From Paenibacillus sabinae T27 (GTDB lineage: Bacteria; Bacillota; Bacilli; Paenibacillales; Paenibacillaceae): DNA of 64,000 nucleotides. Below are positions 1-64,000 of the stretch, piece by piece. The stretch spans positions 4,426,001 to 4,490,000 of the forward strand of contig NZ_CP004078.1 of NCBI RefSeq assembly GCF_000612505.1, given 5' to 3'. Made by a program: the position numbers and the translations under genes. Under the pieces are notes generated by a model that saw only the letters and a list, made by a program, of their open reading frames with translations, ran no database searches and was not told the DNA's origin. How positions within the stretch are numbered: position 1 is the stretch's first letter; the number at the start of each line of letters is the position of its first letter.

Positions 1-454
1 TCTGTTTCTTTGCCTTGGCCATTTGGGCCCGGGACACCAGCTCGTTGCGCTTGTTGCGCAGCTTGTAGAATTCATCCTTCATGTCATGCAGCTGCTGCAC
101 CAGTTCCTTGGCATGGACTTCCGCCTGCGCATGCAGCTCGTTGTATTCACCGAATTTTTGGTCAAAGTAAATTTTCTCTTCCAGAAGCTTGCGAGCCACT
201 TCCTCCTGGCCGTTCTTCAAGGCAAGCTCGGCTTGGGCGCCGCGCTGTCCGGACAACTTCGCTGCTTCGTCCACACGCTGCTTCATCCGGCGTTCATTTG
301 CCATTTGCTTGGCAACCGTAACTTCCGCTTCGTGAATTTCGGCCTCCATATCGCGCAAATACTGATTCAGCATAACAATCGGGTCTTCCACCTTATCCAG
401 CAGATCGTTGACGGATGCTTTGGTCATATCTTTGATTCTTTTGAAAACTCCCAT
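1..454 (-). CDS. pspA: PspA/IM30 family protein (C-terminus beyond window)
   Basis: Leftward gene starting ATG at 454 and open to the window edge, so only about 151 N-terminal residues are visible. It begins [20 protein letters not shown] and continues as a long charged heptad-rich helix, as in PspA/IM30/LiaH proteins, which oligomerise on the inner face of the membrane and protect damaged envelopes. It is the last gene seen in a leftward operon with a LiaI-like protein, a second PspA and a PspC protein, 3 bp after pspC. The symbol is a family name; LiaH would be an equally fair label. Confidence 0.88.
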
Positions 455-457
455 GTT

Positions 458-949
458 TTACACTTCTCCCTTCTTGTCTTCGTATTTGGACAGCTTGCGT
501 TTAAGCTCTTCGATTTCTTTCTGCATCGCTTTCTTCTCAATGTCCTTCATCATGTCGTCCAGAGCGGATTCCTGCGCGGCATGGCCTCCGGATTGGCCGT
601 ACCGCGGATCATAATGGCCGTCCCGGCCATAGGGCCGCGGCCCGGACGGGCCGAATGGACCTCGATGTCCGCAGCCCCGGCGGCTGTAACCACCGTCGCC
701 TCTGTGATGCGGACCATAGCCGCCGTCCGCCATTTCGGGCCCGAAGCCGTAAGGGGGATAAGGCCCCGGCTCCTTCGGAAAGATCAGCGCGGCGATGAAA
801 TACACCGGTATAACGGCGCCGCCCGTAAAGGGAATGCTGATAAGTAGCACAATCCGCAGCAGCGTGGAGTCGATGCCGATCGCTTCCGCCAATCCGCCGG
901 TAAGACCTGTAAGTACTTTATCGCGGGTAGATCGATACAACCTCGTCAT
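458..949 (-). CDS. PspC domain membrane protein
   Basis: 163 aa. Residues 1-65 are a PspC domain: the opening LYRSTRDKVLTGLTGGLAE is typical, followed by a hydrophobic segment (about residues 28-58) that spans the membrane and ends at FPKEP. A Gly/Pro/Tyr/Arg-rich linker follows, then a C-terminal amphipathic coiled coil (about 125-160). PspC proteins anchor or regulate PspA-type stress responses. It lies 4 bp after one PspA gene and 3 bp before another, so it is co-transcribed with them. The long Gly/Pro/Tyr-rich linker between membrane domain and coiled coil could let it reach its PspA partners. Confidence 0.88.
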   Translation of the reverse strand: MTRLYRSTRDKVLTGLTGGLAEAIGIDSTLLRIVLLISIPFTGGAVIPVYFIAALIFPKEPGPYPPYGFGPEMADGGYGPHHRGDGGYSRRGCGHRGPFGPSGPRPYGRDGHYDPRYGQSGGHAAQESALDDMMKDIEKKAMQKEIEELKRKLSKYEDKKGEV

Positions 950-953
950 AACG

Positions 954-1628
954 CTACTCCTTTCCTTCCTTGTTCAGTTTATCCTTCAGCTTGGCCAGCT
1001 CCCGTTCCAGAACGCCGGCGACCGTCTCGCCCGCCTGGACCGCGTATTCCTGGCCCATCCGCCGCAGGTCGCGCAGGCTTTTGGCCTCCAGCTCCCAGTC
1101 GGCAAGCCGGTCATCCAGACGTCCGAACATTTTGGGAATGTCACCGCCTCCGTAAGCGGCGGCCCGCTCATTCATCCGCTGCTGCAGCCGGAGCGTCTCC
1201 ATCCGGGCCGCATAATACTGGCGCTTGCTGTACACCGACTGATACTCCAGCTTCAGTTCGCCGAGCTGCTGCTCCAGCTCCAGCAGAGACTGCCGGCTCT
1301 GCTCCAGCAGACCGCCGTACTGCTCCAGCTTTTCCTCAAAAATAATTTTCTCCTGCAGAGCCAGCTTGGCGAGATTATCCTCGCCCGCCTTGAGCGCCAG
1401 CAGCGCCTGCTCCTCCCGCTTGTTCCTCATGGAAGCCGCCTGGTCAACCTGATTTTGAAGCTGCTTCGTATGATTCGCGTACTGCTGATACAATCTTTCG
1501 GCTTCGCTTATTTCCTCGCGGGTCGTATACAGAAATTGATCGATCAGCTTCACGGGGTCCTGGCTTTGTTCCAGCTTTTCATTTAAATTGGCTACGGTAA
1601 TGTCCCGCATTCGTCGAAAAACGCTCAT
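954..1628 (-). CDS. PspA/IM30 family protein (second copy)
   Basis: 224 aa, full length for the family. Almost entirely helical and charged, starting MSVFRRMRDITVANLNEKLE; the N-terminal amphipathic helix that binds membranes is followed by coiled coil to about residue 150 and a second helical part (about 175-224). It is distinct from the PspA gene at 1-454 but in the same operon, so the locus encodes two different PspA proteins around one PspC. Role inferred from family: membrane-stress scaffold. ATG start is preceded by an AG-rich ribosome site. Confidence 0.87.
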   Translation of the reverse strand: MSVFRRMRDITVANLNEKLEQSQDPVKLIDQFLYTTREEISEAERLYQQYANHTKQLQNQVDQAASMRNKREEQALLALKAGEDNLAKLALQEKIIFEEKLEQYGGLLEQSRQSLLELEQQLGELKLEYQSVYSKRQYYAARMETLRLQQRMNERAAAYGGGDIPKMFGRLDDRLADWELEAKSLRDLRRMGQEYAVQAGETVAGVLERELAKLKDKLNKEGKE

Positions 1629-1672
1629 TGTCTACTGCTCCCTCCTTGCCGCTTAAGTTAAATTCTCATTTA

Positions 1673-1975
1673 TTAATAATGCGTGCTTCTCTTGCCTTTA
1701 AGTACCGATATTCCCCACACGACCAGCGCTATGCCAAGCAGCGGTCCAATCAGCCAGGCCAGCTTGCTGATCAGGGACATGATGCCGATAAACATCACGA
1801 TCCAGCCGATCACCTTGCGTCCGCTCTTGATTCCGTAGTAGCCGAGAACCACCAGCAGCACCGGGAAGAGAAGTCTGAAAATTCCGTGGATTAGCGGAAG
1901 CGCCAACCCCAGCAGCATAATCGCACCGATGGTAATCAGTATGAACGCGAGGCCGTTTCCTCTGTTTCTGTGCAT
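1673..1975 (-). CDS. LiaI-like small membrane protein
   Basis: 100 aa with four closely packed hydrophobic stretches (about residues 10-28, 31-47, 54-70, 73-92), short basic loops and a basic C-terminus (GKRSTHY). This composition matches LiaI/LiaF-N-terminal-type membrane proteins that recruit PspA/LiaH to the membrane. First gene of the leftward stress operon, 44 bp upstream of the PspA gene, with a plausible sigma-A promoter at 2017-2045. Function is inferred from context and topology; no catalytic motif is present. Confidence 0.7.
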   Translation of the reverse strand: MHRNRGNGLAFILITIGAIMLLGLALPLIHGIFRLLFPVLLVVLGYYGIKSGRKVIGWIVMFIGIMSLISKLAWLIGPLLGIALVVWGISVLKGKRSTHY

Positions 1976-2016
1976 TCTTTCTCACCGCCTTTCGATGTCC
2001 TGTTCCTTATGCTCTT

Positions 2017-2045
2017 ATTTTAGGAAAAATCGGGGCCGTTCAAAA
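2017..2045 (-). promoter_or_regulatory. Promoter of the LiaI-PspA-PspC operon
   Basis: On the minus strand TTTTGA (2040-2045) is followed after 17 bp by TAAAAT (2017-2022), a good sigma-A match about 40 bp upstream of the LiaI-like start. I found no clear LiaR box. Confidence 0.5.
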
Positions 2046-2224
2046 CGGACCGGGGACGGTTTTTGAAACTGGACCTAAGGCGGGGCGGCATTAAGACTTC
2101 CGTTCCTCAATCAGCGATAGGCGCCCCGGAACACAGCTCAGGACGCAAAAACCAGCTAATGTTTGTCAAGCATCCAGTCTTGGAGAATTTAAAAATTGCT
2201 GGTATAGTTATTTTTGAGCACAGC

Positions 2225-2250
2225 AAAAAAAACCTCCATTGGCGTGGAGA
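2225..2250 (-). terminator. Terminator of the IS110 transposase gene
   Basis: Leftward reading gives a CTCCA/TGGAG hairpin followed by eight T residues, 21 bp beyond the transposase stop codon. Confidence 0.75.
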
Positions 2251-2270
2251 GTTGCTGGATTAATATGGGA

Positions 2271-3449
2271 TTATACCTGGTAAGGCTGGCCTTTTCTTAG
2301 GATCGCGTATATGTGATGAAGCAGCTTGTTGGCGCAAGCAATCACCGCGACCTTGTAGGGCTTGCCTTCTTTCTTTTTCTTGTCGTAATAAGGTCTGAGT
2401 TTAGAGCAGTCGCCTCGCCTGAGACTACATTGTACAGCTAAATACAAGGCCCTTCTCAGACGTTTGGAGCCTCGCTTGGTAATTCGGTTGCTGGAAGCGG
2501 TGAATTTCCCTGAATTAAATACCCCAGGGTCCAGCCCTGCATAAGCCACCAACTGTTTCGGGCTTTCAAACTGCCGAATGTCTCCCAATTCCGCTACAAG
2601 CGTAGCTGCCAGTTTTTCTCCAATCCCGGGAATCGTTCTCAGCAGTTCTGTTTCCGGCATTCCCATCGAAAGCTCCTGCATCTGCTTCTCTAAGCGCTTT
2701 AACTGCTCTTGCAAGGAATGAAGTAGGGAAAGCATCCCCTCTAGAATGTAGACTTGAGATGAACTCACTTTGACCTGGTGCCATTCACTCAAGGCCTCCT
2801 CCACACGCTGAGCCTTTTCTTCCACCCACCACTTGGCATGTGACTGTCCTGCCGTCTTCTCCATCGTCTCGTACACCCGGTCTTCCTGACCCCGCAAACA
2901 ACACTCCAGCACTCGCAGTGCCGTTTCCGAGTATAGATTATAAAATATTCCCTCGAACGCAGGGAACACCTGATCCAGCAGGGCCCGAGTATTGAGCTTC
3001 GCCTGTACATATAAACCCGTCACAAATTCATGCTGTCTGGTTACATGCTGAAGCTCGGTATAAACGTCTTCCGGAGTCCGGTGAGGCAGGATTTCACCCC
3101 GGTAATACATCTCGGCCAGATGCCAGGCATCCGCCGCATCCGTCTTGACTTTCCGGAGCTTGGTTCCTCTCGCTCTTTTGGACTGCAAGGGATTTACGAT
3201 ACAATGCCGGATTCCCTGCTGTACCAAAAAGTTCACTAGTCCCCGGTGGTAATGTCCCGTCGCCTCCAGAATAACCACGGGCTCTTGGCTGGTCTGTTCC
3301 TGCAGTTGCTCTACGCATGCTTTCAACCGTCCAAACCCTTTCGCTTCATGAACCATGACTTCGGTTTCCCCCCACGCTTCATTCCGCCCTGTAAAGGCTT
3401 GAAATACACTACTTCCCTTCGAAACATCCAGTCCAATAACCGGTTCCAT
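2271..3449 (-). CDS. IS110-family transposase
   Basis: 392 aa from ATG 3449, chosen because GGAGG lies 5 bp upstream; an earlier in-frame start adds 13 residues without a ribosome site. N-terminal RuvC-like DEDD domain: Asp in IGLDVSKG, Glu in VILEATGHY, Asp pair in KTDAADAWHLA. C-terminal Tnp20 domain contains a helix-hairpin-helix-like segment (IPGIGEKLAATLVAELGD) and the catalytic serine region SGKFTASSNR. Full length and apparently intact. These enzymes recombine a circular intermediate into short targets, and in characterised members a non-coding RNA from the element end guides them. Confidence 0.93.
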   Translation of the reverse strand: MEPVIGLDVSKGSSVFQAFTGRNEAWGETEVMVHEAKGFGRLKACVEQLQEQTSQEPVVILEATGHYHRGLVNFLVQQGIRHCIVNPLQSKRARGTKLRKVKTDAADAWHLAEMYYRGEILPHRTPEDVYTELQHVTRQHEFVTGLYVQAKLNTRALLDQVFPAFEGIFYNLYSETALRVLECCLRGQEDRVYETMEKTAGQSHAKWWVEEKAQRVEEALSEWHQVKVSSSQVYILEGMLSLLHSLQEQLKRLEKQMQELSMGMPETELLRTIPGIGEKLAATLVAELGDIRQFESPKQLVAYAGLDPGVFNSGKFTASSNRITKRGSKRLRRALYLAVQCSLRRGDCSKLRPYYDKKKKEGKPYKVAVIACANKLLHHIYAILRKGQPYQV

Positions 3450-3652
3450 AATTTCCTCCACTCTTTCAGTATTCGCCGGCACTCCCACGATGGTTCCAAA
3501 CCCATAGCTTCGCTTGTGATGCGGGGTCCATTGCCCCTACCAGCTCAAACATGGTCATTGGAGGCAGTGGGAGAACAGTTTTTGCTCCGGGGTATATTCC
3601 CCTAAAAGACCCTCGTTCTCCCGGCTACCGCCATCTTAAAACAACTACAAAA

Positions 3653-3712
3653 TTAGGCCAACCAGAAGTTTCTGGCTGACCTAATAATACGAAAAGACCC
3701 TTCGCAGGGTCT
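3653..3712 (-). terminator. Two hairpins downstream of the solute-binding protein gene
   Basis: AGACCC (3695-3700) pairs with GGGTCT (3707-3712) and is followed leftward by TTTTC: a factor-independent terminator 5 bp beyond the stop at 3717. A second imperfect stem, TTAGGCCAACCAGAA with TTCTGGCTGACCTAA (3653-3684), follows it. Confidence 0.7.
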
Positions 3713-3716
3713 CCCT

Positions 3717-4961
3717 TCAGTATTCCGTATCTTTCAAAAGGCCGTCGATCTCGGCGGCCGCAAGGTCAAGACCTTGCTGTACGGGTAATTCACCCAGGAA
3801 TATTTTGTTCAGGTATAACGTATACACCAGTTCGATTTTGTCCCAGTTCTTGACCGTCGGACGCAAAAAGCCCTCGTCCACAGCTTCAACATAGGGATAA
3901 AGATAGGAATCCGGACTGACCTTCATCGCCTTAAGCGCTTCCCTGTTCGCCGGGATTAACCCCGACCGGGACATAATGAGCTGCGCTTCCTTGCTGGTCA
4001 TCCATTGAATAAATGCCCAAGCTTCGGCAGGATGCTGGCTGCCCTTCATAATGACCAGATTCTCGCCGCCGATAATCGAGGAAGGGACGATGGAGCGCGG
4101 GAAGGGAACGGGCAAGGTCTGCTCAAGAGCAAGATTAAGCTCCGAATGCTTCAATAAACTGTAGAACCACGGTGCGTCGTCGGTAATGAGCATATTTCCA
4201 TTCCTCACCTTCTCCCAGTTATCGCTGTTCAGCGTAACCGCCGAGAGATGAATAAGCTTTTCCTTATATAAGCCTGTCAGCTTCTCTACCGCACGAACGG
4301 TGCCCGGACTGTTTAAATAACCCGTTGCCCCGGTAAACCCGGGGTCCATGAACGAACCTCCAAGGCTGTAGATATAGGGCAGCGTGTCCCAAGGGTCCAA
4401 TCCTCCCAGGCCAATCGTAAAGCGGTGCTCGCGGGCCACCTCTAAAATTTCGTCCATGGTGCCGGGCGGCTCGGAATACCCCGCCTGCCTCAGCAGCTTC
4501 CGGTTAAAGATTGCCGTCTTGGTGTACAGGTTAAGCGGCAACGAATAGTATTCATCTTGATAAAAACCGATGCTGAGCCCTTTGTTGTAGAACGCATACT
4601 CAAGCTGCTCAAACCCCGGAAATCCTTCCAGCGGCTCAAGGAGGTCTTTATGCGCAAATTCCGGCACCCAGGCAATATCCATCCGCACCACATCCGGACC
4701 TCGGTTGGAGGAGGCGCGCGCAATCAAGCTGTACTTCAGTTCATTGGAATTAGCCAGATTGATGCATTTCACCCGTATATCGGGATTGTTCCGCTCGAAA
4801 GCCGGGATGAGCTTCTTCACCAGCAGACGGGTTTCCCTATCATTGTACGTATGCCAGAAGGTAATGACCGTTTTGTCATTCCCATGAAGCGTCTGGACCT
4901 TGCCCGGTTCCGAGATTACGGACGCGCCGGCGCAACCGGCTGTTAACACAATCGTTGTCAA
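3717..4961 (-). CDS. ABC-type sugar-binding lipoprotein (extracellular solute-binding family 1)
   Basis: About 414 aa. The lipobox LTAGC marks a lipid-anchored protein; the body has the family-1 pattern (VITFWHTYNDRE, GPDVVRMDIAWVPEF, EAWAFIQWMTSKEAQ). It should capture a sugar or oligosaccharide outside the membrane. It follows the YesN/YesM pair by about 45 bp, so it may be a sensor partner or the binding part of a transporter whose permeases lie elsewhere. The start is unclear: TTG at 4961 leaves only 9 residues before the lipobox cysteine, too short for a signal peptide, whereas the frame stays open upstream through VFVFRWFIFL but has no ATG, GTG or TTG there. Confidence 0.82.
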   Translation of the reverse strand: MTTIVLTAGCAGASVISEPGKVQTLHGNDKTVITFWHTYNDRETRLLVKKLIPAFERNNPDIRVKCINLANSNELKYSLIARASSNRGPDVVRMDIAWVPEFAHKDLLEPLEGFPGFEQLEYAFYNKGLSIGFYQDEYYSLPLNLYTKTAIFNRKLLRQAGYSEPPGTMDEILEVAREHRFTIGLGGLDPWDTLPYIYSLGGSFMDPGFTGATGYLNSPGTVRAVEKLTGLYKEKLIHLSAVTLNSDNWEKVRNGNMLITDDAPWFYSLLKHSELNLALEQTLPVPFPRSIVPSSIIGGENLVIMKGSQHPAEAWAFIQWMTSKEAQLIMSRSGLIPANREALKAMKVSPDSYLYPYVEAVDEGFLRPTVKNWDKIELVYTLYLNKIFLGELPVQQGLDLAAAEIDGLLKDTEY

Positions 4962-5006
4962 AAAGATAAACCACCGGAATACAAAGACGGAAATCTCCCC
5001 CTCTCT

Positions 5007-6578
5007 TTACGGTTCAGCGCTGCACTTCAGGCTTTCCCTGTATTCCACCGGAGTGAGCCCTGTTCCTTTTTTGAACACCTTGCTGAAGTATTTAACGTCC
5101 TTAAATCCAGCGCCTTGGGCCACATCATAGATCCGGCTGTCATCCTGGGCAAGCAGCCGCTTGGCTTCCCGAATCCGCAGCTCGATCACATAATCGATAA
5201 AGTTTCGCCCGGTTTGTTTTTTGAATAACAGACTGAAATAGCTTTTGCTTAGATGCACGGTATCCGCCACGCTCTGAAGCGTCAAGTTTTCGGTGAAATG
5301 GGCGGCAATGTGCTCCAGTGCCCTCGTGATTATCTGTCCCCCGTAACCGTTATCAGACAATTGAGGAATCATGGACATCCCGTTCTGCTCCAGCTCGCCA
5401 ACCATGAAGGCGGCCAACTGCTCCAAGGTTTCCGTCTTGCGGATCAGCTCCTGCTCTTCGGGAGGAAGTGATTCGGCGCCCGCCTGCAGCCGGTAAGTAC
5501 CGGCAAGCAGCATACAGGCCTCCTGTTGAACCTGCTCCGGGCTCAAGAGCCGGCTCTTCCAGCGTTCAAGCGCGAAATCAATCGCATGGGAAGCCGGTTC
5601 TCCGCCTCGGATCATCTCATAAAACGGTTCCCAATCCTCGGCCTGTACAAGGTCCGGCGGCGACAGTTCACGCTTGCTCTCCGGTCTCCCGCTCTCAAAC
5701 CATCCGCCCAGCCCCTTGAAAAAACGCTGCTGACAGGCCAAGCGGCTCTCCGCATATCCCTGAAGAAGCCAACCAGCTTCCTGACCTATAGCCAGCCCTG
5801 CCGATGTGGAAATGCTCCATTCCGCTTCGACGCCCTGCTTCCACACTTGAAACTGCCGTACCGCTTCTCCCTCGCGCTCCGGAAAGATCAGGAACAGGCT
5901 GTTCTCCGCGACCAGCAGTGCGCTTCCCTTCTCCATCCGCTCATAGAACGCTTCCTGCAGGTCCTCAAGCAAGAGCTGAACATATAAATAGCCGTTATTC
6001 TCTTTCCAGTCCTCAGCTCCGTCCAACATAAGATAGACACCGGCATAGGGTTCTTCCAGCCACTCCGGGGCGCCCGCCGCGGCGGACGGCGTGATCTGCT
6101 CCTGTACGATCCACCGCTTGATTTCCTGCTCCTCGCGCTTCCTTTCGAGATAAAGAGCGCTCTGCCGATACTGGATCAGCTCGGAATCCTGCTTCCTCTC
6201 GTCCTCCAGCATGGCAATGCTCCGGTGCAGGACGGCCAGAAGATCGTCCTTTTTCAAAGTCAGCTTTAGCAGATAATCGACGGCGCCCAGCTTCAGCCCC
6301 TCTTTGACATATTCAAAGTCACTGTAATTGCTGATCAGAACCACCTTGATCCAAGGGCAAAGCGCCTGTGCCTGCTTCATCAGGTCTATGCCGTTCATCA
6401 AGGGCATTTTGATATCCGTAATCAGTATATCGAAGGACTCGCGTTCCAGCGCAGCCAATGCCTCCGCACCGTTCGCGTAGTGGTCCTCCGCAGACATCCC
6501 TTCCTGTTCCCAGTCGATAAACGCGCTGATTCCATGGCGGATTACCGGTTCGTCATCTACGATCAGTACTCTATACAT
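5007..6578 (-). CDS. YesN-type response regulator, AraC family
   Basis: 523 aa from ATG 6578, chosen because GGGAGGAGC sits just upstream; longer in-frame starts run into the kinase gene. N-terminal receiver domain with acidic pocket D9/D10 and phosphoacceptor D55 in ILITDIKMP; middle region of about 270 aa typical of YesN proteins; C-terminal AraC double helix-turn-helix (SVADTVHLSKSYFSLLFKKQ and DVAQGAGFKDVKYFSKVFKK). It likely activates the neighbouring glucan genes when phosphorylated by the kinase encoded 26 bp upstream. The target operators were not identified. Confidence 0.9.
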   Translation of the reverse strand: MYRVLIVDDEPVIRHGISAFIDWEQEGMSAEDHYANGAEALAALERESFDILITDIKMPLMNGIDLMKQAQALCPWIKVVLISNYSDFEYVKEGLKLGAVDYLLKLTLKKDDLLAVLHRSIAMLEDERKQDSELIQYRQSALYLERKREEQEIKRWIVQEQITPSAAAGAPEWLEEPYAGVYLMLDGAEDWKENNGYLYVQLLLEDLQEAFYERMEKGSALLVAENSLFLIFPEREGEAVRQFQVWKQGVEAEWSISTSAGLAIGQEAGWLLQGYAESRLACQQRFFKGLGGWFESGRPESKRELSPPDLVQAEDWEPFYEMIRGGEPASHAIDFALERWKSRLLSPEQVQQEACMLLAGTYRLQAGAESLPPEEQELIRKTETLEQLAAFMVGELEQNGMSMIPQLSDNGYGGQIITRALEHIAAHFTENLTLQSVADTVHLSKSYFSLLFKKQTGRNFIDYVIELRIREAKRLLAQDDSRIYDVAQGAGFKDVKYFSKVFKKGTGLTPVEYRESLKCSAEP

Positions 6579-6604
6579 GGTGCTCCTCCCGCTTTTTGCC
6601 GGTT

Positions 6605-8395
6605 CTAAGAGGTCGTTTCTATCGGCTTTTTTAATAAAATGTGTACGGTCGTTCCCTGCCCGGGAACGCTGACCATCGAACACTCCCAATTTTGATCGTA
6701 ATACAGCCGCAGCGTGTCATAAATATGGCGCAGACCGATGCCGGTTCCACCTTGGTCCACTGCAGCCTTTGCTTCATTTAACTGCCTCAGCTTCTCCTCG
6801 CCAATCCCTCTGCCATCGTCCTCCACCCGGAATTCGAGTCCCTCGGCGCCTTTTCGGATCGTTATCGAGATTCTGCCAGCCGTATTTTTCGGAACGATTC
6901 CATGGAAGATGGCGTTCTCCACCAGCGGCTGCAGCAGCATGCGGGGAATCATGATCTTCTCCGTCCCGGGCTGGACGTCCAGCTCCAGATGAAAGTTCTT
7001 TTCATAACGCAGCTCCAGAATGATCAGATACTTACGGATTATATCGAGCTCCTCATCCACTGTAATCATGACGCCGTTCTTGCCCATGTTCGCCTCAAGC
7101 AGATGATTTAATGCCGACAACACCTCGGATGCGCGGCTGTTCTGGCCGGAATCAATAAGCCACCGCAGCGTGCTGAGTGTGTTAAACAGAAAATGCGGGT
7201 GAATCCGGTGCATGACCGCCCGAAGCTCCGCGTGGTGCTTCTCGTTCTGCTCATTCTCTACCTGCCGCATCAAATTCCCGATTTCATGCACCATTTTGTT
7301 AAACTGCTTGCTTAAAAATCCGATTTCATCGGCCGTGCGGATGTCCGTCCTCGTATCCAAATCGCCTTGCTGCACGCGGAGCATGCTTTGGGTAAGCTGC
7401 TTAACAGGTTTGGTCACCATCCCGGCCACGAAAAGGCCGATGCCGACGGCGATCATGGAGAATAAGGCTGAGGTCAGCAGAATTCGGGTCTGAAGCTGCT
7501 CGAGCTGCCCGCTGATTTCATTCACAGGAACGGTTCCGACAAGCATCCAGCCGTTGGTCAGCAGCTGCTTGACCCCGTAATAGGGGATGCCGTCCATTTC
7601 GAACTCGAACTCAACTCTGTCATTGTCCACAATGCTACTGTACAAATCGGGATTCTGCACCCGCTTGTTAATCATTTGAAGGTTGGAATCAATCATGATC
7701 CTCCCTTCGGAATCGACGACGAAGAACTTGCCTGTATTCCCAAGCTTCAGCTTCCGGATCGTTCCAAGGATCGACTGCCCGTCCAAATGAACCTGCACCA
7801 GTCCGATATTGTTCATCGTGTCAAAGTCCTTCAGCACTCTTCCCACCGGCAGAACCAGATCCGTATTCTCTCCGCCGCCGCTGAAGTGGTCGTACTGAAG
7901 GCCCTGCCACACCAGCTCTCCGTCCTTGCGCTTCACTTCCTTCACCCAATCCTCGTCGGACAGGCGGATCTGCTTAAGCTCGGTGTCCGAAAAGGTTCCG
8001 CTGCCCCATCCCTTTCCTTCCTCCTTCAATAAATACACGATTTTGACAAAAGAGTTCGAATACACGTAATTGTTCAGCAGCGTATTGATGTACTGATAAT
8101 TCCAGTTATCCTCATAGGTTGGATCGCCGTTCACCTGCAAGGCGGCGCGCTGGATGTTGGGATCGCTGGAAATAAAGTCGGAGGTATCAATCCCCACATT
8201 TAATATAAAAGAGAGCGAATCCGCCGTCTGCTCCGCAATCTGGAGCGTGGATTCTCTAACGTTCTTTTTGAGAATGGAGTCCGACACCCAGTAGAAGGAC
8301 AAGCTTGTGAAGACGGTCGGAATCAAAATAACGAGCAGGAGAACCACGATGATTTTGGCGGTGAAGCTTTTGGAAATTGTCAGTGTTCGCAGCAT
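6605..8395 (-). CDS. YesM-type sensor histidine kinase
   Basis: 596 aa. Membrane segment at about 14-38, extracytoplasmic dCACHE-like sensor region to about 300, second membrane segment (about 303-325), HAMP domain, then a HisKA_7TM/His_kinase block with the phosphoacceptor in HRIHPHFLFNTLS and a C-terminal ATPase with N box (PLVENAIFHGI) and G boxes (VEDDGRGIG, GTGIGLRH). This is the Gram-positive YesM class that normally senses carbohydrates with a cognate YesN. It is first in the leftward kinase-regulator-lipoprotein operon and 89 bp from the GH66 gene end. Confidence 0.92.
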   Translation of the reverse strand: MLRTLTISKSFTAKIIVVLLLVILIPTVFTSLSFYWVSDSILKKNVRESTLQIAEQTADSLSFILNVGIDTSDFISSDPNIQRAALQVNGDPTYEDNWNYQYINTLLNNYVYSNSFVKIVYLLKEEGKGWGSGTFSDTELKQIRLSDEDWVKEVKRKDGELVWQGLQYDHFSGGGENTDLVLPVGRVLKDFDTMNNIGLVQVHLDGQSILGTIRKLKLGNTGKFFVVDSEGRIMIDSNLQMINKRVQNPDLYSSIVDNDRVEFEFEMDGIPYYGVKQLLTNGWMLVGTVPVNEISGQLEQLQTRILLTSALFSMIAVGIGLFVAGMVTKPVKQLTQSMLRVQQGDLDTRTDIRTADEIGFLSKQFNKMVHEIGNLMRQVENEQNEKHHAELRAVMHRIHPHFLFNTLSTLRWLIDSGQNSRASEVLSALNHLLEANMGKNGVMITVDEELDIIRKYLIILELRYEKNFHLELDVQPGTEKIMIPRMLLQPLVENAIFHGIVPKNTAGRISITIRKGAEGLEFRVEDDGRGIGEEKLRQLNEAKAAVDQGGTGIGLRHIYDTLRLYYDQNWECSMVSVPGQGTTVHILLKKPIETTS

Positions 8396-8472
8396 ACAGC
8401 CTCTCCTATTTCGTTTCTATCTAAAAGTGTACTAGATGTAAAGCCCAATACCAATGTTATATATAGGAAAAT

Positions 8473-8492
8473 TAAGAAACTCTTCTATTTCT
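8473..8492 (-). terminator. Weak hairpin at the GH66 gene end
   Basis: AAGAAA pairs with TTTCTT across the stop codon and is followed leftward by AATTTT; a weak terminator candidate. Confidence 0.35.
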
Positions 8493-10284
8493 TATATTCA
8501 ATAACGACCATATCCCAGTATTTCAGCGCTGGCAGCTTCCATTTCACAACGCCGCCCCGCTGCGTGAAAGGCAGCGCCTGAGGCGATCCTCCGTTATGAT
8601 CCGGAGAAGCAAACCATACTCTGGATACCGGGCGGTCCGTTCTGACGGATACGGCAACGTTCCGTTTTTCCGCCGGTTCCGTCTGCGTTCCGCGATCATC
8701 GTTCCAGTCCATGGCGGAAGCATCGCTGAAATTGATAAATTGAACGATGTCTTTTCCATCCTTACGCTTGGAGAAAGACCACACCTTGCCCTGCTCCGCT
8801 TGATCCGATATCGCGACCTCTTTCGTCCCTTCGGCTTTCAGGCTGGATTTTACCGGGTGATCCCGCAGCAGATTCTGATACGCCACCAGAAAATCGTAGT
8901 ATGAAACGAGCTGCTCTTCCAGTTCCGGGGATACGCTTAAATTTTTATGAGGAAAATATTCTTTGGACAGCATATTCTCTCCCAGCTCCAGATGGGACCC
9001 GCCCGAGGCAAAAATGACCGCATCTGTCAGCAGAATTCCCGGCGTGTTGAACGTTCCCGGCGCATCGGATAAATGATAATTCATATAAGCAGCAAGCACC
9101 GTGTTCAGCAGGTTTCCGCTGAATCTCGAATTCTCGTCAATGATATCTTTTAAATTCCGGTACTGCGGATGGTTGCCCCATACTTCAGTGTACAGAAACT
9201 TGACGGGCGCTTCCTTCGCGATGGATTCCTGACCGAACTGGCCGACGGCGTTCATCACATAATCCACATCAAGCTTCTCCTTGGCCGCATTCAGGAACGA
9301 CGGATATGTCGCGGCGAGATTGACGCTTCTGCCGTCACGAGACCACAATGCCCCCCTGTCTCCCAGCTGATCCACATGCCAGCCGTCAAAGGGAAGCGTG
9401 TCGAACGTTTTCTTTTCTTTTTCGATCAAGTAATTCTGCCAATCCGGGTTAGAGGGATCATACAGATAAATATCGCTCGCCCATTCGTCCGGAAGCGGGT
9501 GATGATCCTGCTCGGTGCCGCCCGGGTCTTTAAACAAGCCCCAGTCTCTGTTCACGCCATCCTGCTCCGCGTCCGCATAAGCGCCAAACAGCAGGTTATA
9601 GTTCATGGCCTTCATGCCGTGACCGTGAGCCAGATCGATGTAGTCTTTTACCGTACTAAGTGATACGGAGCGGTTGGCAATATCCTTCCATTCCGCCGCC
9701 GGCCTGCCTTCTTCCCACCGAATCGGTTCCTGATGCTTGTACTGCCAATCGTAGAACTGGATGCCATTAATATGAAAACGGTTCAACCGTTCGATGACCC
9801 GCGACTTCTCACCTGTGTTCATGTTTGAGAAATCGGCCAGATATCCGTACCGGGGGAATTTCCCCCAATCGGACGATACGTCCACACCAATGTTCATCTG
9901 ATCCGCCTCACCGTCCCGCTCATATACGACTTCGGCCATATAGCCTTGTCCCTCTTGCCGGGGCGGCTCCCAGCTCCAGACCAGCTTGTCCCCTTCAGCT
10001 TGCAGCTTCTCTTCCTTTATGACCCTGTCCAAATGCAGGTAACGGATACTTGCGGTTCCGCCCGGTTCGGGCCGCTTGAACTTCAGCTCAAACCGGACAT
10101 CTTCTCCGGGCCAGTAAGCCGCTTTATCCGTGGATAATCCTTTCAGTAGAGAGCCTTTATGAATGACCACATGCTTTGGCGGGGTCTCGGCGGTATTCCA
10201 AGTTTTTTGGCAGGCCGAAGTTAACGTTATAGCCGCGCAGACCGCAGCAACCCCGGCCATCCGCATCCACCTGGCGCGTTTCAT
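8485..10284 (-). CDS. GH66 dextranase / cycloisomaltooligosaccharide glucanotransferase-like lipoprotein
   Basis: 599 aa from ATG 10284 (an upstream ATG at 10305 lacks a ribosome site). Signal peptide ends in the lipobox LTSAC, so the enzyme is probably anchored outside the cell. The GH66 barrel is recognisable: PRYGYLADF, NGIQFYDWQYKH, nucleophile Asp305 in GWHVDQLG and acid/base Glu367 in LYTEVWGN. It lacks the CBM35 insertion expected of cyclising glucanotransferases, which favours an alpha-1,6-glucan hydrolase. An Ig-like N-terminal part (about 45-140) and a C-terminal beta domain flank the barrel. Likely releases isomalto-oligosaccharides used by the adjacent GH31 enzyme. Confidence 0.85.
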   Translation of the reverse strand: MKRARWMRMAGVAAVCAAITLTSACQKTWNTAETPPKHVVIHKGSLLKGLSTDKAAYWPGEDVRFELKFKRPEPGGTASIRYLHLDRVIKEEKLQAEGDKLVWSWEPPRQEGQGYMAEVVYERDGEADQMNIGVDVSSDWGKFPRYGYLADFSNMNTGEKSRVIERLNRFHINGIQFYDWQYKHQEPIRWEEGRPAAEWKDIANRSVSLSTVKDYIDLAHGHGMKAMNYNLLFGAYADAEQDGVNRDWGLFKDPGGTEQDHHPLPDEWASDIYLYDPSNPDWQNYLIEKEKKTFDTLPFDGWHVDQLGDRGALWSRDGRSVNLAATYPSFLNAAKEKLDVDYVMNAVGQFGQESIAKEAPVKFLYTEVWGNHPQYRNLKDIIDENSRFSGNLLNTVLAAYMNYHLSDAPGTFNTPGILLTDAVIFASGGSHLELGENMLSKEYFPHKNLSVSPELEEQLVSYYDFLVAYQNLLRDHPVKSSLKAEGTKEVAISDQAEQGKVWSFSKRKDGKDIVQFINFSDASAMDWNDDRGTQTEPAEKRNVAVSVRTDRPVSRVWFASPDHNGGSPQALPFTQRGGVVKWKLPALKYWDMVVIEYKK

Positions 10285-10305
10285 TCTCCCACTTCCTGTT
10301 CTCAT

Positions 10306-10920
10306 AGTTTTTGTTCATTATCCGGGAAACCCTCCTTCAGATCAAATGGCGATTTTTAACGGGCAATTCGCATTTTTGTTGTCATATCAACATTGTATGC
10401 GCTAACAATTTTGTGTGGTGTCTTATTTTTACGAATTCACAAAAGATATTGCACCCCCTCTTGATTTTTTAAAAATTGAACTTTTTTATTGAAAATTGTG
10501 TATTCTTTGCAAGATCAGCCCGTTTTAGTGTCCAATTTCACCATATCCAATAATTTAAGAGGTTGACTCTTTCGCAGGCAGAGCTTCTAAGCTGCAGTCC
10601 CTTAGACCTGCGGAACTATAAATATTCATATTTTTCCATATTAGTGGTAATAAATTGAATCATTCATCGGCGGGGAAAATAAAAGCGAAAAAAACTTGAA
10701 CTCCTTGTCCGGCAAGGTTTTCGCAGTTTCGCCCCCCATTTATGGAATCGATTTCATAAATGCCGTTTCCGTTTTTTCGACAATCCTGTAGGAGGTTCTC
10801 CCCATTGTTCACACAGTTGTTCCTTGCTAATTTGAAAAAGGGCAGCCGGAAAGCGGGAGCGTAACACTCCTCGGAGGGCCTGCTGTCCAAAAACTATTTC
10901 GGAGTGGGAGAGAGAAATGT
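10306..10920. promoter_or_regulatory. Divergent control region between GH66 and GH31 genes
   Basis: 615 bp without a credible gene. Rightward TTGAAC (10476-10481), 17 bp, TGTATT (10499-10504) is a promoter candidate for GH31, which would leave a leader of about 400 nt. TGGAATCGATTTCA (10743-10756) matches the CcpA cre consensus TGWAANCGNTNWCA with one mismatch and is nearly palindromic, so catabolite repression or a LacI-family regulator is plausible. The left half is AT-rich. Confidence 0.5.
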
Positions 10921-13470
10921 ATGCGTAAAAGGTTAAAAGCTTCACGGATGTCGAAGAAACTGGCGCAAGCAGCTGTGTGCCTCAGTCTATTGACGGGAAC
11001 GGTATCTGCGGTGCTGCCGGCCAATGTGGTTTTTGCGGAAACCCAGCCTGAGGCTGATACCCCGTTAAACAAACAGAATCTTCAGCCATTATCCGTACAA
11101 TCGCTAGAAGCCCTGGAGAACGGGGTTAAACTGAACCTGGGGGATTATCAGGGATTTATCCGCCTCTTCTCGGAGGACATGGCCAAGATCTCGGTCGTTA
11201 AAAACGGTGAAGATGAGTTCATCTCTCCGGGAATTGCCAAGAAAGACTGGAAGACGCCTAAATTCAGCACCAAGGAAACGGATAAAGAATACATCCTTTC
11301 TACCAGCGAGCTCACCGTAAAAATTAACAAACAGCCTTTCGGCGTCAAATTCCTGGACAAGCAAGGAAACGTGATCAACGAAGACGCGGCTCAAGGGACC
11401 GGCTATGAAAACGGCAAGCCTTATGTGTTCAAAAAGACGGATTCCGGTGAAAACTTCTACGGTTTCGGCGAGCAGTCCGGCGGGCTGAACAAACGCGGCA
11501 AAAGCCTTGGCATGTGGAACACGGACGCTTATTCCTACAACAAGAACACCAAGTATCTTTACACCTCCATTCCATTCTTCATCGGCCTGAAGGACAAAAA
11601 AGCCTATGGCATTTTCTTCGACAATACAAATCGCTCTTATTATGAAATGGCCAGCGAAAAAGACGACTATTACTACTTCTACGCCAACGGCGGCACTCTG
11701 ACTTACTACTTCATCAACGGTCCGGAAATCGGCGACGTTATCGACCGGTACACCGAGCTGACAGGTAAATCCGAGACGCCTCCAATGTGGTCCCTGGGCT
11801 TCCATCAAAGTAAATGGGGCTATACACCGGAAGAACTCGTGGATGTGGCCAAAACCTACCGCGAGAAAAAAATCCCGCTCGACACGATGCATTTTGATAT
11901 CGACTACATGGACGGATACCGCGTGTTCACCTGGAACGACCAGTACAAACAAGCGCTGAAGACGCTGAAAAATGAAGGCTTCCACGCCATCACTATCAAC
12001 GACCCGGCCGTCAAGCAGGACGAGAATTACCGTATGTATCAGGAAGGAACCGCCAACGATTACTGGGCGAAAAATCCGGACGGCACTACCTTCTTCGGCG
12101 ATGTATGGCCGGGCAGATCCGCTTTCCCGAACTTCCTGAAGTCGGATGTCCGCACTTGGTGGGCGAACAATCTCGGAACACTCTTGAATGAGGGTGTTGA
12201 CGGCATCTGGAATGATATGAACGAGCCTGCCGTATTTGACGGTCCTTTCCATACGATGCCGCTGGATGTCGTGTTCGAAGGCGACAACGGAGAGAAGAAG
12301 CTGCATACGGAAGTCCACAATCTTTATGGACATCTTGAAACCGAAGCGACCTACAACGGCTTCCTCAAAAACAAACCGAACACCCGTCCGTTCGTGTTAA
12401 CCCGCGACATGTACGCAGGAACGCAGCGTTACGCGGCACTCTGGACCGGTGACAACGTAAGTAACTGGGAGCATCTGCAAATGTCGATTCCGATGAACTC
12501 CAATGTCGGCTTGTCCGGTGTTCCGTTTGTCGGCAATGATATCGGCGGCTTTGCGAAATCGCCGGGCAATGTTCCGACGCCTGAGTTGTTCGCAAGATGG
12601 ATCGAGGTCGGCGCTTTCCTGCCGTTTGCCCGCGACCACTACGACAACAGTGCGAAATCCGGACTGGCAGGCGGACAAGAGCCTTGGAATTTCGGCAAAG
12701 AGGTTGAAGATATCAGCCGCAAATACATCTCCATGCGTTATGAGCTGCTGCCTTACCTGTACAACCAGTTCAAGGAATCCGCGGAGAACGGTCAACCGGT
12801 TCAACAACCGCTCGTTTACCAGTTCCAGGACGACGCGAAGACGTATAACATCGAAGATCAGTTTATGTTCGGCGATTCGCTGATGCTTGCCCCTGTAGTC
12901 AAAGAAGGCCAAACGAGCCGCGAAGTGTATCTGCCGGCCGGCGAGACATGGGTCGATTACTGGACAGGCAAAAAATATGAAGGCAACCAGTCGATCACGG
13001 TTAACGCCGCTCTTGGAACACTACCTATTTTCGTGAAAAACAATTCGATTATCCCTCGTCAGGAAGTGGAGCAATCCACCAATGAGAAGAAGCTGGAAAA
13101 CCTGATCCTCGACACCTATCTGAATGATCAAGCCAGCTACAGCTTCTACGAAGACGATGCTCAGACTTTGGATTACAAGCAAGGCGAATACAATATCACG
13201 GAATTCAAGGTGGACAAGAAAGGCAACCACATCGAGTTCAAGCAGGACAAGAAAGCTCAAAACTACGCTTCCGACATCAAGTCCTACACGCTTAAGCTGC
13301 ACGATGCCGAGCAGCCTCAGAAAGTTCAGGCAGCCGGCAGCAAGTACGATCAAGCTGGCAGCTTGGAGCAATTGAACGGACAGGAAAGTGGTTACTTCTT
13401 CGATTCGGCCGAACGCGTTCTGTATGTCAAGATCCCGGCCAATGAGAACCACAGCGTAAAAATTCAATAA
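10921..13470 (+). CDS. Secreted GH31 alpha-glucosidase
   Basis: 849 aa with a signal peptide ending near VVFAETQ, hence exported. GH31 layout: N-terminal beta-sandwich with ENFYGFGEQSGG, catalytic barrel with nucleophile Asp432 in GIWNDMNEP and acid/base Asp511 in WTGDNVSNW, proximal and distal C-terminal beta domains (LAPVV, YLPAGETWVDYWTG). It should release glucose, or transfer glucosyl units, from short alpha-glucans outside the cell. Start chosen for the upstream GGGAGAG. Faces the GH66 gene across a shared control region and is followed by a hairpin at 13502-13540. Confidence 0.9.
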   Translation: MRKRLKASRMSKKLAQAAVCLSLLTGTVSAVLPANVVFAETQPEADTPLNKQNLQPLSVQSLEALENGVKLNLGDYQGFIRLFSEDMAKISVVKNGEDEFISPGIAKKDWKTPKFSTKETDKEYILSTSELTVKINKQPFGVKFLDKQGNVINEDAAQGTGYENGKPYVFKKTDSGENFYGFGEQSGGLNKRGKSLGMWNTDAYSYNKNTKYLYTSIPFFIGLKDKKAYGIFFDNTNRSYYEMASEKDDYYYFYANGGTLTYYFINGPEIGDVIDRYTELTGKSETPPMWSLGFHQSKWGYTPEELVDVAKTYREKKIPLDTMHFDIDYMDGYRVFTWNDQYKQALKTLKNEGFHAITINDPAVKQDENYRMYQEGTANDYWAKNPDGTTFFGDVWPGRSAFPNFLKSDVRTWWANNLGTLLNEGVDGIWNDMNEPAVFDGPFHTMPLDVVFEGDNGEKKLHTEVHNLYGHLETEATYNGFLKNKPNTRPFVLTRDMYAGTQRYAALWTGDNVSNWEHLQMSIPMNSNVGLSGVPFVGNDIGGFAKSPGNVPTPELFARWIEVGAFLPFARDHYDNSAKSGLAGGQEPWNFGKEVEDISRKYISMRYELLPYLYNQFKESAENGQPVQQPLVYQFQDDAKTYNIEDQFMFGDSLMLAPVVKEGQTSREVYLPAGETWVDYWTGKKYEGNQSITVNAALGTLPIFVKNNSIIPRQEVEQSTNEKKLENLILDTYLNDQASYSFYEDDAQTLDYKQGEYNITEFKVDKKGNHIEFKQDKKAQNYASDIKSYTLKLHDAEQPQKVQAAGSKYDQAGSLEQLNGQESGYFFDSAERVLYVKIPANENHSVKIQ

Positions 13471-13501
13471 TAACGATTTCTCGGTTATTGCCGGAAGAAA
13501 A

Positions 13502-13540
13502 GGAAAACGGGTAAGCATCTTCGGCTTCACCCGTTTTCCT
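13502..13540 (+). terminator. Hairpin after the GH31 gene
   Basis: GGAAAACGGGT pairs with ACCCGTTTTCC. It ends about 12 bp before the next open frame, leaving no room for a promoter, so it may be a partial terminator or an RNA-processing hairpin inside an operon. Confidence 0.65.
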
Positions 13541-13552
13541 ATCCTTTAGGCG

Positions 13553-14437
13553 ATGCCGCATCATCATGAGCCAGAATCCGAAGAAATGAGCGTGCCTAAT
13601 TTGAAGCATACCAAAACCATCACCGCTGCAGTCCTTTCCCTGTCGTTATTGACCCTTCCGCTTGTCCAACCTGTACATACCGCATCTGCTGAAAAAATCA
13701 ACAACGGACAAACGAAAAGCCAGCTAAACAGCAAGGCCCAACCGGCTAAATCGGCATGGGACAAAAGCACCTTATACTTTACCGTCCAAGAAACGACCTA
13801 TGCCGGAATTTCGGCGACCGTTATAAACGGCGGCTCCGGGATGCAGGGCGAAACCGTCTATGAGGTATTCCGCAGCGACACCGGTAATCCAAAGAACGGC
13901 GAAGTCGTTGCCACAGGCGTAATCGGGGCACTCGCTCCCGGCGAATCTCAGGAACTGACCTTCACGCCGGCAGTACTCGAACAGGGCAACTACATGTTCA
14001 AAGCCTATCAGCGTCCAGGCCATCCAGGAACCGGCGTATTGTGGAGCGATTCCATTACCGTAGAAGAAACCCGCGTGGACGCTGAATCAAACCAGCCCGA
14101 GCGTCCGTTCGATCAGTATTTCAACTCCGATGTTCAAGGCGGAACGGCGACATTTACGGTCCCTGAAGGCATCGGGAAAATCGAGATCAGCTTCTCCAGC
14201 TACACCTATCCGGAAGGCGTCATTCCACAGGAAGACGGCAAGCCTTACGAGAATCAGCATGTGTACGATAATGTGACCGAAACCTATGGACCGGGAACGC
14301 ATACCGTTCACGTTGACCTGCCGGAATCCGGGTATTGGCAGACCGATTTGTATTTGGGGCCGGTAGTTGAAACGCTAACGGAAAGCGGACATTCCCTGGA
14401 TTCGATCATTGATGCCGATTACGGCGCTGCAAATTAA
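13553..14437 (+). CDS. Secreted TapA/YqxM-like protein
   Basis: 294 aa from ATG 13553; ATG 13586 (283 aa) gives a cleaner signal peptide (SLSLLTLPL then HTASA). Residues about 70-170 resemble the YqxM/TapA domain that helps anchor TasA amyloid fibres: note NGGSGMQGETVYEVF, GNPKNGE and the run FKAYQRPGHPGTGVLWSD. The C-terminal third is acidic, predicted beta-rich and has no domain I recognise. No tasA or sipW is present nearby; instead the gene lies between GH31 and GH13 genes, 42 bp before the amylase. It could be an adaptor holding these enzymes in the matrix, which is inference. Confidence 0.65.
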   Translation: MPHHHEPESEEMSVPNLKHTKTITAAVLSLSLLTLPLVQPVHTASAEKINNGQTKSQLNSKAQPAKSAWDKSTLYFTVQETTYAGISATVINGGSGMQGETVYEVFRSDTGNPKNGEVVATGVIGALAPGESQELTFTPAVLEQGNYMFKAYQRPGHPGTGVLWSDSITVEETRVDAESNQPERPFDQYFNSDVQGGTATFTVPEGIGKIEISFSSYTYPEGVIPQEDGKPYENQHVYDNVTETYGPGTHTVHVDLPESGYWQTDLYLGPVVETLTESGHSLDSIIDADYGAAN

Positions 14438-14479
14438 CAATTATAACCCCATTATTTTTAAGGAAGAGAGGTTTCTACG

Positions 14480-16051
14480 ATGAAAAAAATTACATCCATG
14501 GCCTTAACCCTACCCCTGCTGTTCAGCTTCGCCAGCGGTGCTCTTGCAAAACCGCAAATTCAGAGTGACTCGGGCCTTGGCGTCTATTATGAGATTTATG
14601 TCAATTCCTTCTCTGATTCCAACAACGACGGTAAAGGCGACCTGAACGGCATCCTGCAAAAGCTGGACTATCTCAATGACGGAAATCCGCATACGAAGAA
14701 AGATTTGGGCGTCGATTCGCTGTGGCTGATGCCGATCGGCTCTTCCCCCAGCTACCATAAGTACGATACAACCGATTTCTACAGTGTAGATCCGGCGTAC
14801 GGCACCACGGAAGACTTCCGCCGCCTGACGCAAGAAGCGCATAAGCGGGGAATGAAGGTGACGATCGACCTTGCGCTCAACCACACGAGCAACAAGCATC
14901 CGTGGTTTCAGGCAGCCGCCAAGGACAAGAACAGTCCGTACCGGGATTATTATATCTGGGCTGACGAGAACACCGACCTGAATGAAAAAGGGCCGTGGGG
15001 ACAGCAACTCTGGCACGAGTCCTATCCGGGTTCCGGGGACTACTACTACGCCCTGTTTATTGATTTCATGCCAGATTTGAATTTTGATAATCCTAAAGTA
15101 CGTGAAGAAATGATCAATGTCGGCAAGCATTGGCTGAACCAGGGAGTCGACGGTTTCCGTCTCGACGCAGCTATGCACATCTACAGCAAGCCTGATGAAG
15201 TGAGCAAGAACGTTGCATGGTGGGATGAATTCAAGCGGGGACTGGCCGAGGTCAAGCCGGACGTTTATCTGGTCGGCGAGGTGTGGGACCGCCCGAACAA
15301 TATCGCTCCTTACTACAAGGCGCTGGATTCTTCTTTCGACTTCGACCTGTCCTCGAAGATTCTGGACGCCGTGCAAAGCGGCTCGGATAACGGACTTGCT
15401 GGTTTTGCTTCGAATACGCTGGACTTGTACAGCAAATATGCCGATAACCCTATCGACGCTCCGTTCCTGACCAATCACGATCAGGAACGGACAATGTCCT
15501 TATTGAATGGGGACGTGAATAAAGCCAAAACCGCCGCCTCCATCCTGCTCACCCTGCCGGGTAACCCGTTCATTTATTATGGAGAGGAAATCGGTATGCT
15601 TGGTGAGAAGCCGGACGAGAATATCCGCGAGCCGTTCCGGTGGTACCCGGGAAGCGGAGAAGGACAGACGGATTGGGAGCCCTCCCGCGATAATACAGGC
15701 CCGGACGCCGTCTCCGTAGAGTCGCAGGAGAAGGATAAGGACTCCCTTCTCTCCCATTACAAGGAGCTGATCCGCTTCCGTCATGAGAGTCCTGCTCTAA
15801 TGAAAGGCGACATTCAGGAGATGACGACTGGAGACAGCCGCATTATGGGATACACCCGAACCTTTGAGGATGACTCCGTACTCGTTCTGCATAATTTGAG
15901 TGCAGACACCGTAACAATCCAAATCTCCAACGAAGAATGGCAGGGCCGAAAGCTCGAATTCTCCACTTCTAATGAAGTGAAAATCAAGAAAGCCGGCGAT
16001 CAGCTTAACATCACCATCCCGGCCTATACCACCTGCGGGCTGAAGAAATAA
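14480..16051 (+). CDS. Secreted GH13 alpha-amylase
   Basis: 523 aa with signal peptide (cleavage near GALAKPQ). The alpha-amylase barrel starts at YYEIYVNSFSDSNNDGKGD; catalytic nucleophile Asp229 in GFRLDAAMH, acid/base Glu267 in LVGEVWD, transition-state stabiliser Asp334 in TNHDQERT, and a C-terminal beta-sandwich. The NDGKGD motif near the N-terminus is a calcium-binding signature, fitting the GH13_36 type. It hydrolyses alpha-1,4-glucans to maltodextrins and probably feeds the GH31 glucosidase. AGGAAGAGAGG precedes the ATG. Confidence 0.92.
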   Translation: MKKITSMALTLPLLFSFASGALAKPQIQSDSGLGVYYEIYVNSFSDSNNDGKGDLNGILQKLDYLNDGNPHTKKDLGVDSLWLMPIGSSPSYHKYDTTDFYSVDPAYGTTEDFRRLTQEAHKRGMKVTIDLALNHTSNKHPWFQAAAKDKNSPYRDYYIWADENTDLNEKGPWGQQLWHESYPGSGDYYYALFIDFMPDLNFDNPKVREEMINVGKHWLNQGVDGFRLDAAMHIYSKPDEVSKNVAWWDEFKRGLAEVKPDVYLVGEVWDRPNNIAPYYKALDSSFDFDLSSKILDAVQSGSDNGLAGFASNTLDLYSKYADNPIDAPFLTNHDQERTMSLLNGDVNKAKTAASILLTLPGNPFIYYGEEIGMLGEKPDENIREPFRWYPGSGEGQTDWEPSRDNTGPDAVSVESQEKDKDSLLSHYKELIRFRHESPALMKGDIQEMTTGDSRIMGYTRTFEDDSVLVLHNLSADTVTIQISNEEWQGRKLEFSTSNEVKIKKAGDQLNITIPAYTTCGLKK

Positions 16052-16068
16052 CCTTAACCGAATAAAAC

Positions 16069-16115
16069 AAACAGGCTTGTACCTACGGCTGATTCGCCGT
16101 TGTACAAGCCTGTTT
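16069..16115. terminator. Bidirectional terminator between amylase and nifH
   Basis: A 14-bp perfect stem (AAACAGGCTTGTAC with its complement at 16102-16115) with T-rich flanks on both strands separates the convergent amylase and nifH genes. Confidence 0.88.
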
Positions 16116-16158
16116 CATTATATTATGATTTCATACTCAGCCTAGGGCTTCTCTTCGC

Positions 16159-17055
<897 letters not shown>

Positions 17056-17123
17056 TCATCCTCCAATATATTAGAATACTTAAACTGTTTTATTGATACC
17101 AATTTCTGAAGCCGCCGTCGTCG

Positions 17124-17591
17124 TCAAATCCCTAAATCCTTGTAGAACTCGACGCTCTCCAGCAGCAGCTCTTCAATGCCGCCTTTACCGGAAAGTGCCA
17201 CAATCCCTTTTTGCAAAAGCTTGCGCCTCGGCGAATCGCCGATTCCCGAGCACAATAGCACTTGGCAATCCCCGAGCATAGCCGCCGTATGGTCAAAAAT
17301 CTTCTTTTTGTCATCCGGACTGCTGCACTCGATCCTTCCGGTGCAATACGCTTCAACCTGGCGCACTTCCAATTGCTTCGTCTCTTGTCCAAAGACGTCA
17401 TAGATCCAAAACTCGCTCGCGTGACCAAAGTGCACATTAACTTTTCCGCCGCCCCGTGTTGCAACAGCTATTCGGATCGCCGCAGGTTCGGATGCCGGAA
17501 GCTCAGCCGTTTTAGGCGTCTGCCCTTCGTCCGCCTGCTGCTTCTTAGCCGTTTGACGGCTCGATTCATCGGCGGCGTCAATTGTTTCCAC
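17124..17591 (-). CDS. NifX / NifB C-terminal-like cofactor-binding protein
   Basis: 155 aa from GTG 17591, preceded by AAAGGAGG 7 bp away. After about 40 variable residues it carries a dinitrogenase iron-molybdenum cofactor domain (IRIAVATRGGGKVNVHFGHAS ... VLLCSGIGDSPRRKLLQKGI), the fold of NifX, NafY and the tail of NifB. Such proteins hold the FeMo cofactor or its NifB precursor during assembly. The radical-SAM half of NifB is absent and no broken remnant is seen, so it is a stand-alone domain protein, transcribed with nifH. Confidence 0.8.
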   Translation of the reverse strand: METIDAADESSRQTAKKQQADEGQTPKTAELPASEPAAIRIAVATRGGGKVNVHFGHASEFWIYDVFGQETKQLEVRQVEAYCTGRIECSSPDDKKKIFDHTAAMLGDCQVLLCSGIGDSPRRKLLQKGIVALSGKGGIEELLLESVEFYKDLGI

Positions 17592-17640
17592 TGAAACGCC
17601 TCCTTTAGAAAGGTTAATGACAAGCATTGCAGAAGTCCCG

Positions 17641-17657
17641 TGTAATATTACATAACA
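17641..17657. promoter_or_regulatory. GlnR/TnrA-type operator, downstream site
   Basis: TGTAATATTACATAACA fits TGTNA-N7-TNACA exactly. It lies about 26-42 nt downstream of the predicted transcription start, a position suited to repression. Confidence 0.72.
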
Positions 17658-17689
17658 TTTTGCGAGAGTTGGTTTAACTCGTTAGAGCC

Positions 17690-17719
17690 ATATTAGACTT
17701 TGAAGACAAAAGCTGTCAA
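17690..17719 (-). promoter_or_regulatory. Promoter of the nifX-like/nifH unit
   Basis: Leftward TTGACA (17714-17719), 18-bp spacer, TAATAT (17690-17695): a strong sigma-A promoter about 100 bp before the GTG start. Confidence 0.75.
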
Positions 17720-17767
17720 TGACGCTAAAGCGCATACATTGCTCTTTGACAAATCGTTCAAACACTG

Positions 17768-17784
17768 CGTCATATTAACTCACA
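17768..17784. promoter_or_regulatory. GlnR/TnrA-type operator, upstream site
   Basis: Leftward TGTGAGTTAATATGACG fits TGTNA-N7-TNACA with one mismatch (final A to G). It sits about 50 bp upstream of the -35 box, as expected for an activating site. Confidence 0.55.
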
Positions 17785-17842
17785 TAAAGCTGCGATGATG
17801 CGCTTTCATTTCTCTAATTAATCGCTTACATTGTTAAAAAGA

Positions 17843-17863
17843 AAAGCGCAAAGGCTGCGCTTA
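17843..17863 (-). terminator. Terminator at the nifN end
   Basis: AAGCGCA/TGCGCTT hairpin followed leftward by TTTC; it overlaps the nifN stop codon. Confidence 0.6.
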
Positions 17864-19156
17864 TCGAATGATTTCTCTTCCATTCAACAGAACATTTCCG
17901 AAATAATTCAACAATTCCGCCGTCCCCCGGTAGCCGACACTAACCTGAAATGACGAACCAAAGCGGTTAAACACGGGAAAGCCGAAGGGGATAAAAGGAA
18001 TACCCCATTCTTCCGCCATCGATTCGCTGTACGAACTTCCGACCCATAAATCGGCAGCCTGCACCGGTTCTTGTTCCAATATCCGCCGGTCGTGGATTTG
18101 CGCGGACAATGGCGAAGAAAACACCGGCTCAAACGACTTAACACCGACTTCCGAAAGCCACTGGGACAGCGAGCGCAAATGGTCGGCCTCTAGCGCCGCG
18201 ACTATTCTCTTGCCTCTAAACGTTGAGCAGGTATCCAGCATACAATCCAGCAGGAACTGCCGCTGCCAGCGGTATTTAACCTGAACCTCGTTTCCGCTCA
18301 GCTCCAGCAGGAATTGAAAAAATTCATCCGTCTCCTGCAGACCGGTTATTCCTTGGAATACACGATAAGGGATGTTAAGCTCTTTGCGGAGCAGCTTGGC
18401 GCTGGGCTCCATGCATCGTCCAACCGCTACGGTGAAGCCGGAACCGAGCATTTCCTTCAGATAGTCCAAGGGAACACCACCCCGGGATAATGAGGTATGG
18501 CCTGTCAGCAGATGGCCCGTCAGCGAGGAGGACAGGTCGGGAAGTACGATCACCTCCATGCCGAACGAGGCGATGATTTCTTTTAATTCCATCACGTCTC
18601 CCGGTGTCAGGTGAGGACCAGGCAGGAGATTGATCCGGTTACGGTGTTTTTTGGGCAGTGCTTTGGGACGGGAACGGAGGATTTCTTCGATCACGGATTG
18701 GACAACCTGAGCGTAGCCCGATTCCATCGAGCCCTCACCATCCGGCAGCGACAAGGTCAACAGCAGCTTGTCTTCAAAAGCCTGCAAGTTTTCATCCAAA
18801 TAACGCTTCGTTATTTCCTCCAAGTCCTCTCTGGCCGCAACCGTTAACGAAGTACCGATAATCGCAATCACATCCGGGTTATCCCCTGCGATCGCATGCT
18901 GAAGCGCTTCACAGACCGCATTGTTACCGCCCAGGATGACATCGGCATCCTGAATCGATATATTTTGTATGGACACCGGTTCCCTGAAGTGGCGTGACAT
19001 AACGGTCCGGATGGCTTCAGCACATCCCGAGCCCCCGTGCAGAAGTGGCAGGGAGCGGTAAATCCCCTGAAGGGCAAGCACGCCGCCGATCGTCTGGTTA
19101 CCCAGCAGGAGATTGTCTGGCAGCGGTTCGTCACTCGACCTGAATGGTATAGACAT
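17861..19156 (-). CDS. nifN: Nitrogenase cofactor scaffold subunit NifN
   Basis: 431 aa, usual size for NifN. Oxidoreductase/nitrogenase component 1 fold with the single cluster-ligand cysteine (Cys45 in LHGGSGCAE) and the LGGNNAVCEAL region that matches NifK/NifN. With NifE it forms the scaffold on which the NifB precursor is converted to FeMo cofactor. It starts 4 bp after the nifE stop and its ribosome site GGGAGGTG lies inside the end of nifE, so translation is probably coupled. Confidence 0.88.
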   Translation of the reverse strand: MSIPFRSSDEPLPDNLLLGNQTIGGVLALQGIYRSLPLLHGGSGCAEAIRTVMSRHFREPVSIQNISIQDADVILGGNNAVCEALQHAIAGDNPDVIAIIGTSLTVAAREDLEEITKRYLDENLQAFEDKLLLTLSLPDGEGSMESGYAQVVQSVIEEILRSRPKALPKKHRNRINLLPGPHLTPGDVMELKEIIASFGMEVIVLPDLSSSLTGHLLTGHTSLSRGGVPLDYLKEMLGSGFTVAVGRCMEPSAKLLRKELNIPYRVFQGITGLQETDEFFQFLLELSGNEVQVKYRWQRQFLLDCMLDTCSTFRGKRIVAALEADHLRSLSQWLSEVGVKSFEPVFSSPLSAQIHDRRILEQEPVQAADLWVGSSYSESMAEEWGIPFIPFGFPVFNRFGSSFQVSVGYRGTAELLNYFGNVLLNGREIIR

Positions 19157-19159
19157 GGC

Positions 19160-20506
19160 TTACACCTCCCATGGCGGACGGCGGCAGACCGTTTGCCAAA
19201 CTGGCTGTTCCAAAATATCCATAAGGTCTTCAGCCATTCTCCGCAAGCCGGCGTAACCCGAATACGTCTTCCGGCGATCTTCATCAATATCCAGAAACGG
19301 TATTTTCTCTTTCAAAGGCACATAGGCGCTGCGTCCGCTGACGATCATCAGATCAGCCTGCCGTGACTCGTACAGCTTAAGCATGCTTTTTTCATCAATT
19401 TCCGTTAGGATCAGCGTATCCTCTTTGATTCTCTCCTTGATTCGCGATACATCTTCCCTCGCATTCGAATGGGTGCCTATAGCCGTAATCCGCAGACCGA
19501 GCTCATGCAGCGCAGAGATATACAACCAGCTCTCTGACCCTTCCGTAAAGAGCATGACTTTTTTCCCCTTCAGTGGTTTGCAGGTCAAAGATATTTCCTT
19601 GCGAAGCCGCGCCTCCTCCTTGCGCATATACCGTTGAAGCCTGTCATCCAGCTCTGCATTCTGAAAATAATACGCCAGCTGACGCAGAGAGAACCGGATT
19701 TCATTGGACCCGAAGAAAGATCCCTCACAAAAAGGTATATCGAACGTATCCCTCATGTGCCGGGCCAAATTCAGCATCGACCTTCCGCCTACAAGCATAT
19801 TGACCTTTGCAAGATGTGCCGCACGCAGTTCATCAAAGGAACAATCTCCCCCGATTCGCGTCATTACACGGATTCCCGCCTCGGACAGCAAGCCTTCAAT
19901 TTCCTTCATCTCTTGCGCAAACGGATACCCGCCGATTAAATTGATATCAAACGGAGTACATTCTTGGACTTCAACGTCTGCCGCACCGATCACCTTCTTG
20001 AATAAGGCTTCCCCCGCATATCGGTTCCCTATGTTCGGCCCCCCGGATAATCCCGGATTATCAACGGCGATGACTGGAATCCCCCATGTCTTCTCCGCCT
20101 GTTCACACACAGCATTTAAATTCTCCATAGCAAAAACAGTAGAGCAGGTTGCATATACAAAAATACAGGGAGGATGGTGCCTCCTGATGATTTGGCCAAT
20201 CATTTGCAGAAGTTTCTTCTCACTGCCGAGCGTGATATTTTCCTCCGTCATTCCCATGGAAAACACAAGCTTGGACAAAGATGCGCCAGGCGACTGGGCC
20301 TTCAGCATTCCCCAACCGTTCTGGAGGCAGCTTGCCGTGCCATGAACCAGATGCGCCGTATCCAAGATCGGCATCAATACCGACTGTGAGCCCTGAAAAG
20401 CGCAGGGTTGTGTCCGCTCCCCGGGTTTGGGACTGGAGCAGCCCATTTTATCCGGGCAATGATTGTGCTCGCAAGCAGGTTCAACAAATAAGCCGGAATG
20501 ATGCAT
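19160..20506 (-). CDS. nifE: Nitrogenase cofactor scaffold subunit NifE
   Basis: 448 aa from ATG 20506, chosen for GGAGG 7 bp upstream. Three cluster-ligand cysteines are in place (Cys35 in QPCAF, Cys60 in GTASCLQ, Cys121 in ATCSTVF), with the family motif TAHLVHG. The N-terminus carries an extra Cys/His-rich segment (CEHNHCPDKMGC) that I do not recognise as usual in NifE. Pairs with the adjacent NifN. The set is nifE-nifN, then a separately promoted nifX-like-nifH unit; nifB, D, K and V are absent in this window. Confidence 0.88.
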   Translation of the reverse strand: MHHSGLFVEPACEHNHCPDKMGCSSPKPGERTQPCAFQGSQSVLMPILDTAHLVHGTASCLQNGWGMLKAQSPGASLSKLVFSMGMTEENITLGSEKKLLQMIGQIIRRHHPPCIFVYATCSTVFAMENLNAVCEQAEKTWGIPVIAVDNPGLSGGPNIGNRYAGEALFKKVIGAADVEVQECTPFDINLIGGYPFAQEMKEIEGLLSEAGIRVMTRIGGDCSFDELRAAHLAKVNMLVGGRSMLNLARHMRDTFDIPFCEGSFFGSNEIRFSLRQLAYYFQNAELDDRLQRYMRKEEARLRKEISLTCKPLKGKKVMLFTEGSESWLYISALHELGLRITAIGTHSNAREDVSRIKERIKEDTLILTEIDEKSMLKLYESRQADLMIVSGRSAYVPLKEKIPFLDIDEDRRKTYSGYAGLRRMAEDLMDILEQPVWQTVCRRPPWEV

Positions 20507-20624
20507 CAGATAACCTCCAATCACACAGTTTATATCTATTTATATTTAAACATAATTAATCCTCATCATTTATAACATTTTTCATTTATTTAGCATTCAT
20601 CAGTTTCAAAAAAAAGAAAAAAAT
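20507..20624. other. AT-rich region upstream of nifE
   Basis: About 118 bp of strongly AT-rich DNA that must contain the nifE promoter. I saw no perfect GlnR operator; the best half-site is TGTTA with a poor partner. Confidence 0.4.
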
Positions 20625-20668
20625 AAATAGGCTCATAAGATCGCTAAAGCAATCTTATGAGCCTATTT
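20625..20668 (-). terminator. Original terminator of the tRNA array
   Basis: A perfect 17-bp stem (AAATAGGCTCATAAGAT and complement) followed leftward by TTTATTTTTTT. It lies just beyond the displaced tRNA-Leu 3' fragment, so before prophage insertion it would have ended the tRNA transcript. Confidence 0.82.
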
Positions 20669-20671
20669 GAA

Positions 20672-20751
20672 TGATGCCGGTGAGAGGACTCGAACCTCCA
20701 CGGTTTCCCTCACGATTTTGAGTCGCGCGCGTCTGCCAGTTCCGCCACACC
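20672..20751. repeat. attL: 80-bp direct repeat, displaced 3' part of tRNA-Leu
   Basis: Identical over 80 bp to 62481-62560. It contains the tRNA-Leu(CAA) sequence from the discriminator to the beginning of the D arm, but beyond the repeat the 5' acceptor strand reads GGGAGGTG instead of GCCGGTG, leaving mismatches with CACCGGC. It is therefore a non-functional fragment that could be mis-called as a second tRNA-Leu. Confidence 0.9.
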
Positions 20752-20931
20752 TCCCGTCACATAAGGGTTTTAACGCTGTTGTACCGCGTATTATTCGGTT
20801 TTAATCGTACAACTACGGTCAATCATCCGGTCAATCAACGATAATCTAATCGTATGCGCCTCCGGGTCGTGCGCACCTCAACGTACTGATAAGTATAACT
20901 CGGACGCACCCGCAGCGCAAAGGTTGTTCGC

Positions 20932-20960
20932 TTGATAAACGCCCGTCTCTACGTTATAAT
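20932..20960 (+). promoter_or_regulatory. Strong promoter of prophage gene 20997
   Basis: TTGATA, 17-bp spacer, TATAAT; near-consensus sigma-A promoter 36 bp before the start codon. Confidence 0.8.
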
Positions 20961-20996
20961 ACGAACATATATTCGCTATTATCGGAGGCTTGCGAT

Positions 20997-21362
20997 ATGA
21001 AAACACCGACCTCAATCACGGAAGAAGACCGGGCGCTAATCAAACCGTACGTAATCCTTCCGCTCGTCCTTCACGCATTCGAACGCGACACTCGCGTTTT
21101 CCTCAATCTACGCTCACCCGATCCGTACGTCGACTGGATACATGCGGCCCGTGAACGTCTGTGCCACGAGACACGTCTGACCCGCTACGAAGCTTTGAAG
21201 CGCGGGCTTAATATATACAAGAACGAACGGACGGGCAGTGGCATTGTCGTGAAGTTCCATTATCGAGGCAGCGGCGGGGAAATGACGTTAGAAAACAGGG
21301 AGATCGCGGAGATTGCGGTATCTCTTATGCGGAAGTACCTGACGTTCGAGTTACCAAACTAA
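20997..21362 (+). CDS. Small hypothetical prophage protein
   Basis: 121 aa, mixed alpha/beta, not recognised. Opens with Thr/Glu-rich residues, then ALIKPYVILPLVLHAFERD; a basic central part and C-terminal helix EIAEIAVSLMRKYLTFELP follow. CGGAGG precedes the ATG and the gene has its own near-consensus promoter, which implies expression in the lysogen. It is the first gene inside attL and runs opposite to the late block, the usual place for lysogenic-conversion genes. Confidence 0.7.
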   Translation: MKTPTSITEEDRALIKPYVILPLVLHAFERDTRVFLNLRSPDPYVDWIHAARERLCHETRLTRYEALKRGLNIYKNERTGSGIVVKFHYRGSGGEMTLENREIAEIAVSLMRKYLTFELPN

Positions 21363-21495
21363 AATACGGCCTGTTTCGTCCCCTCGTGCGCTAATCTTGA
21401 ACCGGGGCGTTGGAGATCGCGCGTGTTCGTTGGCTGGCGGTATGATAGCGAGTATCTTACGCCGGTCAGTCTATCGGCATGAGCTGGAAATATCA

Positions 21496-21526
21496 TTGAC
21501 ACTGAAACAGCGTATCTCCGTATAAT
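21496..21526 (+). promoter_or_regulatory. Promoter of the prophage lipoprotein gene
   Basis: TTGACA and TATAAT with a 19-bp spacer, 34 bp before the start. Confidence 0.6.
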
Positions 21527-21559
21527 ATTAGAAACATTGTAAAACTAAAGGAGATAACA

Positions 21560-22192
21560 ATGAAACGTAGTATGTTCGTGCTCATTTTTTTCCTTCTCTT
21601 GGCCGGTTGTGGACACGTCACAGAACAAACGTCACCAACGCCCAGCCATTCGCCGAAACCGATTGTAGTGCCATCCCCGTCGCCATCTCCAGAACCTTCC
21701 CTCCCACCTGACGAGTTATTCCGTAGCGCTAAAACAGAACTTAACGAAGGCCGACCGTTGACTGCTCGGAAAATGTTTTATCAGATATTAAATAACTATC
21801 CAGAGACGAAAGAGGCCAAAGAGGCAAAGTCGGCCATTGAGTTTATAGAAGGAGTCAGCGCTGAGGAAAAGGCGCAGAAATTAGCTATCAGACAAGGCAA
21901 CTTTCCACCAACTCCTTCCCCCACTCCTGCGGACGCACAGCCGACAGATACAAGCGACTGGATACCAGTAGACGACAACGCAAAAATGACAATGGCCGAC
22001 TTTTTAAGTATTAAGGAAGGGATGCGGCTATATGACGTGGTGAAAATAGTAGGCGGCACGGGCGAACTTCTATCGGAAGGATACGGGACAGAGATATACT
22101 CTTATGAAGGCGTAGGTGATTTAGGGGCTAACGCAATAATTACATATACGGACGGTAAGGTCGTTTCAAAAGCGCAGTACGGACTTAAATAA
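21560..22192 (+). CDS. Prophage-encoded lipoprotein
   Basis: 210 aa. Signal peptide with lipobox LLAGC (Cys17), then a Pro/Ser-rich spacer rich in SPSP motifs, a helical TPR-like stretch (about 55-105, FRSAKTELNEGRPLTARKMFYQIL), a second Pro/Thr linker and a C-terminal fold (about 140-210) resembling SmpA/OmlA or DUF3862 domains (MTMADFLSIKEGMRLYDVVKIVGG). Anchored outside the membrane. AAAGGAG precedes the ATG. Could be a superinfection-exclusion or fitness factor; that is inference from its place among promoter-bearing cargo genes. Confidence 0.8.
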   Translation: MKRSMFVLIFFLLLAGCGHVTEQTSPTPSHSPKPIVVPSPSPSPEPSLPPDELFRSAKTELNEGRPLTARKMFYQILNNYPETKEAKEAKSAIEFIEGVSAEEKAQKLAIRQGNFPPTPSPTPADAQPTDTSDWIPVDDNAKMTMADFLSIKEGMRLYDVVKIVGGTGELLSEGYGTEIYSYEGVGDLGANAIITYTDGKVVSKAQYGLK

Positions 22193-22303
22193 AAATACAG
22201 GAATCTGTGCATGAGTAGTACCTTCAAAAGTTAGTCTCGACTTTAAATTCATAACATATGCGATCTGTTTGTTTGAAAATCACTTTTACTAGGAGAGGCG
22301 ATA

Positions 22304-23230
22304 ATGGATCAGAAAATTACCGCATTGATAGCTGCACACCTATATGACGATGCCTTCTACAAAACTACAGGAATTAATCCTATTATTAATTATTCAGAGG
22401 TTCTACAAAAACATGGGGAAAAAATTTTAGAATCGTTAAATAAGCATTTACAAGACGGCCTCGTACTGTTTGACAGCTCATTACAACTGATTGAAACTAT
22501 CTATAAAACCTTCGAGTCAGATGCAAAATCAAACCACGAGAACATAACCTTCCTCGTACTTAGCTCCAAGATATTTTCACTAATGCTAGGTATGAGGAGT
22601 GTGTTATTTTCAGGCTCATCCGATTCGTATAAGTGTTTATTACGCCCGCTTTTAGAATCTTTTGATACTTTTTATACTAGCCTTATCAATCCCGATTTTT
22701 CAAAAGAATATGGAAATACTACCGAAGTTTATGACAATAACGATTTTTGGTACAGAAAGGGCAAAGGCAATAAGATTAGAAAGTATATCCATCAACTTTA
22801 CAGAGTATTAGGCGCAGACGATGAGTTTGTAGCGGAATTTGATAACAGACGTGAGTATCAACAGAGATTCCTATCTGAATCACTGCATTCATCGTTTAAT
22901 GCTGCCTTTTCTACACACTTCACCTTCAATTTAGACGGAGAACTTAAGCATATGTACGGGGATGTTTCTATAGCATACCCTGCACTGCTTCTAGAGACCA
23001 TAGATGAGATCAGTAATTTTGGCTATATTTTGAATGCTCTATGTCAAGATGATGAGTTGTTAAGTCTTTCGTTTATCCAAAGTTTTAGGGAAAATGTTTT
23101 ATTTAATTATTACTGTGATAGATTTGCTCTTCTTTACCAAACTTACCGACCACAGCTAGCAGAACTAAAAGAAAATACCAACGCAATTTTTAGAGATATG
23201 GCGAATGAACTTAATAATACCTCTTCGTAA
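22304..23230 (+). CDS. AT-rich cargo protein of unknown function
   Basis: 308 aa, mostly helical, no signal peptide, no recognised motif. Contains KCLLRPLLESFDTFYTSL and WYRKGKGNKIRKYIHQLYRVLG. Its base composition is much more AT-rich than the prophage structural genes, which suggests recent acquisition. AGGAGAGG lies 8 bp before the ATG. It follows two other rightward genes near attL and ends before a bidirectional terminator. Helical proteins in such slots are often accessory or anti-phage genes, but nothing in the sequence proves that here. Confidence 0.75.
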   Translation: MDQKITALIAAHLYDDAFYKTTGINPIINYSEVLQKHGEKILESLNKHLQDGLVLFDSSLQLIETIYKTFESDAKSNHENITFLVLSSKIFSLMLGMRSVLFSGSSDSYKCLLRPLLESFDTFYTSLINPDFSKEYGNTTEVYDNNDFWYRKGKGNKIRKYIHQLYRVLGADDEFVAEFDNRREYQQRFLSESLHSSFNAAFSTHFTFNLDGELKHMYGDVSIAYPALLLETIDEISNFGYILNALCQDDELLSLSFIQSFRENVLFNYYCDRFALLYQTYRPQLAELKENTNAIFRDMANELNNTSS

Positions 23231-23243
23231 CTAACAATAAACG

Positions 23244-23293
23244 AAAAAAAGCGCAGCCCTAACGGAACCCTATCCGCTAAGACTGCACTTTTA
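23244..23293. terminator. Bidirectional terminator between cargo and lysis genes
   Basis: Imperfect stem from AAGCGCAGCCCTAACGG to CCGCTAAGACTGCACTT with A/T runs on both sides; it serves the convergent cargo and late transcripts. Confidence 0.8.
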
Positions 23294-23304
23294 TTCCCTA
23301 CGTT

Positions 23305-23487
23305 TTACTTCGCATCCTCCGCCGGGAACGTTTTATATATCCCGACGCCAATCACCGCATACGTTACGATATCGACGGCCGCCTGGTACACGCCAGCTTC
23401 CGGGGCCGCCCCGTACTTAACGAGGAGTTGATACGTCAGGCCCGCCACCGCTGCGATAAATACCGGATTGAGTAAACGTTTCTTCAT
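23305..23487 (-). CDS. Phage holin
   Basis: 60 aa with two hydrophobic segments (about 8-26 and 36-52: VFIAAVAGLTYQLLVKYG and VDIVTYAVIGVGIYKTF), a basic N-terminus and charged C-terminus. Size and topology match small Gram-positive phage holins that open the membrane for endolysin. Lies 4 bp after the endolysin gene, completing a lysis cassette. Confidence 0.78.
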   Translation of the reverse strand: MKKRLLNPVFIAAVAGLTYQLLVKYGAAPEAGVYQAAVDIVTYAVIGVGIYKTFPAEDAK

Positions 23488-23491
23488 TATA

Positions 23492-24286
23492 TTACGCTCC
23501 CTTCTTTACGAACATGCCGGCGCGATCCAGCAGCGTCACCAACCGGTAGAAATCGTAGCTACCGTCCGCAGTCGTATCGATAAAGCCCGCTTTCTTCGCG
23601 TTCTCACACGCGGGCAGAGCCCACGTAGGAATAGCGCCCATCTTCGCGCGGGCTTCGAGCGTTTCAATCCGTTTAGTCTGCGTCTCTACCGTTTCTTGCA
23701 GCGCCTTAAATTGCTCCGCGATCTTCGCCTTTTCTTCCGTGGTCATTTCGTCATCTTCTCCTTCGGTTTCTTTGAGCGCCTTAACCCGCGCTAGGGCCGC
23801 GTCAAGCTGCGCCTGTGTCGGTCGTTTGCCGGCGCGATAATCTGCGGTCGACAGTCCGAATGTCATTTCGAAGTGCGGCAGGTCCGTAAACGAACGCCAG
23901 TCTCCGCCCCAATCCCATCCGAGGCGCTTTGCCTGCGCAACAACTTCGCCCCAGTCCGCCAGTCCGTCGCAGTCTCCGTCGCGCTTCGTGTCCCAACTTA
24001 CGCCGCCGTCCGGAAGCAGCAGCGCGAAGTCGATCGCAACTCCGAAGTTGTGGTACGAATAGCCGCCGCGCGCATTGGTTACGATCTGGCCGCGCGTTGT
24101 CCGCCCCTGCGCATAGAGTGCGTTTTGTTCGTCGATTGTCCGTAGGCCCTGCGTGATTACGATAGGCACTCCGCACGCGTACGCAAAGTCAATCAGCGCC
24201 TCGGCTGCCGCCCGGTCAGCGCAAAGAAGCCCGCTCAACTTACTAGCGGACTTGGCGCGTACTTGTTCGAGTGTTAATTTATCGCC
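23492..24286 (-). CDS. Endolysin, M15 (VanY/CwlK-like) peptidase
   Basis: 264 aa from ATG 24286, with GGAAAGGA upstream overlapping the end of the preceding gene. Catalytic domain (about 1-145) has metal ligands in SYHNFGVAIDF (His, Asp) and DLPHFEM (His), typical L-Ala-D-Glu or D-Ala-D-Ala peptidase of phage lysins. A Lys/Glu-rich coiled coil (about 165-220) links to a C-terminal block (IPTWALPACENAKKAG) resembling a wall-binding repeat. Cleaves peptidoglycan at the end of the lytic cycle. Confidence 0.88.
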   Translation of the reverse strand, partial: GDKLTLEQVRAKSASKLSGLLCADRAAAEALIDFAYACGVPIVITQGLRTIDEQNALYAQGRTTRGQIVTNARGGYSYHNFGVAIDFALLLPDGGVSWDTKRDGDCDGLADWGEVVAQAKRLGWDWGGDWRSFTDLPHFEMTFGLSTADYRAGKRPTQAQLDAALARVKALKETEGEDDEMTTEEKAKIAEQFKALQETVETQTKRIETLEARAKMGAIPTWALPACENAKKAGFIDTTADGSYDFYRLVTLLDRAGMFVKKGA

Positions 24287-24290
24287 CATT

Positions 24291-24602
24291 TTACGCAGCA
24301 TCCTTTCCGTTCAAATTCGCTTTGATATCGTGAACATCCAGCGCCAGGCTTTCGTATTGGCCGGCCAGCGCTTCGAACCTGTCCGTCAGACCCTCCGCCA
24401 GTTTCATCAAGCGGTCTTCTCGCGCAATCGCCTCCGCGTGCATAAGTTCGCGCTCCGCCTTGGCTTCCGCGCTTATACGCTCTTCCCGCGCCCGTGCTTC
24501 GTCCGATATGCGTTGCATCTGCTTCCATAGCGCGACACCGATAACAGCGGCCGCAATCGCAAATATTCCGTTCTTTGTTACTTCGGCCCATACTGCGTCC
24601 AT
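24291..24602 (-). CDS. BhlA/XhlA-like holin-associated protein
   Basis: 103 aa: one N-terminal membrane segment (about 10-27, GIFAIAAAVIGVALW) then a long Arg/Glu/Ala helix ending GKDAA. This is the organisation of BhlA/UviB or XhlA proteins, which act with the holin in membrane disruption. Stop lies 4 bp upstream of the endolysin start. Confidence 0.72.
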   Translation of the reverse strand: MDAVWAEVTKNGIFAIAAAVIGVALWKQMQRISDEARAREERISAEAKAERELMHAEAIAREDRLMKLAEGLTDRFEALAGQYESLALDVHDIKANLNGKDAA

Positions 24603-24808
24603 TAAGCGGCATCCTCCGTTTCTTGCGGTTTACTCGCCGCTTCAAACTCCGCCAAGGCCCGGCCGATTTCGTCATCGAGCGAGCGCAGAACGGATAGGCG
24701 TTGTTCAGCGGATGGTAGGACCGCCAGAACTGCGCTAATGGTCGCGGATAGTTCTGCGGCTGGGCTTGCGGTATCGATCGTACATTCAAGTAGTGCGCGT
24801 GCTTTCAT
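24602..24808 (-). CDS. Small hypothetical phage protein
   Basis: 68 aa, acidic, Ala/Glu-rich helix. Its stop overlaps the start codon of the next gene (ATG/TAA junction at 24602), so the two are translationally coupled. Function unknown; position between tail tip and lysis genes is typical for small accessory tail proteins. Confidence 0.6.
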   Translation of the reverse strand: MKARALLECTIDTASPAAELSATISAVLAVLPSAEQRLSVLRSLDDEIGRALAEFEAASKPQETEDAA

Positions 24809-24828
24809 TTAATTACGTCCTTTCTTCG

Positions 24829-26997
24829 TTAGGCTGACGGTATGTTGACCATTGCGATTTGGTCTCCGAATGTGTTGTACATCTTTAAATTACCGGTCGA
24901 AGGATCGTAGGATAGGTTAACGCCGGCGCTGTACTGGATTCCGGTCGCGAGGCTGTTAACGTTATCTAACTCTTCGTAAATGGGTTCGAGCATCGGTTCG
25001 TTAACCGCGTTACTGCCGTTTATTAAGACATTCGGAGCTCTTAACGATAATGTCTCCGGTCCCCATATATCGAGGTAACCCGGATAAGTCGCCAGTGATC
25101 CGATGACCACTCCGCCAGCTACAAAGCGTACGCCCGGCGCTCCCGATATATCCGTCTCGATCTTGACGTAGTTGCTTGCGTCTCGATATGCCGCGAATAA
25201 ATTATCGGTGTTACTGATCTCAGCGCATGGATAGACACCGCCAGCCGCCGTCCTGATGTGTGCCCCGGTTATTGTACCGCCGCTAATCGTTGACGCTGAT
25301 ATCGACCCGCTAAAGTTACCGTCTACCGCGCTCATGATTCCGCCGCTTGTAACGGTGAACATACCGCTGCCGACGTTAATCGACGAACCGACGATCGCAC
25401 CGTCCGTAAAGTTTGACGAATTGATATGCGCATAGTTGGCGGTCAGGCTGTTCGCGGTTAGGTTTCCGGCCATGTCCAAGCGGAACGGTGCGCTGTTGAA
25501 GTCTGCATGGCCTGCGCTAATTCCGTTCGTGTTGATCTTGACTACGTTATTGTCTGCGCCGATAACCATGCTGACGAAGTTACCGAGTTGGCCGATAACC
25601 TGTTCCGCTGCGACTCCGTTAGCCGTAATTGCTGTCCGGGCCGTAGCTCCGCCGTCCGTCGAAATAACGATGCCGTTCGACGTTAATAGTACGAGGTCGT
25701 TCGCGTCCGCTGTCGACTGCAGGACGATCCCGCGCGTATCATACTTGACCTCCGTTTTAGACGCGGTCACGTCTATTACCGCCAACCGAGCGAACTCTTC
25801 GAACACGTCCGCCCGAATCCGCCCACCGCTGAACACGTTGTCGACCGTCCGTCTACTCGTCTCCAAGTCCGCTAGAATCTGCGTAAAATCTCGCCGCATG
25901 ACGTTCGCAACGGTAAGCTGCGTATGCTGGTCGGCCGCGTACGGATATTCTGTCATCTCCGTGATTCGCGCTGTAATTCCGGTCAGGCCGAGCGCAGGAT
26001 CGACGAGCGTAACGGTATCACCGAGGCCCGGCCGCGCTTCGTCCTTATCGATCTTGAATAAATCTGCAGCCGATACGTTGACTTCGAGCGCCGGTACTTC
26101 GCGTTCAGCCAAGCGTAAGCGCGCCGCCTCGAGCAGTTTTAGCGGATCGGTAACGTCTTGCTCCGTCAATAAATCGTCATAATACGGAACGCTATCCGAT
26201 GACCAATCCGCAGCATATTGCGATACAAGATAGTTGACCGCTAGATTGCCTGCGCCGTCGATTGCGCCCGGTATCGCCTCTAAACGCGACCGTTCTTCCG
26301 GCGTTAAAATTGACGCAGGCTGTCCGATCCAAGTCCGCGAGTCTTTCATTTCGCAGAATAATCGCGTACACAAAGAAGCGCCGCTGTCCGTAAATGAAGC
26401 GGTCAGCAGATTACGTGTAACCTGGACGCGGTAATCCGACGCGGAGTCTCCGATCTTCTTGCGGACATGCAGCGTAAAGTTATCCGGTTCGACTTCCGCT
26501 CCGTATAGCGTCAGGACTGCGTTGAGTGATTCGAGACAATTGCCGCCGCCGAACGCCTTGACGTCCGCTAGGTCGAACGTGTCATCGACCGCAATAGAAA
26601 AGCGCCCACCCGTTGCGGACTGGATGAGCGCTGTTAATTGCGTGATATGGATACCGTACCCTTCCGCCATGTAGGACGCGTACGGAAACTTGTAATCCGC
26701 CAGTTTGAACATAACGTGAGAACACGATATCTGAGCGGTCAGCTTACGGTCCTCACGGTTACGCTGGCGGCTATTGATAACGTAATACTGGCCGCGCTCG
26801 TCCTTAACGTGACCTTTGAGCGGTAATTTATCGCGGAAGTCATCGGATGACATCGGGACCGAGAACGTTAAAGTATCGTCTGCGTTAATCCGCCTGGTCC
26901 GCGTAATATCGTAAGCGTCGCGTAAGATTCCGATCCGCTGGAAATGGCGGTCGTACGATTGTAGTGTAGCGGCGTTTCCGTTAATGATCGCAATCAC
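24829..26997 (-). CDS. Phage tail-tip (Tal-type) protein
   Basis: About 720 aa. N-terminal 350 residues resemble gp27-like hub domains of siphovirus tail proteins (DITRTRRINADDTLTFSVP, GVKAF-type NCLESLNAVLTLYG, EARPGLGDTVTLVDPALG); the C-terminal half is a beta-rich Gly/Ser/Thr repeat region with INVGSGMFTVTSGGIMSAVDG. It forms the tail tip and contacts the cell. GTG at 26997 overlaps its own Shine-Dalgarno (AAAGGAGGTGA); the best-spaced codon is ATC at 26988, a non-canonical start. Confidence 0.82.
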   Translation of the reverse strand: MIAIINGNAATLQSYDRHFQRIGILRDAYDITRTRRINADDTLTFSVPMSSDDFRDKLPLKGHVKDERGQYYVINSRQRNREDRKLTAQISCSHVMFKLADYKFPYASYMAEGYGIHITQLTALIQSATGGRFSIAVDDTFDLADVKAFGGGNCLESLNAVLTLYGAEVEPDNFTLHVRKKIGDSASDYRVQVTRNLLTASFTDSGASLCTRLFCEMKDSRTWIGQPASILTPEERSRLEAIPGAIDGAGNLAVNYLVSQYAADWSSDSVPYYDDLLTEQDVTDPLKLLEAARLRLAEREVPALEVNVSAADLFKIDKDEARPGLGDTVTLVDPALGLTGITARITEMTEYPYAADQHTQLTVANVMRRDFTQILADLETSRRTVDNVFSGGRIRADVFEEFARLAVIDVTASKTEVKYDTRGIVLQSTADANDLVLLTSNGIVISTDGGATARTAITANGVAAEQVIGQLGNFVSMVIGADNNVVKINTNGISAGHADFNSAPFRLDMAGNLTANSLTANYAHINSSNFTDGAIVGSSINVGSGMFTVTSGGIMSAVDGNFSGSISASTISGGTITGAHIRTAAGGVYPCAEISNTDNLFAAYRDASNYVKIETDISGAPGVRFVAGGVVIGSLATYPGYLDIWGPETLSLRAPNVLINGSNAVNEPMLEPIYEELDNVNSLATGIQYSAGVNLSYDPSTGNLKMYNTFGDQIAMVNIPSA

Positions 26998-27008
26998 CTC
27001 CTTTACGG

Positions 27009-27530
27009 TTAATAGAGATAGCGGTCACGGTGCGTAATCCGCGTTAGAAGTTGGCGCGCTGATTCGTTATCCGTGTACGTTACTTCGTTCATTCCGAGTC
27101 CGAGTTCGAAAAAGTCTCCGTCAAGTAAGTGGATCGCGTTGACTCCGTTCAGCTTGATCGTCTGCTTCTTCGTATCAATAACGAGTTTGTCTCCCGGGTC
27201 CAAATCGCCCGTAAACGTAAGGGAATCGACGTGCATATAGCGGACTTTCGGAATAAACTCCGTAGCCGTTTCGAAGCCGGCTGCGTGGAGTCGATCGCGG
27301 ATCATTGACGTCAGCAGTTCCGTAGCAGATTCGAACGTTGCAGCCGCCGGGGTATCACGTGTGGGCGCCCCGTTAAATTCCGTGGCCGATTCGTACAAAA
27401 TAAAAACCGCAAAGTCTGCGTTGAGACGTGCGGTCGGTTCCGTTGCAGATTCGATTGTAACGTTGAAGAACGTTTGGATTACGTAAGGGCGGCTGAAGGG
27501 CGCGCGGTTGAATGCGCCGATGAACGACAT
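27009..27530 (-). CDS. Dit galectin-like C-terminal domain protein with ESATE repeats
   Basis: 173 aa from ATG 27530, preceded by AAAGGAGC; longer in-frame starts run through a terminator. Residues about 20-105 contain four copies of a motif (I/Y/F)E(S/T)ATE spaced about 20-28 residues apart; residues about 115-165 (SLTFTGDLDPGDKLVIDTKK) match the C-terminal galectin-like half of siphovirus distal tail proteins. The N-terminal half of Dit is encoded separately at 30035-30580. Likely a tail-tip component. Confidence 0.7.
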   Translation of the reverse strand: MSFIGAFNRAPFSRPYVIQTFFNVTIESATEPTARLNADFAVFILYESATEFNGAPTRDTPAAATFESATELLTSMIRDRLHAAGFETATEFIPKVRYMHVDSLTFTGDLDPGDKLVIDTKKQTIKLNGVNAIHLLDGDFFELGLGMNEVTYTDNESARQLLTRITHRDRYLY

Positions 27531-27574
27531 GTGTGCGTGCTCCTTTCGTGTGGAATAACGTAAATCTGCGCAGC

Positions 27575-27607
27575 AGAAAAAGCCCCGCGCGTGAGAGCGA
27601 AGGGCTT
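27575..27607 (-). terminator. Terminator after the CE4 tail protein gene
   Basis: AAGCCC/GGGCTT stem followed leftward by TTTTTC, between the CE4 tail gene and the ESATE-repeat gene. Confidence 0.72.
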
Positions 27608-27642
27608 GCGTGTGGGTGTGCGTGTTGCTGCACAGTAGGGTC

Positions 27643-29535
27643 CTACCCATTAACAATCTGCCAATCCCGCGCCGCTGTTGTAATGCTGGCCGTTGTTATA
27701 TTCGCAAGTCTTATAACGACGTTACCATCACTGTAGTAATAGGCGCTGAACACAAGTCCCGCCTCTAACCCCCCAACAGGATGTGCTTGGATCAAGCTAT
27801 TAATCGTCGTGCCGTTTGCCGTAACAACTTTATCTACACTGCTATGAGCAGGAATGATTGTAGAAGCGATGTTCTGCGTAGCACTGCGTTTTGTGGCGAT
27901 CGTTTCCCAGCTCGTCCACGCCCCACTGAAATTAGTAACCCTAAATTGGATATCTGTAGACCCTGCTGGGTACCAGTACTGATATTGGAATCCGTTGTCT
28001 GCTGAATCAATCCTATCGGTGACGAGTCTCCCGGAGGATGTGGGGAACCCTTGTCCAACTCCTGAAATAACCGTGTGAGTAATGGCTCCTGCGGGATATG
28101 CAGAGGCTAAATCACTGGCCGTTCTAGCGTTAATCGTATCTATTGTTGTGAAAACACCCGCCCCGTACTCTTTCCAGTTCTGCCACGCATTTGATACGTT
28201 ATTCCAGAATCTAACGTATACAGAGTTTTGTCCTAGGGGATACCACTTCTGGTACGAAAAATCATCGTATCTCACATCTCGATAGGTGTACAGTATCCCG
28301 GCTGATTGTTTGGGGAACCCGCTATTATCTGCATTCAGAAAGGTGGTCACCGTTACTTTGTCATGATCAAACGAAGATATAGGGCTGCTCGCTGTAAGCC
28401 CGGTGTTATACTTTGTTTGAAAGTTTTTATAGATCGCATTGCTGTAAGCCTCTCCGTTAGCCCCGACAGCAAAGTAATCATCAGTCTCTTCGTTCCAAGC
28501 TTCGACGACGTTTCCAAATGCCGACATCGCTTCATTTGCGGTAACAACGTCTATCTCTGCGCGTTTTTCGTCAAGGTAATCTATCAACCCGATTAAGTTA
28601 TCCCATTGTGTTTCACTAACAGAATAAGAATGCAAGCAGAGTACGAACCATCCATTATTGGCAATTGCTGTGTCGACATAGCCTTTGAAATTTGCTAGTG
28701 TTAAGTTTTCGTCTTCTCCGAGCGTAATGCGCGTAATTCGCATGGAGTGTAGAGGCGGATAGTTTATACCATATTGTGCGAATCCATATTCGTAGTATTC
28801 TTTAGATAACGTCCTTACCAGTCCGTTATTGCTGCCATATGGGTATACAATCCCCTTGACATCCAAACCATTCGAAATCAGTTCCGCCTTCGACTGACTG
28901 ATTTCCGAAATGATCTGTGCTTCTGACAAGTCCGGCAAATGCGGGTGCGTCTTGCTATGAGACATAATTTCCCAGCCTGCGGCTTGTAGACCGATGATCT
29001 GGCTAAAGTTCATGTGATTACTGCTTGTTGCCGCATAGTCAGTGACAATAGCAGCACACCCCGGAAATCCATACGTGTCTAGCAGAGGCTTTAGGTTTGT
29101 TAATGTAAACAAATGGCCGTCGTCATCAATAATAGTACATAACGGTCTTTGAATTTTACTGCTGCTAAATACTGCTTGCTTGGTCTTGAAACGAGTCGCC
29201 GTTTCCGCCAACTGCGCGCTATGCTCCTCGATATTCCCGCGCATAGCATCCGCATCGTACGACGTAAAATACCGCGCCACCTGCGCTCCCATCGCCCACG
29301 CCTTCGCTACCGTCCCGCTAAATCCGCGCGTACATCCCGTTAGGTCATTTCCGGATTTTCCCGTATACAGCACGGTTTCCGCCGTCTCATCTACGCCAAT
29401 CGTCGCGAGGTTCGGAGCGTCTGGTAGCTTCGACGCATCCAGGACGGTGATTGTCGTCGCGACGTCCGTAATTGCCGCCGCTAGTTCAGTCGCGGGGCTA
29501 TTCGGTGCCGCCGCGTACATAGGTAATTGCGCCAT
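27643..29535 (-). CDS. Tail fibre/spike with polysaccharide deacetylase (CE4/NodB) domain
   Basis: 630 aa. Residues 1-110 look like a tail-attachment region. Residues about 130-345 are a NodB domain: catalytic/metal Asp run in TIIDDDGH (137-139), His193 and His197 in SHSKTHPHL, and VYPYGSNN. After it come two beta-rich repeats with similar YQKWYPLG and YQYWYPAGS units and a C-terminal receptor-binding-like part. It should deacetylate an N-acetylated wall or capsule polymer during adsorption. It lies between the two separated Dit parts. Known CE4 residues are present, so activity is plausible. Confidence 0.85.
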   Translation of the reverse strand: MAQLPMYAAAPNSPATELAAAITDVATTITVLDASKLPDAPNLATIGVDETAETVLYTGKSGNDLTGCTRGFSGTVAKAWAMGAQVARYFTSYDADAMRGNIEEHSAQLAETATRFKTKQAVFSSSKIQRPLCTIIDDDGHLFTLTNLKPLLDTYGFPGCAAIVTDYAATSSNHMNFSQIIGLQAAGWEIMSHSKTHPHLPDLSEAQIISEISQSKAELISNGLDVKGIVYPYGSNNGLVRTLSKEYYEYGFAQYGINYPPLHSMRITRITLGEDENLTLANFKGYVDTAIANNGWFVLCLHSYSVSETQWDNLIGLIDYLDEKRAEIDVVTANEAMSAFGNVVEAWNEETDDYFAVGANGEAYSNAIYKNFQTKYNTGLTASSPISSFDHDKVTVTTFLNADNSGFPKQSAGILYTYRDVRYDDFSYQKWYPLGQNSVYVRFWNNVSNAWQNWKEYGAGVFTTIDTINARTASDLASAYPAGAITHTVISGVGQGFPTSSGRLVTDRIDSADNGFQYQYWYPAGSTDIQFRVTNFSGAWTSWETIATKRSATQNIASTIIPAHSSVDKVVTANGTTINSLIQAHPVGGLEAGLVFSAYYYSDGNVVIRLANITTASITTAARDWQIVNG

Positions 29536-29556
29536 CTATTCGTCCCCCTCTCGTAA

Positions 29557-29961
29557 TTACTGCGTAAATTTGACCGATACAGCATCGACAGCAAAGCGCG
29601 GACGGTCGCCAGTCAGCAACGTACGCGGATTATCCAGCGCCTTCGACCACAGCAGATTACCGCCTGATACCGCCGTACGTAATCCGATGTGCGTTACGAG
29701 GCCCCAGTCCGCAGTCGCAACGGGGAATACGATCTCCGCGCTATTACTGACCGTTTGCTTGCCGCTGATAACCGCAGGCACGCCGAACGCGATCGTTTGC
29801 CTTGCGTAAGAACCTCCGCTTACTTCCGTTCCTGTATCCGCCTGCGTTGGGTCTGACGTGTAAAGCGCGATATAGACGGTGTCCGGCCCATCAAACGTTA
29901 CATTGCGCAGAGCAGCGTTAAGTAGTTGAGCGGAAAGCCAATTCGAAATTTGCATCGACAT
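29557..29961 (-). CDS. Phage tail fibre-like minor tail protein
   Basis: 134 aa. Matches a small tail protein family common in actinophage and Bacillus phages: ISNWLSAQLLNAALRN, VYIALYTSDPTQAD, GTEVSGGSYARQ, then VFPVATADWGLVTHIGL. Beta-rich; found beside receptor-binding proteins. Strong AAGGAGAAC precedes the ATG, 21 bp upstream of the CE4 tail gene. Confidence 0.72.
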   Translation of the reverse strand: MSMQISNWLSAQLLNAALRNVTFDGPDTVYIALYTSDPTQADTGTEVSGGSYARQTIAFGVPAVISGKQTVSNSAEIVFPVATADWGLVTHIGLRTAVSGGNLLWSKALDNPRTLLTGDRPRFAVDAVSVKFTQ

Positions 29962-30034
29962 ATATTCGTTCTCCTTTTTGGCGCATGAAAAAGACGCTTG
30001 GCCGTAATGACCGAGCGCCTGTCTGCACGTTGTT

Positions 30035-30580
30035 TTATTGATATTCGTATTCGTTCGTTACCGTAAATCCGTTGACCGTGTTCCAGCCGGTATTTGTAAC
30101 CGTGATAACCGGTTGCGCCCTTACGTCCGCTTCTGATTCGATCTGGACCGCAGTAGGAGACGCGGTTATCATAAACTCCGTTACAACTTCGTCGCCGGTC
30201 GGCCACGGGTCGTTCATTCGCAGGCTTACGTCAATCAAGCGGCTGCCCGTCTCGCCTAGCGCCAACGTCCCGGCATAAATCGCGCGATAATACTTTCCGG
30301 GCATGTCCGAAAACTCTAGCGTAATCTCGCCGCGCTTGGCGTTAAACGTTCGCGCCAGATACGCCACGGTCCGGTGAAAGTCCGCACCACTTACCGTTAT
30401 CTCGAACGTAAGATTCAATAGCCGAGCGCTGTACGACCCGCCGAAATCGATAACGCCGTCTGTGCCAGCGATCTTCACGGTATTGTCGTCCATTTCCGGC
30501 AGGACGGGCAATTTCCGTTCATAGAGCGCTGCCCCTTGCGTTGATAGCCAAACGCCATTAACCGCAACGTCGTAGTTCAT
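30035..30580 (-). CDS. Distal tail protein (Dit), N-terminal part
   Basis: 181 aa. N-terminal Dit ring domain (about 1-130): MNYDVAVNGVWLSTQGAALY, DGVIDFGGSYSARLLNLTFE, DMPGKYYRAIYAG. Residues about 150-176 (QPVITVTNTGWNTVNGFTVTN) begin the galectin-like domain, but the gene stops there; the rest of that domain is found in the gene at 27009-27530. The ATG overlaps the TGA of the homing-endonuclease-like gene (ATGA), coupling translation. Confidence 0.8.
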   Translation of the reverse strand: MNYDVAVNGVWLSTQGAALYERKLPVLPEMDDNTVKIAGTDGVIDFGGSYSARLLNLTFEITVSGADFHRTVAYLARTFNAKRGEITLEFSDMPGKYYRAIYAGTLALGETGSRLIDVSLRMNDPWPTGDEVVTEFMITASPTAVQIESEADVRAQPVITVTNTGWNTVNGFTVTNEYEYQ

Positions 30581-31707
30581 GCGGCCGCCACCTCCGACGT
30601 GTTGGTGGAATACCGCGCCAAGGCTTCGTCTAAGATGACGTCGATCCGGTCGAAATCTACGTAGGAAATACGAATTAACGGGATTCCGTGCGCCATGCAG
30701 TAAGCGGTTTTAATTGCGTCCCTGCGTTTCGTAGCCAGGTGCTGTCTCTCTGCCCAGTCTGCACCTCTTCCAGCGAAATCCACCGGACGGAAGTGCTGCT
30801 CTCCATCGTACTCGATGAGTATATCGTAATCTTTGAGACACACGGAGAAATCGAACGGTAGTGGGTGTTTGTCGCGGCAATCAGCAACCTTGTGCTGCTC
30901 GGTGAACGTATATCCTCGATCTACAAGGTATGCCCGGATAGAAAGCTCCCCGCGCGACGAAGCACAGTATGGACAACGATTCCCTCCGAGGAATTCGTGT
31001 GGACTTGCTTGGTATTTGCGTCCGCACGTACTGTGCCGAAGTGTTATTTTTGTATGGGCATTTTTATACTCTCCGGAGACCGTGTACTCGTCTACAACTG
31101 CCGCGAAGACTTCTTGTTTAAACTGTTCCGTTGTCTTTTTTAAATTTCCTGCGCAAGCGGGGCAACGTCTTCCTGCACGAAAATGCCCCGGAGGAGTTGT
31201 GTAATCATAGCCGCAAACATTATGGCGCATCAAGATTGGCGTACGTGCGCCTGCGTATTCGCCCAGTACCGAGTATGCGTCGCCTTCAAGCGCTGCGACT
31301 TCCTCCTCGAACTGAGCCGTCGACCTCATCGCGTTTGTGTGGCACCGAGGGCAGCCGTGCCCTCTTAGAAAGCTGTTAGGTGTCGCGTCCCATACTTCTC
31401 CGCAGGCGGTATGTCTGTGCGCGGTTTTAGTACCATAGCCGATATACGGACCCACAAGTACATACTCTCCCCCAGTGCTGGTTTCAACATGCCGTGCGTA
31501 TGCCTCGCTTGTCCACGTCGCCTTTTTTCGAGCCCCCGGCTTGCGCAGACACCCCCTGCACACAGAGGCCCTACCTCCCGATCCTTCTTTTCGCGGACCA
31601 AAGTCACTAAGAGGTCTTACTACAGCGCACTTAGTGCACGTCTTTCCGATTAACTCCTTCCCGTCCACAGTCAGTGTCACGGTTTGGACACGATTCCAAC
31701 CTCCCAC
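30577..31707 (-). CDS. Zinc-ribbon homing-endonuclease-like protein
   Basis: 376 aa from GTG 31707 (GGAGGGAGG upstream). Repeated zinc-knuckle pairs (CTKC, CRGC, CPRC, CPAC, CPYC) with intervening units like YTVSGEYKNAHTKITLRH, then a C-terminal PD-(D/E)XK/Vsr-like nuclease core: ELSIRAYLVDRGYTF, LPFDFSV, ILIEYDGEQHF. This is a free-standing phage nuclease type that spreads by cutting genomes lacking it. It sits between the tape-measure gene terminator and dit, overlapping the dit start by 4 bp. Confidence 0.82.
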   Translation of the reverse strand: MGGWNRVQTVTLTVDGKELIGKTCTKCAVVRPLSDFGPRKEGSGGRASVCRGCLRKPGARKKATWTSEAYARHVETSTGGEYVLVGPYIGYGTKTAHRHTACGEVWDATPNSFLRGHGCPRCHTNAMRSTAQFEEEVAALEGDAYSVLGEYAGARTPILMRHNVCGYDYTTPPGHFRAGRRCPACAGNLKKTTEQFKQEVFAAVVDEYTVSGEYKNAHTKITLRHSTCGRKYQASPHEFLGGNRCPYCASSRGELSIRAYLVDRGYTFTEQHKVADCRDKHPLPFDFSVCLKDYDILIEYDGEQHFRPVDFAGRGADWAERQHLATKRRDAIKTAYCMAHGIPLIRISYVDFDRIDVILDEALARYSTNTSEVAAA

Positions 31708-31760
31708 CGATCCGCCTCCCTCCTATACATAGTCGCGCCAGGTTACGCGCATTTCGGACA

Positions 31761-31788
31761 AGAAAAGAGACGCTACTTCTAGCGTCCC
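31761..31788 (-). terminator. Terminator after the tape-measure gene
   Basis: GACGCTA/TAGCGTC stem followed leftward by TCTTTTCTT, 12 bp past the tape-measure stop. Downstream tail genes would then need read-through or another promoter. Confidence 0.75.
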
Positions 31789-31800
31789 TACCCGTGCTCA

Positions 31801-34800
31801 TTAAACATCTTTGATTCCCATCGACTGCAGCCTCGAAGCAGCCCGGACGCGTTCGTCGTAAAACGTCTGAACATCGACCTTATCCGTAAGAACAACCTCG
31901 TTAGCCCCCATGTCGATATTATTCGTAATATATGTCGGTGCTGCGGGAGCCTGCGCTGCTAGTTTAGGAACGGAGAGCATGCTGAATAGCACACTCTGTT
32001 GTTGCGGCGTTAATATAAGTTCTTGTGCGTGCGCGATGACTGGAACCGCCTGGCCGTACGCACCCTTAACAACGCCGCCGTCCGCGAAGTGCTGCAGCTT
32101 ACCGGTGTCCTTCGTAACGCTGTACTTCGCGCGTAACTCCGCATTCCGCGCCGATAACCTCGCCATTTCCGCCGTGTTGCCGGCCGCTTTCGCCGCGTTA
32201 TACGCATCCTTGTTCGCGTTATACTCCGTGATGTCTAGCGCTTCCTGCGCCTCGGCTCGGGCGGCCGTTATTACCGCCATCTTCGCGCTGTATTCCGTTA
32301 CGAAAGCGTCGAGTCCCGTAAGAATATCCGCATTAGCGCTGGCGGCGGAAGACACGCGGAACGCCGAGATGCCCGCTTCAATCGTTTTGATATCGCCGCT
32401 ATACGAGTCAAAGGCGGCCATGAGCGCGTCGTACTGCGCTTCGGTATCGGATTTCTCCTTGTCGAACGCGGCCTCTTGCGCATCCTTTTCGTCCTTGAGC
32501 GCTTGCTGCTGCGTTTCGAGCGTGCGGTCCGCTAAGTCGCGGTCGTGTTCGAGCTGCATTTGCGCGATCTCTTTAAGCAGCGCGTCGCGTTCATCGATGC
32601 CCGGCTGACCGACTGCGGACTGCAATTCGGAGAGGCGTGCGTTTTTCTCCGCAAGCTGCGTCGCATAGTCGGCGTCCGAATTGATCGTTTTGTTAGCATC
32701 GCGTAGCTTCTGGATAGCGTTAATGCGCGCGTCGTAATCGTCGAGTGCCGCCTTCTTGCGCTTTTCAATTGCGTCGATGTCCGCTTGCTTCGCCTTATCG
32801 ATCGCTTTCTTTTCCGCGTCAACGAGGGCGTTAACGACTTCCATACGCTGCTGCGCCAGGTCTTTGCGCGCTTCGTACAGCTCCTTATCGGCCTGTTCGT
32901 AATACTCCGTGTTCGCGGCGTATTTGTTTCGAACCCGAGTCCACGCATCGATCTTCATTTGCGCGACTTCCGATTCGGACTTGCCGGCGTCTGTCATGCG
33001 GCGTTCCTCTGCATCAATAAACTTCGCAGAAGCATCGTACTGGTCCTGCGCTTCCTTTTCCTGCGCGGCCGCTACGTCCTTACGGGATTGGCGCACTTGT
33101 TCGTCCGCTTTCTTGTAATATTCGGAGTCCTTACCGTAGCGGTTACGGAGACGCGTCCAACTTGCGAGCTTTGTTTCTGCGATTTGGAGCTCGGTCTTAC
33201 CGCTGTCCTCCATACGCTTTTCCTCCGCATCGATCCACGTTGCCGAGAAGTCATAGCGCGATTGGACGCTGTCTTCCTGCAGCTTCTTGATTTGAAGCGT
33301 CAGTGTTCGCGCATCGTCAACGGACTCTTTGAGGAATTGTGCGTGTTTCTTCCGCAGTTCTTCATATTTCTTTATCTGCGCATCAGCGGATAAATCGTAA
33401 AACTCCGATTGGAACTGTACCGTTTTAAGATCGGCTTCGTACGCGGCCTTACGCGCTTCGGCTGCGAGCTCTTCCGGCGTCTTACCCGTTTTGGGCTTCG
33501 TTGTTCTCTGCTTTTTCGGCTTCGATAGGTCAACGCCAGCCCCGGTCGTTCTGCCGGAAAATGCGTCCAAGTTTCCGCTCGTTAGTGCGGACCTCTGCGC
33601 TTCCAATTCGTTAAGCGCCGATTGTACTTGGTTCTGTTCCGGATATAGCGCGTTGAGTCGTTGCTGCCCGCGAGCGTATACTTTCTCAGACGCGAGCGAG
33701 TCCGGATGGGTTAGCGCTGAACTTCCGGATGCGCTAATAACGGCGTTCATCGTTTTTAGCAGCGCTTGATAGTTCGCGATTTGCGCCTCGATAGCGGCTT
33801 TCTGCGCTTTCGTCGTACGTTCCATCTGCTCTATGCGTGCCTTTTCGACTTTAAGCGTACCATCGAGTAAGCTGCGTTCGGCATTCGCCTGTGTCTCCGC
33901 TAGATTGATATTCGTAATACGGATGTTGCCCTCTTCGTCCATTACCGTGTGTAGTCCGGGGTACTGCTTGATTAACGCAGCGGTAGCGGCTTGTAATTGT
34001 TCTTTTTGGCCGGCGTCGAGTTTCTGCGCATTAGAGAGCTTCTTATACGTAGCGATGTTCGATTCAATCGAGGTTAACCGTTCGTTACTCGCGGCTGCTG
34101 CCTGCAAATTGGCGCGCTCCTCCTGCAATAACGCCGGAACCGAGTCGTTAATCGCCTTGTTCATCTTCGCAATCCCGCCCGCTGCGTCCTCGCCGCTCGC
34201 GTACCCCAAATCGCGCAATCTCTTGTCCGCAGCGTCGAGCTCATCGTTCAGCTTCGAGAGTTCCGCAGCTCCGGCCCGCCAGTCCTTTCCGGTATTTCCG
34301 CCTTTCAGGTTCGCAATCCTCCGCTCGATCGCTTCACGGTCGCGTAGTGCCTGCGTAGTTTCTTCGATTCTGCCGCGCAAGTCTTCGAGATCGCCAGTTG
34401 TTCGCGTTAACGGCGACTTACTGAGCGCATCGTTCAGAGACGTTTGTGCTGCCGCAAAGTCTTCCGCAGCCTTTTTCGTCTCTGCGTATTTGCCCGCGAG
34501 TGCTGCTGCGCCCGCTGCTAACGCGGAAATGGCGATTGAGATTGCGCCGATAATCGGGATGCTTGCGGTAAAAGCCCGCATACCGACTCCCGCAATAGTT
34601 GCGGAAGCTGCAACCTCTTTCAATACGGCAACGAGCGAAACCCCAGCCGCTATCAACCCGCCTATAATCGGTCCCGCTGTAGTAAACGCGATGATTGCGC
34701 CCTGCATCGGCGTATTCAGATTCGTAAATCCGTTGATTAGGCCCGTAATCTGCTCGACGACCAACCGGACGGCTGGCGCAAACTTATCGCCCACCGTGAT

Positions 34801-36105
34801 ACCGGCGGATTCGAGCGCGGACTGCATCTCGTTAGCCGCGCCTTTGAGCGTGTCCATTTGCGTTCCGGCGACTTGTTCGGCCGTACCGCCTGCGTTTTGA
34901 AGCGATGCCGTGTACGACTCGAGCGTTGACTGGCCGTTAGAAATCAACGTTAGGAATCCGCTTGCCGCCTCTTGGCCGACGAGCGTTGCGGCGACGTCCG
35001 CTTGCTGCGCTTGAGTCAGACGGGAAAAGGCCCCTTGCATCTGACCGATGATCTGTGCGAATGGGAGGACGTTTCCGGCGCTGTCTTGGATTGAAACGCC
35101 GAGTTTATCCATGTAAAACGCAGCCTCTTCGGACGGCGACGCGAGTTGCAGAAGGATAGCGCGTAATGACGTGCCCGCTTGCTCACCGCGAATACCGGCG
35201 TTGGATAGCGCCTCGACTGCTGCCGACGCTTCTTCGATGGACAGGCCCATATTTGCAGCAACCGGTGCGACGTACTTCATGCTTAGGCCCAGGTCCGAAA
35301 TGTCTGCGTTAGAGTCGATTGACGCCTTCGCCAGTACGTCAACGACGCGCCCTGTCTCTTCCGTTTCTAAGCGGAACCCGTTCAGGACGCTTGACGCAAT
35401 GCCAGCCGTTGTCGCAAGGTCCATTTGACCAGCGGCAGCTAACGACAGTACGCCAGGCAGCGCCGTCATAACGTCATTCGTTTTAAATCCCGCCTGTGCT
35501 AAGAGGGCCTGCGCATCTGCCGCTTGCGAAGCGCTAAATACCGTTGACGCTCCGAGTTGTATCGCCTGCTCACGTAGCCGCTCGAACTCTGCTCCGGTCG
35601 CCTGCGTAATCGCCTTGACCTTCGCCATTGCCTGCTCGAACGACGCCGCTGTCTGAACGGACTTCGTAATAATCGCCGCCATCGCAACGGCAAGTCCGAT
35701 ATAGGCCGCGCCTAACGCTTTGACTTCGTTCGCTGTCCGGTGTGTGGATAGTGCGTTCCGTTCGATCTCCTTCGCGACCTTATCGATTTCCGCTGCGCTT
35801 GCGCCAAGCTTACGCATCTCGTCCGTAACGGCTGCGATCTGTTTGCGGAGTAATTCCGGATTCGACCGGCGGAGAGCATCGTTAATTTTCGTAATCTGAG
35901 CGGAAGATGCACCGACATCCTTGAGCGCCATATTAAGGCCCATGAACGACGCTTCCGCCTGGTGCGCAGAGTGGCCGAGTTCTGACGCCTTCTTCTTCGC
36001 CTGCTCTACGCCGGCTGTGTATTGCGAGATATCAGCGGTTATGACCGCCCTAATGCCGGCGACTTCTGTTGCTGCGGTATCTATCGTAATCACCTCTCCG
36101 GGCAA
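31801..36105 (-). CDS. Tail tape measure protein
   Basis: About 1430 aa, TP901-type: N-terminal helical region (about 60-130), conserved core AASFEQAMAKVKAITQATGAE and ASAAVEALSNAGI, hydrophobic segments at about 465-535, and very long Lys/Glu/Ala/Asp coiled coils to about 1330. Sets tail length, here roughly 200 nm by the usual length rule. TTG 36105 has no ribosome site; the only good one (GGAGAGG) is followed at 36084 by ATA, an unusual start. Confidence 0.92.
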   Translation of the reverse strand: MPGEVITIDTAATEVAGIRAVITADISQYTAGVEQAKKKASELGHSAHQAEASFMGLNMALKDVGASSAQITKINDALRRSNPELLRKQIAAVTDEMRKLGASAAEIDKVAKEIERNALSTHRTANEVKALGAAYIGLAVAMAAIITKSVQTAASFEQAMAKVKAITQATGAEFERLREQAIQLGASTVFSASQAADAQALLAQAGFKTNDVMTALPGVLSLAAAGQMDLATTAGIASSVLNGFRLETEETGRVVDVLAKASIDSNADISDLGLSMKYVAPVAANMGLSIEEASAAVEALSNAGIRGEQAGTSLRAILLQLASPSEEAAFYMDKLGVSIQDSAGNVLPFAQIIGQMQGAFSRLTQAQQADVAATLVGQEAASGFLTLISNGQSTLESYTASLQNAGGTAEQVAGTQMDTLKGAANEMQSALESAGITVGDKFAPAVRLVVEQITGLINGFTNLNTPMQGAIIAFTTAGPIIGGLIAAGVSLVAVLKEVAASATIAGVGMRAFTASIPIIGAISIAISALAAGAAALAGKYAETKKAAEDFAAAQTSLNDALSKSPLTRTTGDLEDLRGRIEETTQALRDREAIERRIANLKGGNTGKDWRAGAAELSKLNDELDAADKRLRDLGYASGEDAAGGIAKMNKAINDSVPALLQEERANLQAAAASNERLTSIESNIATYKKLSNAQKLDAGQKEQLQAATAALIKQYPGLHTVMDEEGNIRITNINLAETQANAERSLLDGTLKVEKARIEQMERTTKAQKAAIEAQIANYQALLKTMNAVISASGSSALTHPDSLASEKVYARGQQRLNALYPEQNQVQSALNELEAQRSALTSGNLDAFSGRTTGAGVDLSKPKKQRTTKPKTGKTPEELAAEARKAAYEADLKTVQFQSEFYDLSADAQIKKYEELRKKHAQFLKESVDDARTLTLQIKKLQEDSVQSRYDFSATWIDAEEKRMEDSGKTELQIAETKLASWTRLRNRYGKDSEYYKKADEQVRQSRKDVAAAQEKEAQDQYDASAKFIDAEERRMTDAGKSESEVAQMKIDAWTRVRNKYAANTEYYEQADKELYEARKDLAQQRMEVVNALVDAEKKAIDKAKQADIDAIEKRKKAALDDYDARINAIQKLRDANKTINSDADYATQLAEKNARLSELQSAVGQPGIDERDALLKEIAQMQLEHDRDLADRTLETQQQALKDEKDAQEAAFDKEKSDTEAQYDALMAAFDSYSGDIKTIEAGISAFRVSSAASANADILTGLDAFVTEYSAKMAVITAARAEAQEALDITEYNANKDAYNAAKAAGNTAEMARLSARNAELRAKYSVTKDTGKLQHFADGGVVKGAYGQAVPVIAHAQELILTPQQQSVLFSMLSVPKLAAQAPAAPTYITNNIDMGANEVVLTDKVDVQTFYDERVRAASRLQSMGIKDV

Positions 36106-36129
36106 AAATAAAAGCGCCCGTTAAAGGCG

Positions 36130-36354
36130 CTATATTCCGAGTTTCATTTTCATTTTCATGCGTTCAAATCCCGTCTTATCGAACGCAGGCTTATCCGGCA
36201 CCTCACCGTATCCGGCCCGCTGTTGCAGAGCCCCCGTATACTTCCGGAAGTCCTCAACGTTCGTTGTTTGCGCCATCACCGCGTTATTCAAGTCCGCTAG
36301 CTGCCGCTGCGCGTTAAAGCGGTCGGCTGCGTCAATCACGTCGAGGATGTCCAT
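36130..36354 (-). CDS. Tail assembly chaperone, frameshifted part (gpT-like)
   Basis: 74 aa from ATG 36354, rich in Met/Lys at the end (MKMKMKLGI). Lies between the gpG-like gene and the tape measure, in the -1 frame relative to gpG; its frame is open upstream through the gpG end (reads QFFIDAAIKLGKTQIEFERG before the ATG). This matches the lambda gpG/gpGT plan, so the real product is probably a fusion made by -1 frameshifting. No good ribosome site precedes the ATG. Confidence 0.6.
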   Translation of the reverse strand: MDILDVIDAADRFNAQRQLADLNNAVMAQTTNVEDFRKYTGALQQRAGYGEVPDKPAFDKTGFERMKMKMKLGI

Positions 36355-36431
36355 GACGTAATAGCCGCGCTCAAATTCGATCTGCGTTTTTCCGAGTTTA
36401 ATTGCCGCATCGATAAAAAACTGTTCCGCTG

Positions 36432-36875
36432 TTACGCCGCGCCCTGTTCCGCCGCTTCCGCTGCTTTCGGTATTCCCAGGCTCAGGACGCCTTGCACGTT
36501 TTTTAGCATTTCGCCAAAGTTGTTCACGCTCGCCACCGCCGTAAGATACGCCAGTATTTCGTCAACGGACGCGTTCTCGTCGATCCATTCCGCGTCAATC
36601 CCCGTCAGTACGGATACGATGCGTACGAAATCGCTAAGCGACTGCTCAAGCGCGACGAGTGCGAAGGCTACCCGCTGATCTGCCGGTGCGGAGATTACGC
36701 TAATCAACAGTTGCGGCAACGTTTGGATTGCGCCAAAAAGCTCCCGCCACTGTGCGATCACAATCTTGCGCACCTGTACCGTTTTGGGCTGCGCGCTGCC
36801 TTCGCCGAAGATTACCGTACCGGGTAACGCAGGTGTCGGAATTACCGCTTTTTCCGTGCGCTTAAATAGCTGCAT
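36432..36875 (-). CDS. Tail assembly chaperone (gpG-like)
   Basis: 147 aa. Central helix-rich region VIAQWRELFGAIQTLPQLL and WIDENASVDEILAYLTAV, typical for tail chaperones that coat the tape measure before tube assembly. AAGGAGCG precedes ATG. Frameshift partner gene follows at 36130. Confidence 0.72.
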   Translation of the reverse strand: MQLFKRTEKAVIPTPALPGTVIFGEGSAQPKTVQVRKIVIAQWRELFGAIQTLPQLLISVISAPADQRVAFALVALEQSLSDFVRIVSVLTGIDAEWIDENASVDEILAYLTAVASVNNFGEMLKNVQGVLSLGIPKAAEAAEQGAA

Positions 36876-36931
36876 TCTTATCGCTCCTTATCGTGTAAAT
36901 AAAGAAGGCGGACCGAAGCCCGCCCGTTAAA

Positions 36932-37462
36932 TTACGGTGTTGCTGTAACCGTCTCGTCACCGAGGATAGCTACGATATCGTCAGCGTCCGGAGTCGACCG
37001 GAGCGTAACGTTGGTGATGCGTTCGTTCTCGTTGTTGTACGAATACGACAGGTCCGTTTCCGGATACGCGAGCGGCAACGTTACCCAATAGTTAGCGTCC
37101 GTCTTGTGCGCAATCGGCTTGATGATCGCTTTCTTAGCGGAGTCCAGCAGGTTCAGCCCGACGCCAGTCTTAACGATAATCTTCGTATCGGTTCCGTCCG
37201 TTACGGCTTCCGCGCCGACCATGATCTTCGGAATCGTGGGGAGATCGTATTCTCCGAACGGAATCGTTACGCTGACGTTCCGTCCTGTGACACGCTTGCC
37301 TACGACAGTCTCTCCGGTTTGGTCCGTACGCTGCTCGCGGTACGCCGTTTCGGTCGTCAGGACTACGCCGCCGATCGTAGTTTCGAACGTTACCATGTCT
37401 ACGCCTGTTCCGAACTCGACGATTGCCGGTCCAAGCTCGATCTTCTCGATATTTTGAGCCAA
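36932..37462 (-). CDS. Major tail (tube) protein
   Basis: 176 aa from TTG 37462, chosen because AAAGGGGG lies 9 bp upstream; the longer frame to 37510 lacks a site. Beta-rich, begins AQNIEKIELGPAIVEFG; tail-tube-like (TETAYREQRTDQTGETVVGK, NVTLRSTPDADDIVAILG). Position between tail completion and chaperone genes fits the tube subunit. Confidence 0.75.
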   Translation of the reverse strand: MAQNIEKIELGPAIVEFGTGVDMVTFETTIGGVVLTTETAYREQRTDQTGETVVGKRVTGRNVSVTIPFGEYDLPTIPKIMVGAEAVTDGTDTKIIVKTGVGLNLLDSAKKAIIKPIAHKTDANYWVTLPLAYPETDLSYSYNNENERITNVTLRSTPDADDIVAILGDETVTATP

Positions 37463-37527
37463 TTTTATTTCCCCCTTTGGAATGTAAAAAGGCCGCCCGT
37501 AATCGGACAACCTTGAGTGAATCGTTA

Positions 37528-37908
37528 TTAAATTGTCGTTAACGTAAAATTGAGCGAATACATTGACCGCGCGCTATCGTCTTTGCCGAGATACCACGGC
37601 GCACTCTGTTCGGCCACGCATTTAACTACGCGCTGCGTTCCGATAGTAAACTCGGTCTTACCGTGCAGCGCCGCATAAATCGCGTTAGCCTTCGTTTCAG
37701 CCGTCGCAGCCAATTTCGCACGCAATACGATCTGAATCGACGGGTAGGATTTCGGCGTCCATTCGCTCGGCGCGTCGCCTCCGTTTATCCGCGTATATGC
37801 GCAGTCATCCGGATTGCCTGTCGCGAACTCAAGTCCGACGAAGGTGAATCCGGGAACCAGTACGCGAAGCAGCGCGTTAGTGTCCGCTATGGTGATCGTG
37901 GCCGCCAC
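37528..37908 (-). CDS. Tail terminator / minor capsid protein
   Basis: About 122-126 aa resembling phage minor capsid/tail-terminator proteins (PF12691-like): DTNALLRVLVPGFTFVG, YPSIQIVLRAKLAATAE, APWYLGKDDSARSMYSLNF. GTG 37908 overlaps the Shine-Dalgarno GGAGGTG; ATC 37896 is the best-spaced codon. Overlaps the preceding gene by 32 bp. Confidence 0.7.
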   Translation of the reverse strand: MAATITIADTNALLRVLVPGFTFVGLEFATGNPDDCAYTRINGGDAPSEWTPKSYPSIQIVLRAKLAATAETKANAIYAALHGKTEFTIGTQRVVKCVAEQSAPWYLGKDDSARSMYSLNFTLTTI

Positions 37909-38308
37909 CTCCCCGCTTCATGCCGGCTATAAGCATCCGCCGGTAAAGTTTCGCGTTAACCTTGAGTGGGCGCGATAAGAATTTCGGACGAGTACCGGGC
38001 GTTGTTGGACTCTTATACTCGCCCATTTCGTGGACACGGAGCGCGTAGTTATACCGCTCGCCGTTCGTGTCCGTCTCCGTGGCGCTGTAATAAACTTCGC
38101 CCGTTACCGTATCGCCATCGACCGTTACTTCCTTCCCGGCCGTTGTCCGCAATGTACTCGACTTTAGCGGAGCCTCATCGCGGCTGACCGCTAGTAAATG
38201 GTCGGTAGCGTCGTGCATTCCGGAAATAGCGCCCGCCAGTAATTCCGCTTTAGATGCCGTAAGCTTTTTCTCAAACGCGCTAATGTCAAATTCGATACTG
38301 TTCGCCAT
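37877..38308 (-). CDS. Minor capsid / HK97 gp10-like neck protein
   Basis: 143 aa: helical N-terminus (FEKKLTASKAELLAGAISG), APLKSSTLRTTAGKEV, and RPKFLSRPLKVN, a pattern of gp10-like head-tail joining proteins. The C-terminus is Gly/His-rich (GGGGHDHHSGH). ATG is preceded by GGAGGTG; it starts at the stop of the preceding gene. Confidence 0.72.
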   Translation of the reverse strand: MANSIEFDISAFEKKLTASKAELLAGAISGMHDATDHLLAVSRDEAPLKSSTLRTTAGKEVTVDGDTVTGEVYYSATETDTNGERYNYALRVHEMGEYKSPTTPGTRPKFLSRPLKVNAKLYRRMLIAGMKRGGGGHDHHSGH

Positions 38309-38628
38309 TACACGCTCACCTCCGTTAAGATCGGCCGACCGCTCAAATCCCGTATCACAGCGATTGCTAATGGATCGTAGGTCGTGGCCGCGCCTAATTC
38401 GTTGGTAAACGTGAGGCGGTCGTTAATCGAAATGGCCGCGAGCTTATCGAAAAGGAATGCGCCAACGCTGACGACTTCCTCTCCGTTGCGGTTGCGGACG
38501 AGTTTTACGCCCTCGTCAAAGCGGCATTTCAGCGTGTAGTCGGCCCCGTATTGCGGCTCGTTATAGTCCGGGTCGTTACCGGTGAACGGCGAGATAACGG
38601 CGGTCTGACGCATCGGTATGAACGCCAT
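38308..38628 (-). CDS. Head closure-type minor capsid protein
   Basis: 106 aa, beta-rich (YTLKCRFDEGVKLVRNRNGEEVVSVGAFLF), resembling phage minor capsid protein 2/head-closure knob proteins. GGGAGTGATG precedes ATG. Confidence 0.68.
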   Translation of the reverse strand: MAFIPMRQTAVISPFTGNDPDYNEPQYGADYTLKCRFDEGVKLVRNRNGEEVVSVGAFLFDKLAAISINDRLTFTNELGAATTYDPLAIAVIRDLSGRPILTEVSV

Positions 38629-38642
38629 TTACATCACTCCCG

Positions 38643-39041
38643 TCATAAGACTGTCCATTTAACGCCGCGCTTCGAAAGCGTGACGCCGTTCTCTGCGCCT
38701 ATGAGGTCGAGCGCAGCCTGCGGTACAAATCGCCGTGTACTTCCGCCCGGACCCGTAACCGCGCTGTCCTTAAAGCTGACGGACACCCTTCCGCCGACCG
38801 ACGTTGAGATAACGCCTTTTTGCGCTATGCCCGTCGTATCGCTATAAACCGCTGCCAGCACGTTCGCAAATTCGTATACAGCCGCGTCCGGTATCGTATA
38901 TTGCGAGTAGTACCGAGCGAGATCGCGAGATGCGACGTTTACTATTCGTAGTTTTTTCGCCTCGTCTGCGCTAGTCCAGTCGTCAACATCAATACAATTT
39001 GTGTTGATATACGTGTTTGCGTCCTCTACCGTAATTGCCAT
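38643..39041 (-). CDS. Head-tail adaptor
   Basis: 132 aa. Starts with VEDANTYINTNC and an adaptor-type helix pair (DDWTSADEAKKLRIVNVASRD), typical gp15/gp6-like connector that docks on the portal. GGAGGTG precedes ATG. Confidence 0.7.
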   Translation of the reverse strand: MAITVEDANTYINTNCIDVDDWTSADEAKKLRIVNVASRDLARYYSQYTIPDAAVYEFANVLAAVYSDTTGIAQKGVISTSVGGRVSVSFKDSAVTGPGGSTRRFVPQAALDLIGAENGVTLSKRGVKWTVL

Positions 39042-39056
39042 GCGCTACACCTCCGT

Positions 39057-39275
39057 TTATTTAGCGGAGGTTTTACGCGGTTTAGACGCGGGCTTTTCTT
39101 TTACCTCCGCAACTGCTTGCGGCTCCTCCGGTTGCCGTACGACGTCAACAAGCGCGTCGAGCACGGCTATTTCAGCGGGATTATCCGTATGAAAAAGGCC
39201 CCCGCTAAATCTGCGGAAGCCTCCGTCTACGTAAAATCCGAGTTCTTTATAGCGCGGTGATTCGTAAGTTGCCAT
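39057..39275 (-). CDS. Small phage protein (YqbF-like)
   Basis: 72 aa: short beta N-terminus (YVDGGFRRFSGGLFHTDN) followed by a Lys/Pro-rich tail. Resembles small proteins found after capsid genes in SPP1-like and PBSX-like phages. Role unknown. Confidence 0.6.
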   Translation of the reverse strand: MATYESPRYKELGFYVDGGFRRFSGGLFHTDNPAEIAVLDALVDVVRQPEEPQAVAEVKEKPASKPRKTSAK

Positions 39276-39292
39276 CGTATACCTCCGTTTTA

Positions 39293-40381
39293 TTACGACA
39301 GACCTTTCAGACGGCCGTGCGCTTTCTCTTGTTCAAGTTGCAGTGTGTACTCGCCGACGATTTGGCCCGTCTCATAATCCCCCTTCACGCCAAGATAGGT
39401 ATGCGTGAAGTCACGCGTTACCAGCGGGCGAATGGCAATGCGGTTAGCGTCTACAAGGAAAAGCTCGTCAGGGGAGAGATTTTGGTTAAGGGCAACCTCA
39501 AACTGTCCAAAATCAGTTACGACGAAGTCTACGACTTGTCCGCGAGTGTTTTCACCGCGAGTCAAGGTTACTTTGTTCGCATCCGCAGCGGAAAGAGCGA
39601 CCTTTTGCTTAGCTGGAACCATAATTTTGTAGTTCCCACCGTTCGCAAAACCGCCGGCGTCGTATACTGTCTGTGCCAAGGTATTGATCGCAGAAAGTGT
39701 AAGCGCTCCGCCTACGTTGGTAACGTTGGTTGTGATGAATTGGCGTATACCTTTCATTTGACGAACTTGGCCGGATTCGTAAGAAACGCCGTTAATCGCG
39801 GCCTTTTCCACCTGCAGCGCAAGCTCAAGCAGTTTCTTCTGTTTCTCGTACTCGTACAGATTGCTAATTCCGTACTGAGCGACGGCTTTTGCGGTTCCGG
39901 AAAGCTCAACCGAATCCGTGAAGATTTGCGTAAGGTTGGACTTACGTACGCGCGCTTTGTAACGGGCTGCGCGAGCGTCCGCGCCTTCTACGCCTTCGTC
40001 GAACAGGAACTCGACTTTAGCGCCAGACGATACCGCAGCGGCCGTAGTCGAAGCGTATGCCCGCGTAACAGTCAGCGTTTTAGTACCGGGGTCGATTGCG
40101 GAAACGTACAGCAGCTCGTCGCCGATCTTGATTACGGAACCGACACGGAAAGGAGTTACGTCCGCTACCACGACGGAAGTAGCGTCAATCAGCGCGGATG
40201 CGGTAGTTACCGTTTCGTCCGGAAACATTTCATCTTCGAACCAAATATGCTCTACCGCTGTAACTGGATCAGCAAAACCAAGCATGTTCAGCAACGGAGT
40301 TTGATGCGGATTGAGTAGCAGAAGTTCATCTACCACTGATTCCTTTTTTCCGACCATAGATGCGTCATAAATTTTAGCCAT
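39293..40381 (-). CDS. Major capsid protein (SU10/DUF5309-type)
   Basis: 362 aa. Pattern of DUF5309/SU10 capsids: KESVVDELLLLNPHQTPLLN, VEHIWFEDEMFPDETV, RKSNLTQIFTDSVELSGTA, and C-terminal REDVFTHTYLG-like RDFTHTYLGVKGDYETGQ. A beta insertion (about 75-125) includes GDELLYVSAIDPGTKTLTVT. HK97 fold inferred. GGGGGAAAT precedes ATG; scaffold gene lies 96 bp upstream. Confidence 0.86.
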   Translation of the reverse strand: MAKIYDASMVGKKESVVDELLLLNPHQTPLLNMLGFADPVTAVEHIWFEDEMFPDETVTTASALIDATSVVVADVTPFRVGSVIKIGDELLYVSAIDPGTKTLTVTRAYASTTAAAVSSGAKVEFLFDEGVEGADARAARYKARVRKSNLTQIFTDSVELSGTAKAVAQYGISNLYEYEKQKKLLELALQVEKAAINGVSYESGQVRQMKGIRQFITTNVTNVGGALTLSAINTLAQTVYDAGGFANGGNYKIMVPAKQKVALSAADANKVTLTRGENTRGQVVDFVVTDFGQFEVALNQNLSPDELFLVDANRIAIRPLVTRDFTHTYLGVKGDYETGQIVGEYTLQLEQEKAHGRLKGLS

Positions 40382-40477
40382 TGTTTGTATTTCCCCCTGT
40401 TAATAAGTGCTGCGGAATTTCCGCGCAATAAAATAAGCCGCCAAATGCCCGCGACTTTATTTCCGTTATTTAATTGC

Positions 40478-41179
40478 TTACTTGTTCAGTTCGTCCTTGA
40501 GCGCCGAGTACGCCATTCGGTCTTCAATCCGTCCGGTCTTCCGCGCCTTTTCTGCGGCTTCCTTGAGCAATTGCTCCTTCGTTTTGTCTTGCGGATCAGC
40601 GCCGCCGCTAGGCTTGCCGATCTCCTTCGGTTTCGTCTCCGCCACCAGGTACGGATTAGCCTCAATCAACGCCTTTACCGCGTCCTCTACTCCTTGCGGA
40701 TTCCCTTCGTCATCGACCGTTACTTCGCTCAAGTCCGCCAGTTTCAGCGCAGCGGCCAAGCGGTCAGCAGGCACGTTAGCGTCGCGGGCCAGCGCCTTAA
40801 ACTCCGCGTTAACCAGGCGCTGATTCGCTGCGGTAAGTGCGGCGTTACCGCGTTCTTCCGCTTCCTGCGCCTTTTTCAGCGCTTCTGCTTTTTCCGCTTC
40901 CAAGCGTTCGGTAGCGGACATTTCCGCTTTCTGGCGCTCGGCTTCGGACTTTTCAAATTCGGACAACTTCGCTTTGATATCGTCGTAATCTGCGAATTTC
41001 TCCGTTTTCTTACGTTCACGCGCGATTCGGTCCGCTACAATACGGTCGAGTTCGTCCTGCGTAAACGTCTTTGGCGGGTCTTGCGGATCGGCTGGCGGAT
41101 TATGGTCCGGGTCGGGATCGCCCTCCGCAAACAGTTGCAGATTAAGCGGATATCTATAGCGTTCGTTATCGTTTTTCAT
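40478..41179 (-). CDS. Capsid scaffolding protein
   Basis: 233 aa from ATG 41179 (GGAAGGAG upstream). N-terminus YPLNLQLFAEG is the hallmark of DUF4355/gp20-type scaffolds, followed by a Pro/Asp linker and a long charged coiled coil (about 45-135) and C-terminal helix pair. Assists capsid assembly and is not kept in the virion. Confidence 0.82.
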   Translation of the reverse strand: MKNDNERYRYPLNLQLFAEGDPDPDHNPPADPQDPPKTFTQDELDRIVADRIARERKKTEKFADYDDIKAKLSEFEKSEAERQKAEMSATERLEAEKAEALKKAQEAEERGNAALTAANQRLVNAEFKALARDANVPADRLAAALKLADLSEVTVDDEGNPQGVEDAVKALIEANPYLVAETKPKEIGKPSGGADPQDKTKEQLLKEAAEKARKTGRIEDRMAYSALKDELNK

Positions 41180-41272
41180 AGCGTTTCTCCTTCCGCGTTT
41201 AAGCGCCGCGTAGCGCATAGTATCCGTAAAGTTTAGTGTCGTTCACGTCTGGACGGGAGCCTAGCGCTCCTA

Positions 41273-42430
41273 TTAAGCTGCGATAAGTTCCGGAGTGGCT
41301 GCGCATTCCGGGATCGTGCGACGGATGCGTTCAAACTTAGCTACCATGCCAGCGTGACCTGCTGCGTTCAGTTCCTCGTAATAATCACTCACGGGGACTA
41401 ACGTCAGGTTGTCAATTCCATGCTTAATATCCGGGCCACGAAGATACACAACCGTCAAGTCTGTACAGTACGGCGTGTATTTTTTCACCGTGTCGCAGTT
41501 AAATATCGACCAAGACGACAATTTTGCGTCTACTATCTGTCTCGTTGCAGCACCGTAAAAGTCAGGAACGATTCCGGCAAATCCACGGTAGTGATACTGG
41601 AAGTCAGGTCTAATTAATGTGAATGCCTCCGCCAGCAGACTTTCAAATTCGTGGCCCATTGCGGAAGTTCGCAAGTGATCCTCCGCGTGAAGTGGGTATT
41701 CCTCCCCTATTTCGGATAGAGCTGCTGCATAACTGCCGAAGTGTCTTGTCGCTACCTTTACAGCGCTTGGAAAAACGGAATGAACGCTCATGACGTTCAA
41801 AGGCATTCCCTTACTCCGGCAGTCTTTAAGAACACGAAGCAAGTCCTCCGCTGACCACTCGTATACCTCCGGCCTGATTTTTGTTACGTCGAGACCTAAC
41901 TCCTCGCAGATCGCGTCATACGTTCCAAAAATCTTTCTAATGGCATGGTCCAGCCCGCGATTCTTGTCCCTGAGTTGGCTTACCGTGGTAACGGATTCGT
42001 CTCCGTACATTTGTAAGAACTCTCGAATAACCTTGCCTCGATCCCACCAGGTAAACCCGAGGTTCTCCTCATAAGGAAGGCCGCACGCTTCCGTGGCGGC
42101 CTTGAAGGAGCCGAAATACTTGATTGCAGCGCTCAGAAGTGCGGGGCATTCTTTTTCCATGTCCGCCCGCTTAACGCTTTTACCTTCTTCCTGCCGAGCC
42201 TGTATCTCCATTGCTATGCGGTCCTTAGACCAAACAGTGAAACCGATAACCTCCTCGTAGTCATACCCGAGGCGCTCAACGAAGGACTGGTAACTACCAA
42301 ACTTTCTGCGTATTTGGACTAGAAGGTCGTTACGTTTGGCTTTCATATTTTTGGGCGTGATTGATTCCCCGGATAGTACGAAAAGACTAAATTCTCGTAA
42401 TACCATTTGAGCGTCCCATCTCTTCTTCAA
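41273..42430 (-). CDS. Homing-endonuclease-like protein with FG(S/T)Y repeats
   Basis: 385 aa from TTG 42430 (GGAGG 10 bp upstream). Four repeats centred on FGSYQSF, FGSFKAA, FGTYDAI and FGSYAAA, each followed by a helix and a conserved Gly, look like DNA-binding units. C-terminal PD-(D/E)XK core: GHEFESLLAEAF, VPDFYGAA and VDAKLSSW. It overlaps the gp7 gene by 44 bp and separates it from the scaffold gene, as expected for a free-standing mobile nuclease. Confidence 0.75.
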   Translation of the reverse strand: MKKRWDAQMVLREFSLFVLSGESITPKNMKAKRNDLLVQIRRKFGSYQSFVERLGYDYEEVIGFTVWSKDRIAMEIQARQEEGKSVKRADMEKECPALLSAAIKYFGSFKAATEACGLPYEENLGFTWWDRGKVIREFLQMYGDESVTTVSQLRDKNRGLDHAIRKIFGTYDAICEELGLDVTKIRPEVYEWSAEDLLRVLKDCRSKGMPLNVMSVHSVFPSAVKVATRHFGSYAAALSEIGEEYPLHAEDHLRTSAMGHEFESLLAEAFTLIRPDFQYHYRGFAGIVPDFYGAATRQIVDAKLSSWSIFNCDTVKKYTPYCTDLTVVYLRGPDIKHGIDNLTLVPVSDYYEELNAAGHAGMVAKFERIRRTIPECAATPELIAA

Positions 42431-43268
42431 GCCTACGAACCTCCTTCGGATCTCTTATTGGGCTTAAAGTGTGCCGGCAGCACGGGTGAAAAAGCTCGCG
42501 TCGTGGTATGTCTCCGACGTACGGATAGGAACCCGGTGCGTCAGGAGTTAGTTTGACGATTGTTCCTTCATACTTAGAGCATGCATCCTTAGCGCCATGC
42601 CTTGATACCACTGCATAATAAGCGCCGCGAGAAACGGCCTCGTTCGTTGTAGCTTCGCGGTGTGTCTGCGACATTTTTGTCCGTGTCAGCATCTGAACAT
42701 AATTTTCAGGCGACCACCGACGCGAGGCGCTATCCACAATCCCGGTATCAATCGCGCTACCTAACGTTTTCCTCATCCGCTGCAGCATGTCGGCGTTTAG
42801 GGTGCGTTGGCCGTTAACGCCTTTCGTCAGATTAGCGCGCAAGGATTCAGCGGTTGCCTGGCGTACGGCCTGCTTAACGCGGCGGTCTACGTTTTGGGTA
42901 ACGGCCAAGATGTCCGCTTGTGTATCCGCAACGGCTGCCGCTACAAACTCGCGATTGATCCGATTAAACTTCGCAATCTTCTCCGCTTCCTCTACCGTTT
43001 CCACTGCGCCGAGGTCTACGATAGCGCGGATAACTCCGTCGGTTGCCGCTTTTGGTACGTGTTTCTCGACCCATGCCGCCGACTCAGTGTTAAGCCCACG
43101 CAAAATAGCCGCAACCTCGGCGAGTGCGGCCTTCGCATTAGCGCGGGAGATTCCCGTTAAATCTAAGCGCGATAACTCGCCGGCTATCGCTAAGAGTGCG
43201 TCCTTAAACGCTTTAACGAGCAGGTTAACGTCGTAATCGTAGTCCGGATCGGGAATAGGCGCGGCCAC
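42387..43268 (-). CDS. Head morphogenesis protein (SPP1 gp7-like)
   Basis: 293 aa. C-terminal gp7/Mu-F domain: MSQTHREATTNEAVSRGAYYAVVSRHGAKD with cysteines in HPCCRHTLSP; N-terminal 150 aa helical. Minor capsid protein bound to the portal, affecting DNA ejection. GTG start overlaps the portal stop (GTAGTG), with GGAGGGG upstream. Confidence 0.84.
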   Translation of the reverse strand: MAAPIPDPDYDYDVNLLVKAFKDALLAIAGELSRLDLTGISRANAKAALAEVAAILRGLNTESAAWVEKHVPKAATDGVIRAIVDLGAVETVEEAEKIAKFNRINREFVAAAVADTQADILAVTQNVDRRVKQAVRQATAESLRANLTKGVNGQRTLNADMLQRMRKTLGSAIDTGIVDSASRRWSPENYVQMLTRTKMSQTHREATTNEAVSRGAYYAVVSRHGAKDACSKYEGTIVKLTPDAPGSYPYVGDIPRRELFHPCCRHTLSPIRDPKEVRRLEEEMGRSNGITRI

Positions 43269-44857
43269 TACGCAGCCCCTCCGGTTGTTCCTCCGCCCAC
43301 ATCGTTAAATACCGAAGCGTCGACCGTTCCCATTGTCCGCTCTTCGTCCGCGTCAATACGCGTTATCATTTCGGACGCCATCGCTTCATCAACGCCGTCA
43401 AGCGTTTTGATTGCATCGAGTACGGATTGCGTCGGCTTGCCGCCCGTACGGATGTTCGCAACTTCGGCCGCTTCTTTTTCATCGATCGGGATGCCATCGC
43501 GCCAGTTGATACGCGGATAAATAGGCTCGTACGGCTCGAATCCGTCAACGCCTTTATTCGCGAAGTTTTCGAGCTGCATCGCGGTCCAGATGGCGTCACG
43601 GAGAGCGCGGTCAACGTGCGCCCGGATACGGTTGACTTTCGCCAGGATCGGCATGAAGCGGGCTTTAATAGCGCCGCTGTCCGTGTGTGACGTGCCGGTT
43701 CCGCCCTTATCGTTGGCGAGCGTCGTGCCGAATAGCCATTGCGGGGTTTCCGACATTTGGTAGACGAGGCCGAGGAGTATATCGAGTTCGCGGAAAGCGG
43801 CGTCTAGTTGCCCGTCCCACGTCATGTACCCGGGAGTCACGTCGTCCTTTTCGAGCGGCAGGTAGCGTCCGCCGAAGCGCGTAGTATCCCCGCCGTCGTC
43901 AACGTCCGGTCCGTACGATGTAGGGTCGCTGTGCTTCCAGAGGATGTAGTCGATCTGAGCCAAGCGCTCGTTAATCGCGCTCAATACGCTTTCCAGCTTC
44001 TCTACTCCGTTAATTCCTTCCCAACGGTCATCAACGGACTTGTACGGAATATGCCGGATAAGCAACTCGGGCGTTCCTGTCTCAACTACGTCGACCTCGC
44101 GGCCGGTTGCGACCTGCTCGCCGATCGTATACGTTGAAATCGGCACGCCCCATTCGGTATCGACGTGACCCTCCGAAAGCTTATAGCGCTCGTAAATGAT
44201 ATAGCCCGGAATGTACCGCTCGACTACGAGATAAGGTACATACGATTCGGCCTTACCGTAAATCCACCGCACAACTTTTCCGCCGGGCTCTTCGACCCAA
44301 TCGATCCAGGCAACGTTAATCGCGCGGAATTTCTTACGGGAGCCTACGGACAACTCCGGAAACACGATGTTCGCCGGGACCGCTTCGATAATCGGTTCAG
44401 GACGCGATTCAGGCGCGGTCAGGCCGAGTTCCTCCGCAATGGCTTCCGTCTCGCTGGTGTCCGCCCGCGCTGCGTAATACGCTTTTATAAACGAGTCGCC
44501 GCGATAGCCGCCGCCGATGACGAGTTCGTGCGTCATTTGCGTCAGGTCGTTCTCCTCAACGATCGAGTCGAGGCGTTCCTGTTCACGTGAGCCCGGTCCT
44601 TTGCCGCTCTCGTACGTCGGGGGCTCACCGGTTAGCAAGTCCGCCGGCTTCGTCAGCAAAATGTCCATCAAATTCACCGCGATGAATAACGTTTTGAGCT
44701 GCGCAGCGTGCGGCGTATCCTTGAGCAGCGACGACGCCCGTTCGTATATTTCCGGATGCCGGCCGTCAAATATCGTTCGTCCGCGCTTATAGCGGGCCAG
44801 GCGCGGAATATGTGAAGGCGGAGGGTAGATACCGCCCGTTTCGAATAACTTCGCCAA
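43268..44857 (-). CDS. Portal protein (SPP1 gp6-like)
   Basis: 529 aa from TTG 44857 (AAGGAGGAA upstream). SPP1-type portal: DILLTKPADLLTGEPP near the N-terminus, VWIDWVEEPGGKVVRWIYG, NERLAQIDYILWKHSDPT, MSETPQWLFGTTLANDKGG. Forms the dodecameric DNA gate at one capsid vertex and docks terminase. 25 bp after terL. Confidence 0.9.
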   Translation of the reverse strand: MAKLFETGGIYPPPSHIPRLARYKRGRTIFDGRHPEIYERASSLLKDTPHAAQLKTLFIAVNLMDILLTKPADLLTGEPPTYESGKGPGSREQERLDSIVEENDLTQMTHELVIGGGYRGDSFIKAYYAARADTSETEAIAEELGLTAPESRPEPIIEAVPANIVFPELSVGSRKKFRAINVAWIDWVEEPGGKVVRWIYGKAESYVPYLVVERYIPGYIIYERYKLSEGHVDTEWGVPISTYTIGEQVATGREVDVVETGTPELLIRHIPYKSVDDRWEGINGVEKLESVLSAINERLAQIDYILWKHSDPTSYGPDVDDGGDTTRFGGRYLPLEKDDVTPGYMTWDGQLDAAFRELDILLGLVYQMSETPQWLFGTTLANDKGGTGTSHTDSGAIKARFMPILAKVNRIRAHVDRALRDAIWTAMQLENFANKGVDGFEPYEPIYPRINWRDGIPIDEKEAAEVANIRTGGKPTQSVLDAIKTLDGVDEAMASEMITRIDADEERTMGTVDASVFNDVGGGTTGGAA

Positions 44858-44882
44858 ATCTGCGTTCCTCCTTCGCTATGTG

Positions 44883-46505
44883 TTAGGCCCATGCGGGCTT
44901 ATTGCGGACTCTCCGTCTCGCCTTGGCTACGTTCTCGACAGAAAGCTGCAGAGCATCACAGGAATCCACATAATCACCGTGCGGATATTGCGCGAGTTGA
45001 TCGATAAGCATCGTATGTCCGGCGTTGAGGATTAGCGTTTTGTTATGAAAAAGAGGCTCTAACGATTCAATCCGCTCCTCCTTCGAGGATTTATAGGATT
45101 TGATATCGTTGAGCCTCGTTCTGTAAATGCCTTCGGTCCTCATGCGCTCCTGTAGTTGCCGGTAAAATTCGTGCTGCGCGTTTATCGTTTCTACCGAGAA
45201 TACCGCGTGCTTAAACTCGCGCATCTTCTCGATGATTAAGTCGATATATTTATGCGGCTGCTCTTTCGACGCGTATTCGTCCAAGACAAAAATATGTCCG
45301 GTCTTTTCGTGACGGCCGACCGTAATCACCGCGTTGTAACAGGACCGCGCGTTCTTCCCTTGCGCAATATCCCACGCACCTGATACCGTTAAGTCTTCGA
45401 CCGGTATGCGTAGGTCTTCGTACCGGATATATCGGTGTCCACCTTCGTATTCAAACCGATAGTAGCCGTACGTGTCCGGGAAGAAGAATTGCTCGTCTTC
45501 GCTGAACGCCAGGTTTCGAAATTCGCTATTATAAGCGCGCGTACCCATGTTAACCTTTTCGTGCATGAGCGCACGATAGGTCCAGCGCCAAGGCCACGCC
45601 AGTTCGACGCCAGCTTCGAGCGCTTCCCTGTTCTCCGCGTAGAATGTGTCGGCCTCCGCCATGTCTTCGCAGCGTGCGTATATTTCGCAATACTGCTCCC
45701 AAAGTTGCGGATTTTCCGGCTCCGATACGACCGCACCGTGAAATGACGATTCAAAGTCGCGGCGCTTGAGAACGTGATTAAGCAGGCCGGTCGCGCTAAC
45801 CATCGTTCCGACGAGTATAATTGCGGTCGCTTTCGTTCCGATCGGAACCACTACGGAGTTGAACCAGTGAATCAACTTCTCGCGCGCTTCCTTCGTGCTT
45901 TCGTTATTTTGCGAGGATGGATCGTCGACGATAACGAGGTCTGGACGGTAGGAGCCGTGACGCTTACCGCGTAGTTGTTTGCCAGAAGATGACGCCTCAA
46001 CGAGCGTACCGGATAACGTAATGAACGCCTCTTCGTTGTCCTTCTCGTTTTGATTATTGCGCTCGTGGAGGAGCGGCCCAAAGTCAGCGCGCAGTTTTTC
46101 GTTAAATTTAAGCTGCTTGTTTATCCAGCCAATCAGCTTTTTCGATAGCGTGTCCGTTTCCGATATGACAAGTATGTATCGCCGCTTTCGGTAAGCGGCC
46201 TGATGCAGCGGAAACGAGTTCGAGAACATGCCGGACTTAGAATGACCCCGCGCCGCCGCGATTGCTAAACGCGCATTACGCTCAACGTGATCGACGTGAT
46301 TACATAGCGCAAAGAACTCCGCGTGTATCGGTGCTATTTCATCGAGCGAATCGTGGGGCGTTCCGTCCTCCCCGTTGCGTACGATGTTGTCCTCGTTATC
46401 CGGGTTTCCGGAGTCCGATAGGTACTCGTACGTAAAGTAAGCGACGTCATCCTCTGCGCGGTCAATCCGTTTCAACCGCTTTAATTCCGCGATATCCGCC
46501 CGCAA
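44883..46505 (-). CDS. Terminase large subunit
   Basis: 540 aa from TTG 46505. ATPase: AIAAARGHSKSGMFS (Walker A-like) and DLVIVDDPS (Walker B); nuclease: SGAWDIAQGKNARS and VFSVETINAQHEF. Packages DNA through the portal. The coding frame extends about 44 residues upstream (WVNDEWLDKLARAERIKLVS...), up to a strong AAGGAGGTG at 46646-46653 whose best-spaced in-frame codon is ATC at 46637; the true N-terminus is probably there. Confidence 0.9.
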   Translation of the reverse strand: MRADIAELKRLKRIDRAEDDVAYFTYEYLSDSGNPDNEDNIVRNGEDGTPHDSLDEIAPIHAEFFALCNHVDHVERNARLAIAAARGHSKSGMFSNSFPLHQAAYRKRRYILVISETDTLSKKLIGWINKQLKFNEKLRADFGPLLHERNNQNEKDNEEAFITLSGTLVEASSSGKQLRGKRHGSYRPDLVIVDDPSSQNNESTKEAREKLIHWFNSVVVPIGTKATAIILVGTMVSATGLLNHVLKRRDFESSFHGAVVSEPENPQLWEQYCEIYARCEDMAEADTFYAENREALEAGVELAWPWRWTYRALMHEKVNMGTRAYNSEFRNLAFSEDEQFFFPDTYGYYRFEYEGGHRYIRYEDLRIPVEDLTVSGAWDIAQGKNARSCYNAVITVGRHEKTGHIFVLDEYASKEQPHKYIDLIIEKMREFKHAVFSVETINAQHEFYRQLQERMRTEGIYRTRLNDIKSYKSSKEERIESLEPLFHNKTLILNAGHTMLIDQLAQYPHGDYVDSCDALQLSVENVAKARRRVRNKPAWA

Positions 46506-46655
46506 TGACTCTTCGTGATACGTTGTTGCGCGACCGGTCCGTACGAGTTCGCGCAGTTTCTTAGCGCGTTCCGATACGAGTTTGATGCGTTCGGCACGCG
46601 CCAGTTTATCGAGCCACTCATCGTTTACCCATGCGATGCGAACGCACCTCCTTCG

Positions 46656-47096
46656 TTAATTTTCCGGTGTCTCTCCGAGCAATTCGTCAAGCTCGTCAAG
46701 TTCAGCCGCCAGTTCCTCGTTTGACCGAGCGCTACCGGCCTCTTTCGTTTCGACTGCGACCTGCTGCGTAATAAGGCCGAATCTGCGGAAGAAAAGGTCA
46801 ATCGCCTTGATCGACGGTTGCTGTCCGTCAATAGCGCGCATGAGTTGGCGGTATACTTTCGCGCGATCCGCCGCTAAAAAGTCATCCGCTAGATAGTTGA
46901 CGTAATCGATAAAGGCACGTTTCTGCGTCCGCCATTGGTGCAGCGTCTTGCGGGATACGCCGATTTCAGCCGCGATCTCATCGAATGTTAAGCGGTCTTC
47001 TTCGGCGGAAAATTCGCGCTCTACACACAGTAGCGCGGCCTTGATTTGGCGGCCATCTAAGCGCGATTCGAGAGCGGCCTTTTTCTTATCGGACAT
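46656..47096 (-). CDS. Terminase small subunit
   Basis: 146 aa. N-terminal helix-turn-helix (TFDEIAAEIGVSRKTLHQWRTQKR) as in phBC6A51/HTH_Tnp-type TerS, followed by oligomerisation helices and an acidic C-terminus (LAAELDELDELLGETPEN). Recognises the packaging site. GGAGGAAC precedes ATG; a large inverted repeat lies just upstream (47129-47191). Confidence 0.85.
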   Translation of the reverse strand: MSDKKKAALESRLDGRQIKAALLCVEREFSAEEDRLTFDEIAAEIGVSRKTLHQWRTQKRAFIDYVNYLADDFLAADRAKVYRQLMRAIDGQQPSIKAIDLFFRRFGLITQQVAVETKEAGSARSNEELAAELDELDELLGETPEN

Positions 47097-47128
47097 ACTG
47101 CGTTCCTCCTTCGTTGATTTTTAACGTG

Positions 47129-47191
47129 AAATTAGCGCCTTGCGTACGTGGGAGTACGAATAGTCCCAGAACGTACGAAACGCGCTAATTT
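47129..47191. repeat. Nested inverted repeat upstream of terS (candidate pac site)
   Basis: Outer arms AAATTAGCGC (47129-47138) and GCGCTAATTT (47182-47191), inner arms GTACGT/ACGTAC and GGGA/TCCC. Strong potential cruciform immediately before the small terminase gene. Confidence 0.6.
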
Positions 47192-47440
47192 GACGTGGAT
47201 TTACGGCAGAAATGCGGAGCGTGAGCGGTGGGGCTCCGTTGCTGCCCGAGTTAAAAATTTTGTGCGCAAATTCTGAACGGCAGTCGGGGCGTTATCACTG
47301 TACCGCTTGGGGGCGTCACCGTACTAAAGCAGGCGTTTATAACGTTCCAAAAACGAGCGTATATGCAACGAAAATAAACACGCCCAATAAGCGTGCCATC
47401 GCGTACTATAATCGTTTCAATACCCGTATCAATATATACG
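47192..47440. other. Non-coding stretch between terS and recombinase genes
   Basis: About 250 bp of the 396-bp divergent gap. I see no convincing gene; the only longer open frame (47212-47493) has no ribosome site and random composition. Confidence 0.5.
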
Positions 47441-47470
47441 TTGCATTCCCATACGTGTTTATGATACGAT
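47441..47470 (+). promoter_or_regulatory. Promoter of the serine recombinase gene
   Basis: TTGCAT, 18-bp spacer, TACGAT, 22 bp before the GTG start. Confidence 0.5.
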
Positions 47471-47492
47471 ACATTTACGGAGGCGATACATA

Positions 47493-48044
47493 GTGAAGAT
47501 CGGATATGCTCGGGTATCAACCGCTGACCAATCGTTAGATATGCAAATAGATGCGTTGACCGCTGCCGGATGTGAACGCGTCTATACGGAGAAAGCTTCA
47601 GGCTCAAAGGATGATCGCGTAGAACTAGCGCGTGTAATGGACTTACTGCGAGCCGGCGACATGATTGTCGTATATAAACTCGACCGACTAGCGCGCTCAA
47701 CCGTTAAGCTAATATCAACGCTAGATGAGATACAAAGGCGCGGTGCCGAGTTCGTCAGCCTCAACGATAATATCGATACATCTACCGCTGTAGGACGCGC
47801 GTTCTTCGGTATGCTCGCTGTATTCGCCGAGTTCGAGCGCAACGTAATCGTTGAACGTACTCGCGCCGGCCTAGCCGCCAGTAGAGCACGCGGCCGTAAC
47901 GGTGGACGCCCGAAGACGGACCGCAAGAAGGTAGCGCAAGCCGTTAAGCTGTACGATACTCAAGCGCACACAGTAACGGAGATAACGGAAATGACCGGCG
48001 TGACAAAGGCTACGTTATATAGAGCGTTGAAGGAGCGTCAATAA
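47493..48044 (+). CDS. Serine recombinase (resolvase/invertase)
   Basis: 183 aa, GTG start with GGAGG 10 bp upstream. Catalytic Ser9 in YARVSTADQ, the YKLDRLARS and ARGRNGGRPK motifs, and a C-terminal helix-turn-helix (TEITEMTGVTKATLYRAL). Typical of DNA invertases and resolvases. The only rightward gene in the central region. No invertible tail segment with flanking inverted sites was recognised, so it may act in multimer resolution or on sites near 48181-48273. Confidence 0.88.
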   Translation: MKIGYARVSTADQSLDMQIDALTAAGCERVYTEKASGSKDDRVELARVMDLLRAGDMIVVYKLDRLARSTVKLISTLDEIQRRGAEFVSLNDNIDTSTAVGRAFFGMLAVFAEFERNVIVERTRAGLAASRARGRNGGRPKTDRKKVAQAVKLYDTQAHTVTEITEMTGVTKATLYRALKERQ

Positions 48045-48180
48045 GGCGCTCTTTTCTATGACCCCGTGAGTTTTCGTAGGGCGTCCGGCCGGAGCCGCCA
48101 GCAGTCGTTAGCTACTTACTCGTTACCGAACGGAACCCCTACGCTCTCCCCGCTTAGTCGCGTTCCTTCTAATAATGCGC

Positions 48181-48273
48181 AAGTATAAACGCTATACTTA
48201 TTGACTACGTTACACTGACGCTTTCTATCGCTGTGTATTAGCGTTCATGTACGTGACTCTAACGTTTATACTT
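48181..48273. repeat. 11-bp inverted repeat downstream of the recombinase gene
   Basis: AAGTATAAACG (48181-48191) and CGTTTATACTT (48263-48273) in a non-coding 292-bp stretch (48045-48336) full of ACGCT-like words. Possible recombination or regulatory sites. Confidence 0.45.
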
Positions 48274-48336
48274 CCGCGCTATTAAAGCGCCGCTCTCACG
48301 CTCAGGCAAAGCGTAAGAACGACGTATATTAACGCT

Positions 48337-48531
48337 TTAAATCCATCCGCCTTTGTAACGACTAAACACGTACACAAGCGCCCAATATAACGCAGGCAGT
48401 ACGCATATAAACGCTAGATTAAAGTAATCTACGCGCTCCTTGTACCGCAGTCTAAAGCGTAAGTCTGCGTATAATCCCGCTGCAGCTAACGCAGCGTGAA
48501 CGATACATAACGCTACCCATACGTAGTACAT
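48337..48531 (-). CDS. Small two-helix membrane protein
   Basis: 64 aa with two membrane segments (about 3-20 and 38-56) separated by a basic loop (RFRLRYKERVD). GGAGGAACG precedes ATG. Function unknown; early-region position would fit an anti-holin, exclusion or host-takeover role, without direct proof. Confidence 0.62.
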   Translation of the reverse strand: MYYVWVALCIVHAALAAAGLYADLRFRLRYKERVDYFNLAFICVLPALYWALVYVFSRYKGGWI

Positions 48532-48540
48532 TACGCGTTC

Positions 48541-48727
48541 CTCCGTTTCTTTATCTGCGCTATTCTTTGTCTTTGCCTACATGAGATACTTCCTTGAATA
48601 ATCCTCATGTATATTGCTAACAAAGGTTTCCTCTTAACTTCCTTGGATTCGGGCTTTGCCCTCATCCCCTCAGTCACTTACATTCCTTCGGAATATCTTT
48701 TATGCGCACTAAATTACTATTACTTAC
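48541..48727. other. Non-coding stretch beside origin-like module A
   Basis: About 190 bp without a gene; leftward purine-rich with several AAGGAA words and a small GGGCAAAGCCC hairpin. Confidence 0.45.
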
Positions 48728-48785
48728 CGGCCGCTAGGAATGAAGGAGCGTAAGCGACTGAATGACGACGCGTAATGTTTTGTTT
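48728..48785. repeat. 58-bp conserved element, copy A
   Basis: Matches 53763-53820 in 57 of 58 positions. It begins CGGCCGCTAGGAATG and ends GTAATGTTTTGTTT. It stands 42 bp from the iterons of module A. Not coding: an 11-codon frame in this copy is broken in the other. Confidence 0.9.
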
Positions 48786-48827
48786 GTTCTTACATGTTCG
48801 TTATTATTACGTTAGTTCTTATTACCG

Positions 48828-48899
48828 TCACTCTCCGGTGATTTAGGTAATTCACTCTACAGTGCATTAGGTAAATCACTCTCCGGTGAATGACCGTAT
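48828..48899. repeat. Iteron-like repeats, module A (3 x 24 bp)
   Basis: Three direct repeats with exact 24-bp period, each starting TCACTCT followed by CCGGTGA or ACAGTGC. They overlap the 3' end of the winged-helix gene at 48857 (the stop lies in the middle unit). An AT-rich segment (48786-48827) separates them from the 58-bp element. Confidence 0.85.
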
Positions 48900-49315
48900 A
48901 GAACGTCTAAATTGGCGCGAATCTCCTCGTCAGTCAGAGCGCTATAATACTGCGGATAATACAGCTTGTCGCGCTTGTTCGACGTATAGTCCATCGCAGA
49001 CTTAACGAGCCCGACCGCTTCCAGCACGTCACACAACGGTTTAATCCGGTTACGCCCGATCCCTGTCTCGTCAGCAATACGCTGTACGGACGGGAACGCG
49101 CTCATGTACCGGTCATTGTCCGGCTGTCCGTTAACCATCGCTAGCAGGTACGTATACAGCGCCGCCATGTGAACGTTGCCTTTATCGTACTCGCGCGCGA
49201 TCGGTATTAACCGGCGGAACAGGTCGTGCGGGACCGGAGCGTAATGCCCACGGTCCAGACACGTTGATTTTTTATGCGCGGCTTCTTCGGCCAACGCGCG
49301 GAATTGTTTACTCAT
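48857..49315 (-). CDS. Winged-helix initiator-like protein A
   Basis: 152 aa from ATG 49315. Contains a winged-helix unit (SVQRIADETGIGRNRIKPLCDVLEAVGLV) shared with the gene at 53937 (IDRNRIKFLADVLETNGII). N-terminal YAPVPHDLFRRLIPIARE and LYTYLLAMVNG resemble replication-protein N-termini. The gene ends inside its own 24-bp repeats, so the last residues SPESDLPNAL are iteron-encoded. A replication initiator or origin-binding regulator is inferred from the layout. Confidence 0.72.
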   Translation of the reverse strand: MSKQFRALAEEAAHKKSTCLDRGHYAPVPHDLFRRLIPIAREYDKGNVHMAALYTYLLAMVNGQPDNDRYMSAFPSVQRIADETGIGRNRIKPLCDVLEAVGLVKSAMDYTSNKRDKLYYPQYYSALTDEEIRANLDVLYGHSPESDLPNAL

Positions 49316-49342
49316 ACTCCACACTCCACGTAAATTTATCCG

Positions 49343-49516
49343 TTACTTATTTGCGTCATATTCGTCAAGCGTTCGTCTAACCGCGTCGTCCTTTGCGAAC
49401 AGCCAGAAGCGTCCGCCAGTCTTCTCGTTTAGCCCTACGCAGATATATCGGTGTCCGGCCGCTCGTAGAAAGTGGAACATAGCGGGCGAATAGCAGTAAA
49501 GATAAGCGTTTCCCAT
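49343..49516 (-). CDS. Small DUF5659-like protein
   Basis: 57 aa, ATG 49516 with GGGAGGG 8 bp upstream. Sequence begins MGNAYLYCYSPAMFHFLRA and includes GHRYICVGLNEKTGGRFWLF, similar to small phage/plasmid proteins of the DUF5659 type. Function unknown. Confidence 0.6.
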   Translation of the reverse strand: MGNAYLYCYSPAMFHFLRAAGHRYICVGLNEKTGGRFWLFAKDDAVRRTLDEYDANK

Positions 49517-49530
49517 ACGTAAGCCCTCCC

Positions 49531-49704
49531 TTAGTTAAACTCGACAACAACGCTGCTCATTTCGGAATCAAGCGTCTGCTCAAAGTCGTAGTTAAAATCG
49601 TCAGCGTCGGCATACTCCTCGAACGTCTGGAACGAATCTTTCCCCTCTTCGCACAGCAAAAATTCGTTTCCTTTAGCGTCAATCACCTTGATAGCATATT
49701 TCAT
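49531..49704 (-). CDS. Small acidic hypothetical protein
   Basis: 57 aa, acidic (EEGKDSFQTFEEYADADDF), ATG 49704 preceded by GGAGAG. Upstream lies a series of hairpins and a promoter-like pair, so it may be regulated at RNA level. Not recognised. Confidence 0.58.
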   Translation of the reverse strand: MKYAIKVIDAKGNEFLLCEEGKDSFQTFEEYADADDFNYDFEQTLDSEMSSVVVEFN

Positions 49705-49774
49705 CTTCGCACTCTCCTCTCAAATATTCGTAAGGGCAACCGGAGTCTACCCGCGTCGTTCGTAAGCCTCACAA

Positions 49775-49860
49775 GTTCGGGCGCAAAGCCCAAACGGGTT
49801 GTGCCCGGATTTTACCGGGCCTCGCCTATATAGCTTTGAGATTGCATAAAATGCAACCTC
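49775..49860 (-). ncRNA. Structured leader: three consecutive hairpins
   Basis: Leftward the RNA would fold GAGGTTGCAT-TTT-ATGCAATCTC (49838-49860), GCCCGG-CCGGGC (49803-49820) and GTTTGGGC-GCCCGAAC (49775-49795) in series, upstream of the 57-aa gene at 49704. A possible promoter (TTGCAT, 17 bp, CTATAT) overlaps the first. No known riboswitch recognised. Confidence 0.45.
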
Positions 49861-49878
49861 ATCCGTTCCCTACAACGC

Positions 49879-49915
49879 AAAAAAGACGCCGTCTCCCGGA
49901 AGGAGCCTAGCGTCA
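49879..49915 (-). terminator. Terminator downstream of the ligase operon
   Basis: GACGC(N)GGCTCC-TTCC-GGGAG(N)GCGTC stem followed leftward by TTTTTT. Confidence 0.8.
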
Positions 49916-49961
49916 TCACAGCGAATATTTAACGTAATACAACCGCAGAAAGGACGGTTTT

Positions 49962-50132
49962 ATCGAACTATTTGCGGCAGCCCTAGCGCAAGCCCGCGTC
50001 ACTGTGCGCGAGAAGGACGGGCGTAACGAAGCCCCGGAGCGTAGCGGAGTGATTGAGAAGTATACGCCAAATTGCGTTAAAGTGGCCGGCACGTACTATA
50101 TGCGCAGCGAGTACGAATTTAAAACGATGTAA
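49962..50132 (+). CDS. Possible small gene with non-canonical start
   Basis: A 57-codon frame in the otherwise empty stretch 49916-50205: AGAAAGGACGG, 4 bp, then ATC; product I-ELFAAALAQARVTVREKDGRN... ending EFKTM. Composition looks coding, and the same frame continues past the stop as KTFELWKRAFPNAIPYEYKG to 50215, suggesting a longer or decayed gene. No ATG, GTG or TTG fits. Confidence 0.35.
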   Translation: MELFAAALAQARVTVREKDGRNEAPERSGVIEKYTPNCVKVAGTYYMRSEYEFKTM

Positions 50133-50205
50133 AGGAATCTTTTTAAGACGTTCGAACTGTGGAAACGCGCCTTCCCTAACGCAATCCCATACGAATATAA
50201 AGGGC

Positions 50206-51075
50206 TTAAACGATAAACTCCGTAAACACCGGACTACGCAGCATCCCCGCTTTTGTCCAATTACGTATCTTAACACGCGCCCGTATGCGCGGCTCCAAGC
50301 GCACAAACTCACGGTCCTCGCCGGTAATTAGCGGCTTCACAACGCCATAGAACGCCCGCTTATGCGTAGGCGTCGCGCCAAACTCGATTATGCCGGCGGG
50401 CCGTAACTTTCCGCGATCGTCCGCAACTGACGCCAGCCATCCGAAATCACCCTTACGGTAGCCCGTTATGAATACGTCGGCGTACGTCCAGTTAATGACC
50501 TTTTGCCACGCGGAGTGCCGGCGGCTGACATATACGCTGTCCTTCCGCTTGGCGACCACGCCTTCCATGTTGCGCGCCTGCATCTGTGCAAACAGCGCCT
50601 CGCCCGCTCCCTCAACGTATGGGATCACGCCGAAATTAGCGCTAGGCAACGATAGCCTAGCGAGTATGGCCTTCCGTTCCAGAAGCGGTAAGTTACGCAC
50701 GTCTTCGCCTTTATAGCGCAGAATATCGAATACAACGAACGTGACCGGCAATTCCTTCGTGAGCTGCCGTATCTTATCCGCCCGTTTCGCCTGGAAACGC
50801 GACATTACGGATTCGAAGTCAACCGCGCCGGTCAGCGGATCTACGCACGCGATTTCACCGTCAAGTAGTACATCATACGGGAATAGTGTGCCGGTAGAGC
50901 CGTTTATTTCCGGATATTGGCGTGTACATTCGTTGTTATGGCGTGTATATAGGCGCACGTTGCCGGTATCTTGCGAGTATATTAAGCGGTGTCCGTCAAT
51001 CTTCGGCTCGAAAATATAGCGCGAGTCTGAGAACGGGGCGACCGCTGTTTCGAGTAACATCGGGGATATGAACAT
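50206..51075 (-). CDS. ATP-dependent DNA ligase
   Basis: 289 aa. Nucleotidyltransferase motif I EPKIDGHR with adenylated Lys25, motif III FVVFDILRYKG, motif IV MEGVVAKRKDS, motif V ADVFITGYRKG and a C-terminal OB fold (PAGIIEFGA ... RARVKIRNWTKAGMLR). Resembles the ligase part of bacterial LigD-type enzymes. Seals nicks during phage replication or recombination. GGAGGCGG precedes ATG. Confidence 0.9.
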   Translation of the reverse strand: MFISPMLLETAVAPFSDSRYIFEPKIDGHRLIYSQDTGNVRLYTRHNNECTRQYPEINGSTGTLFPYDVLLDGEIACVDPLTGAVDFESVMSRFQAKRADKIRQLTKELPVTFVVFDILRYKGEDVRNLPLLERKAILARLSLPSANFGVIPYVEGAGEALFAQMQARNMEGVVAKRKDSVYVSRRHSAWQKVINWTYADVFITGYRKGDFGWLASVADDRGKLRPAGIIEFGATPTHKRAFYGVVKPLITGEDREFVRLEPRIRARVKIRNWTKAGMLRSPVFTEFIV

Positions 51076-51144
51076 AAAACCGCCTCCACTCCGATTATAG
51101 CGCGTTGGTGCACCGGGGAGAGACGGTAAGTTATGGGACTTCGA

Positions 51145-51330
51145 TCACTCCGGTCTTAAATGCCACGCCTCCACATACGCAAGCCGCCCGCTCTCGTCCG
51201 CTATCACCGTTACCTTACGTCCACCCTTCGCGCTGATCCGATACCCTACGCCATCCTCACGCTTTCCTGCGCTAATCTCCCGTAGTAAGTCCGCAGCCGT
51301 CGGCGTCCACTCCCGGTTAGTCAGGCGCAT
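51145..51330 (-). CDS. Small basic hypothetical protein
   Basis: 61 aa; N-terminal helix (TPTAADLLREISAGKRE), then a short beta part KVTVIADESGRLAYVEAWHL. Weak ribosome site. Unknown function, early-region gene. Confidence 0.55.
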   Translation of the reverse strand: MRLTNREWTPTAADLLREISAGKREDGVGYRISAKGGRKVTVIADESGRLAYVEAWHLRPE

Positions 51331-51390
51331 TCTTCCGAATTACATAGTAGGGGTATCCGCGAATCCGCAGAGACCCCTCGTTTTAACAGG

Positions 51391-51657
51391 CTACTTCTTG
51401 CTCTCTTCTGCGCACACTAGTAGTGCCTCCGCAATGTTGGACAACAGGTCAGCCGGCACGACTACGCCATCAGTTCGCCCGTCCCTAGATGCTAGGTAGG
51501 CCAAGAACTCATCCCCTAACCCTTTATCGTGAATGAAACCGACGATACACTCCCCAAGCACGAAATAGTCATCCTGCGCAGCATACGCTTGTGCCACCGC
51601 TGCCTCACGCGCTTCGTGTTCCTGAATGGTCATCGTCTCTGTAATCGTTTTGTTCAT
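51391..51657 (-). CDS. Small acidic hypothetical protein
   Basis: 88 aa, Glu/Ala-rich helical protein (TIQEHEAREAAVAQAYAAQD). AAAGGAGCG precedes ATG. Not recognised. Confidence 0.62.
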   Translation of the reverse strand: MNKTITETMTIQEHEAREAAVAQAYAAQDDYFVLGECIVGFIHDKGLGDEFLAYLASRDGRTDGVVVPADLLSNIAEALLVCAEESKK

Positions 51658-51731
51658 TAAAAATCGCTCCTTTAGGTTTGTTATCTATGTTAACGGCTCT
51701 CGCCGGCAGATGTTATTCAGCGCTAACCGAG

Positions 51732-52538
51732 CTACGCCGCGCGGCGGCTTTCCAACCGCTCAAATATCGCGTCATGGCTAAGCCCCAGCTTGTCTATTGC
51801 GTGGGCAATCGCTCCCTCCGTAAAGATCGCGCCTTTGGTTCTGCGTAGGGCGATCGCAGTATCGGTCGTATCCGCGAGTGCTTCTTTCTGTACGAGGATT
51901 CCCTGACGACGTTGGAAGTACAGCGAATCACTGTAGAAATACTGCAGGTATTCGCGCAGTTTACCCTCGCTCGCAAATTGCCGTAAGGCCGCTGCATCGC
52001 GGGTGTCGACGCCCAGCAACGCTAAGAACTGGCGGAATTTCGGTAGTTCGCGCGAGAAACGACGCATTAGTGATATACCGGCCGCCGCCTCCGCCTGTTC
52101 GCTGAGCGGCGTGCCTGCGATAAAGTCGCATTGAATGCTCTCTACGAGGGCAGCGTCACGTATTCCGAGGTAAAGGTCGTTATCCGTTTTACGCCGGGCC
52201 TTCACTTTGGCTGTAAGCGTTCGGAAATTTCTTAACGCGTGCCCCGTGACGGCTTCCGCTCTTTTGTTAGCGGTAACTGTCGTGAGTTTATGTCCACGCC
52301 CTTCGCTCGTTCCGTAGAGCTGCGTATACAGATTAGCTGAAAATACCGGTGCGAATCGCGTATGCTCCCCTCTGTCAAAGAGACCGTGTTTAACGAAGTG
52401 ATCAGATACGTAAGGGGAGTTTAGCACCAAATCGGAAGCCGTAGACTCTGCTACTAAGGCGAAGCTCGTCTTAGTTTTGTCCTCGACTCTCTTTTCAAAA
52501 TCCCTAAAGATTCCCTCAGCCATTCTCTCGTTCTTCAT
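51732..52538 (-). CDS. Hypothetical protein coupled to ParB-like gene
   Basis: 268 aa, mostly helical, DNA-binding-like basic centre (TANKRAEAVTGHALRNFRTLTAKVKARRK). Its first 23 bp overlap the end of the ParB-like gene, implying coupled translation and joint function. Not a ParA: no Walker motifs. Function unknown; possibly a partner in DNA segregation or replication control. Confidence 0.7.
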   Translation of the reverse strand: MKNERMAEGIFRDFEKRVEDKTKTSFALVAESTASDLVLNSPYVSDHFVKHGLFDRGEHTRFAPVFSANLYTQLYGTSEGRGHKLTTVTANKRAEAVTGHALRNFRTLTAKVKARRKTDNDLYLGIRDAALVESIQCDFIAGTPLSEQAEAAAGISLMRRFSRELPKFRQFLALLGVDTRDAAALRQFASEGKLREYLQYFYSDSLYFQRRQGILVQKEALADTTDTAIALRRTKGAIFTEGAIAHAIDKLGLSHDAIFERLESRRAA

Positions 52539-53586
52539 TTTGTTTTCTCCCTTCGGTTATGGTTTTTGTAATTGCGGCGGTACCTTCGTCTGAACACGTA
52601 CCCTCTACCAAATACGCCAGTTGCTCGTACAGAGCGCGCACAGTCTCGTCGTTATCAAACTTGCTCACGATTAGCGAACAGCCGAGCATTATGCGTTTAA
52701 TACGTGTGACGTATTGTTCCGTAGTCTCATCGTCGACGCCGTCGTAGAATGCCTCGAAACTTACGCACATGCCCCGGGCAAACGCCAGTACGTCGTTGTC
52801 CAGGTGGTATCGAACGAGGTTGCTCGGGCTGAGCGGTGACTCGCCGGGAATAGGCTGCAGCGTGCCTAGCGCTTCTATTTCCCGTCCAATCTTTCCGAGC
52901 TTCTCGTGCTCGGGCGACCTCGGGGCTTTGGGAGGGGGCTTTGGTTCGTCAGCCGGTTGCTCCGACTGCTTCCGTTTGCGTAACTCCGTCTCCGCGCGAT
53001 TGATCGTGATTTCTCCGGACTTGATGCGCTCCGCCAAATCGGGAGCCTCGCGTAATACCGCCTGCGCCTTGTAGACGTTTCGCGCCGAGGTGCCTGACAA
53101 CTGCGCAATGTGCTCCGCCACCTCGCTCGTACGCTCGTCGCTATCTCCCGAACTTCCCCGCAATACTGCAGACAAGTCGGTCCGCTCCCCTTGGCGGTTT
53201 CTTGCCTCTTCCCTGAGTCTTTGGAGAAGTTCCCCAAATTCAAGATTAATCATTACCTTCTGCCCGGTAAGTAACGACCTCCTCTCTGTGGCTGACTGAC
53301 GCATCCGATCTAACGCATTGTCTTCCGTTATGTCCCACGTAATCACGGGAAGCGTGGGCAGTTCGTTTTCTTTCGCGGCGCGCAGACGGTGCCTTCCGTC
53401 AAAAACGCGCCCGTCCGGCAACGCGAATACCGGGTCTGTGACTGCGCCACGGCTTCGTACACTTTCGTTGAAATCCGCCCATTCCTCCGGAGACATTTCC
53501 GGGATGCGCCAGGCTTCCGGATGTTCAACAAGTGATGACGGCGGTACATAGTGAATCTCGGTCGGCCGTTCTAGTACGTCAAGCAA
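52516..53586 (-). CDS. ParB/Spo0J-like nuclease-domain protein
   Basis: 356 aa from TTG 53586 (AGGAGG upstream). N-terminal ParB domain (about 15-95): VPPSSLVEHPEAWRIP, GAVTDPVFALPDGRVFDGRHRL; then a helix-turn-helix region (about 150-190, VAEHIAQLSGTSARNVYKAQ) and a Pro-rich linker with an acidic C-terminal half. May bind DNA for segregation or regulate early genes. Sits next to origin-like module B (53763-53936). Confidence 0.85.
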   Translation of the reverse strand: MLDVLERPTEIHYVPPSSLVEHPEAWRIPEMSPEEWADFNESVRSRGAVTDPVFALPDGRVFDGRHRLRAAKENELPTLPVITWDITEDNALDRMRQSATERRSLLTGQKVMINLEFGELLQRLREEARNRQGERTDLSAVLRGSSGDSDERTSEVAEHIAQLSGTSARNVYKAQAVLREAPDLAERIKSGEITINRAETELRKRKQSEQPADEPKPPPKAPRSPEHEKLGKIGREIEALGTLQPIPGESPLSPSNLVRYHLDNDVLAFARGMCVSFEAFYDGVDDETTEQYVTRIKRIMLGCSLIVSKFDNDETVRALYEQLAYLVEGTCSDEGTAAITKTITEGRKQNEERENG

Positions 53587-53762
53587 CTGGTAATCCTCCT
53601 TTTTGTTTAATGATCTATGTTAACGGGATGCAGAACAGCGCATTTCCCGATTATTAACCTTTGGATATTACTCGCGTTCTCGTTCTGCTTCGTCACTTCG
53701 TTCCTCATCGTCCGCTTACGCGTCCGAACTATTTTACGCGCTCAAAATGTATTAGGTATTGT
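53587..53762. other. Non-coding stretch beside origin-like module B
   Basis: About 176 bp without a gene between the ParB-like start and the 58-bp element; pyrimidine-rich with CGTTCNTCNTCG-like words. Confidence 0.45.
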
Positions 53763-53820
53763 CGGCCGCTAGGAATGAAGGAGCGTTAGCGACTGAATGA
53801 CGACGCGTAATGTTTTGTTT
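53763..53820. repeat. 58-bp conserved element, copy B
   Basis: Second copy of 48728-48785 with one difference (T for A at the 28th base, which breaks the only small frame). 41 bp separate it from the module B iterons, nearly the same as in module A. Confidence 0.9.
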
Positions 53821-53861
53821 CTCTCTTACACCTTTCTCTTTTACAACCTTTCTATCTTTAC

Positions 53862-53936
53862 AGTCCGTCTAGGACATACTAAGCTTCGTATGTCCTGCGC
53901 ATACTACGGTAAGTCCGTCCTGGACATACTACCGTG
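53862..53936. repeat. Iteron-like repeats, module B (3 x 25 bp)
   Basis: Three units of 25 bp; outer units read AGTCCGTC(T/C)(A/T)GGACATACTA, the middle one is more diverged with an inverted GTATGTCC/GCATAC core. They end exactly at the stop codon of the winged-helix gene at 53937, and differ completely from module A repeats. Confidence 0.8.
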
Positions 53937-54437
53937 CTAGGCCGCCTTCTTCCGGTAGACTCCGAAGTCCGGCGTAACAATCGCGCCGTCCTCGTCGACA
54001 ATGTATCCGTCATCCGTTATTCGCGGACAGTACGACGGAAAATACCATTTGAAGCGCCGCAGCCTTTCGTAATGCGTAGCCGTCCGGATAATCCCGTTAG
54101 TTTCAAGCACGTCCGCGAGAAACTTAATCCGGTTGCGATCGATACGTAGCGTACTCGTCAGCATGTCGTACGCGATGAAGCACGCCCCAAAACGGTCATT
54201 TACCGTTCCATCAGCCCGAAGGTAGTTTCCGTCGATATACGACTGCAACGTGAAGTAGAACGCGTATAGGTCGCGTATTTCAGGCTTACGGCGTGCGTCT
54301 GCATATACGTCGTCGTAAACTTCTCGGATGATGCGCGGGAATACCTTTCGGACGAGTTCGCGGTTATAGACTTCAAATCCGCCGGGTCCGTCGAGCAGCG
54401 TTTGTTTATCGTTAGGAAGCGGCCCTCGTCCGTTCAT
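53937..54437 (-). CDS. Winged-helix initiator-like protein B
   Basis: 166 aa from ATG 54437 (AAAGGAG 9 bp upstream). Same architecture as protein A: LYAFYFTLQSYIDG, then winged helix TSTLRIDRNRIKFLADVLETNGIIRTATHYERLRRFKWYFPSY. It has a C-terminal extension ending GVYRKKAA. Its stop abuts three 25-bp iterons. Its first 17 residues recur at 54620-54799. Origin binding inferred. Confidence 0.72.
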   Translation of the reverse strand: MNGRGPLPNDKQTLLDGPGGFEVYNRELVRKVFPRIIREVYDDVYADARRKPEIRDLYAFYFTLQSYIDGNYLRADGTVNDRFGACFIAYDMLTSTLRIDRNRIKFLADVLETNGIIRTATHYERLRRFKWYFPSYCPRITDDGYIVDEDGAIVTPDFGVYRKKAA

Positions 54438-54619
54438 GTGTGTCAACTCCTTTCATGTTGTAACACCATTTTCACCTTTAGAGATGATTGTCACGTCGAT
54501 CGTCTCCCTTATCGTTTCAAATTTTATAGTCAAGCGGAATCCCACACGTCTACCTACTTCAACGACGTCCGATAGCGTTTCGCACACTTACCGCAGAACT
54601 TTTTTCGTTCTACCCTTCC

Positions 54620-54799
54620 TTATTGGTAATCAGATCGGCTCCCCGCACCATTTGCGGAAACTTTATCCGTATAATTAGATACGGACGCTAATTTCGTACT
54701 TAGGTACGTTGTTATTACGATAATTATGTCTATTCTGTGTACAACACGTCCGGCGATCAGTGTTTGTTTGCCGTTTGGTAGCGGTGTGCGTTTGTTCAT
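54620..54799 (-). pseudogene. Truncated duplicate leader of winged-helix gene B
   Basis: 59-codon frame whose N-terminus MNKRTPLPNGKQTLIAG mirrors MNGRGPLPNDKQTLLDG of protein B, then diverges (HRIDIIIVITTYLS) and stops. The upstream region is also shared (both contain TTTCGCACACTT followed by ACCGCA). A remnant of duplication and deletion, or a short regulatory peptide. Ribosome site is weaker (AAAGGCG). Confidence 0.5.
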
Positions 54800-55007
54800 G
54801 CGTGCGTCAGCGCCTTTCGCTTTGTTGTACACTTATATATCCGCCACTCGGACGCTGTTTCGCACACTTTACCGCAAAAATCTTGAAAAGATTGAAACCA
54901 ATCGAACACTCGTTCCGTATTTAACGGTATAACACAAAGCGGACGACCACGTTGCCATGTCGAAGTCGTCCGCCTCTATCAATAACGCGGCTGTGCCTGA
55001 ACGGGCC

Positions 55008-55190
55008 CTAGAAACCCGCAGCCGCAGGAGTAAGCGTAATTGGGTCCGGCCAATAGTTGGCGCTAAAGGCCGGAGTGTTACGTTGTTTGCCGAAGTGTTT
55101 GCGTAAATCGGCGGTGTGAATCGGTCCGCGAGGCTTATCCTCCGGCGGCAACCGGAAGTCGCGGACATGGGTCTGCTGAAAGTTAAGCAC
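55008..55190 (-). CDS. Small hypothetical protein
   Basis: 60 aa from GTG 55190: FRLPPEDKPRGPIHTADLRK then YWPDPITLTPAAAGF. Pro-rich, no recognised domain, no clear ribosome site. Chosen over an overlapping Arg/Ser-rich frame because its composition looks natural. Confidence 0.5.
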   Translation of the reverse strand: MLNFQQTHVRDFRLPPEDKPRGPIHTADLRKHFGKQRNTPAFSANYWPDPITLTPAAAGF

Positions 55191-55254
55191 ACCGTCAATC
55201 GTTGGCGCGCCTTCGGGTCGACGTCGACCCCGAGTTTAATCGAGGGAATACGGT

Positions 55255-55623
55255 TTAGCTTACGAGTTGTACGGACTCAATCGCGGCGTAAGCGGATGGG
55301 ACCGGTATTTCCGCCGGCATGTCGTAGCACGGCGCAAGCGTAAAGGCGAGCATATCGAGCGCGGAGAGATTACGCAGGCGTGCAGCCAGCGTATCCAGTG
55401 GTTCGCGCGTCTGCAAAATGAGGCCAGCGCCTACAATACGGTAGAGGCCAGCAGTCGCAGTCGGCTCAACAACGGCAATTTCGGCATTACCGTCTTGTAC
55501 ACGGTAGAGTCCGGCTAGTTGTCCGTTGAACTCGGAGACAATGATACCCGTAAAGAAATCGTTGTCCTCCGGATTGCTGCCGCTTACCCATTGGAACGTT
55601 TTAGGCTGGAATGGCGCAGTCAT
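55255..55623 (-). CDS. Hypothetical early prophage protein
   Basis: 122 aa from ATG 55623 (GGAGG 9 bp upstream). Beta-rich: FFTGIIVSEFNGQLAGLYRVQ, then helix LDTLAARLRNLSALDMLAF. Overlaps the upstream gene by 23 bp. Not recognised. Confidence 0.62.
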   Translation of the reverse strand: MTAPFQPKTFQWVSGSNPEDNDFFTGIIVSEFNGQLAGLYRVQDGNAEIAVVEPTATAGLYRIVGAGLILQTREPLDTLAARLRNLSALDMLAFTLAPCYDMPAEIPVPSAYAAIESVQLVS

Positions 55624-56053
55624 TGGCGGCGACCTCCATTTCTGCGGTTGGCACCGCGAACCCAACGTCATAAACCTGCGCTGTGCTCAAGGCTGGCGTA
55701 ACGCCAACGTCAGCAAAACCGGTAATGCCAACCGTTTTAGCGAGGGCTGCGCGGCTTACAACGATATTCTGTTTTGTTCCGGATAGATGGGCGAAATATA
55801 GTGAGCGATCGGCGGCATCAGCGGGGAACACACGGAAATACTTAACGCTGCCGGCCGGTAGGCCAAGGCCGAGTTCGAGGAGTTGCGAAGCGGTTACGGT
55901 GGTGAAACCAGTTGTGGCGCACATGTCTACGTCAGGCAGAGCGCCGAAGAAGAAGTCCGCGGGGATTGCGATTTGTTCGTGGGCGTAGCGTACGATGAAG
56001 TGACGATCAAGACGAGGTTGACGGTAAAATGAAATCCCAAACGTTCGTTCCAA
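55601..56053 (-). CDS. Hypothetical early prophage protein
   Basis: 150 aa from TTG 56053 (GGAGGTC upstream). Hydrophobic beta/alpha mix (FIVRYAHEQIAIPADFFFG, GFTTVTASQLLELGLGLP). Starts about 50 bp downstream of the hammerhead ribozyme cleavage site, so its mRNA would begin near there after self-cleavage. Not recognised. Confidence 0.62.
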   Translation of the reverse strand: MERTFGISFYRQPRLDRHFIVRYAHEQIAIPADFFFGALPDVDMCATTGFTTVTASQLLELGLGLPAGSVKYFRVFPADAADRSLYFAHLSGTKQNIVVSRAALAKTVGITGFADVGVTPALSTAQVYDVGFAVPTAEMEVAANDCAIPA

Positions 56054-56106
56054 GATGACCTCCTAGCGTTTTGAGCCCGTCGGCTATAATATGATTTGCG
56101 GTAAGT

Positions 56107-56164
56107 CCGCGACCGGAAGCGCTAGCCCCGGTTTCGTCCGCTCCGCTGCGGACTCATCAGGCGG
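56107..56164 (-). ncRNA. Hammerhead ribozyme
   Basis: Leftward RNA contains the full core: stem I CCGC/GCGG (56161-56164 with 56107-56110), CUGAUGA (56154-56160), stem II GUCCGC/GCGGAC with 6-nt loop (56136-56153), GAA (56133-56135), stem III ACCGG/CCGGU (56128-56132 with 56112-56116) and C17 at 56111, so cleavage falls between 56111 and 56110. All invariant nucleotides are present and the stems are perfect; an outer GAUU/AAUC pair may extend stem I past an internal loop. It lies between two early genes. Confidence 0.9.
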
Positions 56165-56198
56165 TGTCAATCTGCGTGAAAGCGGTCGCTAGACGGCT

Positions 56199-56534
56199 TC
56201 ATATCTGCAGCCCCAGTTCCAGAAGCGGCGCGTCAATCAGGTCGCGTAAAATGAAATCCAGCGCAGTCATCCCGCTCCACCGTTCAATCAGCGGCAATAT
56301 AACGTCGGCGGCCGAGCCCTCTACGTCCTCCGCGATAATCAAGCTGGCATCCGCGTCACCTCCGACGTATGTATCCGGATCAGTATCGCTCTGGCGTACT
56401 TCTAGCGCCCATAGCAACCGGTCGGACACGAACATCGCGCGGTCCTCTCCGATAAGGTACGCGGGCAGCGTTTCGGTCAGCGGCTCCTCTTCGTCGTTGT
56501 AAACGTAGGTCAGCGTTATGGGCTTTATGCTCAT
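56199..56534 (-). CDS. Hypothetical early prophage protein
   Basis: 111 aa, acidic (pI low), beta then helix: MSIKPITLTYVYNDEEEP, LIERWSGMTALDFILRDLID. Starts within the stop of the preceding gene (4-bp overlap at 56531-56534). Just upstream of the hammerhead ribozyme. Unknown. Confidence 0.6.
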   Translation of the reverse strand: MSIKPITLTYVYNDEEEPLTETLPAYLIGEDRAMFVSDRLLWALEVRQSDTDPDTYVGGDADASLIIAEDVEGSAADVILPLIERWSGMTALDFILRDLIDAPLLELGLQI

Positions 56535-56731
56535 TGCGCGACCTTCTGACTCCGTCTGTTCTCCGCCAGTACAGTATCGAGCGCGGCCAGTACGGTCTTA
56601 ACGTTACTCACCTTCGCAAATGGCGAATGGTCCGCGTTGACAACTGCCGTAATCACTCCGAGCGCGGCTGCGCGGCAGTCTGGCGTTGCTTTACGAATCG
56701 ATTCGAGCGCGAAATCAAGTTCGAGTTTCAT
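56531..56731 (-). CDS. Small hypothetical protein
   Basis: 66 aa helical protein (ELDFALESIRKATPDCRAAAL). GGAGGTAAAACGC precedes ATG. Coupled to the next gene by overlap. Unknown. Confidence 0.6.
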   Translation of the reverse strand: MKLELDFALESIRKATPDCRAAALGVITAVVNADHSPFAKVSNVKTVLAALDTVLAENRRSQKVAQ

Positions 56732-56748
56732 GCGTTTTACCTCCGTTA

Positions 56749-56922
56749 TTAAAGGAATAATTCACGGACAAATACGGCGGACAACGTTGCTGACGCCTTG
56801 AGGACTAACCATAACGCGGACTTGAGTGCGGAGCGGCGGTTACGTATGGCTACGCGGGAATAGGCACGGCTAGGTGACGGGGAGACTTCGACAGCAGTCA
56901 GAATTGAGATAAGATTAGGCAT
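56749..56922 (-). CDS. Small basic protein, first gene of the early operon
   Basis: 57 aa, ATG 56922 with AAAGGAGG 8 bp upstream. Basic N-terminal half (SRAYSRVAIRNRRSALKSAL) and hydrophobic C-terminal half (WLVLKASATLSAVFVRELFL), possibly membrane-associated. First gene after the early leftward promoter at 57024-57052. Confidence 0.55.
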   Translation of the reverse strand: MPNLISILTAVEVSPSPSRAYSRVAIRNRRSALKSALWLVLKASATLSAVFVRELFL

Positions 56923-56985
56923 TGCGGAATCCTCCTTTATAATGGTGAAACCTTATGGTACAATCGGCGTATAACTATTTGACAA

Positions 56986-57061
56986 GATATCATGTAAACT
57001 AGATTACTTGTTAACTTGATATCATCTTAACGCCTATTCGTAATGTTGTCAACTAGTTTAC
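56986..57061. promoter_or_regulatory. Lysis-lysogeny control region with operators
   Basis: Leftward early promoter TTGACA (57047-57052), 17 bp, TAAGAT (57024-57029). Candidate operators: GATATCAT repeated at 56986-56993 and 57018-57025, and GTAAACTAG (56994-57002) inverted as CTAGTTTAC (57053-57061). The repressor gene starts 23 bp to the right, so it could repress the early promoter and itself. Confidence 0.65.
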
Positions 57062-57084
57062 GCTAATTTATTGGAGGAATTTCT

Positions 57085-57306
57085 GTGATTAGATTTTCGT
57101 TGGATAAGCTGATGAAGGCGCGGGGATTAGAACAGAAGGATATTGTGGAGATCACCGAGATTAATCGGAACACGGTCAAGGCGCTCGCAAACAACGCGAA
57201 CAATCGTATTGACTTTCCGACGCTTGACAAACTATGCCGCAAGTTGAAAGTTAAGCCCGGCGATTTGATCGAATACATAGAAGACGAAGAGGACCGCGCC
57301 GATTAA
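57085..57306 (+). CDS. Cro/CI-type phage repressor
   Basis: 73 aa, GTG start with GGAGGAATT upstream. Single helix-turn-helix domain (KDIVEITEINRNTVKALANN, FPTLDKLCRKLKVKPGDLIEY), the HTH_26 family of small Xre-type regulators. No protease or oligomerisation domain, so control may not depend on RecA self-cleavage. Divergent from the early operon. Confidence 0.85.
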   Translation: MIRFSLDKLMKARGLEQKDIVEITEINRNTVKALANNANNRIDFPTLDKLCRKLKVKPGDLIEYIEDEEDRAD

Positions 57307-57320
57307 CGGACGGTCTTTTT
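57292..57320 (+). terminator. Terminator of the repressor gene
   Basis: GACCG/CGGTC stem followed by TTTTT, overlapping the stop. Confidence 0.75.
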
Positions 57321-57564
57321 GCGTAGAATCACTGTGAAATCAGCGACTATACTCCTCACCCTTCTGCTAATACTCCGGAAGGCTGTACGCGGCTAATTCA
57401 ACGGAAAATCAACGGTAATATAACGACGAAAAGCGCCTGACTCTCGTTAAATTGTTAATACATATCCGAAACTATTTCGACACTACCAATTGTATTTTTA
57501 TAGAAATAAAATGTTGTATAATAGAAGTAATAGCAGTGAATCCAATATTATAGGAGCGCAGAAA

Positions 57565-58788
57565 ATGCATAAGAAAAGATTCGTTGATCCTTTTTTCCCA
57601 AATAGGCCTGTTGACGATCCCGATAGATTTTCTGGAAGAGAAATCCAAGTCGATGAAGTCGCCGATTCACTTTTTCAGATTGCGAACAGCAACCCAAAAC
57701 ACACCATTATCACAGGCGATCGGGGAATGGGAAAAAGTTCACTCCTATTACAGACGCGGATGCTTGCGACAGGTGACAACCGCCTCGTTAATAAGCTTGA
57801 TATCGATATTGGTTATGATGCTTTTAATTACATTATCGCGTGGCACGACGCTAACTATGATCAAACACCTGAGCATATCGTATCTGGACTACTGAGAGAC
57901 CTCGAAGGAAATATTTCAAAGCTATTCGGTAAGTTCAATCTTGAACTTGATTTATATGGTCTCAAAGTAGGATCATCTGTTCAGAAGGAAAAGACTGTGG
58001 CAGACCTAGTCAATGACTTTTGCGACATTATAAAGAAAAGCTATAAGGCAGTAATAGACGGCAAAAAACAGGGGATAATACTTTTCATTGATGAACTGGA
58101 TAGGGTACGCCCAGACTCTGGGATAGCGACATTCTTTAAGCTTGCTACTGAGAAACTTAGTAGGGAAGGAATAAAAAAGGTTGGGTTCTTTTGTGCAGGG
58201 ATTACGGGAGCTATCCAAAAACTCGAGGTAGACCACGGATCTGTTTTTAGAACGTTTAGAGACGTTCCAATCCCAAGACTAACTAAATCTGAAACCTCTG
58301 ATATTCTTTCCACAGGGTTCTGCGGTGTTGGATTTACATTTGACAGGATTGTGCTCGATGCTGTATTTGAACTCTCATCGGGGTTTCCAGAACCGGTTCA
58401 CATTCTTGGGAGCGAAATGCTGTCTGAAGCTAGTTCGAAGCAAATCACCATAGAGACTTTTAATAAGGCTAAAAAACGAGTTGTAACTGACGTGAAAAAG
58501 AATAAACTAAAATCTCTGCTCGAAAAGGCAGGCTATGGTAAATATCAAAAAATACTTGAAGCGATGGCAAAGTATGAAGGGCCTTATGTTCCATTAGATT
58601 TCATATCTCGACACATAGGCTACGATCAAAAACAATTTAGCACAAATATATCTAATTTGATCGAAAGAGAAACGATTACTCGTGTTGACAAAGGCGTTTA
58701 CGCATTTGTTGACCCACTTCTTAAAGAATACATCAGAAATTTTGGGATTATTAATATTAAAGACAATGTCGATAACGACGAGCAGTAG
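57565..58788 (+). CDS. AAA ATPase (ORC/CDC6-like), AT-rich cargo
   Basis: 407 aa from ATG 57565 (AGGAGCG upstream). Walker A GDRGMGKSS and Walker B GIILFIDELDR define an AAA/STAND-like ATPase with ORC-type order: N-terminal FSGREIQVDEVADSL, ATPase core, then C-terminal winged helix (ISRHIGYDQKQFSTNISNLIE). More AT-rich than its neighbours and placed between repressor and integrases, a typical slot for lysogeny-expressed accessory or defence genes. A TATAAT box lies at 57517-57522. Function beyond ATP use is unknown. Confidence 0.85.
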   Translation: MHKKRFVDPFFPNRPVDDPDRFSGREIQVDEVADSLFQIANSNPKHTIITGDRGMGKSSLLLQTRMLATGDNRLVNKLDIDIGYDAFNYIIAWHDANYDQTPEHIVSGLLRDLEGNISKLFGKFNLELDLYGLKVGSSVQKEKTVADLVNDFCDIIKKSYKAVIDGKKQGIILFIDELDRVRPDSGIATFFKLATEKLSREGIKKVGFFCAGITGAIQKLEVDHGSVFRTFRDVPIPRLTKSETSDILSTGFCGVGFTFDRIVLDAVFELSSGFPEPVHILGSEMLSEASSKQITIETFNKAKKRVVTDVKKNKLKSLLEKAGYGKYQKILEAMAKYEGPYVPLDFISRHIGYDQKQFSTNISNLIERETITRVDKGVYAFVDPLLKEYIRNFGIINIKDNVDNDEQ

Positions 58789-58828
58789 AGCGCGTTATAA
58801 CCGTCAACGTATACGCCCCTTAAACGAA

Positions 58829-58870
58829 GAAAAAGCCGGTCGGCTCCTCGCGGGGCTTTCCGGCTATTTT
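58829..58870. terminator. Bidirectional terminator between ATPase and integrase 1
   Basis: AGCCGG (58834-58839) with CCGGCT (58860-58865) and A/T runs on both sides, separating convergent genes. Confidence 0.78.
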
Positions 58871-58872
58871 CG

Positions 58873-59916
58873 TTATTGCTTACGTTTGGTCTTGCGGGGC
58901 TTTTTGAGCGGACTCAGGACGTCATTTAACGGTGAAAACGCGTTATGCTGCGCCTTCAATGCCCGGTCAGACGGCGTTGTATAGCGCATCGTCGATCGCG
59001 GGTCCGTATGGCCCAATATCGCGGCCAAATGGCGAAGTGAACCGCCCTTCTCCATGAATATTGTCGCGGATGTATGGCGGAACAGGTGCAAAAACACGTT
59101 GGCGTCAATGCCGGCCTTTTTCGCGTGCTGTTTGATTCGGTCGCGCAGCCGGTCATCCCGCAAAGGCTCGCCGTAGTTGGACAAAAATAGATAATCCGAT
59201 TCAAAGTCCGCGTTCTCTTTGATAAGCTCTTTTAGCAATCGCAGCGTGTAGTCGGAAACCGGGACCGACCGCCCCCTCCGCGTCTTAACGATCTCCGCGT
59301 CAAAGTGAACCATCCCGATCTTGAAGTCGATACTCGACTCGCGGAGCGACAATAACTCTCCAACGCGCGCGAACGAATCAATAAGGACGTGCATCGCAGT
59401 ATAGTCCCGAAAGCCGGCATAAGTCCGCTTATCTGGCGCATCAAGTAATCGCTGCATCTCATCTACGGTGAGTATCCGTATCTTCTTTTCAGGCTCCGGA
59501 ACTTTCCCGATTCTCGCGGCCGGATTATAGTCGATAACGCCCTCCTCATGCAGAAAGCGGAACATCGCTTTAATCGCCTTCATCTTCGTGTTGACGGTGA
59601 CTGGAGACAGCCCCAGCGTCATATTCTCTTCCGACTTGTGTGGGTGGCCTTCCCACTTCCGTTGTCCGTGCAGCATCCAGTTCATGTACGCCCGCAACGC
59701 GTTCGGCGTTACGGCCGTAAATGTCCGCTCAATTCCTACACTATCCATATAATTGCAGAAGTAACGGTAATATTCCGTATAAGATTCAATAGTACGCTTA
59801 GACCGACCTTCGGAAGCTTTGGCATTAATAAAAATTGCAAATAAATCGTCTAGCTGCTTATCCGCTCCCTTCGTGTCCCGATTAAATTTGTAACGTTTAC
59901 CTATTCGTCTGTCCAC
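58873..59916 (-). CDS. Tyrosine recombinase 1
   Basis: 347 aa from GTG 59916 (GGGAGGAG 7 bp upstream). SAM-like core-binding domain (about 20-125), catalytic domain with Arg in ARVGELLSLRE, HLFRHTSA (HxxR), LGHTDPRSTMRYT (His, nucleophile Tyr). Ends with a Lys/Arg-rich tail after FSPLNDVLSPLKK. Own transcription unit: the terminator at 59973-60010 ends the preceding operon. One of three tyrosine recombinases at this end. Confidence 0.9.
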   Translation of the reverse strand: MDRRIGKRYKFNRDTKGADKQLDDLFAIFINAKASEGRSKRTIESYTEYYRYFCNYMDSVGIERTFTAVTPNALRAYMNWMLHGQRKWEGHPHKSEENMTLGLSPVTVNTKMKAIKAMFRFLHEEGVIDYNPAARIGKVPEPEKKIRILTVDEMQRLLDAPDKRTYAGFRDYTAMHVLIDSFARVGELLSLRESSIDFKIGMVHFDAEIVKTRRGRSVPVSDYTLRLLKELIKENADFESDYLFLSNYGEPLRDDRLRDRIKQHAKKAGIDANVFLHLFRHTSATIFMEKGGSLRHLAAILGHTDPRSTMRYTTPSDRALKAQHNAFSPLNDVLSPLKKPRKTKRKQ

Positions 59917-59972
59917 GTTGTCTCCTCCCTTACATACCAACGTTGATTGTACGGGAGATAAAGGGATTACGC

Positions 59973-60010
59973 AAAAATAGCGCCCGATCCGCGAAGGACC
60001 GAGCGCTATT
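59973..60010 (-). terminator. Terminator after integrase 2
   Basis: AATAGCGC/GCGCTATT stem followed leftward by TTTTTG, 27 bp past the integrase 2 stop. Confidence 0.82.
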
Positions 60011-60036
60011 GTTATAGTTTTGTGCTGCTATTTACG

Positions 60037-60984
60037 TTAATTAAAGATCGAACTGACTGGTGAAAATTTATCGTGTTGCTTTGAGATATCGGTCTGGAAC
60101 ATCTCTGTGTAGAGTTGGGCCATATGTAGCGATTTATGACCCATGATCCGCATTAGGCTTACTACGTCTCCAGAATTGAGTACGTAATTTCGCGCGAATG
60201 TATAACGTAACGTATGACACGACACGCGGACGCCCTTGATCCCCGCCAATTTTCCATAATCCGATATCTCCTCCTGTACGGTCCGGCGTTTTAGCGGCTG
60301 CCCGTCTACGTTTAAGAAGAATACGTCATTTTCGGAATCACCGCGCAGTTCCAGGTACTCTCGTAAATGAACGGACAGCACGTCACTAAACGGAATTAAA
60401 CGCTCTCGGCGCCATTTTCCGAAGACCTGGATTACGCGCTCCTGCCAAAATACATCGTTTACGCGGAAAGTCAGCGCTTCTTCTAGGCGCATACCCGTAT
60501 CCAACAACAGCAGTATGAAAACGTAATTACGGTAGCCTGCGGGCGTTGATCGGTTTGGGGCCTCAAGGAGAGCCATAACTTGCTCGCGGCTCAACGTACG
60601 CAATATCCGTTTCTCCTCGACGAGCTTATCGATTGCCTCCATTGGATTCTCTGATAGGTACCCTGAACTCAATAAGAAATTAAAGAATGCGCGCAAACTT
60701 CGGATATACTTATTGATTGTTGGTGCGCTGTTCCCCTCGTCATGCCTCGTTTGTATAAACTCTTGGATGTCTTCTAGGATTACGTCATTAACTTTTCCAA
60801 TATCATTCTCATCCATAAAAGCGTTAAACTTTGCTAGAGCTTGCTCATAGGATGCTACCGTGTTTCCGGTCAGGTTTTTGAGTTTGCGTGATCTAATAAA
60901 CATATTGGTAGCGGACTGCATGTCTAGCTTTTCTTTCGCTCCCCGCGTTTCAAGTATCATTTTTCTTTTTTCTTTGTAATCCAT
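60037..60984 (-). CDS. Tyrosine recombinase 2
   Basis: 315 aa from ATG 60984 (AAGGAAG upstream; ATG 60960 overlapping the TGA of the 50-aa gene is an alternative). Catalytic Arg in GMRLEEALTF, HTLRYTFA (HxxR), MGHKSLHMAQLYTE (His, Tyr). C-terminal HDKFSPVSSIFN resembles the end of the other two. Last gene of the operon int3, 71-aa, 50-aa, int2. Confidence 0.9.
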   Translation of the reverse strand: MDYKEKRKMILETRGAKEKLDMQSATNMFIRSRKLKNLTGNTVASYEQALAKFNAFMDENDIGKVNDVILEDIQEFIQTRHDEGNSAPTINKYIRSLRAFFNFLLSSGYLSENPMEAIDKLVEEKRILRTLSREQVMALLEAPNRSTPAGYRNYVFILLLLDTGMRLEEALTFRVNDVFWQERVIQVFGKWRRERLIPFSDVLSVHLREYLELRGDSENDVFFLNVDGQPLKRRTVQEEISDYGKLAGIKGVRVSCHTLRYTFARNYVLNSGDVVSLMRIMGHKSLHMAQLYTEMFQTDISKQHDKFSPVSSIFN

Positions 60985-61109
60985 TCTTGTAACACTTCCT
61001 TAATATCAGTTTCGTCTGCCAATTTGACCGCTATCGCCCGACCGTATACGAAAATGATACGCGTTTCGCCCGGCATTAACGCGGTCAGTTCGCGTAATAT
61101 AACGTTCAA
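60957..61109 (-). CDS. Small coupled protein between integrases
   Basis: 50 aa from TTG 61109; AGGGAGGGGCGG upstream. Its TTGA start overlaps the TGA of the 71-aa gene, and it overlaps the integrase 2 N-terminus. Reads LNVILRELTALMPGETRIIF with a Lys-rich end. Possibly a recombination directionality factor; inference from position only. Confidence 0.5.
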   Translation of the reverse strand: MNVILRELTALMPGETRIIFVYGRAIAVKLADETDIKEVLQEWITKKKEK

Positions 61110-61321
61110 TACCGCCCCTCCCTTCGCGCCTTTCTAAGCTCCCGCACCTTTTCCAGATTCAGTAGCTTAAACGTTCGGTTACGGTAACTCATTAGACGGG
61201 ACCGCCGCATATAATTAGCGTCATAATTACGGTCAGCACGGAGTCGGCCGCCGTACTGTTCAAGTTTTCCGGTATAGTAGCAAAGGCGGTCTGTTAGACG
61301 CTTACCATTTCGACTTTTCAT
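61106..61321 (-). CDS. Small basic protein between integrases
   Basis: 71 aa, very basic (ANYMRRSRLMSYRNRTFKLL, ELRKARREGRY), starting 2 bp after the integrase 3 stop. Size and charge suit an excisionase-like DNA-binding protein, though no helix-turn-helix is clear. Confidence 0.55.
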   Translation of the reverse strand: MKSRNGKRLTDRLCYYTGKLEQYGGRLRADRNYDANYMRRSRLMSYRNRTFKLLNLEKVRELRKARREGRY

Positions 61322-61323
61322 AC

Positions 61324-62286
61324 TTAGTACATCCGCTCAAGCGGACTGAATTTCCGATGCTCGTCACGCACCTCATTACTAAATAGGTTCACGTACGTAC
61401 GCACCTGGTCTAACGTAGCATGGCCGAGCACAGCCTGCAGCGCGAACACATCAGCGCCGTTCTGAACACTCATTTTAGCGAACGTATGGCGCAGGGTATG
61501 TGGTGAGCACCGGACTCCTTTAATGCCCGCTCTACGCCCGTAGAACGCGACTTGTTCCTGCACCTGTCGTACGGTCAGCGGAGTGTTATCGATCGTGACG
61601 AAAAGGTTGTCGTGCTCAAGCGTTCCGCGTAGATTTAGATACCTCGCAAGTTCTTTACGCATGGTCGCCTGAAACGGTACGAGGCGCTGCTTATAGCCCT
61701 TTCCGTCGATCTTGATTACGCCGTCACGCCAGTTAATATCGGTCGTCTTGATTTCGGTAAGCTCGCGGACGCGGACGCCGGTTTCCGCAAATAGCATAAT
61801 CATCGTACGGTCCCGAACGCCGACGAACGTCTTCTGGTCCGGCTGCGCGATTAATAGGCGAAGCTGGTCCGGGGTAAACGTAGCGACGACGGTCTTCTTC
61901 TGCTTAATTAGCGTCATCTTGCGCATAGGGCTCTGCGTTAAATAACCCTCCCGTACGAGGAAGTTGAACAACGCACGGGCGGCCCGGAGTACGCAATTAA
62001 TAGACGTTTCTTTCTGGCCGTCGTCCATCAAATAGAGGATTACGTTTTCTTTTACGGTCTTCTCCGTTATCTTGCTTGGATCGGTGGGCATACGTTGCTT
62101 GTCGAGGATACGCCGGAACTTACCGAGTTCCTGTCGGTAGAATCCGAGTGTATGCGGGCTAATATTCCGGATTTTACCGTCGCGCAAAAATAAATCCATA
62201 GCGCTATCGAAGTCGTCGACGGCATAAACCGGTTGGGCTTGCGGAGTAACATCTTCGAAGGTGAGCGTGTTCTTTCTACGTGCCAT
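61324..62286 (-). CDS. Tyrosine recombinase 3 (nearest attR)
   Basis: 320 aa, ATG with GGAGAACG upstream. Catalytic Arg in GVRVRELTEIK, HTLRHTFA (HxxR), LGHATLDQVRTYVNL (His, Tyr), C-terminal HRKFSPLERMY. Closest of the three to the rebuilt tRNA-Leu, so the best candidate for the integrase that made this insertion. Its C-terminal HxKFSP motif is shared with recombinases 1 and 2, indicating common descent. Confidence 0.9.
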   Translation of the reverse strand: MARRKNTLTFEDVTPQAQPVYAVDDFDSAMDLFLRDGKIRNISPHTLGFYRQELGKFRRILDKQRMPTDPSKITEKTVKENVILYLMDDGQKETSINCVLRAARALFNFLVREGYLTQSPMRKMTLIKQKKTVVATFTPDQLRLLIAQPDQKTFVGVRDRTMIMLFAETGVRVRELTEIKTTDINWRDGVIKIDGKGYKQRLVPFQATMRKELARYLNLRGTLEHDNLFVTIDNTPLTVRQVQEQVAFYGRRAGIKGVRCSPHTLRHTFAKMSVQNGADVFALQAVLGHATLDQVRTYVNLFSNEVRDEHRKFSPLERMY

Positions 62287-62406
62287 TTTTCGTTCTCCAA
62301 TCGTTCGCGTATTCGTTGAGGGACACGCCGGAGGAAACGTTGGATACGATTTAAGTCGTGCGCGGTGGGCCGATTTACCGCGCTATTCTATTGCGTATTA
62401 CTAAAC

Positions 62407-62442
62407 GTAAAAACGCTGACCGAAGCGCTATAAATCAGCGTT
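62407..62442 (-). terminator. Prophage-supplied terminator for the tRNA array
   Basis: AACGCTGA/TCAGCGTT stem followed leftward by TTTTA, 42-77 bp beyond the tRNA-Leu 3' end, with a smaller CCGTTA/TAACGG hairpin before it (about 62460-62476). Confidence 0.72.
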
Positions 62443-62480
62443 CAATCAGCGTTTAAATCACCGTTAATCTAACGGATTTT

Positions 62481-62560
62481 TGATGCCGGTGAGAGGACTC
62501 GAACCTCCACGGTTTCCCTCACGATTTTGAGTCGCGCGCGTCTGCCAGTTCCGCCACACC
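62481..62560. repeat. attR: 80-bp direct repeat within tRNA-Leu
   Basis: Identical to 20672-20751; here it joins the host 5' acceptor strand GCC so that the tRNA is intact. Confidence 0.92.
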
Positions 62561-62563
62561 GGC
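62484..62563 (-). tRNA. tRNA-Leu(CAA)
   Basis: Acceptor GCCGGTG pairs with CACCGGC; anticodon loop CTCAAAA; T arm GAGGTTCGAGTCCTC. CCA not encoded. Prophage integration site; 3' part is phage-derived but identical. Confidence 0.93.
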
Positions 62564-62604
62564 GTAAATCATGGAAATGATCTCATTTCCTCTTAATAAA
62601 GCAA

Positions 62605-62678
62605 TGGAGGCGCCACCCAGATTCGAACTGGGGGTAGAGCTTTTGCAGAGCTGTGCCTTACCACTTGGCTATGGCGCC
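62605..62678 (-). tRNA. tRNA-Cys(GCA)
   Basis: Acceptor GGCGCCA, anticodon GCA in CTCTGCAAAAG, encoded CCA. Confidence 0.95.
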
Positions 62679-62687
62679 GTATGAAGA

Positions 62688-62762
62688 TGGAGCGGACGAC
62701 GGGAATCGAACCCGCGACCCTCGCCTTGGCAAGGCGATGCTCTACCGCTGAGCCACGTCCGC
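62688..62762 (-). tRNA. tRNA-Gly(GCC)
   Basis: Acceptor GCGGACG, anticodon GCC in CCTTGCCAAGG, encoded CCA. Confidence 0.95.
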
Positions 62763-62766
62763 GAAA

Positions 62767-62841
62767 TGGCTGGGGATATAGGATTCGAACCTATGCATGA
62801 CGGAGTCAAAGTCCGTTGCCTTACCGCTTGGCTAATCCCCA
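62767..62841 (-). tRNA. tRNA-Gln(TTG)
   Basis: Acceptor TGGGGAT with ATCCCCA, anticodon TTG in GACTTTGACTC, encoded CCA. Confidence 0.94.
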
Positions 62842-62861
62842 ATGCATTCCATTTAATAATA

Positions 62862-62938
62862 TGGGGCGATCGATGGGACTTGAACCCACGAATGCCGGAG
62901 CCACAATCCGGTGCGTTAACCCCTTCGCCACGACCGCC
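62862..62938 (-). tRNA. tRNA-His(GTG)
   Basis: Anticodon GTG in GATTGTGGCTC; 8-bp acceptor with the extra 5' G; encoded CCA. Confidence 0.94.
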
Positions 62939-62964
62939 ATAGGATATGGAATGCTGAAATATAT

Positions 62965-63038
62965 TGGCAGGGGCAGCAGGAATTGAACCCACACTAACGG
63001 TTTTGGAGACCGCTGTTCTACCTTTAAACTATGCCCCT
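62965..63038 (-). tRNA. tRNA-Trp(CCA)
   Basis: Acceptor AGGGGCA, anticodon CCA in GTCTCCAAAAC, encoded CCA. Confidence 0.95.
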
Positions 63039-63042
63039 AAAC

Positions 63043-63128
63043 TGGTGGAGGATGATGGATTCGAACCACCGAACTCGTAAGAGAACAGATTTACAGTCTG
63101 CTGCGTTTGGCCACTTCGCTAATCCTCC
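63043..63128 (-). tRNA. tRNA-Tyr(GTA)
   Basis: Acceptor GGAGGAT, anticodon GTA in ACTGTAAATC, long variable arm, encoded CCA. Confidence 0.95.
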
Positions 63129-63135
63129 AGGAAAA

Positions 63136-63211
<76 letters not shown>

Positions 63212-63231
63212 TTATTCAATTGTTAAATTCA

Positions 63232-63307
<76 letters not shown>

Positions 63308-63327
63308 AAACCCATATTGAAAATAAA

Positions 63328-63404
63328 TGGCGGAACCGACGGGATTCGAACCCGCGATCTCCTGCGTGACAGGCAGGCATGTTAGGCCTCTACACCACGG
63401 TTCC
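63328..63404 (-). tRNA. tRNA-Asp(GTC)
   Basis: Acceptor GGAACCG, anticodon GTC in CCTGTCACGC, encoded CCA. Confidence 0.95.
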
Positions 63405-63429
63405 ACGAGGCACTTCTTACTAAGAAGAT

Positions 63430-63507
<78 letters not shown>

Positions 63508-63530
63508 TCAGTAATAAAAGTATTGAATTA

Positions 63531-63606
63531 TGGTGGAGGCTGAGGGGATCGAACCCCCGACCCTCTGCTTGTAAGGCAGATGCTCTCCCAGCTGAGCTAA
63601 GCCTCC
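63531..63606 (-). tRNA. tRNA-Val(TAC)
   Basis: Acceptor GGAGGCT, anticodon TAC in CCTTACAAG, encoded CCA. Confidence 0.95.
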
Positions 63607-63659
63607 GTAAAAGAACAATTGTTATCTTACCAAAGATCATAACTGAAAAGCAAGTTTGT

Positions 63660-63721
63660 TCCGACGAACCACTCGGGATTCTCATCCCAGATAAAGAAGA
63701 ATTTGGTGACCCGTAGGGGAT
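63660..63721 (-). pseudogene. Partial duplicate of the tRNA-Glu 3' end and flank
   Basis: 62 bp similar (about 55 identities) to 63771-63832: the last about 18 nt of tRNA-Glu with CCA plus 44 bp downstream including a GGGAT-GAGA-ATCCC hairpin. The rest of the tRNA is missing here. Confidence 0.75.
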
Positions 63722-63814
63722 ACGCCTCGCAAGCGAGTCGACTGCGATGTATTCCTAACGATGTCAATGCTCCGACGAACCACTTGGGATTCTCATCCCC
63801 GGCTAAGAAGAAAA

Positions 63815-63889
63815 TGGTGACCCGTAGGGGATTCGAACCCCTGTTACCTCCGTGAAAGGGAGGTGTCTTAACCCCTTGACCAACGGGCC
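63815..63889 (-). tRNA. tRNA-Glu(TTC)
   Basis: Acceptor GGCCCGT with G-U pair, anticodon TTC in CCTTTCACGG, encoded CCA. Confidence 0.95.
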
Positions 63890-63905
63890 ATACCTTAAAA
63901 AATAG

Positions 63906-63997
63906 TGGCGGAGAGAGAGGGATTCGAACCCTCGAGACGCTTTTGGCGCCTACACGATTTCCAATCGTGCTCCTTCGGCCAACTCGGACACCTCTCC
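63906..63997 (-). tRNA. tRNA-Ser(GGA)
   Basis: Acceptor GGAGAGG, anticodon GGA in GATTGGAAATC, long variable arm, encoded CCA. First tRNA of the array in this window. Confidence 0.95.
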
Positions 63998-64000
63998 ATA

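Follow-up and report, generated by a model that had tools for sequence, protein, structure and literature searches.

The window analysed here, 64,000 nt of Paenibacillus sabinae T27, contains a prophage with two modules, A and B, that share one organization, in which the gene for a small winged-helix protein is followed by three iterons, AT-rich repeats and a copy of a 58-bp element. Each module is probably a self-contained replicator (a probability of roughly 0.74, judged from sequence), with the shared element as the common piece and as the seam at which cassettes are exchanged. The prophage is 41.9 kb long (20672..62560), is flanked by two directly repeated copies of an 80-bp tRNA-gene sequence (20672–20751 and 62481–62560, with tRNA matches in Rfam) and encloses both modules, which lie on the minus strand. 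The Rfam scan returned tRNAs only and no other RNA family.

Gene A (48857..49315, minus strand) encodes a 152-aa winged-helix initiator-like protein with matches to PHROG replication initiation and DnaD-like families (E = 1.3e-4 and 3e-4). Against Pfam HTH_36 (PF13730) the protein scores 19.5 bits, below the curated cutoff of 25, and its close homolog P0033 scores 30.5 bits, above the cutoff. Gene B (53937..54437, minus strand) encodes a 166-aa winged-helix initiator-like protein that has no significant match of its own in Pfam, HTH_36 included, or in PHROGs. A and B are homologs, with 32% identity across 135 aa (E = 8e-14), and B is counted as initiator-type only because of this homology and its context, relatives of B preceding DnaC and DnaB genes. 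AlphaFold models of A and B (mean pLDDT 87.8 and 87.3) each show the secondary structure of one winged-helix domain. Structural matches of such single-domain proteins are generic, with MarR-like regulators ranking first for A in the Foldseek ‘pdb’ search.

The A iterons (48819..48888, minus strand) are three repeats of period 24 bp with TCAC-n6-GTGA cores (mean identity 0.74, palindromy at 8–12 of 14 positions), and the B iterons (53863..53935, minus strand) are three repeats of period 25 bp with AGTATG...CATACT-type cores (mean identity 0.74, palindromy at 12–14 of 19 positions); both sets are kept in relatives. Within the 64-kb window these triplets are the sole three-copy repeats of period 20–30 at an identity of at least 0.62, and three dinucleotide shuffles contained none above 0.62. 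The sequence-only reading had given both modules one plan, with three direct repeats at the 3’ end of each gene and repeat sequences that differ between the modules. The triplets of 24 and 25 bp and their unrelated sequences stand, but the placement holds for one module, the first A iterons overlapping the end of gene A and the B iterons starting just past the gene B stop codon. AT-rich, purine-rich repeats lie beside the iterons as putative unwinding elements (48786..48830 in A and 53821..53862 in B, both minus strand), with identities of 0.56 and 0.51 at a strict 15-bp period. Among 50-bp stretches, duplex instability reaches the 98.9th percentile at 48777–48826 (72% AT, 70% purine on the gene strand) and the 98.7th at 53811–53860 (70% AT, 82% purine), in agreement with the AT- and pyrimidine-rich spacer described earlier, and each triplet adjoins a stretch among the least stable 2% of the window. 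Two hallmarks of an iteron-type theta replicator are found in each module: an initiator-type gene beside its repeats, and a direct-repeat array adjoining an unstable AT-rich stretch.

The 58-bp element (copy A, 48728..48785; copy B, 53763..53820; both minus strand) is directly repeated 5,035 bp apart. Its copies agree at 57 of 58 positions, the single-base difference that had been reported from the letters, and similarity extends to about 88 nt at 86%. It is not an ordinary dispersed repeat, the 5.27-Mb genome holding only two good matches (E = 2.6e-28 and 1.7e-23) and five others with E values of 0.56–3.7. An exact-pattern search for the element in IMG/VR gave no relevant match; the junction in relatives takes the form AAAAnATTAnnGC or AAATAATAGCG. 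A GCGC-centred imperfect palindrome, read from the sequence, comes after each window copy (48696..48712 and 53731..53748, minus strand), and a CGCG or GCGC palindrome lies near the junction in many relatives. Hairpin formation was assessed in an alignment of ten relatives of the CCGC...GCGG class, which left out the window copies, L012, Tripp and Bacillus-type elements. In this alignment 94.6% of cells pair and five cells change on both sides, neither value being reached in any of 500 shuffles, while the count of pairs with a two-sided change (two) was reached by 129 and that of further pair types by 391 of the 500. Folded singly, 4 of 12 elements gave z ≤ −2.5 and the window copies about −0.2. 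A hairpin in the element is supported in some relatives and is not claimed for the window.

Relatives of A and B in IMG/VR keep the order of gene, iterons, about three AT-rich repeats of ~15 bp, junction and variable sequence. The same order is found with B relatives in eight named genomes, including Paenibacillus tundrae, P. auburnensis, P. brasilensis, Fontibacillus phaseoli and Bacillus glycinifermentans. Exceptions to the plan are two iterons in L030 and two AT repeats in L080 and L084; a pattern search found no module in L075. In seven B relatives about 0.4–0.5 kb separates the gene from the iterons, a gap that on plasmid p1 is an annotated HNH endonuclease gene. Two A-like modules (G768 and G771) retain the 24-bp period and the AT-rich repeats with different iterons, as would result if an initiator and its sites had changed in step. 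Joint divergence of this kind, which the sequence-only reading had proposed for A against B, does appear to have occurred within the A family.

Two further module types were recognized in related phages. Type C proteins have 115–117 aa, and that of plasmid p1 matches PHROG replication initiation (1.8e-13) and Pfam DnaD_N (32.5 bits, cutoff 27). Type D proteins have 144–150 aa, score above the HTH_36 cutoff and match a PHROG ‘DNA binding protein’ family (1e-60) along with weaker initiator families. Proteins of types A, C and D all have matches among the replication-initiation, O-like or DnaD-like families of PHROGs. The P. tundrae prophage places B after integrase and endonuclease genes and before those for a DnaC-like loader, DnaB-like helicase and primase; B followed by loader and helicase was also found in F. 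phaseoli (L068), L013 and L020. In 12 of the 13 contigs with a DnaC-like match, a B, C or D gene is found 2.4–7.8 kb upstream of the match on the same strand (the exception is G297, and the gene is frame-broken in G307 and G312), so the modules would mark initiator-origin cassettes. The isolated phages KLEB27-1, Tripp, 268TH002 and phi18-2 carry D or C at this place, ahead of genes for either a loader or a ‘DNA replication protein’ and for a helicase and a primase; A or B was looked for in these four and none was found. A second, weak C-like match in 268TH002 (E = 2.5e-4) was left out of the count. Toward the late genes, 17 of 20 contigs have A or B at a distance of about 1.5–3 kb upstream of their large-terminase match.

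In the window prophage, B is upstream of a parB-like and ligase segment and A is upstream of the terminase. The ParB-like gene (52516..53586, minus strand) directly follows module B (Pfam ParB_N 21.2 bits, cutoff 26.3; PHROG ParB-like 1.7e-11). The terminase genes (44883..47096, minus strand) comprise a large subunit (44883–46505) with 35% identity to a PHROG-identified TerL and no match in a Pfam search, and a small subunit (46656–47096) with an HTH_Tnp_1_2 domain (94.8 bits) that was also noted in one annotated small subunit. A serine recombinase (resolvase) gene at 47493–48044 lies less than 1 kb from copy A of the element. The P. tundrae loader, helicase and primase, used as queries, gave no match in the window prophage, and no helicase cluster was seen there, so replication from these modules would depend on host proteins. 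GC skew was uninformative.

The related phages also reveal what moves. A and B, and likewise C and D, replace each other at one locus. In five comparisons by end-free global alignment (shuffled background about 0.75), identity upstream of the junction was 0.68–0.76 against 0.74–0.76 for shuffled sequence, i.e. unrelated, and downstream 0.87–0.95. On the replication side, phages with C and phages with D are 87–95% identical downstream and entirely different upstream; on the terminase side, A and B phages are 88–94% identical downstream and unrelated upstream. Same-type controls gave 0.97/0.98 and 0.86/0.82 for upstream/downstream, and the window A and B gave 0.73 and 0.84. Difference upstream together with likeness downstream indicates that the moving unit is the gene, its iterons and the AT repeats, and places the exchange seam at the start of the shared element. 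Of 20 virus records searched, 19 had one of A and B and lacked the other. Given the replacement of cassettes at one locus, unrelated upstream and 87–95% identical downstream, A and B are old separate families combined in one phage and not the result of a local duplication. The idea of paralogs that co-diverged with their sites keeps its first half, the homology of the proteins, and loses its setting inside this phage, since the families are separate and travel as cassettes.

To see how often modules are combined, 20 contigs were scanned (17 of 27 searched IMG/VR records whole, 60 kb taken from P. tundrae, plasmid p1 and a 38.5-kb part of the window). Two modules were present in 11 of the 15 long or complete contigs, a set that is biased towards two modules by having been found through A or B, and in 11 of 11 cases the two were of different type: B and A in the window and P. 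tundrae, C and B on plasmid p1, D and B in four contigs (G302, G306, G307, G312), D and A in two (G322, G327) and C and A in two (G324, G325). A single module was found in G297, G299, G301 and G304 and in the five shorter contigs, whose length is at most about 41 kb. G299 and G304 also have, near the terminase, a tandem two-winged-helix protein that was weighed as a further module type and rejected, since no more than two repeats were seen and no shared junction follows it. A search through D covered the best 80 of 84 loci, 43 of them on contigs of 55–100 kb; 38 of these were searched, B being already known in the other five (G302, G306, G307, G308, G312). Among the matches listed, the 38 contigs gave five with a clear A or B, two with a weak one and 31 with none at 1e-5, each having exactly one D (38/38), so that a clear A or B is present in 10 of the 43. 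With A or B in a minority of contigs found through D, the second module is a recurrent extra and not a rule.

Where two modules are present, their junction elements match each other better than those of different phages. Across six lineages, dereplicated after the groups had been seen, the permutations out of 720 that did as well as the own pairing, itself counted, numbered 2 at 20 nt, 2 at 60 nt and 1 at 100 nt, with the start of the replication-side element of G324 and G325 placed by eye. These two contigs are the exceptions to the likeness. Out of sample, the element pair of G768 is far closer to itself than to others, G751 ties with its sibling G752, and G752 and G771 are not self-best; G763 has an insertion in its stretch and stood outside the comparison. 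A 39-nt word shared within G768 lies downstream of the junction and is A-rich. The earlier description of origin-like modules that end in one common element has thus worn well, the plan being kept in relatives where it heads phage DnaC, DnaB and primase clusters and the element being shared within a phage; as an interpretation of sequence, the origin reading is largely supported.

In the mechanism we propose, the small winged-helix initiator would bind the three iterons beside its own gene, the adjacent purine-rich AT repeats would then melt, and a helicase of phage or host origin would be loaded. The shared element after the AT repeats would be the constant piece for both modules, most likely for helicase loading or first priming, and it is also the seam at which initiator, iteron and AT cassettes are swapped between phages. 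Many Bacillales phages have one cassette heading the replication genes, with some adding a second type about 1.5–3 kb upstream of the large terminase.

The modules directly precede operons, and might instead be transcription switches in which the winged-helix protein, bound to the repeats, activates the downstream replication or terminase/late genes. Late regulators of Gram-positive phages are located at the terminase side, MarR-like proteins head the Foldseek list for A, and a TATAAAA-like sequence comes after several modules. We nevertheless consider this improbable. The B family precedes replication genes as well as terminase, and on the replication side occupies the place held in other phages by C with its DnaD_N domain. 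Sigma-type promoter matches in the region number 6 against 5.9 expected from shuffles, L016 and Tripp have sigma-factor genes of their own, and repeated AT-rich units with a junction seem unlike usual promoter anatomy. Still less probable is a recombination, resolution or packaging site, whether for the serine recombinase or as cos/pac, although the direct repeat 5,035 bp apart has one copy close to the resolvase gene, modules often precede terminase and cos/pac sites occur there. The element is also found far from terminase, beside the integrase and replication genes of P. tundrae, it follows an AT-rich repeat array wherever it was found, and two cuts per genome would presumably be costly for a cos phage. 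That the iterons are the partition site (centromere) of the ParB-like protein encoded directly after B deserves the least credence of all. In certain phage-plasmids, B83 among them, iterons are regarded as centromeres (PMC6669507), but the A and B iterons are unrelated and each tied to its own winged-helix gene, and a DnaC–DnaB cluster lies within a few kb in P. tundrae, F. phaseoli, L013 and L020.

More serious, while still unlikely in our view, is that only one module works, the other being carried along as a relic of cassette uptake. The 31 of 38 searched D contigs without detectable A or B among the matches listed would fit this, as would the frame-broken D beside an intact B in G307 and G312 and a lone A-type iteron 140–155 bp downstream of the B junction in four related phages that have no gene A. 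Both window genes are open, however, both have their iterons and AT repeats, the element copies are one base apart, and pairs recur in several lineages in different combinations; on the main reading both modules would fire. A wider plan can be offered tentatively, with rather less than even confidence: Bacillales phages with a replication-side cassette may add a terminase-side one of another initiator family, like types may not be tolerated together, and both may plug into a phage-specific junction that recruits shared helicase-loading machinery. Were this true, replication for packaging would be initiated or re-initiated at the late-side origin, or forks would be stalled there. Fork stalling has been proposed for oriR of the Bacillus subtilis phage SPP1 (PMC6316719).

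SPP1 appears to be the nearest described case. Its oriL is situated inside gene 38, an early gene, and its oriR ~13 kb away in the late part of the genome; each has direct repeats and an AT-rich unwinding element, and both are served by one initiator, gp38 (PMC6316719). Two origins of like organization in one phage had therefore been described, and the view of such a pair as unusual and without description needs amending to that extent. The likeness is one of anatomy; the window modules differ in bringing two initiator-type genes from different families, one apiece, with unrelated iterons, and what they have in common is a junction element apart from these. Lambdoid O/ori likewise has iterons that are imperfect inverted repeats in an initiator gene beside an AT-rich tract (PMC7466680), but with four iterons in mid-O and one origin, against three iterons at or after the gene end and two modules here. 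Unlike lambda O, proteins A and B (one winged-helix domain in each model) have no second domain for a helicase loader. Solved initiator N-terminal domains (PDB 4pql, 4pt7, 5kbj) are also among the closest known systems. In phage P1 two replicons serve the lytic and plasmid modes, the second being RepA/oriR. The other is RepL/oriL (PMC9948254). The window prophage resembles P1 in having two putative replicons with two initiator-type genes and differs in that cassettes of one anatomical plan reside in integrated prophages.

The four initiator families, each with its own iterons, would amount to a naturally occurring collection of phage replicators that are defined in sequence and can replace one another. 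Because the exchange seam can be located to a few bases, the initiator-specific part of an origin could be told from the common part by experiment. The collection also gives access to the question of why two origins are kept in one phage, could reveal how a virus gains a second replication start site, and may yield compatible replicons for Paenibacillus and Bacillus.

A full-text literature search, mostly of papers outside subscription, found no paper on these modules among the matches listed, and a distant DNA search of 50,697 phage records with both modules yielded nothing relevant (no match, or three short ones at chance level). By tblastn with the A-type protein P0033 and the window B, no isolated phage was found, and the one ‘plasmid’ matched is in fact a phage genome. 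Among genomes drawn at three levels, matches were present in 11 of 398 from the class, in 7 of 295 from the family, two of these with both A and B, and in 5 of 100 from the genus, where both A and B occurred in the window’s own genome only.

Four related Bacillus phages (W01, position 15082; G306, 42151; G307, 26822; G312, 26884) each carry a single A-type iteron, the 24-bp repeat belonging to the module A family, a short distance downstream of module B. Gene A itself was searched for in the same four phages and none was found. The lone iteron that follows module B is possibly a relic of an A cassette that has been replaced. In two of these phages, G307 and G312, the type D initiator gene in the replication-side module is broken across frames, while gene B is intact in both. 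In a further contig, G763, the match to the D initiator ends at residue 108, with different sequence beyond this point.

The place upstream of terminase that is usually taken by A or B is occupied in two other contigs by a protein of 276-293 aa with two winged-helix-like parts (G299, 39363-40193; G304, 30918-31799). The G304 copy gave matches to RepL and Phage_rep_O, both weak. The 65-kb 'plasmid p1' of B. paralicheniformis DY4 (NZ_CP126497.1; loci L087 and L088) is a phage genome, encoding terminase, capsid, tail, polymerase and AimR.

Within the window, the interval separating the terminase genes from module A holds a serine resolvase gene (47493-48044), on the strand opposite to the modules. 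Three consecutive tyrosine recombinase genes (58873-62286) adjoin the tRNA attachment site, and in a Pfam profile search all three exceeded the Phage_integrase cutoff. An AAA ATPase of 432 aa (AAA_16) is encoded at 57490-58788, preceded by a short repressor-like gene. Across 53000-59000 the GC skew changes from negative to slightly positive, with the switch point immediately upstream of gene B.
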